From positions 1-36,143 of the forward strand of contig JBBTBY010000049.1 in assembly GCA_038043445.1 (NCBI GenBank): a stretch of DNA of 36,143 nt, in the 5' to 3' direction. Below, in pieces: positions 1-36,143 of this stretch. Source of the stretch: Spirochaetota bacterium (lineage in GTDB: Bacteria > Spirochaetota > Brachyspiria > Brachyspirales > JACRPF01). The position numbers were made by a program, and so were the translations under genes. Each line of letters opens with the position of its first letter. The first letter of the stretch is position 1. Below the pieces are notes generated by a model. The model was not told the origin of the DNA and searched no databases. It was given only the letters and a program-made list of their open reading frames with translations.

Positions 1-158
1 ATGCGGCGGCCAGTTTCGGCGTCCGTGAGCATTTTATAATTCAATTCGACGTTAAATACCTTTTCACCGAACACATGGAGGAAGCGCCGATCCTGCGGCC
101 GCATCGAGCGCCATGCCACGCCGTTATGCGGTACGATGTCTGCAAATGTGCGTATCAT
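1..158 (-). CDS. Hypothetical protein, 5' part only (runs off the left edge)
   Basis: Minus-strand reading frame open from an ATG at 158 to the window edge, giving 52 residues (MIRTFADIVPHN...) with no stop. A strong GAGGAGG lies 7 bases upstream of the ATG, and the ATG overlaps the stop of the preceding gene as ATGA (158-155), so the two are translationally coupled. No family recognised; the visible part is soluble and basic. It belongs to the block of small overlapping genes typical of prophage or island DNA. Confidence 0.55.
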   Translation of the reverse strand, partial: MIRTFADIVPHNGVAWRSMRPQDRRFLHVFGEKVFNVELNYKMLTDAETGRR

Positions 159-316
159 ACGGCAGCCTCCTCGTCTCGATATTTCACCATTGCCTGGCAA
201 AGGCAATTGCCGTTGTATCCCGGTGCGCCGAGCGGCTGATAGCCCTCGCGGATTAAGTTCTGCGCGGCCTCCTCAATGCAGAGGCCTTGCACGATGCGAT
301 AGTCGATGACTTTCAT
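155..316 (-). CDS. DUF1737-like small protein (53 aa)
   Basis: The 53-residue product reads MKVIDYRIVQ, then an acidic helix with LIREGYQPLG, then a short loop and CQAMVKY. This order (a Y-R-V/I strand, a helix ending in GWQPLGG-like sequence, a final QAMV strand) is that of DUF1737 proteins, small single-domain proteins common in phages and bacteria and of unknown function. The ATG at 316 directly follows the stop of the upstream gene (TGA 319-317). Its own stop overlaps the next start by four bases. Start and stop are set by these couplings rather than by a strong ribosome site. The family call is from pattern only. Confidence 0.6.
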   Translation of the reverse strand: MKVIDYRIVQGLCIEEAAQNLIREGYQPLGAPGYNGNCLCQAMVKYRDEEAAV

Positions 317-520
317 TCAGTTTTCCTTGCCGGTTTTTTCACCGGTCTTTTTGGTTTTATTTTCAACCGCCGTCGAAACGGTGATTTGATTTTCTAACAT
401 TGCCCGCGCCAATAGCAAACGCAAGACATAGCTTTTCGAGCAAGCCAAACGCCGCGCCTGCTGCGTGAGGAATGCCCGTTGTTCATCGCCGATGCAAAAG
501 CGTTCGATTTTGTCTAGCAT
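317..520 (-). CDS. Ribbon-helix-helix-like DNA-binding protein (67 aa)
   Basis: Residues 4-42 show a short strand (IERFCIG), a helix (DEQRAFLTQQARRLA), a turn (CSKSY) and a second helix (VLRLLLARAML). This matches MetJ/Arc-type ribbon-helix-helix layout, in which a strand pair contacts DNA and the two helices dimerise. The tail is lysine-rich and disordered. AAGGTG lies 6 bases before the ATG. It is the first gene of the leftward operon and is divergent from the gene at 565 across a short AT-rich promoter region, the usual place for an autoregulating repressor. It could instead be an antitoxin, but no toxin partner is recognisable among the visible neighbours. The fold call is inference from sequence pattern. 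Confidence 0.6.
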   Translation of the reverse strand: MLDKIERFCIGDEQRAFLTQQARRLACSKSYVLRLLLARAMLENQITVSTAVENKTKKTGEKTGKEN

Positions 521-528
521 AGTTCACC

Positions 529-584
529 TTGAAAAATTCGTGTTTTCATGGCATAATTATAACCATGAACAAACCAACCAGCAA
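529..584. promoter_or_regulatory. Overlapping divergent promoters with candidate operator
   Basis: Rightward: TTGAAA (529-534), 17 bp, CATAAT (552-557), which puts the transcription start at about 564-565, the A of the downstream ATG. Leftward: TTGCTG (584-579), 17 bp, TATAAT (561-556), giving a leader of about 28 bases before the gene at 520. The two -10 boxes overlap. The stretch 549-567 reads ATGG, then the palindrome ATAATTAT, then CCAT, a near-dyad one base out of register. A ribbon-helix-helix protein encoded next door could block both promoters there. Boxes are read directly; regulation is inferred. Confidence 0.5.
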
Positions 585-1074
585 TTCTAAAAATACACGT
601 GTTACTAGAAAAAAAGCACAGCGCGGAAAAATCATCCGCACCGATGAAATCGATTTTAAATACGAATATCAAAACGGTAGAAACGTGCGCCGCGAGATCA
701 TTACTCCGGGTAATATTTCAAAAATGAAGTGTGCCAATTGCAATGAGTTTATTAATTTTACCGATAAAGACAATCCCCGAAATATGAAATTTTGTCCGCG
801 ATGTAGGGTGAAAATAAAGACGTTCGATGAACAGAAAAAAGATTATTTCGACAGGATAAACAACACGCAAAAAAAATGCGCTGTTTGCGAACGTGCTATA
901 CCCGGAACCTTTGTCCAAAACGAATCATCTAAAAAAATATATATTCCTTTCAAAATTGTAAAAAAGATAACGTTTCGGGGCGGGCGTACAAAAATATCGA
1001 CATGTAGTCCTGCATGCCGTAAAAAAAAGCATGATATGTCAATACGGCGTCAACAGAAAAGCAAGCAAGCATAA
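565..1074 (+). CDS. Double zinc-ribbon-like protein of unknown function (169 aa)
   Basis: A 169-residue, lysine- and asparagine-rich protein. The first cysteine set is C56-x2-C59 and C77-x2-C80 (KCANC, FCPRC), typical of a zinc ribbon. The second is C105-x2-C108 and C147-x3-C151 (CAVC, CSPAC), like a treble clef or FCS-type finger. The basic tail (RKKKHD, RRQQKSKQ) suggests nucleic-acid binding. The frame is open back to a TTG at 529, but those 12 residues would overlap the promoter, so ATG 565 is preferred. No Shine-Dalgarno is visible and the message may be leaderless. Its AT-rich codon use contrasts sharply with all neighbours and points to recent transfer. Confidence 0.7.
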   Translation: MNKPTSNSKNTRVTRKKAQRGKIIRTDEIDFKYEYQNGRNVRREIITPGNISKMKCANCNEFINFTDKDNPRNMKFCPRCRVKIKTFDEQKKDYFDRINNTQKKCAVCERAIPGTFVQNESSKKIYIPFKIVKKITFRGGRTKISTCSPACRKKKHDMSIRRQQKSKQA

Positions 1075-1127
1075 AATTTCCGTAAATTACAACGTTTTTC
1101 ATGCAAGGTCAACCGATTTCTAATCTG

Positions 1128-1331
1128 TCAACCGCATTTTTTCACGGGATTCGCGCTCTCGTTTTCGTCCTCGCTCTCGTCCGGCAGCTGTTCGAATTGT
1201 GCCAATATATTCGGCATGGCGCAATGGTCCGCACACGCGATATATTGCCGCTGCACCTCAGCGAACATTTCCAATTCGGCATAGATTTTCCCGGTAGTGA
1301 TATGCCGATATGTCGGCCTATGCGTTTTCAT
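1128..1331 (-). CDS. Hypothetical small protein (67 aa)
   Basis: The product starts MKTHRPTYRHI and ends in an acidic stretch (PDESEDENESANP). The ATG at 1331 overlaps the stop of the larger upstream gene as ATGA (1331-1328), and GAGGG lies 7 bases before it, inside the upstream gene. Such coupling supports real translation. Two internal cysteines and a histidine (CADHC) are not enough for a zinc-site call. No family recognised. It converges with the zinc-ribbon gene, separated by 53 bases. Confidence 0.5.
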   Translation of the reverse strand: MKTHRPTYRHITTGKIYAELEMFAEVQRQYIACADHCAMPNILAQFEQLPDESEDENESANPVKKCG

Positions 1332-2089
1332 AAATCGCCCTCGATTTTCGGATTGTGCCGCGTGGTGAATACTTCGCCCTGCTTGTCGAAACGAATGCCG
1401 CCGGGATTGGTGTTCTCAAAGCCCCGTCCGTAATAATGACGATACCCCGCCCGGCGCTTGGCATGAACACCTACCGGCACTACGACGACATGCCCGCCGC
1501 CTTTCCCTTTCATGACTTTGGCGTATGCACGTTCATCCTCGGTGCGGACCACACCGGCGATTTTCTTCGCTTCGCCTCGCGGCAGATCGTCCCGGTCGCT
1601 CACGGCCATATATACAGTCCGCTTTTCAAGCCCGGCACTCAGCTTTTTGACGTAGTGGTATGACAGGTGCAAATCATCGGCAAGCCGCCGCATATTTCGG
1701 AAATAGTGATGCATGAGCGCGCCCTGTACTATCGCCTTTTTAAATTCGGCGAGCGAGTGCATGCTGTGATCGGCAAGCTTTATGTAATCCCGTTCGATGC
1801 CCGCGCCGTACAGCTTTTCTAAAAGCACCTGGTCGCTGTGCGGAATAACGCTCAGTTCATCGTGATAGATGCACGTGTCATATAGTGCGCACTTTTTTTC
1901 GAGGCGAGAGCGCAGCTTGTGCTTGTCGTTCGAATAATCCAGCGCCGCCTTTTCGCTCAATAGCACGGCGATCTGAGATACAACCGCCCTGCCGGCACAA
2001 TACCGCGCAACAAGCTTGACAATCCAATACCGCCACCACGCATCGCTATCTTTTACGTAATTTTTTATAACACGTAGACTTATTTTCAT
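1328..2089 (-). CDS. Hypothetical protein, possibly DNA-binding (253 aa)
   Basis: The start at 2089 (MKISLRVIKNYVK) has AGGAG 9 bases upstream; an in-frame GTG at 2167 would add 26 residues but lacks a ribosome site. The middle has a helix-turn-helix-like stretch around 150-185 (NMRRLADDLHLSYHYVKKL), like a winged helix or sigma-type motif. The C-terminus is basic and rich in G, H and R. No family recognised. It leads the coupled pair with the 67-residue gene at 1128-1331. Length, strand and context suit an uncharacterised prophage or island gene. Confidence 0.6.
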   Translation of the reverse strand: MKISLRVIKNYVKDSDAWWRYWIVKLVARYCAGRAVVSQIAVLLSEKAALDYSNDKHKLRSRLEKKCALYDTCIYHDELSVIPHSDQVLLEKLYGAGIERDYIKLADHSMHSLAEFKKAIVQGALMHHYFRNMRRLADDLHLSYHYVKKLSAGLEKRTVYMAVSDRDDLPRGEAKKIAGVVRTEDERAYAKVMKGKGGGHVVVVPVGVHAKRRAGYRHYYGRGFENTNPGGIRFDKQGEVFTTRHNPKIEGDL

Positions 2090-2268
2090 GCTTGACCACT
2101 CCTGTAGTGCACCGTTGCGCCGCTCTCGGCGGCTGCACGGCGCCACATTAAATTTAAATTCCGCCACTTATAGCAGTGTTTTTTTATCCGCACATGAGCA
2201 TGCCGATTGCCGATACACACGCTCCGCCACTTTCTTCCCGGCCTGTCGGCCCGATATGGCGTGTGCAT
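2086..2268 (-). CDS. Possible small coupled ORF (60 aa)
   Basis: A 60-codon frame whose TGA overlaps the ATG at 2089 as ATGA, the same arrangement as the other genes of this block. The product is very basic (RADRPGRKWRS, RIKKH, WRRAAAES) with no recognised domain. No ribosome site precedes its ATG. A second frame (2374-2168) overlaps it and at most one of them is likely to be translated. Confidence 0.25.
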   Translation of the reverse strand: MHTPYRADRPGRKWRSVCIGNRHAHVRIKKHCYKWRNLNLMWRRAAAESGATVHYRSGQA

Positions 2269-2374
2269 CGGAGAGCGTAACCAGAAAGCCGCATCGATCG
2301 TGACCGCGTGCGAATTTCCCGTTGACGCCCCATTGACATTGTTGTGCGATTTTAAGAAGCGTTAAGCAACGCAA
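2168..2374 (-). CDS. Possible small ORF (68 aa), TTG start
   Basis: An open frame starting at TTG 2374 and ending with TAA at 2168. Its C-terminal half (SDAHAISGRQAGKKVAERVY) looks more protein-like than the alternative frame, with a plausible amphipathic helix and late cysteines (SACSCADKK). No ribosome site or ATG start is present, so it may be the decayed tail of a longer gene cut at the element edge. Unrecognised. Confidence 0.25.
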   Translation of the reverse strand: MRCLTLLKIAQQCQWGVNGKFARGHDRCGFLVTLSDAHAISGRQAGKKVAERVYRQSACSCADKKTLL

Positions 2375-2398
2375 AGCGAAATGCCGCTTCCTAAACTG

Positions 2399-2427
2399 TT
2401 GATTTTTAAACGAATCAAAGATATTCT
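2399..2427 (+). promoter_or_regulatory. Sigma-70-like promoter upstream of tRNA-Tyr copy and STAS gene
   Basis: TTGATT (2399-2404), 17 bp, TATTCT (2422-2427). Transcription would begin near 2434, 18 bases before the tRNA-like sequence, and could continue into the STAS gene at 2558. Confidence 0.5.
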
Positions 2428-2451
2428 ATGCGTTGTAAAGCAATCTAACGC

Positions 2452-2522
2452 GGACAAGTGTCCGGGAACGACTGTAAATCTGTCGGCTCCGGTCTTCGCA
2501 GGTTCAAATCCTGCCCTGTCCA
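2452..2522 (+). pseudogene. Defective tRNA-Tyr(GTA) copy, D-arm deleted
   Basis: The 3' half is a good tRNA-Tyr: anticodon loop CTGTAAA with GTA at 2474-2476, class II variable arm (2484-2497) with a short stem, T-arm GCAGG/CCTGC around TTCAAAT (2498-2514), acceptor strand CCTGTCC and discriminator A at 2522. The 5' half keeps GGACAAG, TG and TCC but goes straight to GGGAACGA, so the D-loop is missing. The anticodon stem (AACGA against TCTGT) has two mismatches and the acceptor one A-C mismatch. The total is 71 bases where about 85 are expected. CCA is not encoded. It marks the border between the accessory block and the core. Alternatives are an attachment-site duplicate left by integration, or an assembly deletion in a true tRNA gene. 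Confidence 0.6.
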
Positions 2523-2557
2523 CATACCCGCCAGATGCGCCAAGGAGGGAGTCCCTC

Positions 2558-2884
2558 ATGGAAACGATCAGAAAAGGGAATTACGTCATCCTCGTCGTCG
2601 ATACCGACCTTGTCGCCGACGATGCCATCATGACGTTCAAGGCAAAGCTCACCGATATCATCGCCACCGACGAAAAGGACATCATCCTCGATTTCGGGAA
2701 TGTACGCGCCGTGTCGAGCAGCGGCATAGGGAAGATACTTCTTCTCTATAAAAAACTGAAAGAGAAAAAAGGATCGATGGGTTTCGTCAATCTGCACCCG
2801 CAGATAGCCGAACTCTTCGATAAGCTCATGTTCCTCGACCTCTTTACGGTCTATGCATCCGCCAACGACATACCCGCCCGCTAA
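2558..2884 (+). CDS. STAS-domain protein (anti-anti-sigma or MlaB-like)
   Basis: A 108-residue single STAS domain. A strand (YVILVVDTD), a helix, then IILDFGNVRAVSSSGIGKIL at about 42-61 carry the family's serine loop before G-I-G (S53-S55), where SpoIIAA-type proteins are phosphorylated. AAGGAGG lies 7 bases before ATG 2558; the longer upstream frame runs through the tRNA copy and is rejected. SpoIIAA-like antagonists bind anti-sigma kinases; MlaB-like ones bind the MlaF ATPase. Here the convergent neighbour is MlaF-like and the stop codons overlap, so an MlaB-type role is possible. No kinase gene is nearby. Confidence 0.85.
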   Translation: METIRKGNYVILVVDTDLVADDAIMTFKAKLTDIIATDEKDIILDFGNVRAVSSSGIGKILLLYKKLKEKKGSMGFVNLHPQIAELFDKLMFLDLFTVYASANDIPAR

Positions 2885-3630
2885 TCGTTCACCACGATAG
2901 GACCGTCGGTCTTTCCGTCGATGAACTGACGGAGGAACGGGTCCTCCGTCCGCTGCAGTTCTTCCGAGGTGCCGCCCTCGATGATGCGCCCCTCATTGAG
3001 CATATAGACGCGGTCCGCCACGCGGAACACGCTCGTAATATCATGCGTAATGACGATGCTCGTTACACCGAGCTCGTTCTTCATCTTGACTATAAGATCA
3101 TCGATGACACGCGACATGATGGGGTCAAGCCCCGTCGTCGGCTCATCGTAGAGGAGTATCTCGGGATCGAGCGCTATCGCACGGGCCAGGCCCACGCGCT
3201 TACGCATGCCGCCGGAAAGATCGGCCACCGATTTCTCCTCGATGCCGGGAAGTCCCACGGAATGCAGAACATTGCTCGCTTTCTCGCGCATCTCATCCTC
3301 GGTCCTGCCCCCGATATTGCGCAGGCCGAACGTTACGTTCTCATAGACATTGAGAGAATCGAAGAGCGCCGCTCCCTGGAAAACCATCCCGAATTTCTTC
3401 CGTATACGCCCGAGACCATCCTCGCCCATGGCGGTGATGGATTCACCGTCGACAAGGATATCGCCGCTGTCGGGCTTGAGCAGACCGAGAATATGCTTGA
3501 GCAGCACGCTTTTCCCGCATCCTGAACGGCCTATCACGACCACCGTCTCTCCCTTCGGGACGGTCAGGGTCGCGCCGCGCAGCACTTCATGCGGACCGAA
3601 ACGCTTGTAGAGATCGCTGATTTCTATCAC
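2881..3630 (-). CDS. ABC transporter ATPase, MlaF-like
   Basis: A complete 249-residue nucleotide-binding subunit: Walker A GRSGCGKS near 33-40, the Q-loop MVFQGAALFDSLNVYENV characteristic of the MlaF/Ttg2A group, signature LSGGMRKRVGLARA, Walker B ILLYDEP, then the H-loop ITHD. MlaF proteins power phospholipid movement between the inner and outer membranes with permease MlaE and the MCE protein MlaD, neither of which is in this window. The GTG start at 3630 has AAGGAG 7 bases upstream. Its TAG stop shares bases with the TAA of the STAS gene. The exact substrate is not provable from the ATPase alone. Confidence 0.85.
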   Translation of the reverse strand: MIEISDLYKRFGPHEVLRGATLTVPKGETVVVIGRSGCGKSVLLKHILGLLKPDSGDILVDGESITAMGEDGLGRIRKKFGMVFQGAALFDSLNVYENVTFGLRNIGGRTEDEMREKASNVLHSVGLPGIEEKSVADLSGGMRKRVGLARAIALDPEILLYDEPTTGLDPIMSRVIDDLIVKMKNELGVTSIVITHDITSVFRVADRVYMLNEGRIIEGGTSEELQRTEDPFLRQFIDGKTDGPIVVND

Positions 3631-3646
3631 CTATGTCTCCTTCGTC

Positions 3647-3675
3647 ATGGTATGGTCAAGGGAATATTTTGTCAA
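3647..3675 (-). promoter_or_regulatory. Promoter of the MlaF-like gene
   Basis: On the minus strand TTGACA (3675-3670), 17 bp, TACCAT (3652-3647), about 16 bases before the GTG start at 3630. Confidence 0.65.
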
Positions 3676-3715
3676 TGCAGTGGTCCAGCACTATATAATG
3701 CATGCCCAAAAATAT

Positions 3716-3860
3716 CACGAAAGAGAATAGAACCACTGAGGGCACAGAGAAAAATATCGTACAATTCAAAAAACATATATACATATTCCACCCTGCTTCT
3801 ATCTCTGTATTCTCTGCATTTCTCTCCGTGATCTCTGTGGTTTCCTTTTCCTTATGTGAG
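3716..3860. repeat. CACAGAG-type inverted-repeat element, copy 1
   Basis: Imperfect palindrome. The left end runs CACGAAAGAGAA, AACCACTGAGG, CACAGAGA; the right end runs TCTCTGTGGTTTCC, CCTTATGTGAG. The two ends are rough reverse complements while the centre is AT-rich and unrelated. It is inverted relative to copies 2 and 3. With the two flanking promoters it fills the 302-base gap between the MlaF-like gene and pyrF; nothing else is seen there. Confidence 0.7.
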
Positions 3861-3881
3861 GAATTGGACAAACGAGGCGGA

Positions 3882-3910
3882 TTGACAAAATCCCTCCCGC
3901 GTGCTACCGT
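3882..3910 (+). promoter_or_regulatory. Promoter of pyrF
   Basis: TTGACA (3882-3887), 17 bp, TACCGT (3905-3910), 22 bases before the pyrF ATG and just outside repeat copy 1. Confidence 0.6.
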
Positions 3911-3932
3911 AGTAAGGATTGATGGAGGACAC

Positions 3933-4613
3933 ATGGACCGCATCATCTGCGCGCTTGACTGCAACACACTTGACGAAGTGAAACGCACGGTCGATACGCT
4001 CGGCAAAAATGTTTCCTGGTATAAGGTCGGGCTGCAGCTTTATCTCAGCGCCGGCAGCACAACGGTCTCATATCTCAAATCGATAGGGAAGAACGTTTTC
4101 CTCGACCTCAAATTCTTCGATATACCGAACACCGTCGGCCATGCGGTCGCGAACGCCTGCTCGCTCGGTGCCGATATGATGACGATACATGCGCTCGGCG
4201 GAAAAGCCATGGTCGCCGCTGCGGCGCAGTCGATACAGAAAGCGAATGCGAAGACGACGCTCCTTGCGGTAACGATACTCACGAGCGTCGATGAAGCGAC
4301 GCTTACAGGCGATATGGGACTGACACCGCCGATAGAACAGAACGTCACGAGGCTGGCAGCCATGGCCGTCGGGGCGGGGGCGACCGGCATAGTCTGTTCA
4401 CCGTTCGAGATAGCGTCCGTACGAAAAGCGGTCGGCACGGGACCGCGGATAGTCACTCCCGGGGTGCGCATGCCGGGGGAAAGCGCGCATGATCAGAAGC
4501 GTGTAGCCACACCCATGCAGGCGTTTGCCGACGGATGCGATTTTGTCGTCATGGGACGCTCATTGACTACGGCCGCAGACCCTGCCGCCGTCGTACGCGT
4601 GATAGAAGGCTGA
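3933..4613 (+). CDS. pyrF: Orotidine 5'-phosphate decarboxylase
   Basis: Converts OMP to UMP, the last step of de novo pyrimidine synthesis, in the cytoplasm. The 226-residue product is a typical short TIM barrel: strand 1 IICALDC with the first aspartate, then VFLDLKFFDIPNTV (about 50-63), which holds the catalytic D-x-K-x-x-D-I signature, and the phosphate-binding end VTPGVR and FVVMGRSL. ATG 3933 has GGAGG 4 bases upstream; the frame is open further back only because the repeat element happens to lack stops. It is a single gene convergent with the PD40 protein, 5 bases apart. No other pyr gene is present. Confidence 0.95.
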   Translation: MDRIICALDCNTLDEVKRTVDTLGKNVSWYKVGLQLYLSAGSTTVSYLKSIGKNVFLDLKFFDIPNTVGHAVANACSLGADMMTIHALGGKAMVAAAAQSIQKANAKTTLLAVTILTSVDEATLTGDMGLTPPIEQNVTRLAAMAVGAGATGIVCSPFEIASVRKAVGTGPRIVTPGVRMPGESAHDQKRVATPMQAFADGCDFVVMGRSLTTAADPAAVVRVIEG

Positions 4614-4618
4614 TCACC

Positions 4619-5719
4619 CTACTCACCCTTGACCTTTATGTCCTTCGACCTGGTATTGATGTCATCGACCGTGTTGTTTATCTTCTGAACGCGGCTCATT
4701 ATCGCATCGTATGCGGATTTCAGGTCATCATTGAACCGCGTCGGTGTCGGTCGCGACACGACAATGCTCGCATCGACCGTCGTTACTATCGTTTCAGAAC
4801 CGGGACGGAATCGCGGGTCCAATTTCACGCGGACGATGTCTCCCTTTCCCATGGAGTTCTTGTAGGATACGACATATGCATACTCCCCCCCTCTATCGGT
4901 GGAGAAATATCCCTCCCAGCCGTCGGTATTTATCGGCGCACCGAGATTGACCGGCGGCGACCATCGACGCCAGGTATCGTCGAGTCTCTTCGTCATGAAG
5001 ATATCATAATTGCCATTGCGATCGCTCGCAAAATAGAGCGTCCGTCCGTCAGCGGCAAAGAACGGCGTGATGTCGTTGAATTCGGAATTGACCGTTGACC
5101 CGAGGTTGCGCGGTGCCGTCCATTCGCTGTTGCTCAAATGACTGACGTATAACTCAAAGCGTGCTTCCTCTTCACTGAAGATGGACAACAGAAGTGTCAC
5201 CCCGTCGGCGGCAAGGAATGCCGTCGGCACCCGTTTCGTGGATACTGCGAGCACATCGGCGGTCGACGAGGCCCCGGCGGACGATAGCAGCGCATCATAG
5301 GAACGTATCGGCAGTTTGACCGGCCTGCCCCAGCCGCCTTCATTTGTAGAGCGTGTTATCAGTGAAAATCCCGCCCCGTCGAAACCGGACGAAGTCTCCG
5401 AACCGCTGATGAGTATCGATCTTCCGTCGGCCGTCATGCCGTGCATCATGTTCACGCCCGACCGCAGATTGAACGGCGCAGGCATATCGATGGCCCGTTC
5501 CCATCCTTGCGCGCTGCGCTGGGACATCATGATGCGGTATGACGTGCTCGTGCGATTATCATCGCGGTTCCCGCGTATGAAATACAGCGTTTTTCCATCG
5601 GGGCTGATGACCGGTGCAAGCTCATCGTAGCGCGTATTGATGGCCTCGCCGAGGTTCTCCATCGGCTGCTGGGCAAAGCATGGGAATATGCTTACTATGA
5701 GAAGCAACGCTCTTTTCAT
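4619..5719 (-). CDS. Exported PD40/TolB-like beta-propeller protein 1
   Basis: A 366-residue protein with a signal peptide (MKRALLLIVSIFPCFA, cleavage near QQP). It then has PD40-type repeats: APVISPDGKTLYFIRG (about 35-50), a weaker middle one, and ITPFFAADGRTLYFASDRNG near 215-235, followed by YDIFMTKR and a W-rich loop. The last 40 residues form a conserved helix segment (FNDDLKSAYDAIMSRV...VDDINTRSK). Such WD40-like propellers act in the periplasm, usually as binding scaffolds. It is a clear paralogue of the gene at 6906-8033, with the same repeat layout and the same C-terminal helix. It has its own promoter. Specific role unknown. Confidence 0.85.
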   Translation of the reverse strand: MKRALLLIVSIFPCFAQQPMENLGEAINTRYDELAPVISPDGKTLYFIRGNRDDNRTSTSYRIMMSQRSAQGWERAIDMPAPFNLRSGVNMMHGMTADGRSILISGSETSSGFDGAGFSLITRSTNEGGWGRPVKLPIRSYDALLSSAGASSTADVLAVSTKRVPTAFLAADGVTLLLSIFSEEEARFELYVSHLSNSEWTAPRNLGSTVNSEFNDITPFFAADGRTLYFASDRNGNYDIFMTKRLDDTWRRWSPPVNLGAPINTDGWEGYFSTDRGGEYAYVVSYKNSMGKGDIVRVKLDPRFRPGSETIVTTVDASIVVSRPTPTRFNDDLKSAYDAIMSRVQKINNTVDDINTRSKDIKVKGE

Positions 5720-5751
5720 ATCACCGTCTTCGCAGCGTTTTTATCAATACT

Positions 5752-5780
5752 GTAATAATGCGGTATCGATGGAAAGTCAA
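5752..5780 (-). promoter_or_regulatory. Promoter of PD40 protein 1
   Basis: On the minus strand TTGACT (5780-5775), 17 bp, TATTAC (5757-5752), with a leader of roughly 26 bases containing GGTGAT before ATG 5719. Confidence 0.55.
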
Positions 5781-5813
5781 CCGATCTCCCGGTCACTCCC
5801 ATTATCGGCATCG

Positions 5814-6881
5814 CTACAGCACTATCCTGTCGGCAGGCGTAGTGTTTATCGATGCCCCGCCGTTCTTCGTCACAATGACCATGTTCTCGATGCGGATACC
5901 GCCCGTCCCCGGTATATACACGCCCGGCTCTATGGTCACCACGCTCCCCCCCTTGAGCGCTGCAATACCGCCGCGTTCGGAGACGGTCGGCGCCTCATGT
6001 ATCTCCACACCGACACCATGGCCGAGCCCATGCCCGAAATAGGCGCCGAGCTTGTGCGCTGCAAGCACGGAGCGGGCCGCTGCATCGACATCGGCGGCAC
6101 GTGCATTGGTCGCTGCTGCGGCTATGCCTGCTTCCTGTGCCTCACGGACAGCATCATATAGTTTCGCGAGCTTCGCATATGATCTCCCTTTTCCGAAGAA
6201 GAACGTCCTCGTGGTATCCGTGCAGTACCCGTTGCGCCGCATGCCGAAATCGATGAGCACCATGTCGCCGCGGGTAAGACGGGCGTCCGACGGCACGCCG
6301 TGCGGCATCGAGGTACGCACGCCGAAGAGCACTATCGTCTCGAACGACGACGCATCCCCGCCCTCGGAGCGCATGCGGTAGTCGAGTTCCGCGGCGAGCT
6401 CTTTTTCGGTCATATCTTCCTTCACGAACGCGAGCGTTCTTGTGAACGCTGTTTCCGCCAAAAGGAGATTCTCCTTTATCAGCGCACGTTCTGCATTGTC
6501 CTTCACTTCACGGAATTGCTTGATACAGTCATCTACGAACGCAACGGCAATGCCGGGCGTACAGGCCTCGGTGAACGATTCACCGCTTCGTATCGACACC
6601 CCGTTATCGAGCGATACTTTCCCGACACCGTTCCCGGAGAGGAAACGCGCGATACCGACGTCGTAATCGCCGGAAATAAGAACGGCCTTCGCCGAGGGCA
6701 CGGTCGCTGCTGCATGCTCGTAATATCGGGCGTCGACGAAAAGAAAGGCGCCGTCACGGGTGATGAGCAGTCTCCCGGCGCTCCCGGAAAATCCGGTGAG
6801 ATAGAAGATATGATGATGATCGGTCACAAGGAGCGGGAGTTCGCATACGCCGCGAACCTTTTCTATCCGTTCATTGTGCAT
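5814..6881 (-). CDS. M24B aminopeptidase (Xaa-Pro aminopeptidase/prolidase type)
   Basis: A 355-residue metallopeptidase of the pita-bread fold that removes N-terminal residues before proline. The N-terminal creatinase-like domain (1-125) contains YLTGFSGSAG. The catalytic domain shows all five metal ligands: D211 and D222 (LIDFG, CTDTTR), H288 in GHGLGHGVG, E318 in TIEPGVY, and E332 in RIEN. No signal peptide, so cytoplasmic. It lies 24 bases after the stop of the PD40 protein 2 gene and is probably cotranscribed with it. Substrate preference (aminopeptidase versus dipeptidase) cannot be read from the sequence. Confidence 0.93.
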   Translation of the reverse strand: MHNERIEKVRGVCELPLLVTDHHHIFYLTGFSGSAGRLLITRDGAFLFVDARYYEHAAATVPSAKAVLISGDYDVGIARFLSGNGVGKVSLDNGVSIRSGESFTEACTPGIAVAFVDDCIKQFREVKDNAERALIKENLLLAETAFTRTLAFVKEDMTEKELAAELDYRMRSEGGDASSFETIVLFGVRTSMPHGVPSDARLTRGDMVLIDFGMRRNGYCTDTTRTFFFGKGRSYAKLAKLYDAVREAQEAGIAAAATNARAADVDAAARSVLAAHKLGAYFGHGLGHGVGVEIHEAPTVSERGGIAALKGGSVVTIEPGVYIPGTGGIRIENMVIVTKNGGASINTTPADRIVL

Positions 6882-6905
6882 GATCGCCGTCCTGTCCCTG
6901 CTGGT

Positions 6906-8033
6906 TCACTTTGCGGGCACGGGCGGGATATCGGACGGGACCTTTATGACAGCGGCCTTCGAGTTGATATCATCGACCGATGTGTTTATCGACTTGACCT
7001 TTCGCATCATCTCGTCGTAGGCGGATTTCATATCGTCATTGAAGGTGAACGCTGGCCGCGCCACCGTCGCGGTCGTCGTCGATACGATGCGCGGCGCTTC
7101 AATGACGATGGGCGCTGACGTCGGCGCCTTGGGCCGCATCTGTTCGGTCATCTTCACTCGTACGATATCTCCCCGGCCGTAGCTGTTCTTATACGATACG
7201 ACATAGCCGTACTCGCCTTTCGCATCGATGGAAAAGTACGCCTCCCAGCCGGTCGTATTGATCGGCGGACCGACACTGACCGGGGGGGACCAGCGGCGCC
7301 ATGAATTGTCAAGACGCCGGCTCATGAAAATATCGAAGTTGCCGTCCCTGTCGCTCGCAAAATAGAGCGTCTGCCCGTCGGCAGCGAGGAACGGGGTGAT
7401 CTCCTCGGAATCCGAATTTATCATGAGACCGAGCGATCGCGGGCGAGAGAATGAATTATTGCTCCACGTACTCACAAAAAGGTCATTGCCGTATTCTTCC
7501 TGCTCCTTGTAGGAAATGATGAGCGTACGTCCGTCATTCCAGAGGAAGGCTGTGTTCTTCTGCCGCTGACCGCCGCTTAATCCGGCTATCATGAGATAGC
7601 TCGTCGCCTGCTGCCAGGAAAAACTGTCGATCTTGACTTCCTGCGGCTTGCTCCATACACCGCCGACATTCTCCACAAGCGAGCACCCCGGGCCGCGATA
7701 ATTACCGTTGGAATAGGAGCCGAGGACAAGGAGCTTTTTTCCGTCCGGGGTAGCACTGAACACGGCATTGTAGGGCTGCGTGTTGAACGGGAACGGCATC
7801 TCCTCCGCCTGCATCCAGCCGCTCGAAAGCAGCCGCGAGGAGAATATCTTGTATGCCGTACTCGGGCTCGCGGCATCGGCCCGGTCGCCGCGTATGAAGA
7901 ACAGTGTCTTCCCGTCGTATGAAATGACCGGCGCCAATTCGTCGAACGCCGTGTTGATGTTCACACCGAGGTTCTCGATCTGTGCGAACGCCGCTATGGA
8001 GAGCGCCAATATCATGGAGAACGCATATTTCAT
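6906..8033 (-). CDS. Exported PD40/TolB-like beta-propeller protein 2
   Basis: A 375-residue protein with a signal peptide (MKYAFSMILALSIAAFA, cleavage before QIENLG). It shares with the 4619-5719 gene the opening ENLG-x-x-INT-x-x-DELAPVIS, the repeat ITPFLAADGQTLYFASDRDG, the stretch WRRWSPPV and the C-terminal FNDDMKSAYDEMM helix. ATG 8033 begins the signal peptide; a GTG 18 bases upstream is in frame but has no ribosome site. The tail ends in a proline-rich VPSDIPPVPAK. The two propellers probably arose by duplication. Function unknown; a periplasmic binding or scaffold role is inferred. Confidence 0.85.
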   Translation of the reverse strand: MKYAFSMILALSIAAFAQIENLGVNINTAFDELAPVISYDGKTLFFIRGDRADAASPSTAYKIFSSRLLSSGWMQAEEMPFPFNTQPYNAVFSATPDGKKLLVLGSYSNGNYRGPGCSLVENVGGVWSKPQEVKIDSFSWQQATSYLMIAGLSGGQRQKNTAFLWNDGRTLIISYKEQEEYGNDLFVSTWSNNSFSRPRSLGLMINSDSEEITPFLAADGQTLYFASDRDGNFDIFMSRRLDNSWRRWSPPVSVGPPINTTGWEAYFSIDAKGEYGYVVSYKNSYGRGDIVRVKMTEQMRPKAPTSAPIVIEAPRIVSTTTATVARPAFTFNDDMKSAYDEMMRKVKSINTSVDDINSKAAVIKVPSDIPPVPAK

Positions 8034-8074
8034 TGCTTTTCCGCTGTGCACCTGCAGGCCATCATCATGCCATA

Positions 8075-8103
8075 AGTGTAGTCAATTCCCATGGCTCTGT
8101 CAA
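8075..8103 (-). promoter_or_regulatory. Promoter of PD40 protein 2 and the M24B gene
   Basis: On the minus strand TTGACA (8103-8098), 17 bp, TACACT (8080-8075). Transcription would start near 8068, about 35 bases before ATG 8033. Confidence 0.65.
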
Positions 8104-8164
8104 CGCGTCACATGTCCTTATCATTTTCGGCGTTTCCGGGTCGAAAATTGACCGCTATCCGCTT

Positions 8165-9217
8165 CTATCCGATGTCGGCTATTGCGGAAATAAGGGCGTC
8201 ATTCTCTCGGCGAGCGCCTATGGTGATGCGTACAAAGTCCTTAAGGCGCGGAACAGGGAAATGCCTGATGAATATACCCCTTTCCTTGAGCGATAGATAC
8301 AGCTCGCGGGCCGAACGCGCCGGCGGTTTGGCAAGTATGAAATTCGAACGGGACGGCAGCACGGCGAAACCCCGGCGGACGAGGATGTCCGTCATGCGTG
8401 AACGCTCGGCACAGACAACGGCGGCGTTCTTTTCCATGTATGCGTAATCGTCAATGGCGGCAGCGGCGGCTATCTGCGAAAGGATATTGAGATTATAGGA
8501 GTCTTTCACCCGGTACAAGCCCTCGATAAGTGACGCGGATGCGAACGCATACCCGATGCGCATACCGCACAGCGAGAACGATTTCGAGAACGTCCGCGTT
8601 ACGATGAGGTTCTTCGCCTTCGCGATAAGCGGCAGAAGCGATGTACCCTCCCCGGCAAAGTCGATATACGCCTCATCGATGACGACAAGCCCGCGGAAAC
8701 GCGTTATGAACCCGGCAAGCCGCTCATACCCGATAAGGATGCCCGTTTGTGCGTTCGGATTGGCAATGAAGGCTGTCGATGTGCTCTTATTCGGGATGGC
8801 ATCGAGGTCGATGGTGAGGTCCGGGAGCGTCGGTATCACCCTGCAGGGAACACTGAAGCGCATCGCGAGCGTCCGGTAGAGCGTATACGTCGGATCGGTT
8901 ATCACGGCGAGATGTTTCGGCGATGCGAACGCGTTGAAGATATCGGCGAGTATCTCGTCCGAACCGTTGCCGGCATACACGTTCTCACGGGCGACGCCAT
9001 AGCGTGCGGCGATCTTCCCGCAGAGCATATCGGCATTGGGCGGCGGATAGAGCCGAAGGCGCCTGGGGTCGAAGGAGCGTATCGCTCGTACCGCCTTCGG
9101 CGACGGCGCGAACGGGCTTTCGTTCGTATTGAGCTTTATCACCTGTCCCGTTACGGCGGGCTGCTCACCCGGCACATACGGCGGAAGTTTTTTCAGCATC
9201 GTATTCCAGAATTTCAT
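8165..9217 (-). CDS. hisC: Histidinol-phosphate aminotransferase family enzyme
   Basis: A 350-residue class I/II PLP aminotransferase. HisC-group marks are the N-terminal YVPGEQP and IKLNTNESPFAPSP (28-40), YAGNGSDEIL near 81-90, ANPNAQTG (152-159), DEAYIDF (181-187) and the PLP lysine K212 in RTFSKSFSLCGMRIGY. In histidine synthesis it converts imidazole-acetol phosphate to histidinol phosphate. Relatives also transaminate aromatic amino acids, and the gene is not among other his genes here, so the physiological substrate is uncertain. ATG 9217 has AAGGAT 5 bases upstream. Confidence 0.88.
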   Translation of the reverse strand: MKFWNTMLKKLPPYVPGEQPAVTGQVIKLNTNESPFAPSPKAVRAIRSFDPRRLRLYPPPNADMLCGKIAARYGVARENVYAGNGSDEILADIFNAFASPKHLAVITDPTYTLYRTLAMRFSVPCRVIPTLPDLTIDLDAIPNKSTSTAFIANPNAQTGILIGYERLAGFITRFRGLVVIDEAYIDFAGEGTSLLPLIAKAKNLIVTRTFSKSFSLCGMRIGYAFASASLIEGLYRVKDSYNLNILSQIAAAAAIDDYAYMEKNAAVVCAERSRMTDILVRRGFAVLPSRSNFILAKPPARSARELYLSLKERGIFIRHFPVPRLKDFVRITIGARRENDALISAIADIG

Positions 9218-9243
9218 CGCAGATCCTTATCGATACCGTTCTC

Positions 9244-9272
9244 AGTGTAGCGGCAAATCACAGGCAAGTCAA
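9244..9272 (-). promoter_or_regulatory. Promoter of hisC
   Basis: On the minus strand TTGACT (9272-9267), 17 bp, TACACT (9249-9244). The leader is about 20 bases and contains the AAGGAT ribosome site. Confidence 0.65.
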
Positions 9273-9292
9273 GCGATAATCCGCCCAACTTC

Positions 9293-9460
9293 TCACATAA
9301 AGTTAAAGAGAAACCACGGAGAAAAGGCTGAGAAAGCACAGAGAGGAGTTGAACATTTTCACCCGAAAGGTGAATACTGCTGCGCATTATCCTCCATATC
9401 TTTTCATTGTATTCTCTTTCATTCTCTCTGCGCCCTCTGTGGTTTTATTTTCTTACGTGA
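9293..9460. repeat. CACAGAG-type inverted-repeat element, copy 2
   Basis: The left end reads TCACATAAAG, AGAAACCACGGAG, GCACAGAGAGG; the right end reads CTCTGTGGTTTTATTTTC, TTACGTGA. Same termini and orientation as copy 3, with a different centre. It sits between the diverging hisC and beta-barrel-like gene promoters; the remainder of this 311-base gap shows only those promoters. Confidence 0.7.
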
Positions 9461-9493
9461 CAATTCGGGGGCCCTGCGATGCGGTTAGATGAA

Positions 9494-9522
9494 TTGCAGA
9501 AGCTCGACAAGTATGGTATAGT
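9494..9522 (+). promoter_or_regulatory. Promoter of the beta-barrel-like gene, apparently leaderless
   Basis: TTGCAG (9494-9499), 17 bp, TATAGT (9517-9522). The predicted start of transcription coincides with the ATG at 9529, and no Shine-Dalgarno sequence lies between. Confidence 0.6.
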
Positions 9523-9528
9523 GCGAGC

Positions 9529-10353
9529 ATGGCACTTCGAACATCCATCTGTGCGCTCTTGTCCGCAGCCGTGCTCCTCGCTTATCAGCCGCACTCGCCT
9601 GTCGCCGAGACGAATTTCATGACCATCGGCTTGGAAGCAGCGTATGGCGAATACCGCGGCTTCTTCGTAAGCGGAACGACCTATGTTCCCTACACCTATC
9701 TGGGGCAAAGCGATTCATCCTTCATGCACGTGCACATCAGCGGGATACCGAGCGTCCGCATAGCACCATTCAGGCATCTGGAAGCAAAACTCGAGCTTCC
9801 GATAAAATACACCTTCGAGCGCTATGAACACACCGCCGTAAGCTACAGTTCGAATATCATCTTTATCGAGCTTGAATCCGTACGATTGTCGATGAAATAT
9901 ACGCTTATCGACTGGTATCTCTCCGCAGCCCTGTCCCTCGCCTGCGATATTCCGGTGCACTCTACTGCCATGTTCGACGGCAACCGAACGGTGAACGATG
10001 CCCTCAATGTCACCGGCGGCGTGCTTGGCGGCGTCATACCGCGTGTGATACCGATCAACCTGTACGTCGGGCTTTACGGACGGACAAAACCCGGCTTAAG
10101 CGACAAATATCTCGCAACGGCCGTGCTTGAGTGGGTCACATCGCCTATTGCCGCGATATCACTCGGTGTGCGCAATGACAACAATTGGACGTTCAATTCC
10201 AGCGTCGGCAGCTTCGTCGAGCTCTTCGTCGATGTCGGCATCAATTTCAGCGACCGCATACACTGCCACACCGGCTTCTCGAAAAAGCTCGAAGGCATCG
10301 TTACGGCGGACGATCGGGTATTCTCGCTCAGGTTCTACTACGATATCTTCTGA
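9529..10353 (+). CDS. Exported outer-membrane beta-barrel-like protein (274 aa)
   Basis: The N-terminus (MALRTSICALLSAAVLLAY) is a signal peptide. The rest has many short alternating strands with aromatic ends (LEAKLELPIKYTFERY, VRLSMKYTLIDWYLSAAL, INLYVGLYGRTKP, RVFSLRFYYDIF). It ends in phenylalanine, as expected for a protein inserted by the BAM complex. No conserved domain recognised; a porin-like or structural role is possible. It is preceded by a good promoter and no ribosome site. It converges with the DUF4349 gene 5 bases away. Confidence 0.75.
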   Translation: MALRTSICALLSAAVLLAYQPHSPVAETNFMTIGLEAAYGEYRGFFVSGTTYVPYTYLGQSDSSFMHVHISGIPSVRIAPFRHLEAKLELPIKYTFERYEHTAVSYSSNIIFIELESVRLSMKYTLIDWYLSAALSLACDIPVHSTAMFDGNRTVNDALNVTGGVLGGVIPRVIPINLYVGLYGRTKPGLSDKYLATAVLEWVTSPIAAISLGVRNDNNWTFNSSVGSFVELFVDVGINFSDRIHCHTGFSKKLEGIVTADDRVFSLRFYYDIF

Positions 10354-10358
10354 GAGTA

Positions 10359-11288
10359 CTACTTCTTCTCGAGCGCATGCTTTATCTTTTCAAATATCCA
10401 TTTCGACTTGTCAACGAGCACGGCACAGATAAGTATCGACAATGAGGCGAAGAAGACTATCAACGTGATGGCCGCATATGTCTTGGCGCTCCAGGAAAGG
10501 GCATGCAGGCAATGCTTGACGAATGACGCGCGTGCCGTACGCACTTCGGAGAACGACACCTTTATCGTGCACAGTTCGTTCTCTTCCGCATAGTCGCCGA
10601 GCGTCACGCCGAGGGACTGTATCTGATTCTCCACTTCGAGTATCTGCTTTTCCAGATCGATGAATTCCTTCACCGTACCGCCCTTCCCTTTCAGCGCCAT
10701 GAGCGAGGTATGCATCGCGAGGAGCGCCCTGCGTTTCGCGCTCGTTTCCTTGAACTCGCTCGTGCGGTCGAATTTATTGACCTCGAACGAGACCACGGTG
10801 CCGATCTTCCGGACATCCTCAACCATGGAGTCGAAACGCTCGGGGAGCACGCCGATGGACAGCGAAAGAAAACGCGAACCCTTCAATCCTGAGTTCTGCT
10901 CGAACTGGACGACGGCATTGTACGTTGCGATGTTCGTACGCATCTCGCGTTCATTGCGGTCAAAGTCGGACGTATGGCTTGCTATCGATGCAACGCGCTC
11001 ATATTTCTGATCGATGTTGACGAATGATACATCGGCACTTTCTTTTTTTATCTGCTTCTTGTACGTGGCGATATTTCGCTTGGATGAATAGCCGCCCGAT
11101 GACCCTTCCGGGGCGTTCATGGCGTTCTGCTGATACTCCTGCTGCACGGCACGGCCGTAGGTCCGGCCGCTCGAGTTGTAGGTATAGCGGAGCTCCCCCG
11201 ACGCATAGCTGTAGATGAGCCGAAGCGCAGAGAACAACACGAACACGCCGGCATAGATGATAAGACCTGTGATGATCTTCTTACGCAT
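10359..11288 (-). CDS. DUF4349-type membrane protein (309 aa)
   Basis: Begins MRKKIITGLIIYAGVFVLFSAL, a signal anchor or first membrane segment. A long exported region follows: a strand pair, LSIGVLPERFDSMVEDVRKIGTV, then a coiled helix pair (AKRRALLAMHTSLMALKGK, EFIDLEKQILEVENQIQSLG). A last membrane segment (about 275-300, TYAAITLIVFFASLSILICAVLV) and a basic tail end the protein. This layout is that of DUF4349 proteins, exported and membrane-anchored, of unknown function. GGAGGAG lies 4 bases before ATG 11288; a longer upstream frame would overlap hslV and is rejected. It is divergent from hslV. Confidence 0.8.
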   Translation of the reverse strand: MRKKIITGLIIYAGVFVLFSALRLIYSYASGELRYTYNSSGRTYGRAVQQEYQQNAMNAPEGSSGGYSSKRNIATYKKQIKKESADVSFVNIDQKYERVASIASHTSDFDRNEREMRTNIATYNAVVQFEQNSGLKGSRFLSLSIGVLPERFDSMVEDVRKIGTVVSFEVNKFDRTSEFKETSAKRRALLAMHTSLMALKGKGGTVKEFIDLEKQILEVENQIQSLGVTLGDYAEENELCTIKVSFSEVRTARASFVKHCLHALSWSAKTYAAITLIVFFASLSILICAVLVDKSKWIFEKIKHALEKK

Positions 11289-11303
11289 GATCTCCTCCGT
11301 TCG

Positions 11304-11332
11304 TTGACAAAATAGACGCTCCGCCATACTAT
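11304..11332 (+). promoter_or_regulatory. Promoter of hslVU
   Basis: TTGACA (11304-11309), 17 bp, TACTAT (11327-11332); transcription should start near 11339. A minus-strand TATAGT (11333-11328) with TTGTTT 16 bp upstream (11355-11350) could serve the DUF4349 gene, so the two -10 boxes would overlap. Confidence 0.7.
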
Positions 11333-11364
11333 ACGTCACCGCAATGAAAAAACAAGGGAAGATG

Positions 11365-11895
11365 ATGTTCCGATCGACGACCATTTGCGCTGTCAGGCGT
11401 GATACACGGGTAGCCGTTGCCGGCGACGGCCAGGTGACCATGGGGAATACCGTGGTAAAGAACGGCGCAGTGAAGATACGAAAGCTTCACAAGGGCGCGG
11501 TAGTAAGCGGCTTTGCCGGGGCCACCGCCGATGCATTCACGCTGTTCGAGAAATTCGAAGGCAAGCTCGAGGAATATAACGGGGATATCACCCGTTCGGC
11601 CGTCGAACTCGCGCGTGATTGGCGCACCGACAGGATGCTCCGCCGCCTTGAGGCGCTGCTCCTCGTGGCGAACCGCGAGAAGATACTCCTCATCTCGGGC
11701 AGCGGCGACGTGATCGAACCCGACGACGATGTGCTCACGATAGGCAGCGGCGGCATGTACGCAAAAGCGGCAGCGGTGGCGCTCCTGGGGCACACAACGC
11801 TCAGCGCGGAAGAAATAGCGAAGCGCTCCCTCGAGATAGCATCGGAGATATGCATTTATACGAATAAGAACATCACCGTCGAGGTGCTGTCGTGA
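11365..11895 (+). CDS. hslV: ATP-dependent protease peptidase subunit HslV
   Basis: The proteasome-beta-like peptidase of the HslUV complex, degrading unfolded and regulatory proteins in the cytoplasm. The start chosen ([12 protein letters not shown]) leaves a short propeptide before the catalytic threonine that becomes the N-terminus (TTICAVRR). Family marks are [40 protein letters not shown] and EVIEPDDDV-like [14 protein letters not shown]. In-frame ATGs at 11344 and 11362 are also possible; AAGGGA at 11354-11359 favours 11365. The stop region overlaps the hslU GTG by 4 bases, so the two are translationally coupled. Confidence 0.95.
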
Positions 11896-13247
11896 GCACC
11901 GACGGGCTTACACCGCGCGAGATAGTCAAAGCGCTCGATACCTATATCATCGGTCAGGAAGCGGCGAAAAAGTCGGTGGCGATAGCGCTCCGCAACCGCT
12001 GGCGCAGAAAGAAAGTGCCTCCGGAAATGCGCGATGAAGTGGCGCCGAAGAACATCATCATGATGGGCCCCACCGGCTGCGGCAAGACCGAGATAGCGCG
12101 CCGATTGGCGAAGCTCGTCAATGCGCCGTTCATCAAGGTGGAAGCGACGAAATATACCGAGGTCGGCTATGTCGGCCGCGACGTGGAATCGATGGTGCGC
12201 GATCTCGTCAACATCGCCATCAACGATGTGCGCTCCATCATGCTGAAGGACGTCGAGGCGAAAGCGAAGGAAATGGCCGAGGACCGCCTGCTGGAACTTA
12301 TCATCCCGTCGCTCAAACAGGAGAACGACGGCGCCGCTGCGAATGAATTGCCCGAAGAAGCGGAGAAAAAGCGCATTGTCCGCGAACAGCTCCGTGCCGA
12401 TCTCAAGGCCGGCAAGTATGAAAGCACCGTCGTCGAGATAAAGGTCAAGAACCAGCGCACGCCCATGGTGGAGATAATGCCGGGCATGAACCCCGAGGAT
12501 ATGGAAGCGTTCCAGTCCATGATCGGATCCATCGCCCCGCAGCGAAAAAAGACGAAGCACATGACGGTCGGTGAAGCACGGGACCATATCATCGAAGAGC
12601 TTTCCGAATCGCTCATCGATATGGATAAGGTCGTCGCCACCGCGCTTGAGAACGTACAGTCGATGGGGATAATCTTCCTTGACGAGATAGACAAGATCGC
12701 ATCCCCCGGGCGTGCGGACAGCCATGACGTTGCGCGCCACGGCGTTCAGCGGGACCTTCTGCCCATCGTAGAGGGAACGAGCGTTACCACACGCTACGGC
12801 GTGGTGAAGACCGATCATATACTGTTCATCGCCGCCGGTGCGTTCCATCACACGAAGCCCTCGGACCTCATCCCGGAGCTGCAGGGGCGCTTCCCCATAC
12901 GCGTCGAACTGAAGGCGCTCACGCAGGACGATTTCAGGCAGATACTCACCCAGCCGAAGAACGCGATAACCCGGCAGTATGCGGAGCTCTTAAAGACAGA
13001 GTCGGTGAAAATATCGTACGCTGATGAGGCCATCGACTATATCGCCGCGCTCGCGTTCGAGGTGAACAGCAACACCGAGAATATCGGCGCTCGAAGGCTG
13101 TCGACGATAATGGAAAAGATACTCGAGGAACTTTCGTTCGATGCGGATGCGAACGCGGGAAAGAACATCACCATTGATAAGGCTTATTGCCAGGAACGGC
13201 TGAAGGATATCGTGACGAACAAGGATCTGAGCAGATATATTCTGTAG
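11892..13247 (+). CDS. hslU: ATP-dependent protease ATPase subunit HslU
   Basis: The AAA+ unfoldase that feeds HslV. A complete 451-residue protein: N-terminal [17 protein letters not shown], Walker [16 protein letters not shown] (about 57-71), pore-loop region [17 protein letters not shown], intermediate I-domain about 110-235 ([15 protein letters not shown]), Walker [10 protein letters not shown], sensor region [23 protein letters not shown], and the C-terminal DLSRYIL tail that docks into HslV. The GTG start overlaps the end of hslV. Together the pair forms a two-gene operon from the 11304 promoter. Confidence 0.97.
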
Positions 13248-13252
13248 GATGA

Positions 13253-13286
13253 TCCGCAGGCGGGGTCACGCGACCACGCCTCCGGA
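13253..13286. terminator. Strong hairpin between convergent hslU and carboxynorspermidine synthase genes
   Basis: Arms of 15 bases around an ACGC loop pair with two mismatches (TCCGCAGGCGGGGTC against GACCACGCCTCCGGA). It sits 6 bases after the hslU stop and 9 bases from the opposing stop. No U-tract follows it in either direction, so it is a probable bidirectional barrier but not a textbook intrinsic terminator. Confidence 0.5.
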
Positions 13287-13295
13287 TTAAAAAAG

Positions 13296-14498
13296 CTATT
13301 CTATCGCCGCTGCCCAATCCACCGTCTTCCACCGCAGACCATATTTATTGAGGTCGTCCATCATAGGATCGGGATCGAGCTCTTCCATGTTGAGCACGCC
13401 CGCTTTTTTCCATACGCCCTGAAGCATGAGCTTAGCGCCTATCATCGCCGGAACGCCGGTGGTATATGATATCGCCTGCGCCTCCACTTCACGGTAGCAT
13501 TCCGCGTGATCGCAGACATTATAGATGAATTTGCGCAGCGCCTGTCCGTTCTTGACGCCTTCGATGACGCAGCCGATGCAGGTCTTGCCCGTATAGTTCT
13601 CAGCGAGCGAACCCGGGTCCGGGAGCACCGCCTTGAGGAATTGCAGCGGCACGATCTCCCTGCCCTGATACATGACCGGATCGATGCGCGTCATACCGAC
13701 GTTCTCCAGCACGCGCAGGTGCGTGAGATACTGCTCGCCGAACGTCATCCAGAAGCGAATACGCTTAAGCCCCTTGATGTTCTTCGCGAGCGATTCCAAT
13801 TCCTCGTGGTACATGAGGAACATCTTCTTAACGCCTACTTCGGGGAAATCGAAATCCCGGCTGACAGAGAGCGGATCGGTGAGCTTCCATTCACCGCCCT
13901 CGAAATAGCGGCCTTTTGCCGTGACCTCGCGGATATTGATCTCGGGATTGAAATTGGTGGCGAACGCCTTGCCGTGGCTCCCGGCATTACAGTCCACGAT
14001 GTCCACCGAATGTATCTCATCAAAATAATGCTTCTGCGCATACGCGCAGTAGACATTGGATACGCCCGGGTCAAAGCCGCTGCCGAGCAGCGCCATTATC
14101 TTTTTCTGCTTGAATTTCGAGCGATACGCCCATTGCCATTTATACTCGAATTTCGCCTTGTCTTTCGGCTCATAATTCGCCGTATCGAGATAATCGACAC
14201 CTGTTTTGAGGCAGGCTTCCATGATGGACAGGTCCTGATACGGGAGCGCGATATTGATGACGAGGGACGGTTTGTACTTCCTGATGAGCGCCGCCACTGC
14301 GGTGGGCGTGTCGGCATCGACCGCTGCCGTCGTGATGGTACGACCGTAGCGTTTTTTCACGCGAGCGGCGATCGCATCGCATTTCTTCTTCGTACGTGAT
14401 GCGAGAACGATACGCCCGAACACGTCGGGAAGCGATGCGCATTTCTGCGTCGTAACATTGCTTACGCCGCCGGCACCGATGATAAGCACCGTATCCAT
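13296..14498 (-). CDS. Carboxynorspermidine synthase (saccharopine dehydrogenase family)
   Basis: A 400-residue NAD(P)H-dependent enzyme that condenses aspartate semialdehyde with a diamine to form carboxynorspermidine or carboxyspermidine in the alternative polyamine pathway. A Rossmann start (VLIIGAGGVSNV), GFDPGVSNVYCAYAQ, VDIVDCNAGSHGK, FNPEINIREVTAKGRY, MYHEELESL, LENVGMTRIDP and the C-terminal SYTTGVPAMIGAKLM match that subgroup rather than lysine-forming enzymes. GAGGAGG precedes ATG 14498; the in-frame extension back to 14588 would cover the tRNA-Leu gene and is rejected. The decarboxylase partner (NspC) is not in the window. Confidence 0.88.
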   Translation of the reverse strand: MDTVLIIGAGGVSNVTTQKCASLPDVFGRIVLASRTKKKCDAIAARVKKRYGRTITTAAVDADTPTAVAALIRKYKPSLVINIALPYQDLSIMEACLKTGVDYLDTANYEPKDKAKFEYKWQWAYRSKFKQKKIMALLGSGFDPGVSNVYCAYAQKHYFDEIHSVDIVDCNAGSHGKAFATNFNPEINIREVTAKGRYFEGGEWKLTDPLSVSRDFDFPEVGVKKMFLMYHEELESLAKNIKGLKRIRFWMTFGEQYLTHLRVLENVGMTRIDPVMYQGREIVPLQFLKAVLPDPGSLAENYTGKTCIGCVIEGVKNGQALRKFIYNVCDHAECYREVEAQAISYTTGVPAMIGAKLMLQGVWKKAGVLNMEELDPDPMMDDLNKYGLRWKTVDWAAAIE

Positions 14499-14546
14499 AA
14501 CGCCGCCCTCCTCGCGCTCAAATCGTTGTAAAACACCGTCCAATTC

Positions 14547-14631
14547 TGCCGAAGACAGGAGTTGAACCTGCAAGAGCATTACACTCAACAGACCCTGAAT
14601 CTGCCGCGTCTGCCAGTTCCGCCACTTCGGC
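14547..14631 (-). tRNA. tRNA-Leu (anticodon CAG)
   Basis: Complete class II tRNA of 85 bases without encoded CCA. Acceptor GCCGAAG/CTTCGGC is fully paired, D-arm GCGG...(contains AACTGGCAGACGC), anticodon stem GCAGA/TCTGT around TTCAGGG with CAG at 34-36, long variable arm, T-arm GCAGG/CCTGT around TTCAACT, discriminator A. Reads CTG leucine codons. It lies 48 bases upstream of the carboxynorspermidine synthase start, on the same strand. Confidence 0.95.
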
Positions 14632-14653
14632 GATATCGTACGTTACTGCACGG

Positions 14654-14681
14654 ATGATACCAGATTTAACCGTCTTGTCAA
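14654..14681 (-). promoter_or_regulatory. Promoter of tRNA-Leu
   Basis: On the minus strand TTGACA (14681-14676), 16 bp, TATCAT (14659-14654), about 16 bases before the mature tRNA 5' end. It may also drive the dehydrogenase gene downstream. Confidence 0.65.
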
Positions 14682-14706
14682 GAATTTTCCCGAAAAAAAG
14701 CCGACA

Positions 14707-16980
14707 TCAATCGCATTTCGAATAACCGCAGGTACGGCACTTCATGCATCCCTCGGAGCGTTCGAGCACACCGCCGCACTCGGGGCATCCGCCGACAGCC
14801 GCTTTTACCGATACCGGCATCGCCTCCGCGTCACCCCGCTCGCTCATATGCACCTTGATATCCTTTATCTCGACGCCGCGCTCCTCGCGCCCGCGCAGAT
14901 AGATATCAAGTGCACGCCCGATGGCATCCGGACATGACAATATCATCTCGCCGTCCTCCCAGATGGGCGACGTACAGCGTATACCGCGAAGCTGTTTTAC
15001 CACGGAATTCACATCGATGCCGCTCCGGAGCGCAAGCGATATCATGCGGCTCACGCCTTCCGCCTGGCTTGATGCGCAGCCGCCGGATTTTCCTATCGTC
15101 GCGAAAAGCTCGCAGAGCCCGTGCTCGTCCTCATTTATCGTAACATAGAGATTGCCGCACGCGGTGGGTATCTTCTGCGTTGAGCCGAACGTGCGCTTCG
15201 GGCGCTCACGCGGCTTGATGTGCCCGGCCACGACTATCTCATGGTCGACCTTCACATCCTCACCCTTGCCTTTGTTCACCTCGCCGATATTAAGGACTTG
15301 ATTCTCGCGCGAGCCGTCACGATACACGGTGACACCTTTACATCCGAGTGAATAGGAAAGGAGATACGCTTCTTTCACATCATCGACGGTGGCGTTCTTC
15401 GGGAAATTTATCGTCTTTGATACGGCATTGTCAGTGAATGCCTGGAACGCCGCCTGTAACCGTATGTGCCATTCGGGGGTGATATCATGCGAGGTGCGGA
15501 ATATCATGCGCCATTTCTCCGGCACTTCGGAGAGCGACTGTACGCTGCCCGCCTTGGCGACTTTCTTCATCAGGTCGTCGGTGTAAAAGCCCTCGCGCTT
15601 GGCTATCATCTCGAATACGGGATTGACCTCGAGCATTTCAGTACCATCAAGCACATTGCGTATGAAGGCGAGCCCGAACACCGGCTCGATGCCGCTCGAT
15701 GCCGCCGCGATGATGCTTATCGTCCCCGTCGGTGCAATGGTCGTTGTCGTCGCATTGCGTATCTGCCGCTTGCCCTTGTATATGCTCTTCCCGTGGTTCG
15801 GGAATACGCCGCGCGTCTTCGCGAGCTCATCGCTTTTTACCTTACTTTCCTTCTGGATGAATTCCATCACTTCGCGGGCTATCTTCTCCGCTTCGGCACT
15901 GTCATACGGTATTGCAAGGAGATAGAGCATGTCGGCAAATCCCATGACGCCAAGGCCTATCTTCCTGTTCGCCTTCACGAGCGCATCGATCTCGGGGAGC
16001 GGATACTTGCTCATATCGATGACATTGTCGAGGAAGTGTACCGATGTGTGAACGGTCTTTTTCAGACCGTCGTAGTCTACCGCGCCATCCTTCACGAAAA
16101 GCGCAAGGTTCACCGATCCGAGATTGCATGCCTCGTAGGGAAGCAAAGGCTGCTCGCCGCAGGGGTTCGTGCTTTCTATGGCACCCACTTCCGGCGTGGG
16201 GTTATACGCATTGATGCGATCGATGAATACAACGCCAGGCTCCCCGTTCTGCCAGGCGAGCTGCGTCATGAGATTGAACACATCGGTAGCGTTCTCCTCG
16301 CGCGCGGCCTGCTTTGTCCGTGGATTGATCACCGTATAGGAAGTTCCTTCGCGCACCGCTTTCATGAACGCATCGGTGACGGCAACGGAGAGATTGAAAT
16401 TCGTAAGTTCTTTCGTATCCGATTTCGACGATATGAATTCCAAGATGTCCGGATGGTCCACACGGAGGATGCCCATATTCGCACCCCGGCGTGTACCGCC
16501 CTGTTTGATGACCTCGGTGGCGGCATTGAACACTTTCATGAAGGAAAGCGGACCGCTCGATACGCCCGACGTCGAACGGACATTATCATTGCGGGGGCGA
16601 AGCCGCGAGAAGGAATACCCCGTTCCCCCGCCGGATTTATGTATGAGCGCTGCATGCTTAATGCTTTCGAATATCTGCTCCATGGAATCTTCTACGGGAA
16701 GCACAAAGCACGCCGCAAGCTGCTGCAGATCGCGCCCGGCGTTCATGAGCGTCGGGGAATTGGGCATGAATGCACGGCTCGCCATGAGATCATAGAATAC
16801 ATCCGCGGTCGCGTTCACGTCGGCTTTGCCATAGAGCTTGTCCGCTTCAGCGATGTTCTTCGCCACGCGCATAAGCATATCGGTCGGCGTCTCCAGGGGT
16901 TTGCCGTCATCATCTTTTTTGAGATATCGTTTTGCGAGCACGTGCTCCGCGTTCGATGACAGCGCTATGGTTTGTTTCAT
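14707..16980 (-). CDS. nrdJ: Class II (B12-dependent) ribonucleoside-diphosphate reductase
   Basis: Makes deoxyribonucleotides using an adenosylcobalamin-generated thiyl radical, with no oxygen requirement or sensitivity. The 757-residue protein has the ATP-binding-type start, PNSPTLMNAG (73-82), the C91 side of the active-site pair (AACFVLPVED), IHKSGGGTGYSFS, the STNPCGEQ finger loop with C274, and TTTTIAPTGTISIIA. A C-terminal domain carries conserved GGCASSQAE and a zinc-ribbon-like end (CPECGG, CRTCGYSKC) found in this subfamily. GGTGGGG precedes ATG 16980. No cobalamin riboswitch is visible in the 152-base upstream gap. It diverges from the TPR gene. Confidence 0.96.
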   Translation of the reverse strand: MKQTIALSSNAEHVLAKRYLKKDDDGKPLETPTDMLMRVAKNIAEADKLYGKADVNATADVFYDLMASRAFMPNSPTLMNAGRDLQQLAACFVLPVEDSMEQIFESIKHAALIHKSGGGTGYSFSRLRPRNDNVRSTSGVSSGPLSFMKVFNAATEVIKQGGTRRGANMGILRVDHPDILEFISSKSDTKELTNFNLSVAVTDAFMKAVREGTSYTVINPRTKQAAREENATDVFNLMTQLAWQNGEPGVVFIDRINAYNPTPEVGAIESTNPCGEQPLLPYEACNLGSVNLALFVKDGAVDYDGLKKTVHTSVHFLDNVIDMSKYPLPEIDALVKANRKIGLGVMGFADMLYLLAIPYDSAEAEKIAREVMEFIQKESKVKSDELAKTRGVFPNHGKSIYKGKRQIRNATTTTIAPTGTISIIAAASSGIEPVFGLAFIRNVLDGTEMLEVNPVFEMIAKREGFYTDDLMKKVAKAGSVQSLSEVPEKWRMIFRTSHDITPEWHIRLQAAFQAFTDNAVSKTINFPKNATVDDVKEAYLLSYSLGCKGVTVYRDGSRENQVLNIGEVNKGKGEDVKVDHEIVVAGHIKPRERPKRTFGSTQKIPTACGNLYVTINEDEHGLCELFATIGKSGGCASSQAEGVSRMISLALRSGIDVNSVVKQLRGIRCTSPIWEDGEMILSCPDAIGRALDIYLRGREERGVEIKDIKVHMSERGDAEAMPVSVKAAVGGCPECGGVLERSEGCMKCRTCGYSKCD

Positions 16981-17020
16981 TTACTTCCCCACCGTGGCGT
17001 TATGTTAAGTAGTGCATCGT

Positions 17021-17049
17021 AATGTAATGTTTTTCACTTTGTTTGTCAA
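17021..17049 (-). promoter_or_regulatory. Promoter of nrdJ
   Basis: On the minus strand TTGACA (17049-17044), 17 bp, TACATT (17026-17021); leader about 34 bases. No clear NrdR-box pair was found around it. Confidence 0.65.
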
Positions 17050-17069
17050 GCACCTGCCGGCATTTTCTC

Positions 17070-17097
17070 TTGACAAATCGCCGATTGGCGGTACTAT
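17070..17097 (+). promoter_or_regulatory. Promoter of the TPR gene
   Basis: TTGACA (17070-17075), 16 bp, TACTAT (17092-17097); TATAAC at 17095-17100 is an alternative -10 box with 19 bp spacing. It is back to back with the nrdJ promoter. Confidence 0.5.
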
Positions 17098-17132
17098 AAC
17101 GCCTGTCGACGCGATCATCTCAGGGGGAGCGT

Positions 17133-19016
17133 ATGTCCGCAAAGAAAAAAACGACCTCATTCACGACAGTCCCGCCGCCGCCGGTCTATAACGAGAAAAA
17201 AACATCCTCAAAAGTCCCCATTATCGTTGCCCTTGTCATCGCGGCGATCATCGGCATACTTGTGGTAAAAGCCTGCGGCTGTTCCGGCATAAGCGATGCG
17301 GACAAGAAGATGATAGAATTCTACAAAGATCGCATCAAACGATATCCGACAGACCCAAAGCATCACTATGACCTTTCAGACCTCTACCGCAAGATCGGCA
17401 TGCTCAAGGAATCGAACGACGAATATGACGCAGCCGAACGCCTGAAACGTGATTCGGACGATAAGGACAGACGCCGCGAAGAAGACAAATTAAGGAAGCT
17501 TCTCGGGAACCGTCCGCCGGACAGTGTAGATAACAATACACGCACGCGCTACGAAGACGAGAAAGAAAAGGAAAGAAAGCGAAAACTCGAAGAAGAAGCG
17601 AAGAAGAACGAGGCGGGCAAACGCAAGCTTGCCGCTCAGAAGCTCGTTGAAGAAGCACGCTCGCTCATCGATAAGGGAAAGCGTGATGAAGCGCGCAAAA
17701 AACTCAACGAAGCGCAGAAGCTCGATGACCGAAACCCGTCAGTCTATACGCTCCTCGGGGAACTCGATCTTGCCGCCGGCGATTTCGATTCCGCCGGCAA
17801 GAACAGCAAAAAGGCCCTGGAGATAGATCCCGACAATGCCGATGCGCACTACAATCTCGGCGAGGTCAACCGCAATCTCGGCTTCGACGATGACGCGGTC
17901 AATGAATACAAGAAGGCGCTCATCACCAATCCGAACCATTTCGACGCGCTCTTCAAGCTCGGCAATATGTACTACCGCAAGGGCATGTACGCAAAAGCGG
18001 CCGAGGCGTATACCGGGGCGCTGCGCATCAAACCCAAACACGTCGGGGCGCTCTATAATCTCGGCAACGCATACAACAAGCTCGGGCGCTCGGGGGATGC
18101 CATCGCAAGCTATCAAAAATCCGTAGACAACAGCGCAAAATCCGATCCGGTCGTCTTCCTTGCCTACAAGCAGATGGGAAGCGTGTATTACAATGCCGGT
18201 AATTTCGATGATGCACTCTCCGCATCGCGCAAGGCACTGGCAATAAAAGAAGCCGCCGATGTGCATGTCATCATCGGCACATGCTATGAGGCGCAGAAAA
18301 AGATAGAGGATGCGAAAGCGAGCTATAAAAGGTCCATCGATATCAAAGCGAACTTCGATGCGTACTATTATCTGGGAAGGCTGCTCTACAATGACCGGCA
18401 TTACGAGAATGCGCTCTCCAGTTTCGCCAATGCCGCGAAGATGAACCCGAAAAGTTCGGAGGCGCTTCTCATGCAGGGCCGAACCTACCTCAAAATGGGT
18501 GATCGCGACAAGGCGAAGGGCGTGCTCGAGCAGGCGGTATCGATAGCACCTGACAGCGCAGGCGCATATACGGAGCTTGCCGATGTATACCGGCGCGAGG
18601 ACAATTACACCAAGGCGATAGAGGTCGTCAAGACCGCACTCAAATATCAGCCGGACTCGCTGCCCGCTCATAACGCCTTGGGTCTTATCTATATCGATTC
18701 AAAGGATTATGACAATGCGGCATCGACGCTCAAGAACGCGATAGCGATAAATCCGGCATACGCGGACACGCATTTCAATCTCGCGACCGTCTACTACAAG
18801 ACGAAGGCGTACAACGATGCGCTTGACGAGCTTACCCGCGTCGTCAAGATCAATCCGCGGTATGCCGAAGCGTATGAAATGCTCGGGGCCATCTACTTCG
18901 ATGTGAAAAGCGATAAGGTAAAGGCGCTTGAGTACTATGAGAAAGTGCTTGAGGTGGAGCCGAATTATCGGAACAAGGCGGCGGTGCAGAAGAATATCGG
19001 TCAGCTGAAACAGTAG
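17133..19016 (+). CDS. Membrane-anchored tetratricopeptide-repeat protein (627 aa)
   Basis: A basic N-terminus is followed by one membrane segment at about 27-46 (VPIIVALVIAAIIGILVVKA). A highly charged, probably coiled region (about 95-185, rich in KERKRKLEEE) follows, then a long run of about a dozen TPR units from residue 185 to the end (for example ADAHYNLGEVNRNLGFDDDA and DTHFNLATVYYKTKAYNDAL). With one anchor and no cleavage site, the repeats are probably exported, forming a protein-binding solenoid. CAGGGGGA sits 4 bases before ATG 17133. The last unit is followed by only a short tail. No partner can be deduced. Monocistronic. Confidence 0.9.
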   Translation: MSAKKKTTSFTTVPPPPVYNEKKTSSKVPIIVALVIAAIIGILVVKACGCSGISDADKKMIEFYKDRIKRYPTDPKHHYDLSDLYRKIGMLKESNDEYDAAERLKRDSDDKDRRREEDKLRKLLGNRPPDSVDNNTRTRYEDEKEKERKRKLEEEAKKNEAGKRKLAAQKLVEEARSLIDKGKRDEARKKLNEAQKLDDRNPSVYTLLGELDLAAGDFDSAGKNSKKALEIDPDNADAHYNLGEVNRNLGFDDDAVNEYKKALITNPNHFDALFKLGNMYYRKGMYAKAAEAYTGALRIKPKHVGALYNLGNAYNKLGRSGDAIASYQKSVDNSAKSDPVVFLAYKQMGSVYYNAGNFDDALSASRKALAIKEAADVHVIIGTCYEAQKKIEDAKASYKRSIDIKANFDAYYYLGRLLYNDRHYENALSSFANAAKMNPKSSEALLMQGRTYLKMGDRDKAKGVLEQAVSIAPDSAGAYTELADVYRREDNYTKAIEVVKTALKYQPDSLPAHNALGLIYIDSKDYDNAASTLKNAIAINPAYADTHFNLATVYYKTKAYNDALDELTRVVKINPRYAEAYEMLGAIYFDVKSDKVKALEYYEKVLEVEPNYRNKAAVQKNIGQLKQ

Positions 19017-19233
19017 AAATCTCCGCGCTTCGGCAGGCTCAGCGGAGTGCCGCGCCGCTCAACGGCCCCGTTGACTGATAATACGACACCACGATGGCCC
19101 CACCAGTCGATGAAATGACGCTTTGTCTCACTGACACCTGCATGTTGTTCACAGGCACCTGTGCAAAGAGCTCACGGGCATCCTCAAATATTCATTCATC
19201 ATCAAAAATATCTCTGTCTTTTCTCCCCAACAA

Positions 19234-19407
19234 CATTTTTTCTTGAGCGAAGCGGCGGGGCGTTCCTGAGCGAGCCTTGCTGTGCGAGCAGATAATACAA
19301 GGGCCGATGAAACGATGCCGTTCCGAGAATTCAAAAAAACGCAAATAAGTTCCTGCGAGTTCAAGGCGAGCGAAGGAATGCCCCGCCGCGTAGCCACAAA
19401 AAAATGC
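19234..19407. repeat. Large imperfect inverted repeat in a gene-free stretch
   Basis: The left arm around 19234-19279 (CATTTTTTCTTG, GCGGCGGGGCGTTCC, CCTTG) is mirrored by a right arm at 19362-19407 (CAAGG, GGAATGCCCCGCCGC, CAAAAAAATG). The core 15-base arms match at 14 positions. It fills part of the 429-base gap between the TPR gene and lptB. The rest of the gap shows only a small hairpin at 19022-19047 (CTCCGC/GCGGAG around CTTCGGCAGGCTCA). The 82-codon frame across the element is judged spurious. Confidence 0.55.
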
Positions 19408-19445
19408 CCTATCCTATCCGGTGCGGCGCCGCAGGCAAAAAACCC

Positions 19446-20201
19446 CTACATCGAGAACTGCTCCCCGAGATAGAACTTCCGCGCAAGCGGGTTATTGACG
19501 ATCTTATCCGAGCGCCCCTCGACCATTATCTTCCCGCGATTGATGACGTAGGCGCGGTCGGTTATCGAGAGCGTTTCGCGCACATTATGATCGGTAATGA
19601 GTATCCCTAAGCCGTGATGCTTGAGCTTTTTGATTATCGATTGGATATCGAATACAGCGATGGGATCGACGCCGGCGAACGGCTCATCGAGAAGGAGGAA
19701 ATCCGGTTCGGTGGCAAGTGCGCGAGCTATCTCCGCCCGCCGCCGCTCACCGCCGGATAATGTGAACGCCTTCTGGAAACGAACGTGCGTAATATCGAGC
19801 TCTTTGAGGATGTAGTCGGTACGCTCTTCGCGTTCGTTCTCCGGCATATCGGTGAACTCGAGCACGGCAAGTATGTTCTCCTCGACGGTGAGCTTGCGGA
19901 ATATCGACGCCTCCTGCGGGAGATAGCCGATACCCTTGCGTGCGCGCTCATGCATGGGAAGCGCGGTGATATCCTCATTGTCGAGGAGTATGCGCCCGCT
20001 GCTTGCGCGGATAAAGCCGACCGTGATGTAAAAGCTCGTGGTCTTTCCCGCACCGTTGGGACCGAGCAGCCCCACCACCTCGCCCTGTTTCACCTGATAC
20101 GACACATCATCGACCACGGTCTTCGCCCCGTACGATTTTGCAACGTTCTCTATCTTGAGCTCACGCACCATCGATCCGGTGTTCTTCTTTCCCGCCGGCA
20201 T
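19446..20201 (-). CDS. lptB: LPS export ABC transporter ATPase LptB
   Basis: The cytoplasmic ATPase that drives lipopolysaccharide transport from the inner membrane along the Lpt bridge. The 251-residue protein has Walker A GPNGAGKTT (47-55), the LptB-type IRASSGRILLDNEDITALPMH, GIGYLPQEASIFRKLTVEENI, signature LSGGERRRAEIARAL, Walker B FLLLDEPFAGVDP, and ITDHNVRETLSITDRAYVI. ATG 20201 shares its A with the TAA of the upstream gene (TAATG), with GAGGAG upstream; an internal ATG at 20171 is possible. Last gene of the kdsA operon. LptA, LptC and LptFG are not in the window. Confidence 0.95.
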   Translation of the reverse strand: MPAGKKNTGSMVRELKIENVAKSYGAKTVVDDVSYQVKQGEVVGLLGPNGAGKTTSFYITVGFIRASSGRILLDNEDITALPMHERARKGIGYLPQEASIFRKLTVEENILAVLEFTDMPENEREERTDYILKELDITHVRFQKAFTLSGGERRRAEIARALATEPDFLLLDEPFAGVDPIAVFDIQSIIKKLKHHGLGILITDHNVRETLSITDRAYVINRGKIMVEGRSDKIVNNPLARKFYLGEQFSM

Positions 20202-21277
20202 TATTCCATCTCCTCTTTCGTACTTTCTCGTGCGCCATAGGCCGTGATGATGCTCCCGCCGGGTATCCGTGCATTGCGCGGGACGATGACACCGGCGAGC
20301 ACGGCGGCCGCATCGTCCTTGCCCGGCGCACCTTTGCATGCGGCCCCGATATGCGCGTTCTCATGCACGGTCTTTCCCGATTTCTGTGCCGACGCATCGT
20401 TCTCGCCGATGACGGCGTTCACGATCGATGCACCGCGCGCTATGACATTACCGGGGAGTATTATCGAATTGACCACCGATGCGCCCTTTTCTATGACGAC
20501 ATGCCCCGCGATGACCGACGATGATACGTCCCCGCCGATGCGGTCGCTGTCGGCCACTATCGTACGCTCCACGTTCGCGCTCCGCTCGATATGTGATTCC
20601 GGCTCATGCACTATCCATGTCGCGATCTCGCGGCTGGTATATGCATAGATGTTCTGGAAATGCGGTATACGGTCGATGACGGCACGGTAATACTGATATA
20701 CCGACGATGGGCGTGCTCCGAAGAAGCCCTTCGGTACGACAGCGTTGGCGGCGCCGAATTCACGTTCGAGCGGCGGCACGAGCGCATCGATGACGTTGCC
20801 GCTCGGGAGTTCCTGGCGGTACATCTTCTTCATCGCGTCCGAGAAGAGCCGCTGTGAGAGCGATACGGCATAGCGCTCCTTCCCTTGCGCAATGAGGTTC
20901 ACTTTGCGTTCGGCGTGAGCGGACCGCACCGCCTTTATATCGAAGTACGCAGGCGCGTCGGCGGAGACGATGAGCACACGCGCAGCCGACCTGTCATGGA
21001 ACGCCTGCATGAGCGCGCTGCAGATATTGCGTTCCGCATAGTAGCGCACACCGCGGGCACGCCAGCCGCCGGAGCAGTATTCCGCCACGACAGAACTGCT
21101 CGTACCGTCGATGACCGATACGGCATCCGCCTTTGCAAGAACGGCATTATTGAGCGCATAATCGATGAAGCGCATCCTCCCGCCGAACGGGAGCATGGGC
21201 ATGCCGCCGAAGGCGAGTTTCGACAGCATGGAATTATCCAGGCCGGCGCAGATGAATACCGCGAGCGTATCCGCCAT
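20201..21277 (-). CDS. GlgD-like nucleotidyltransferase-fold protein
   Basis: A 358-residue protein with the shape of ADP-glucose pyrophosphorylase: N-terminal fold LAVFICAGLDNSMLSKL, MLPFGGRMRFIDYALNNAV, and from about 240 a left-handed beta-helix (IERSANVERTIV, SSSVIAGHVVIEKGASVVNSIILPGNV). The catalytic G-x-G-x-R...AKP stretch of GlgC is absent, replaced by AFGGMPMLPFGG, which resembles non-catalytic GlgD. No glgC partner is present. Position between mtnA and lptB in an envelope operon suggests a role with surface or storage sugars, which is inference. ATG 21277 starts 1 base after the mtnA stop. Confidence 0.72.
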   Translation of the reverse strand: MADTLAVFICAGLDNSMLSKLAFGGMPMLPFGGRMRFIDYALNNAVLAKADAVSVIDGTSSSVVAEYCSGGWRARGVRYYAERNICSALMQAFHDRSAARVLIVSADAPAYFDIKAVRSAHAERKVNLIAQGKERYAVSLSQRLFSDAMKKMYRQELPSGNVIDALVPPLEREFGAANAVVPKGFFGARPSSVYQYYRAVIDRIPHFQNIYAYTSREIATWIVHEPESHIERSANVERTIVADSDRIGGDVSSSVIAGHVVIEKGASVVNSIILPGNVIARGASIVNAVIGENDASAQKSGKTVHENAHIGAACKGAPGKDDAAAVLAGVIVPRNARIPGGSIITAYGARESTKEEME

Positions 21278-21278
21278 G

Positions 21279-22316
21279 CTAAGAGCCCCACAGCGCGCGG
21301 ATATTTTCATGATACGGCGGACGGAGCACACCGTCCTCGGTGATGATGCCGGTGATATGCTCGGCCGGGGCAACATCGAAGGCGGGGTTATACACGGCAA
21401 TGCCGTCCGGCGCTATCTGCCTGCCGCCCCAATGCGTTATCTCTTTCGCGTCGCGCTCCTCAATGGGAATGGCATCGCCCGAAGTGATGGAAAGGTCGAA
21501 CGTCGACCGCGGTGCTGCGATGTAAAAAGGGATGCGGTGATGTTTCGCGAGCACCGAGAGACCGTAGGTACCGACCTTATTCGCAGAATCCCCGTTACCC
21601 GCCACCCGGTCGGCGCCGGTGATGACCTTGGTTACCCCTTTGGTCTTCATCACAATACCGGCCATGCCGTCGGTAATGAGCGTGACATCGATACCGTTCT
21701 TCGATAATTCATAGGTGGTGAGGCGCGCGCCCTGCAACAGCGGCCGGGTCTCAAGGGAATATACCTTCACGCGTTTGCCCTGTTCTTTCGCCATATAGAT
21801 GCATGCGAGCGCGCTGCCGATACCTGCAGTGGCGAGCGACCCCGCATTGCATATCGTCATTATCACATCGCCGTCGGCAATGAGCGCCGCCCCTGCGATG
21901 CCGAGTTTTCTGCCGAGCGTCATATCCTCATCTGCGATGCGGTCCGCTTCGGCGCGCATGGCATCGATAAGGACACCATTCTCCGTGCCTGTATACCCGT
22001 TCACCACGGCACGCTGCCGGTCCAATGCAAAGAAGAGATTCACCGCCGTAGGGCGCGTTGCGGCGAGTTCGTCTATGGCTGCGAGTATCGATCTCCTGCA
22101 TTCGGCGAACGGCTTTGCGCTGAACTGATACGCTGCGACCACGGCACCGTATCCTGCCGCCACGCCGATCGCGGGTGCCCCGCGGACCTTGAGCTGTCGT
22201 ATCGCCGTGCATACTGCCCGATAATCGTCATACGCATCGACGACATATTCCATCGGCAGCTTCGTCTGATCTATGAAAAAAAGTTTTTCGTCCTTGAACG
22301 TAATGAGCCGATCCAT
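21279..22316 (-). CDS. mtnA: S-methyl-5-thioribose-1-phosphate isomerase
   Basis: Converts methylthioribose-1-phosphate to methylthioribulose-1-phosphate in methionine salvage. The 345-residue product carries RGAPAIGVAAGYG, the catalytic-cysteine stretch MTICNAGSLATAGIGSAL, SLETRPLLQGARLTTYEL, and TGADRVAGNGDSANKVGTY with the catalytic aspartate, plus the closing FDVAPAEHITGIITEDG. It belongs to the eIF2B-related fold; ribose-1,5-bisphosphate isomerase relatives lack this exact combination. AAGGAAA lies 9 bases before ATG 22316; an in-frame ATG at 22349 is less likely. No other salvage genes nearby, although polyamine synthesis at 13296-14498 is a possible source of substrate in some routes. 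Confidence 0.93.
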   Translation of the reverse strand: MDRLITFKDEKLFFIDQTKLPMEYVVDAYDDYRAVCTAIRQLKVRGAPAIGVAAGYGAVVAAYQFSAKPFAECRRSILAAIDELAATRPTAVNLFFALDRQRAVVNGYTGTENGVLIDAMRAEADRIADEDMTLGRKLGIAGAALIADGDVIMTICNAGSLATAGIGSALACIYMAKEQGKRVKVYSLETRPLLQGARLTTYELSKNGIDVTLITDGMAGIVMKTKGVTKVITGADRVAGNGDSANKVGTYGLSVLAKHHRIPFYIAAPRSTFDLSITSGDAIPIEERDAKEITHWGGRQIAPDGIAVYNPAFDVAPAEHITGIITEDGVLRPPYHENIRALWGS

Positions 22317-22373
22317 GCGGGCGTTTCCTTGCCTCTGTGTGTAAGCCAATACTACTGGTATCGGCCTGAAAAG

Positions 22374-22850
22374 TCAAACAATGCGTTTTTCATAGGTCAT
22401 CGCGCCGCCGCTCTGCATGCTGTCCATGATGTCGTTCACTATCTCATCGCAGCGTTCGTTCCCGTGATGCCCGGCATGCCCTTCCACCCACTGCCATCGG
22501 ACGTGATGCCGCTCCGCCGCCTTCTGGAGGGCTTCCCACAGATCGCGGTTCTCGACGGGCTTCTTATCCGACTTTTTCCAGCCGCGCTTCATCCATCCGT
22601 GTATCCACTGCGTCATGCCCTTGACCACATAGGTGCTGTCGCTCATGAGCGTGACCTCGCAGCTCTCGGTAAGGCGTTTGAGCGATGCAACGGCAGCGCT
22701 CAATTCCATGCGATTGTTCGTCGTTACGCGTTCGCCGCCGCCGATCTCAAGCTTCATATGCGATGGCAGGTCCTCGATGACCGCGCCCCATGCACCGATG
22801 CCGGGATTGCCGCGGCAGCCGCCGTCGGTATGGATGATCACACGACGCAT
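22374..22850 (-). CDS. rnhA: Ribonuclease HI
   Basis: Cleaves the RNA strand of RNA-DNA hybrids. The 158-residue enzyme shows the full active site: D9 in HTDGGCRGNPG, E49 in NNRMEL, D71 in MSDSTYV, H125 and D135 in VEGHAGHHGNERCD. The basic handle region is present (WMKRGWKKSDKKPV). ATG 22850 lies 3 bases after the stop of the transporter gene. The ribosome site is weak (GGTGAT), so it is probably translated by coupling within the kdsA operon. Confidence 0.95.
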   Translation of the reverse strand: MRRVIIHTDGGCRGNPGIGAWGAVIEDLPSHMKLEIGGGERVTTNNRMELSAAVASLKRLTESCEVTLMSDSTYVVKGMTQWIHGWMKRGWKKSDKKPVENRDLWEALQKAAERHHVRWQWVEGHAGHHGNERCDEIVNDIMDSMQSGGAMTYEKRIV

Positions 22851-22853
22851 CGA

Positions 22854-24149
22854 TCACCGTTCACGGTTGCGGAAGAATCTCGACCGCAGGTAATTCGCCT
22901 GCAGTTTGCGAATGAGCAGGTTCACGACACCCGCCATCGGCACGGCGATGAGTATCCCCACCACATTGAAGAAATAGCCGCACAGTATCGTCGAGAGTAT
23001 GATGATGACCGGCGAGAGCTTCACCTGACGCCCGAGCACGAGCGGTGTTATCACCCAGGAATCGAGCACCTGGCCGATCACATAGATGACGGCGACCTTT
23101 ATCACGCCGACGATCATGACACTGTCCGCAGAGAATGCGGCGACCACGAACGTCGGAATGACGATAAAGCCTCCGACGATAGGGACCATATTGAATACGC
23201 CGCGGATTATCGAAAGGAGCAGGCCGTAACGGACACCGGTGACAAGGAACATGAGGAAGAACACGATCGCAATGATGGTCGACGAGAGCAGGATGCCGAA
23301 GAGATAATCATGCACCACACGCTCGGTCCGGGCTATGAACGCGCGTATCTCCGTCTCATAGGAACGGGGGATGAACCGCGAGAAGAACTGCCGGAAGCGA
23401 TCGAAATCCAGGAGCAGCAGAAAGACGATTATCGGCGTCGCTATGATATAAAGCAATCGAAGCAGAATGGCGCCGACACCGCGGGTGATGTTCGCAAAAA
23501 AATTATCAACAATATGCATTATCGAGGTCGATGCCCAGCCGGTGAGGAATCCCGGGCTCATGTCGATATCATACGCCGGCAATCCTGCCGATTTCAATGT
23601 CGCATTTATGAAATTCATCGCTGAAACAACGAAACGCTCAAGGCTCGAAAGATACAGCGGCAGGTTCGACAGGAACCCCGATCCCTCGCGGACGAACACC
23701 GGCACAACGAGCGCGACCAGTCCCGCGATGGCGAAGAATATCGGGAAGAACGCAAGGGCAACAGCGAGCATATGCGGGATGCGCTTGATATGCCGCTCGA
23801 TGAACTTCACGATGGGGTGCATGAGATAGGCGATGACGACGGCGAGTATGAACGGCGTTACGATGGCGGCCGTTTTCGACAGGAACCAAAGGCCGAAGAG
23901 CGTTGTGAGGGTTATGAGGAGTATCTTCGCCCAGCTGTATCGAAGGAACGGCAGGAGCATTGCGGCGCTGACGAGATAGAGCAGTATCGGCGACCGAAGG
24001 ATATCGATACGGAAGGCGAAGATCACGAGGAGCGCTCCGATGACGGCGATAAGAAGCACATTGCCGCTGATGAGCAGTCCGACATTGTCGTTCGAACGCC
24101 GCTCAGGGAGCTTATCACCGTCTTTTTTTCGGCCGAACTTGAAGAACAT
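22854..24149 (-). CDS. AI-2E family transporter (PerM/TqsA-type permease)
   Basis: A 431-residue inner-membrane protein with about eight hydrophobic segments. The family core is present: VTPFILAVVIAYLMHPIVKFIE (about 96-117), the amphipathic middle region, and the C-terminal NMVPIVGGFIVIPTF and DSWVITPLVLGRQVKLSPV. Members export small molecules such as autoinducer-2, or act as cation-proton antiporters; which applies here is unknown. AGGAG is 6 bases before ATG 24149, 3 bases after the kdsA stop, so it is cotranscribed with kdsA. Confidence 0.9.
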   Translation of the reverse strand: MFFKFGRKKDGDKLPERRSNDNVGLLISGNVLLIAVIGALLVIFAFRIDILRSPILLYLVSAAMLLPFLRYSWAKILLITLTTLFGLWFLSKTAAIVTPFILAVVIAYLMHPIVKFIERHIKRIPHMLAVALAFFPIFFAIAGLVALVVPVFVREGSGFLSNLPLYLSSLERFVVSAMNFINATLKSAGLPAYDIDMSPGFLTGWASTSIMHIVDNFFANITRGVGAILLRLLYIIATPIIVFLLLLDFDRFRQFFSRFIPRSYETEIRAFIARTERVVHDYLFGILLSSTIIAIVFFLMFLVTGVRYGLLLSIIRGVFNMVPIVGGFIVIPTFVVAAFSADSVMIVGVIKVAVIYVIGQVLDSWVITPLVLGRQVKLSPVIIILSTILCGYFFNVVGILIAVPMAGVVNLLIRKLQANYLRSRFFRNRER

Positions 24150-24152
24150 AGC

Positions 24153-24968
24153 TCACTCCTCAGAGAGAACACCCTTTATACGTATGAGCTCCTTCCAGAG
24201 GGAAGCGGCCTTTGCAAGGGGGAACATCGTCGCCGCATCGGACAGACCCTTCTCCGGCTCCGGATGCACTTCCATGAACACACCGTCAATGCCTGCGGCA
24301 ACGGCCGCACGCGCCAGGTTCGGTATGAACTCGCGCCCGCCGCCCGACACCCCGCTCGCGGCCGAGGGGAGCTGCACCGAGTGCGTCGCATCGAAAATGA
24401 CCGGTGCGTATCGGCGCATGATGACAAGATTCCTCATATCGACGACGAGATTATTGTAGCCGAACGAATTGCCGCGCTCGGTCAGGAGCAGTCGCTTCTC
24501 CGACGCAGCGTCCGAACATTTCTCCGCAATGAAGCGGGCGTCATCCCCGGAGAGGAATTGCCCTTTTTTCACGTTCACTGCACGGCCGGTCTCGGCGGCG
24601 GCGCGGAGCAGATCGGTCTGGCGCGAGAGGAAAGCCGGTATCTGTATGATATCGGCAACGCGCGCAGCTTCCGGCGCATCGGCAGCGGTATGTATATCGG
24701 TCACTATCGGGAGCCCGGTACGCTTCTTCACCTCGGCAAGTATGGCAAGGCCGTCCTTCATCCCCGCCCCGCGATACGATGACTTCGATGTACGGTTCGC
24801 CTTGTCATAGGAAGCCTTGAACACAAGCGTGATATTGAGCTCGCGCTTGATGGCAAGAAGCTCGGTCGCTATGGCATGGGTCATAACCGCGCTTTCGATG
24901 ACGCAGGGCCCGGCGATAAAGAGGAGCTCGCGTCCGCCTGCGGTGATATTATTGTAGTTGAATCGCAT
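24153..24968 (-). CDS. kdsA: 3-deoxy-8-phosphooctulonate (Kdo-8-P) synthase
   Basis: Condenses arabinose-5-phosphate with phosphoenolpyruvate to Kdo-8-phosphate, the precursor of the inner LPS sugar. The 271-residue TIM barrel shows IAGPCVIES, FKASYDKANRTS (about 50-61), VTDIHT, IQIPAFLSRQTDLL, NVKKGQFL, FDATHSVQLP and the late E and D in FMEVHPEPEKGLSDAA. C22 in IAGPC, with the H, E and D above, is the ligand set of the metal-dependent KdsA class (Aquifex type); the E. coli type has asparagine there. First gene of a six-gene operon ending in lptB. Its presence shows a Kdo-containing outer membrane. Confidence 0.95.
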   Translation of the reverse strand: MRFNYNNITAGGRELLFIAGPCVIESAVMTHAIATELLAIKRELNITLVFKASYDKANRTSKSSYRGAGMKDGLAILAEVKKRTGLPIVTDIHTAADAPEAARVADIIQIPAFLSRQTDLLRAAAETGRAVNVKKGQFLSGDDARFIAEKCSDAASEKRLLLTERGNSFGYNNLVVDMRNLVIMRRYAPVIFDATHSVQLPSAASGVSGGGREFIPNLARAAVAAGIDGVFMEVHPEPEKGLSDAATMFPLAKAASLWKELIRIKGVLSEE

Positions 24969-24995
24969 GGCACGTCCGATGTATCAGGATACTGT

Positions 24996-25024
24996 ATTCT
25001 ATCATGCGCTATCATATGCCGCAA
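24996..25024 (-). promoter_or_regulatory. Promoter of the kdsA-lptB operon
   Basis: On the minus strand TTGCGG (25024-25019), 17 bp, TAGAAT (25001-24996), about 28 bases before ATG 24968. The -35 box is weak. Confidence 0.5.
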
Positions 25025-25102
25025 GGAGCGAAGGGTCGAGGTGTGTGACTTTCCATTGTGGTAACGCAGCGAAATAATTGCATGAGGCCGGAATCAGCAG
25101 CC

Positions 25103-25161
25103 AGACACGAATTACACTAATTTCCACGAATTATTCGTGGTTATTCGTGCAATTCGTGTCT
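25103..25161. repeat. ATTCGTG palindromic repeat (59 bp)
   Basis: Two 29-base arms around one central T. The centre is the perfect CACGAAT-T-ATTCGTG, and the ends AGACACGAATT/AATTCGTGTCT are perfect, with a few mismatches between. It lies in the 368-base gap between kdsA and the small sigma-like gene; beyond the kdsA promoter nothing else is seen in that gap. Confidence 0.65.
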
Positions 25162-25336
25162 ATCCCTCTTAATTTGGCGTCAATCGATCAGAGCATTTCA
25201 CCTACAAAAAAATTCACTCACAGGGGCGAGCCGCCGCCGGCGTGAACGAAATAATCGCACTTTTTTCCTCTTCATGCGTTATAGAGGAAGCGGAGCCCGG
25301 TACGGGCCGGATACCGCGAACATAGGGAGCATGACG

Positions 25337-25603
25337 ATGAACATCAATGTCAAGGACGCGCTCGCCGAGCTTGACCGCGTCACTGCCGAACGATTGGCGC
25401 GGGAGAACAAGACCGCTTTAATGAAAAAGATAGATGGCTTGCCTGAACTGGATCGCTCGGTGTTCCTCCTTCGGGCGCAGAAACGCTCATATATCGAGAT
25501 AGCACATCATCTCCGGCGTCCGCTGCTCGATATCAAATGCGCCATGTGGGATGCCGTTGCGGCGCTCTCAGCGAACGCACAGGCCGGTTCGGAAAAGAAC
25601 TAA
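25337..25603 (+). CDS. Stand-alone sigma region-4-like protein (88 aa)
   Basis: Residues 30-77 (KKIDGLPELDRSVFLLRAQ, YIEIAHHLRRPLLDIKCAMW, DAVAAL) have the spacing of sigma-70 region 4.2: LPELDRSVFLLR, then a helix-turn-helix with EIAHHL as the first helix and DIKCAMWDAV as the recognition helix. Region 2 is absent, so this is not a complete sigma factor. The N-terminal 30 residues form a charged helix. AGGGAG precedes ATG 25337 by 7 bases; in-frame ATGs at 25274 and 25331 exist but are less well placed. It could be an anti-sigma or promoter-binding accessory protein. It converges with cheB with overlapping stop codons. Confidence 0.65.
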   Translation: MNINVKDALAELDRVTAERLARENKTALMKKIDGLPELDRSVFLLRAQKRSYIEIAHHLRRPLLDIKCAMWDAVAALSANAQAGSEKN

Positions 25604-26706
25604 GCGTTCTCCCAGGGCCTGGCGGCAAGATACCCGACTATCTCGGGGACTATCGCCGACAGCGGAAGTACTTTATCGGCGGCGCCAAGTCCGATGGCCA
25701 CGCGCGGCATGCCGAATACGGTCGATGTCTCCCTGTCCTGCGCAATGGTGAACGCACCGCTTTCGTGCAGCCGGTGCAGCCCCTTCGCACCGTCGCTCCC
25801 CATGCCCGTCATGAGCACGCCGACGGCGGAACCCGACAGCGTCTTCCCGATCGAATCAAAAAGATAATCCGCACTGGGAACATGCCCGGACACGAGCTTT
25901 GCATCCTCGGCGACGGCAAATATCCTTCCGCCATGCTCGGACACGCCCAGATGACGATCTCCCGGGGCGATGTAGACGGCGCCAGCCTTCAATTCCTCCC
26001 CATGCTCGGCCTTCTTAACGATGAGCGTGCAGATATCGCCGAGACTCTCCGCGAACGATTGCACGAAATCATCCGGTATATGCTGCACGAGCAGAACGGG
26101 GAGCGGGAAGTCCTTCGGGAACTGCGGGAACATGACGCGCAGCGCGCGCGGACCGCCGGTGGATATCCCTATCGCGAGCACGCGCGGGAATTTCTTTTTC
26201 ACGTGTGCCGGAACGGGCGCCGGTGCCGGAGATGCCGCCGTCTCTTTTGCCGGCGCTTTTCGTTCGTGTACCGCCGGCGGATCGATATTGACATCCCGAT
26301 CGCTCAGGTGGGCGATGGCCTTCACCTTCTCTATTATCTCGCTCGCGGAGCGTTCTATGTCAACAGAAATACTGCCCGACGGCTTATGGACGATGTCGAG
26401 CGCGCCGAGCGCAAGGGCTTCTATGGCGATGCGGCTCCCCGCCTTCGTCAATGCGCTCACCATGAGGACACGCACGGCGGCCTTCTCTTCTTTCAAGCGT
26501 GCGAGAAGGTCAAGGCCGTTCATCACCGGCATTTCCACATCGAGTGTTACGACATCCGGGGACTTTTCCTTTATCTTTCGGAGTGCTATCTCGCCGTTCT
26601 GCGCGTAATCGACCACTTCTATTTCGCCGTCTGCGGAAAGCAGCCGCCCGATCATTTTCCGCATGAGGGACGAATCATCAACGATGAGAACACGTATTTT
26701 TCCCAT
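25600..26706 (-). CDS. cheB: Chemotaxis protein-glutamate methylesterase/deamidase CheB
   Basis: Removes methyl groups from chemoreceptors for adaptation. The 368-residue protein has an N-terminal receiver domain (VLIVDDSSLMRK; phosphoacceptor D56 in TLDVEMPVMNG; K108 in VHKPSG), an Ala/Pro linker (about 148-172) and the methylesterase domain with catalytic triad S182 (GISTGGP), H209 (VQHIP) and D305 (GMGSDGAKGL). ATG 26706 follows the purF stop by 5 bases and lacks a clear ribosome site, so coupling to purF translation is likely. No cheR, cheA or cheW is present; a chemoreceptor-like gene lies at 33094. Association with purF is unusual. Confidence 0.95.
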   Translation of the reverse strand: MGKIRVLIVDDSSLMRKMIGRLLSADGEIEVVDYAQNGEIALRKIKEKSPDVVTLDVEMPVMNGLDLLARLKEEKAAVRVLMVSALTKAGSRIAIEALALGALDIVHKPSGSISVDIERSASEIIEKVKAIAHLSDRDVNIDPPAVHERKAPAKETAASPAPAPVPAHVKKKFPRVLAIGISTGGPRALRVMFPQFPKDFPLPVLLVQHIPDDFVQSFAESLGDICTLIVKKAEHGEELKAGAVYIAPGDRHLGVSEHGGRIFAVAEDAKLVSGHVPSADYLFDSIGKTLSGSAVGVLMTGMGSDGAKGLHRLHESGAFTIAQDRETSTVFGMPRVAIGLGAADKVLPLSAIVPEIVGYLAARPWENA

Positions 26707-26711
26707 GGAGG

Positions 26712-28121
26712 TCACACTTCGAACGCCAGTTTCGAGTGGCGGTCCTCTATCGGTATCACATAACGGCCGGTAAAACACGCGTCACAGAGCCCGTCGCCGG
26801 TGGACGACGCCGCCTCATGGAGACCTTCCAGCGAAAGATACGCGAGCGAATCCGCGCCGATGGACCGGGCTATCTCTTCCGTGCTTTTTTTATTGGCGAT
26901 AAGCTCTTCGCAGGTGCCGAAATCGATGCCGTAGAAGCAGGGGAATTTCACCTTGGGGCTGGCTACGCGGAAATGCACCTCTTTTACGCCGGCAGAACGG
27001 AGCATCTTGATGATGCGCATCGATGTCGTTCCGCGCACGATGGAATCCTCGACAAGGACGATGCGTTTCCCCTCGAGGAGTTTCGCTATCGGCGCGAATT
27101 TGAGGCGCACACCGAGCCCGCGTATGGCCTGTGACGGCTCAATGAACGTACGTCCGACATAATGGCTCCTTACAAGCCCCATGGTGAACGGTATGCCGCT
27201 CTTATCGCTGAAGCCGAGCGCCGCGGGAACGCCCGAATCGGGCACCGGCACGACAAGGTCGGCGTCCACCGTCGATTCTGCGGCAAGCCGTACGCCGGAT
27301 TTATATCGCACGCTGTGCACGCTTTTCCCGAGCACATTGCTGCTCGGTTTTGCGAAGTACACGTATTCAAAAAGGCACATGCGTTCGCTCGTTTCCTTGA
27401 ACGGGAAATCGGAACGCAGCTCATTGCTCGCAAGATCGATCGATATGACCTCGCCGGCTTTTATGTCGCGGACGAACGATGCGCCGATCATATCGAAGGC
27501 CGATGTTTCGCTCGCCAGCACGTACGAATCGCCCAGGCGCCCGAGCGCAAGCGGGCGTATCCCGTGCGGGTCGCGTGCCGCAAGAAGATGGCCCTTCGTG
27601 AGTATCATGTAGCAGTACGCGCCCTCAATCTGCTTAAGCCCCTCGATGAACGCCATCACGATGTTCTTTTCCCGCGAATGCGCCATGAGGTGTATGATTA
27701 TCTCGCTGTCCGTCGTAGTGTGGAATATCGATCCGTCGAATTCGAGGCGATCACGGAGCGATTTTGCATTGACGAGGTTGCCGTTGAGCCCAACCGCGAG
27801 CGTTCCGCGATTGGACATCATAACGAGCGGCTGCGCGTTCATGAGGTTCGATCCGCCCGTCGTGCTGTAGCGTACATGCCCAATGGCCGCGGTGCCGGTG
27901 AGCGTACGGAGATTATCCTCGGTGAAGAAATCGCCGACCTTGCCCTGCCCTACCGCCTTGACGATCTTGGTGAGGTCCGAAACGGCTATGCCGCATGATT
28001 CCTGTCCGCGATGCTGCAGCCCATGAAGGCCGAGATAGGCGTAATTCGCCGCTTCATTATTTGCCGTTATTCCGAAAACACCGCATTCATCATTCTTTTC
28101 TTCGGCAGTCGATGAGCGCAC
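26712..28121 (-). CDS. purF: Amidophosphoribosyltransferase
   Basis: First committed step of purine synthesis: PRPP and glutamine to phosphoribosylamine. The 469-residue protein carries an N-terminal propeptide of 12 residues before nucleophile C13 (DECGVFG), as in the Bacillus-type enzyme; glutaminase motifs LQHRGQES and RYSTTG; PRPP loop VLVEDSIVRGTTS; and cysteines of a 4Fe-4S cluster (ERMCLFEYVYF, FPCFYGIDFG, GLCDACFTG). GTG 28121 has AAGGAT 7 bases upstream. A good promoter precedes it. It shares its transcript with cheB; other pur genes are absent. Confidence 0.96.
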   Translation of the reverse strand: MRSSTAEEKNDECGVFGITANNEAANYAYLGLHGLQHRGQESCGIAVSDLTKIVKAVGQGKVGDFFTEDNLRTLTGTAAIGHVRYSTTGGSNLMNAQPLVMMSNRGTLAVGLNGNLVNAKSLRDRLEFDGSIFHTTTDSEIIIHLMAHSREKNIVMAFIEGLKQIEGAYCYMILTKGHLLAARDPHGIRPLALGRLGDSYVLASETSAFDMIGASFVRDIKAGEVISIDLASNELRSDFPFKETSERMCLFEYVYFAKPSSNVLGKSVHSVRYKSGVRLAAESTVDADLVVPVPDSGVPAALGFSDKSGIPFTMGLVRSHYVGRTFIEPSQAIRGLGVRLKFAPIAKLLEGKRIVLVEDSIVRGTTSMRIIKMLRSAGVKEVHFRVASPKVKFPCFYGIDFGTCEELIANKKSTEEIARSIGADSLAYLSLEGLHEAASSTGDGLCDACFTGRYVIPIEDRHSKLAFEV

Positions 28122-28151
28122 GAATGTATCCTTTTTTTATGTGAGACTGTT

Positions 28152-28179
28152 ATTATACAAAACATCGGCGATTTATCAA
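28152..28179 (-). promoter_or_regulatory. Promoter of purF-cheB
   Basis: On the minus strand TTGATA (28179-28174), 16 bp, consensus TATAAT (28157-28152), with a leader of about 25 bases. No purine-riboswitch-like structure fits in the 70-base gap. Confidence 0.7.
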
Positions 28180-28191
28180 GCTCGGCCCTTC

Positions 28192-28758
28192 CTACACTCT
28201 GACCTTCCCCTGTCGAAGCACTCGCTTACCGATGCAATCATATATCGTTGACGGTGCCGCATCGACAATATCGCCGCCGTCGATGATGATATCGACCTTC
28301 TCTTCATACCGCTTCACGAGCTCACGCACGGAGGTTATCAGCGGCGCACCTGCGCCGTTCGCCGAGGGGGCGACGATCGGGCCGCTCAGCGCAAGCAGTT
28401 CCCTGAGGAACGCATCATCGGGGACGCGCAATGCAATGGTTCCGCTCACATATGAAAGCGAAACGCGTTCGGTGAGCGGCAGTATGAATGTGATCGCACC
28501 GGGAACCTTCGCTCGAAGCTCCTCGGGAAGCGGCATATCGGAAAAACGTCCTATCGCCGCGGTGTCCGGTATCAGCACAAGGAACGGCTTGTTCTTCTCG
28601 CGTCCCTTTATCCGATAGATCCGCTCGACGGCGTTCTCGTTGAACGCATCGGCGGCAAAACCGTACACGGTATCCGTCGGTATGATTGCCACACCGCCGT
28701 CCCGGATGACGCGTGCGCAATCGGCGATGGCCGTACGTTCAGCGATCGGACGTATCAT
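28192..28758 (-). CDS. tsaC: L-threonylcarbamoyladenylate synthase (TsaC/Sua5/YrdC family)
   Basis: Makes threonylcarbamoyl-AMP for the t6A37 modification of ANN-decoding tRNAs. The 188-residue single YrdC domain has AIIPTDTVYGFAADA (24-38), KGREKNKPFLVLI with the K-x-R...K-P signature, a substrate-loop stretch around PGAITFIL, IALRVPDD, and GPIVAPSANGAGAP. No Sua5 C-terminal domain, so TsaC-type. ATG 28758 overlaps the tatC TGA by 4 bases (28758-28755), so it is coupled to tatC. Confidence 0.93.
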   Translation of the reverse strand: MIRPIAERTAIADCARVIRDGGVAIIPTDTVYGFAADAFNENAVERIYRIKGREKNKPFLVLIPDTAAIGRFSDMPLPEELRAKVPGAITFILPLTERVSLSYVSGTIALRVPDDAFLRELLALSGPIVAPSANGAGAPLITSVRELVKRYEEKVDIIIDGGDIVDAAPSTIYDCIGKRVLRQGKVRV

Positions 28759-29486
28759 CTCTTCTTTTCACGGAACAGGATGCGCGCAAGTATGATGGTG
28801 AATTCGTAGAGGAGATACAACGTTACGCCGACGATGGACTGCGTATAGAGATCGACCGTCGGCGTTATGAGCGCCGCGATGATGAATATCGCGACGATGA
28901 CATGGCGGCGATACTTCGTCAGCATGTCGACCGAAAGAACACCTATCTTGATGAGCACGAGGAGTATCCACGGCGTCTGGAACACGAGCCCCATCATGAG
29001 AATGAGAATGATGAGCATATTGAAATATTCGCCGACGCTCCAGAGCGCCTTGACACCGTCATTCTTCGCGAAATCGATGAAGAAGTTGAACACGGTCGGC
29101 GTGAGAAAGAAATAGGAGAATGCCGCCCCGCCGTAAAAGAACACGATGACCGACAGCACCGCCGGAAAGAAGTATCGCCGCTCTTTCTTCGTGAGCGCCG
29201 GCAGGATGAACGTTGCAAGCTGAACAAGCGCCACCGGCACCGCTGCGAAAAGCCCCGAGAAAAAGGCGATCTTGATATAGGTAATGAACTTTTCCTGCGG
29301 GCGCAGATAAATGAGCTCCACGGTCAAATGACGCACCGGGGCCTTGAGGAACATTATCACCTGATCGATGAAGATGAACGAAACGATGGCCGCGGCGGCA
29401 AGCACCGCGAGCGATATGAGCAGCTTCCCGCGAAGTACATCGAGGTGTCCGAGAAAATCAAGTTTATTATGGTCGACTTTTGTCAT
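28755..29486 (-). CDS. tatC: Sec-independent protein translocase TatC
   Basis: The receptor subunit of the twin-arginine pathway exporting folded proteins. The 243-residue, six-span membrane protein shows the signature N-terminus FLGHLDVLRGKLLIS (H-L-x-x-L-R-x-x-L), FFSGLFAAVPVALVQLATFILPAL, YFFPAVLSVIVFFYGG, a conserved FEP-like region FLTPTVFNFF and the last spans ITPTVDLYTQSIV. No TatA or TatB gene is in the window. No ribosome site precedes the ATG at 29486; the predicted transcription start is 1-3 bases upstream of it. Confidence 0.95.
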   Translation of the reverse strand: MTKVDHNKLDFLGHLDVLRGKLLISLAVLAAAAIVSFIFIDQVIMFLKAPVRHLTVELIYLRPQEKFITYIKIAFFSGLFAAVPVALVQLATFILPALTKKERRYFFPAVLSVIVFFYGGAAFSYFFLTPTVFNFFIDFAKNDGVKALWSVGEYFNMLIILILMMGLVFQTPWILLVLIKIGVLSVDMLTKYRRHVIVAIFIIAALITPTVDLYTQSIVGVTLYLLYEFTIILARILFREKKR

Positions 29487-29494
29487 GGAACGTG

Positions 29495-29522
29495 ATTATA
29501 CCGCGCATCGGGAAAATCGCAA
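29495..29522 (-). promoter_or_regulatory. Promoter of tatC-tsaC, apparently leaderless
   Basis: On the minus strand TTGCGA (29522-29517), 16 bp, TATAAT (29500-29495), then eight bases and the ATG at 29486. There is no room for a Shine-Dalgarno sequence. Confidence 0.6.
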
Positions 29523-29544
29523 TTTTATCGCACTCACCAAACCC

Positions 29545-29710
29545 TCACATAAGGGGAAAGAAAACCACTGAGGCCACAGAGAAAATACCGAGAGGGAGCG
29601 GAGAGAGAAAATAAATAAATCACCTATTGGGTAAAAACCAATGCCCGCTCTTTCCCTGTTTTCTCCTGCTATTTCTCTGTGTTCTCTGTGGTTGCATTTC
29701 TCTTTCGTGA
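29545..29710. repeat. CACAGAG-type inverted-repeat element, copy 3
   Basis: The left end reads TCACATAAGG, AAAACCACTGAGG, CCACAGAGAAAA; the right end reads TCTCTGTGGTT, TTTCTCTTTCGTGA. It shares termini and orientation with copy 2 and is inverted relative to copy 1. It overlaps the last 14 codons of the GT9 gene on the minus strand. Confidence 0.7.
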
Positions 29711-30706
29711 TAAATTCGGCACCGCATCCCTTCGCTCAAGCAGCTCGTTCATCGCCGCGAGTACGTCATGCGTTTCAATGGCGTCCATACAGCGGACATC
29801 GGTACATCGCGCCTTCGCATCGCACGGGCGGCACGGCGACGGACTTGCGACCACACGGGTGTGATCTCCGAGCGGCCCCGCCTTTTCACTGCGCGTCGCG
29901 CCGAAAAGCGCAACGGTCGGCGTCCCTGCCGCTGCGGCAAGATGCATGAGCCCCGAGTCATTGGCTATGACGACATCGCATTGCGTGAGCAATCGTGCGG
30001 TATCGAGCAGACTGTATTTTCCGACGGCATCGACAACCCCGTACGCTGAGACCATTTCATCGAGGAATGCGCGATAATGCACCGCCTCATCCTTCGAGCC
30101 GGCGATGATAATGCGTTCCTTCTGCCCGGCTATCGATGCGATGAGCGCTCTCCATCGCGCAAGGGGATACATCCGGCGCGGGTCATCGCGGGTGAACGGA
30201 GCGATCCCAATGGTCGGCACCGGTGAACGCGGCAGGATATCTCCGGCGGGGACATTGATATGCGGTGTCAGTTCGGAGGCAGGGATACCGAGCGGCGCAA
30301 GCAGGTCAAGGAAATGATGCATGCGATGCCGGTCATCGATACGCGGACGCACGCGATGTGTCAGGAGAAAACCGCGCATATCGGAGGCAAGGCCGACGCG
30401 GACGCGTGCATGCGCAAAGAACGCGATGAACGCCGCAAAAAAACCGCCGGGCATGAGCATCATCACATCGATATGTTCTGCGGACAGCACCTTCGCGGCA
30501 CGCAGCATGTCGGGAACGGATGCTTTCCGGTATCGAAAATGGTGCACCGCCGAGAACATACCGCTCGCTGAGTACAGCGGTGCGGTCGATGTATCGGTGA
30601 CGAGTATCGAGCGCGCCCCGGGATAATGCGCAAGGAAAGAGCGCATTGCAGGCAGCGCCAGCATCGAATCGCCGATACGCTCGGTGTTGAACACAGAGAC
30701 CGTCAT
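29669..30706 (-). CDS. Glycosyltransferase family 9 (LPS heptosyltransferase-like)
   Basis: A 345-residue GT-B glycosyltransferase: N-terminal VSVFNTERIGDSMLALPAMR (the ADP-heptose transferase start), and the C-terminal donor-binding motif VIANDSGLMHLAAAAGTPTVALFG (about 252-275). The cysteine cluster PCRPCDAKARCTDVRCM near 300 is common in the family and may bind metal. It should add heptose or a related sugar to the LPS core at the inner membrane. The final residues (SRKRNATTENTEK) are encoded by repeat copy 3, so the native C-terminus was altered. ATG 30706 coincides with the predicted transcription start; an ATG 3 bases earlier is the alternative. Confidence 0.9.
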   Translation of the reverse strand: MTVSVFNTERIGDSMLALPAMRSFLAHYPGARSILVTDTSTAPLYSASGMFSAVHHFRYRKASVPDMLRAAKVLSAEHIDVMMLMPGGFFAAFIAFFAHARVRVGLASDMRGFLLTHRVRPRIDDRHRMHHFLDLLAPLGIPASELTPHINVPAGDILPRSPVPTIGIAPFTRDDPRRMYPLARWRALIASIAGQKERIIIAGSKDEAVHYRAFLDEMVSAYGVVDAVGKYSLLDTARLLTQCDVVIANDSGLMHLAAAAGTPTVALFGATRSEKAGPLGDHTRVVASPSPCRPCDAKARCTDVRCMDAIETHDVLAAMNELLERRDAVPNLSRKRNATTENTEK

Positions 30707-30712
30707 CATCCT

Positions 30713-30741
30713 ATACTACAGCGTACCCATGCGGAGGTCAA
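30713..30741 (-). promoter_or_regulatory. Promoter of the GT9 gene, apparently leaderless
   Basis: On the minus strand TTGACC (30741-30736), 17 bp, TAGTAT (30718-30713). The -35 box contains the stop codon of the upstream protease gene. Transcription would begin at about 30706, the A of the second ATG. Confidence 0.55.
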
Positions 30742-31412
30742 TGCAGCAGTGCGAGCCATCGGAACAGCCCCGACGCGGCGAACCAGATATCCCGAAACGC
30801 TCCGACATAGAAACGATACAGATCGAAATTCGCGAACAGAAGCTTCATGACCAGGGTAAGTACGATGAGATTCGCAAGAACGATCATCACCGTTGAGAAC
30901 ACTATGCCCTCGTCCCTGAGGTCCGGCTGATAGGAACGCGTATATGCCGCCGTGCAGCCGATATGGAACCCGTAGCTGACGCCGAGCAGGAAATAATAGA
31001 GCGTGCGCATACCGGCCATGGGTATGAAGATATCAATGAGATTATACACGGCGACAATGATGACCGTATACACGGGTAAGAAATAGGGTGCAAGCGCGAT
31101 GAACGAATTCGATTCGGTGGCTGTCACCATGCCGCCGCTCGAACGCACCTTGAACGAGGTGACCTTTCCGCCCGATATGAGCACGGCGAGCGCATGGGTA
31201 AGCTCATGCCCGAAAACATAGATCGCGGACGGGAGCGTGATGAACTGGCTTGCCACGGCGAACACGAGGGCGCCTGCCAGAAAGAACAATCCCGGGCGGC
31301 TGAACGCCTCGCGAAGCGGAAAGACGGTCCGTACAAGCTCAGCGCCGAGCCCCATCGCAAGTATCGCAGAGAGCACGAGCACGATGATCTTGACGGGGCC
31401 GTATACGCGCAC
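30738..31412 (-). CDS. M50-like integral membrane metalloprotease (224 aa)
   Basis: A 224-residue polytopic membrane protein with zinc-binding HELTH at 69-73 inside a membrane segment (YVFGHELTHALAVLISGGKVTSFKV) and the following SNSFIALAPYFLPVYT, the arrangement of M50B-like intramembrane peptidases. The second zinc-ligand motif (N-P-x-x-D-G) is not present, so catalytic activity is uncertain. GTG 31412 is chosen because the frame upstream overlaps the receiver gene; GGAA lies 8 bases before it. It starts 4 bases after the pseudo-receiver stop and is cotranscribed with it. Confidence 0.75.
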   Translation of the reverse strand: MRVYGPVKIIVLVLSAILAMGLGAELVRTVFPLREAFSRPGLFFLAGALVFAVASQFITLPSAIYVFGHELTHALAVLISGGKVTSFKVRSSGGMVTATESNSFIALAPYFLPVYTVIIVAVYNLIDIFIPMAGMRTLYYFLLGVSYGFHIGCTAAYTRSYQPDLRDEGIVFSTVMIVLANLIVLTLVMKLLFANFDLYRFYVGAFRDIWFAASGLFRWLALLH

Positions 31413-31416
31413 GGTT

Positions 31417-31776
31417 TTATTCCGGGAACAGGCTGTTGAGTGTTTGGATAAGATCGTCCATGGCGAACGGTTTTTCAATGACGCCGGAGGCGTTCACTTC
31501 GGCAAGGCGGTCGCGTATCGCTTTTGTCGTCTGGCTCGCGATGACGATCATCGGGAGCGAACCAACGGCGCGGCGGGCATCGACGAGCATTTCGCCGCTG
31601 TTATCGAAGCTTTTAAGATGGGTGATGATGACATGCGGTTCCTCCTCCATCTTTTTCGCGGCGTCCTCAAGGTTCGCGGCGATGAACGTGGTAAAACCGT
31701 GTTTTTCCAGGGCGTAGGCGATGAAGTTCCTCAGGATCTCTTCATCGTTGAGTATCATGATCTTCTTGTCTTTCAT
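31417..31776 (-). CDS. Atypical receiver-domain protein lacking the phospho-aspartate
   Basis: A 119-residue single receiver domain without an output domain. The acidic pocket is N10-D11-E12 instead of two aspartates, and the phosphoacceptor position is H53 (VIITHLKSFDNSG) where D is expected. The S/T (IVIASQ) and lysine (IEKPF) positions are kept. It therefore probably cannot be phosphorylated conventionally and may signal by binding; D58 is not at the usual position. AAGGAT precedes ATG 31776 by 5 bases. It lies between nuoH and the protease gene in one transcript. No kinase is nearby. Confidence 0.85.
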   Translation of the reverse strand: MKDKKIMILNDEEILRNFIAYALEKHGFTTFIAANLEDAAKKMEEEPHVIITHLKSFDNSGEMLVDARRAVGSLPMIVIASQTTKAIRDRLAEVNASGVIEKPFAMDDLIQTLNSLFPE

Positions 31777-31839
31777 TGAGTATCCTTCGTTTAGCACAAG
31801 ACCATGTGAACAAGGGATGATCCGGGCTTCGGGCATTGC

Positions 31840-32961
31840 TCAGGGCAATAGTTTCAGGACGGGCAGCGCCACCTCCAGGACAGCAATGATAACGATATTC
31901 GCAAGGGCGAACGGGAACAGACGCGTCCACCCGAGGCGCATGAGCGAATCATAGCGGAACCGCGGCAGCGTCCAGCGCACCCAGATGAACAGAAAGCAGA
32001 AGAAACCCGCCTTGATAAAGAGCGATCCGACGCCGGCAAGCACCGCGATATTATGCGGCAGCGTATCCGCCCATCCCTGCAGGAACGGTATATGGGTGCC
32101 GCCGAAGAAGAGCGTGACGATGATGAACGAATTGGTTATCATGTTCATGTATTCGCCGAGATAGAAGAGGCCGAATTTGATACCGGAATATTCCGTGTGG
32201 TAGCCGAACACAAGTTCATTCTCGCATTCCGGCAGATCGAACGGCGTACGGGAATTTTCCGCATAGATCGCGATGAGGAACAGCATGAACGCGATGAATC
32301 CGAAGGGAAAGAATGTGAGCGCATGATACCCCGGCACCTGGACACCGGCAACCGTTATGAGCGTCTCCCGCTGAGCGTCCACAATACCCGAAAGGGTGAC
32401 ATCACCGCTCATCATGACAACGGCGAGGAGCGAGAGCCCAAGCGTGAGTTCATAGCTCACGAGCTGCGCCGCACCGCGTACGCTGCCCATGAGCGAATAT
32501 TTATTATTGCTTGCAATACCGGCGAATATGATGCCGTAAAGCCCCATCGAACCGACGGCAAGAAAAAAGAGGACGCCGATATTCGGTTCAAAGAGCGTAA
32601 GCGATACCGTTACATTCCCGAAGATGAGCGGATCGCCGAACGGCATTGCGCCCCAGAGCGTGAGCGCAGCGGCAAAACTCACGAGCGGCGCCGCAATGAA
32701 AAGCACTCTGCTTATCACGTTCGCCGGGACGAACGATTCCTTAAAAAAGAGCTTAATGCCGTCGAGGAAAGGCTGGAACATGCCGAACGGGCCCGCGCGG
32801 TTCGGTCCGAAACGGTCCTGCATGAATCCGGCGAATTTACGTTCTGCAAGCGTGAAGTACGCCACCCCGATCATGAGTACGGCAAGAATGACGACATATT
32901 TGGCTATCGCGATGAGCCACGGATTGGTCAGAATGCTCATAAGCAGCGGGTCGATCATCAT
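31840..32961 (-). CDS. nuoH: NADH-quinone oxidoreductase subunit H
   Basis: Membrane subunit next to the quinone site of complex I. The 373-residue, eight-span protein has the conserved AERKFAGFMQDRFGPNRAGP stretch (about 39-58), GIKLFFKE, the quinone-cavity loop GSMGLYGIIFAGIASNNKYS and AENSRTPFDLPECENELVFGY with the acidic residues needed for coupling. Other nuo genes are absent on both sides, which is unusual because NuoH normally lies between nuoG and nuoI. A related hydrogenase subunit is possible but the motifs fit NuoH better. The two adjacent ATGs (32961, 32958) lack a ribosome site. Confidence 0.93.
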   Translation of the reverse strand: MMIDPLLMSILTNPWLIAIAKYVVILAVLMIGVAYFTLAERKFAGFMQDRFGPNRAGPFGMFQPFLDGIKLFFKESFVPANVISRVLFIAAPLVSFAAALTLWGAMPFGDPLIFGNVTVSLTLFEPNIGVLFFLAVGSMGLYGIIFAGIASNNKYSLMGSVRGAAQLVSYELTLGLSLLAVVMMSGDVTLSGIVDAQRETLITVAGVQVPGYHALTFFPFGFIAFMLFLIAIYAENSRTPFDLPECENELVFGYHTEYSGIKFGLFYLGEYMNMITNSFIIVTLFFGGTHIPFLQGWADTLPHNIAVLAGVGSLFIKAGFFCFLFIWVRWTLPRFRYDSLMRLGWTRLFPFALANIVIIAVLEVALPVLKLLP

Positions 32962-32972
32962 AGGTGTTAACC

Positions 32973-33001
32973 ATAATACCTTAAATCGTCACGGAATTCA
33001 A
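32973..33001 (-). promoter_or_regulatory. Promoter of nuoH and downstream genes
   Basis: On the minus strand TTGAAT (33001-32996), 17 bp, TATTAT (32978-32973). The leader before ATG 32961 would be about 5 bases, too short for a Shine-Dalgarno sequence. Confidence 0.6.
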
Positions 33002-33047
33002 GCGCCATTCACCGATGAGACAGACCGACCCTCCCTTGCACTGGGAT

Positions 33048-33075
33048 TTGACAAATCCCGGTGTATGGATAAAAT
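33048..33075 (+). promoter_or_regulatory. Promoter of the chemoreceptor-like gene
   Basis: TTGACA (33048-33053), 16 bp, TAAAAT (33070-33075), ending 18 bases before ATG 33094. It is back to back with the nuoH promoter. Confidence 0.55.
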
Positions 33076-33093
33076 GTACGGAAGTCATTCGCA

Positions 33094-34587
33094 ATGAGCT
33101 CATGGATATCCACAGTACGGGGTATGATAGTGCAGTCAGTCCTTGTTCAAATACTCATCGCCTGCTGCTGCGGGGGCATCATATCCGTGCTGTGCTCTCT
33201 TGCCGCGCCGCTGTTCGGCGTTACCGCGCCAACACGGGGGGCGTTCCACCTGTTCGCTTTCGCTGCGGGGGCGGCCACCGGTATTATTTCATTCCTGGTG
33301 CTGCGCCTGTTCACGATGCGTTCGATGCGCGCGATAGCACGGGGCATGTCGTCGACGAGAAAAGGCGATGAATTCGACCTTACGATGCGCCTTACCGAGA
33401 ACGGCGGTGCCATTGGTGGCATATCGCAGGCATACAATGTTTTCATCGATCAGATGCGCGGGCTTGTCGATGCCATGCATAAGAACCTTTCCTTATCGAA
33501 GAACCAGCGTGTGCTCCTGACAAAAAGCATGGAACAGACAACGCGGGTGATAGCGGATATTTCCTCGGCGATATCCGCCCTGCGCGATACCGCGGACCGT
33601 CAGACAGCGGAGGCCGCGCGGACAGAGGATTCTCTCACCCTGCTCAACAACTCCGTCCTTGTCGTCATGACGCACACCGCCGAACTCGTGAGCGAGATGT
33701 CGAACCTTACCGATATTTTGAGCCAGGAATCGAGCGCCGTGGAGGATATCATCAAACAGATAGATGATATGGCAAGGACGGTAACGCTCATCTCTACATT
33801 ATCCGATGACGCAGACAAGACCACGATAGAGCTCACCGCGCTTTCCGGCGAGGGCGGCGAGCATGTACGGGCTACGAGCGCTGCGCTCCTCGATGCGAAG
33901 GAAAGCGTCGCGAAGGTGCGGGCCATCGTCGAGGGGATAAGTGTCATCGCCAACAAGACGAACACGCTCTCGGTGAACGCCGCCATAGAGGCGGTGCGGG
34001 CGGGTGCCGCCGGCAAAGGCTTCGGCGTGGTCGCGGGCGAGATACGAAAGCTCGCGGACACGACCTCCCGCATGGGCGGCGATGCCCAGGCGGTGCTCGA
34101 TGAGATAATCGCGAAGATAGGCGGTTCATCGCAGAAGATGACGGCTACGGAAAAAAGTTTTGCCACCGTGCGTGACCGTATCGGCACGCTCAAGGGGATC
34201 GTCGGGCAGGTACGGGCGGGCAATGACCAGAGCCGTACCGCAGCGGAGGCGTTCACACGGAACACGGAGATAATACGCGGCATGGCGGTCACGATACAGG
34301 AAAAATACGGCGACGTCGACGGCACGCTCTCAACGATAAAGGACCGCCTCTCCTCGCTCAAGGAAGCCACCGATGTCTGCGTCAATGCCATGGCGGAGCT
34401 GGTGCGACTCGCAACAGCGGTACGCGAAGCCTCGGTCTCCATCGATGACGGCACGGCAAAGATCGGCAAGTCGGCGGAACGCGTATCACGCGAGATCAAG
34501 GATGCTGACACGTGGATAGCCGGCATGGAAACACTCGTCTCTCGATACAGAACGAAAGCGGAGGCAAACCGTGAAACGTATCGGTGA
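33094..34587 (+). CDS. Methyl-accepting chemotaxis-type protein without a sensor domain
   Basis: A 497-residue protein. Two membrane segments (about 11-40 and 50-74) are separated by only a few residues, so there is no periplasmic ligand domain. A HAMP-like linker (80-125) and a long coiled signalling domain follow. The conserved receptor tip at about 285-325 reads VIANKTNTLSVNAAIEAVRAG and KGFGVVAGEIRKLADTT. The sensor is therefore likely the membrane region or a partner. GGAAG lies 9 bases before ATG 33094; ATG 33124 is an alternative. Its end overlaps the small downstream gene by 17 bases, which implies translational coupling. Confidence 0.92.
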   Translation: MSSWISTVRGMIVQSVLVQILIACCCGGIISVLCSLAAPLFGVTAPTRGAFHLFAFAAGAATGIISFLVLRLFTMRSMRAIARGMSSTRKGDEFDLTMRLTENGGAIGGISQAYNVFIDQMRGLVDAMHKNLSLSKNQRVLLTKSMEQTTRVIADISSAISALRDTADRQTAEAARTEDSLTLLNNSVLVVMTHTAELVSEMSNLTDILSQESSAVEDIIKQIDDMARTVTLISTLSDDADKTTIELTALSGEGGEHVRATSAALLDAKESVAKVRAIVEGISVIANKTNTLSVNAAIEAVRAGAAGKGFGVVAGEIRKLADTTSRMGGDAQAVLDEIIAKIGGSSQKMTATEKSFATVRDRIGTLKGIVGQVRAGNDQSRTAAEAFTRNTEIIRGMAVTIQEKYGDVDGTLSTIKDRLSSLKEATDVCVNAMAELVRLATAVREASVSIDDGTAKIGKSAERVSREIKDADTWIAGMETLVSRYRTKAEANRETYR

Positions 34588-34765
34588 AATGCTCATCGAG
34601 GCGAAACTGCTCACCAAGAGCGATCTTGACCGTGCGCTCGCCCGCCAGCGTGAGATGCAGGACAAACGGCCTGTCGGTGAGATACTCGTTGAGATGAAGA
34701 TCATCACGCTCGATACGCTCGTACAATACCTCGACATGCAGCTCCGGCAGAAATTCAATAATTGA
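34571..34765 (+). CDS. Stand-alone MshEN-like protein (64 aa), possible c-di-GMP binder
   Basis: Two tandem 24-residue units: residues 3-26 (RIGEMLIEAKLLTKSDLDRA...Q) and 34-57 (PVGEILVEMKIITLDTLVQY...Q), joined by 7 residues. This is the R-L-G-x-x-L...L-x-x-A-L-x-x-Q pattern of the MshEN/GspE N-terminal domain, known in MshE to bind cyclic di-GMP through the two motifs. The second motif has P in place of R, which may weaken binding. Here there is no ATPase attached. GTG 34571 has GGAGG 5 bases upstream and overlaps the end of the chemoreceptor gene. Role inferred only. Confidence 0.75.
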   Translation: MKRIGEMLIEAKLLTKSDLDRALARQREMQDKRPVGEILVEMKIITLDTLVQYLDMQLRQKFNN

Positions 34766-34779
34766 TGCGCGCGCGGCGA

Positions 34780-34903
34780 TACGAGACTGCTGCGAAAATG
34801 CTATTCGCCCATAACAAATCATAATGAGGATTAAAAACTCATCAGAATCGAAGAGAACAGCGGGTTGCAACCCGCTGTTCTCAATTTTCGCGACAGTCTC
34901 GTA
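34780..34903. repeat. Nested palindromic element (124 bp)
   Basis: Outer arms of 20 bases (34780-34799 and 34884-34903, ACGAGACTGCTGCGAAAAT against its near-complement) match at 18 positions. Inside lies a perfect 30-base palindrome at 34853-34882 (GAGAACAGCGGGTTG and its complement), followed by AATTTT. The inner hairpin could act as a terminator for the chemoreceptor operon. With the ychF leader it accounts for the gap to ychF. Confidence 0.7.
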
Positions 34904-34992
34904 CGCATGGAGATGCAATTATCCCGAAAGTACGTTATACTCCATGCGCCCGTTGTGATACTCACGGCGGAGCATTATCGTAAGGATATCCC

Positions 34993-36090
34993 ATGTCTCT
35001 TTCCATCGGAATTGTCGGCCTTCCCAATGTAGGTAAATCGACGCTTTTCAACGCGCTCACCAATGCGAACGTCGATGCGCAGAACTACCCCTTCTGCACC
35101 ATTGAGCCGAACACCGGCATTGTCCCCGTTGTCGACGAACGCGTCGATACGCTCGCGCGCATGCATGATTCGAAGAAAAAGATCTACGCGACGGTAAGCT
35201 TTACCGATATCGCAGGGCTCGTCAAAGGCGCATCGAAGGGCGAGGGCCTCGGCAACAAATTCCTTTCCCATATACGGAGCGTAGACGCGATAGCACATGT
35301 GGTACGTGTGTTCAAGGACGACAATGTCACCCATATCGGCACGGTCGACCCCGCACGTGACATCGGCATCATCAACACCGAACTTATTCTCGCTGATCTG
35401 GAAAGCATATCGCTCAGGAAGGAGAAAACCGTCCGCGCGGCGAAGTCAGGCGACAAGGAAGCGCAAAAGGAGATGGAAGCCCTTCTCAAATGCGAAGCGC
35501 ATCTCAATGACGGCAACATGCTCACGACGCTCGCGCTCGACGACGATGAACGCGCGGCCGTTGCGCCGATGTTCTTCATTACCGTGAAGCCGACGCTCAT
35601 AGCGGCGAATGTCGGCGAGAACGATTTCAAGGACCTTTCCGCCAATACGAACTATACGGCGCTCACCGATCACGCAAAGAAAGAAAATATATGTGTGGTG
35701 CCATTCTCCGCGAAAATAGAGGCCGAATTGAAGGATATTGCCGCCGAAGAGCGCACGGAATACCTCAAGGACCTCGGCATCGAGAGATCGGGCATAGAGC
35801 GGCTCGCCGTGGCGGGATACGAGCTCCTGAACCTCATCACGTATCTGACCGCCGGCGAGAAAGAGACGCGCGCCTGGACGATACACAAAGGCGATACGGC
35901 ACCGAAGGCAGCGGGTGTCATCCATACCGATTTCGAGAAAGGGTTCATCGCCGCCGATGTCATCGAGTATGAAAAGCTCGTTGCAGCCGGCTCGCTCGCC
36001 AAGGCGAAGGAAGCGGGCGCGGTGCGTCTCGAAGGAAAAGAGTACATTGTCAAGGACGGCGATGTGATGTTGTTTAAATTCAACGTGTAG
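34993..36090 (+). CDS. ychF: Redox-regulated ATPase YchF (Obg family)
   Basis: A 365-residue P-loop protein of the Obg-related family that hydrolyses ATP rather than GTP and associates with ribosomes. Walker A GLPNVGKST (9-17), switch II DIAGLVKGASKGEGLGNKFL, the altered fourth motif NVGEND in place of N-K-x-D, a helical domain, and the C-terminal TGS domain from about 275 (TYLTAGEKETRAWTI, GVIHTDFEKGFIAADVI, KDGDVMLFKFNV). AAGGAT is 5 bases before ATG 34993. No clear promoter was identified. The remaining 53 bases of the window show nothing. Confidence 0.97.
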   Translation: MSLSIGIVGLPNVGKSTLFNALTNANVDAQNYPFCTIEPNTGIVPVVDERVDTLARMHDSKKKIYATVSFTDIAGLVKGASKGEGLGNKFLSHIRSVDAIAHVVRVFKDDNVTHIGTVDPARDIGIINTELILADLESISLRKEKTVRAAKSGDKEAQKEMEALLKCEAHLNDGNMLTTLALDDDERAAVAPMFFITVKPTLIAANVGENDFKDLSANTNYTALTDHAKKENICVVPFSAKIEAELKDIAAEERTEYLKDLGIERSGIERLAVAGYELLNLITYLTAGEKETRAWTIHKGDTAPKAAGVIHTDFEKGFIAADVIEYEKLVAAGSLAKAKEAGAVRLEGKEYIVKDGDVMLFKFNV

Positions 36091-36143
36091 ATGCTTCGCA
36101 CAATGGTTCATGCGCCCTTGTTTCGCGACTGTCCCGGCATATC

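Follow-up and report, generated by a model that had tools for sequence, protein, structure and literature searches.

P4-like elements and PICIs occupy tRNA sites, carry int together with an AlpA/Cox-like excisionase, and are organized as compact co-directional operons. In the signature used by Islander, a 3' fragment of the tRNA gene lies downstream in the same orientation, and the repeat is centred on the anticodon (PMC4383910); the sizes of tRNA-integrated genomic islands peak at 13.6 and 39.9 kb (PMC4383910). The window analysed here comprises 36,143 bp and is the entire contig C49 of a 5.13-Mb assembly in 178 contigs, and its positions 2470-2525 are almost certainly the attR of a mobile element of 5,855 bp that is integrated in tRNA-Tyr. 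Like Islander-class islands (PMC4383910), this element has an intact tRNA at one end, a displaced 3' fragment in the same orientation at the other, and an integrase. The contig overlap places the intact tRNA gene and its cognate fragment on one replicon, with the 3' fragment downstream and similarly oriented; a tyrosine integrase gene lies between the two (C37:15975-17075), and the length of 5,855 bp falls within 2-200 kb; as support from outside the Islander criteria, the element is absent at the syntenic site in relatives. The arrangement is a tRNA-integrated genomic island with an anticodon-centred attachment site. At 5.9 kb, however, the element is below both size peaks of the Islander class (PMC4383910), and it differs from islands of that class in its orphan cargo and in its location in an uncultured spirochaete lineage. 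The element resembles P4-like elements and PICIs in its integration, but unlike them it has no recognised primase, terminase small subunit, capsid-remodelling or repressor gene.

The integration mechanism is textbook and the arrangement is classic and well known, and the mildly interesting features are limited to the small size and the orphan cargo. The locus is of modest use as a precisely defined case from a spirochaete lineage that has received little study, and it carries roughly a dozen small genes that are unclassified; a complete small island was closed from a fragmented genome, and both ends, the empty site and the likely integrase arm sites were defined.

A genome match revealed that window positions 2470-2525 (+ strand) reproduce, base for base over 56 bp, the 3' part of an intact tRNA-Tyr(GTA) on contig C37 (15815-15870, attL). 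This was the single other match genome-wide (56/56, E = 1e-22, with window 2430-2540 as the query against the 5.13-Mb genome). The repeat begins in the 5' strand of the anticodon stem (base 30) and ends 3 bp past the discriminator base; the last tRNA base of the fragment is 2522, and the homology extends to 2525. Neither ARAGORN nor the Rfam tRNA model called a tRNA gene at the window copy. An earlier sequence-only reading had described a defective tRNA-Tyr at 2452-2522, and the 56/56 identity to the intact gene confirms the 3' half that it reported, with its end at 2522. The left boundary at 2452 was misplaced, as 2452-2469 is element DNA with a tRNA likeness at chance level, and the supposed remnant of the 5' half there, GGACAagTGTCC at 2453-2464, belongs to the element stretch between arm site and core (2341-2469, no strand assigned; tRNA-likeness comparison). 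The mispaired anticodon stem pointed out in that reading is accounted for by its composition and not by decay of a tRNA, because its 3' strand derives from the tRNA, whereas its 5' strand is, in the outer part, element DNA.

The C37 copy lies inside an intact tRNA-Tyr(GTA) that was called by both ARAGORN and the Rfam model, and this gene is the sole tRNA-Tyr found, because Ser and Leu account for all the remaining long-armed (class II) tRNAs of the genome. An intact tRNA-Tyr(GTA) sharing the 3' end of the window copy had been anticipated elsewhere in the genome, and the one gene found has the identical 56-bp 3' end and a tyrosine recombinase directly behind it. This recombinase (366 aa, C37:15975-17075, minus strand) has SAM-like N-terminal and catalytic domains and matches Pfam Phage_integrase (E = 3e-23) and PHROG_1 integrase (E = 5e-54), and aligning it with five relatives showed its family active-site residues R203, H295, R298, H321 and Y330 to be invariant. 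The next gene after the integrase encodes a 72-aa HTH_17 excisionase-like protein (C37:17129-17347; PHROG_66 and PHROG_575, excisionase), and the frames of both genes are intact. Furthermore, the tRNA-Tyr retains its native promoter, a perfect TTGACA-16-TATAAT, with which the rebuilt tRNA-Tyr should, judging from the sequence, be expressed normally.

Contig C37 ends 3.3 kb further on, behind the tRNA-Tyr and integrase, and its last 18 bases (19201-19218) are the first 18 bases of the window (1-18, no strand assigned). This 18-mer has two occurrences genome-wide, at these contig ends, and none elsewhere, and a 182-aa open frame runs through the join, with its 5' part at window 1-158 (- strand) and its continuation on C37 (18810-19218) over the overlap. 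The unique overlap and the frame across the join allow the element to be closed, with 5,855 bp from one core start to the other, a size obtained from the 18-bp overlap and the continuous frame, not from reads. Thus, the suggestion that an element continues to the left of the window was borne out, as the contig with the intact tRNA-Tyr and the integrase abuts the left end of the window. It is very improbable that C37 and the window instead terminate a larger element whose middle lies on further contigs; the link between the two consists of just 18 bp, but the confinement of the 18-mer to these two contig ends and the uninterrupted 182-aa frame both speak for a direct join. One possible reason for the assembly break inside the element would be a population in which only some cells carry it.

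Comparison of repeats on the two sides of the core revealed a putative arm-type site of the integrase in the P arm, CCGTTGACGCCCCATTGACATT, at window 2319-2340 (+ strand). The P' arm copy at C37:15953-15974 is identical at 19 of the 22 positions, has the same orientation when the element is circularised, and abuts the integrase stop codon. The repeat has the form CCGTTGACGCC(CCA/ACG)TTGACATT in the P and P' arms and stands in the same register in both; the paired repeats look like integrase arm-type sites flanking the core. A 9-bp inverted pair at window 2428 and C37:15906 is weaker than the arm repeats and could be chance. No free attP form was found in the viral contigs searched, and a scan of the element end yielded no outward promoter driving the gene beyond it.

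This first chromosomal gene past the element, assigned from synteny and a family match, encodes a STAS-domain (anti-sigma-factor-antagonist-like) protein (2558-2884, + strand) and starts 36 bp after the tRNA fragment. A tRNA-Tyr directly precedes the STAS gene in the nearest relative, G001, and in six more distant members of the order. In G001, the one same-family relative compared, an intact tRNA-Tyr is followed after 126 bp by the STAS gene (55% identity) and then by an ABC ATPase gene (74% identity), in the order and orientation of window 2558-3630. The STAS gene starts 35 bp after tRNA-Tyr in a member of the sister family (G024), and five further members of the order display the same linkage with weaker STAS identity (24-29%). 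Within the stretches read, no integrase of this type was present at any of those seven tRNA-Tyr genes. The tRNA-Tyr/STAS arrangement in relatives is the empty site, and the insertion in this genome is the derived state, because the relatives have the arrangement without such an integrase. The gene-order comparison that had been proposed as a check therefore places the right-hand genes of the window directly behind an intact tRNA-Tyr.

The 56-bp repeat, the integrase beside the intact tRNA-Tyr, the abutting contigs and the empty sites in relatives all bear out the main proposal of the sequence-only reading, a distal attachment site, and its alternative, a decayed full-length tRNA-Tyr duplicate, is wrong. 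That alternative has next to no probability: GGACA beside the fragment resembles the first bases of the tRNA, but when the 44 bases left of the core were compared with the tRNA 5' half, 51% of random element 44-mers scored equally well, and 9% of random element pieces did so when the comparison was restricted to the first 10 bases. Because these 44 bases score like random element DNA, they give a decayed copy no support, and they are the attachment arm of the element. In addition, a decaying gene would show scattered changes, whereas the fragment is identical over its 56 bases and has a sharp end, and decay leaves the integrase, the arm repeats and the empty sites unexplained. A decayed full copy is thus ruled out by the 56/56 match, the arm repeats and the chance-level left part. 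For the attachment site, we propose that the tyrosine integrase of the element recombined attP with the chromosomal tRNA-Tyr, with the crossover most likely in the anticodon-loop region. On this reading, attP contains a tRNA 3' half of its own, so the tRNA gene beside the native promoter was rebuilt at the integrase end (attL, C37), and the original 3' half was displaced 5.9 kb downstream, to its present place 36 bp before the STAS gene that it formerly preceded.

The G+C content of the element is 0.50, compared to 0.55 in the flanks, and besides int and xis it carries roughly a dozen small orphan genes. The likely genes are on the minus strand, except for an AT-rich gene (565-1074, + strand, 169 aa; ORF and profile searches) with Cys-x2-Cys pairs (zinc-ribbon-like), which is the sole clear opposite-strand gene of the element. 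On the minus strand, ORF calls yielded an uncertain 68-aa frame with a TTG start (2168-2374), a 67-aa frame (1128-1331) whose start overlaps the end of a 279-aa orphan gene (1328-2167; family and relative searches) by 4 bp, and two frames of the element operon, of 67 aa (317-520) and 53 aa (155-316), the latter with a 4-bp overlap with the next gene. Several element genes overlap by 4 bp in this way, as in a translationally coupled operon. Searches of Pfam, PHROGs, NCBIfam and PADLOC, as far as they extended, returned no credible family match beyond int and xis. The 279-aa protein belongs to no family, and no relative turned up in 296 genomes of the phylum or in phage and plasmid records; its predicted structure (mean pLDDT 41) is too low in confidence to use; the 182-aa protein likewise had no relative in the 296 genomes, and neither protein had one in viral contigs, where short-pattern scans detect close relatives only. 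Ten element proteins gave no credible match to defence genes (DndE at E = 0.012 is too weak), and the element proteins searched in Pfam gave no match to relaxase or conjugation genes. No replication, packaging or conjugation gene was recognised in the element, and no primase, terS or similar gene was credible, which, as most element genes are orphans, means merely that none is recognisable. The excisionase-like HTH protein has a weak terS-profile match that is below its excisionase matches.

The element may at present be able to excise, and it may be transferred by a helper phage or another vehicle. It is rather unlikely that it is an old immobile island, left stranded after losing the ability to excise; such a remnant would agree with the lack of a recognised self-transfer, replication or packaging gene and of a second copy, in 296 phylum genomes, of the two cargo genes tested, but the int and excisionase frames are intact, the two att cores do not differ, and no frame break interrupts the several genes that overlap by 4 bp. 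We consider it improbable that this is a minimal phage satellite, still active and belonging to a new family in uncultured spirochaetes, that a helper moves via orphan proteins, such as the 279-aa protein, and not by known packaging genes.

The closest integrase (46% identity), with an excisionase-like gene (48%), was found in the same family in a tRNA-Met element of G001 (GenBank JACRPF010000021.1, Spirochaetes bacterium isolate NC_groundwater_1980), which was seen at positions 10554-16092 of locus L051 (G001:C21). Like the window element it adjoins a tRNA 3' end; however, it uses another tRNA and carries ParA- and ParB-like genes and a second recombinase as cargo, and the two elements have no cargo gene in common. 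Relatives of int and xis also occur in other spirochaete elements near other tRNAs (Met, Pro, Arg and Ser), and the integration module is therefore a lineage-wide type with exchanged cargo. For related elements in other genomes, including the tRNA-Met element of G001, the stretches examined did not contain the far ends. In another genome (positions 83-6140 of locus L057, G069:C3), two direct copies of a 45-bp sequence similar to a tRNA 3' end stand 6,012 bp apart. They bracket two recombinase genes, one of them for this type of integrase, and another related integrase follows immediately outside; this is possibly another small island of similar size in a tandem array. The genome of the window itself encodes another such integrase (38-40% identity; positions 9112-10538 of locus L052, G000:C28), which is preceded by an excisionase-like gene and has no tRNA in its vicinity. 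Elsewhere in the window, two PD40 beta-propeller-type paralogues (4619-5719 and 6906-8051, minus strand) are 49% identical, with a peptidase-like gene between them.
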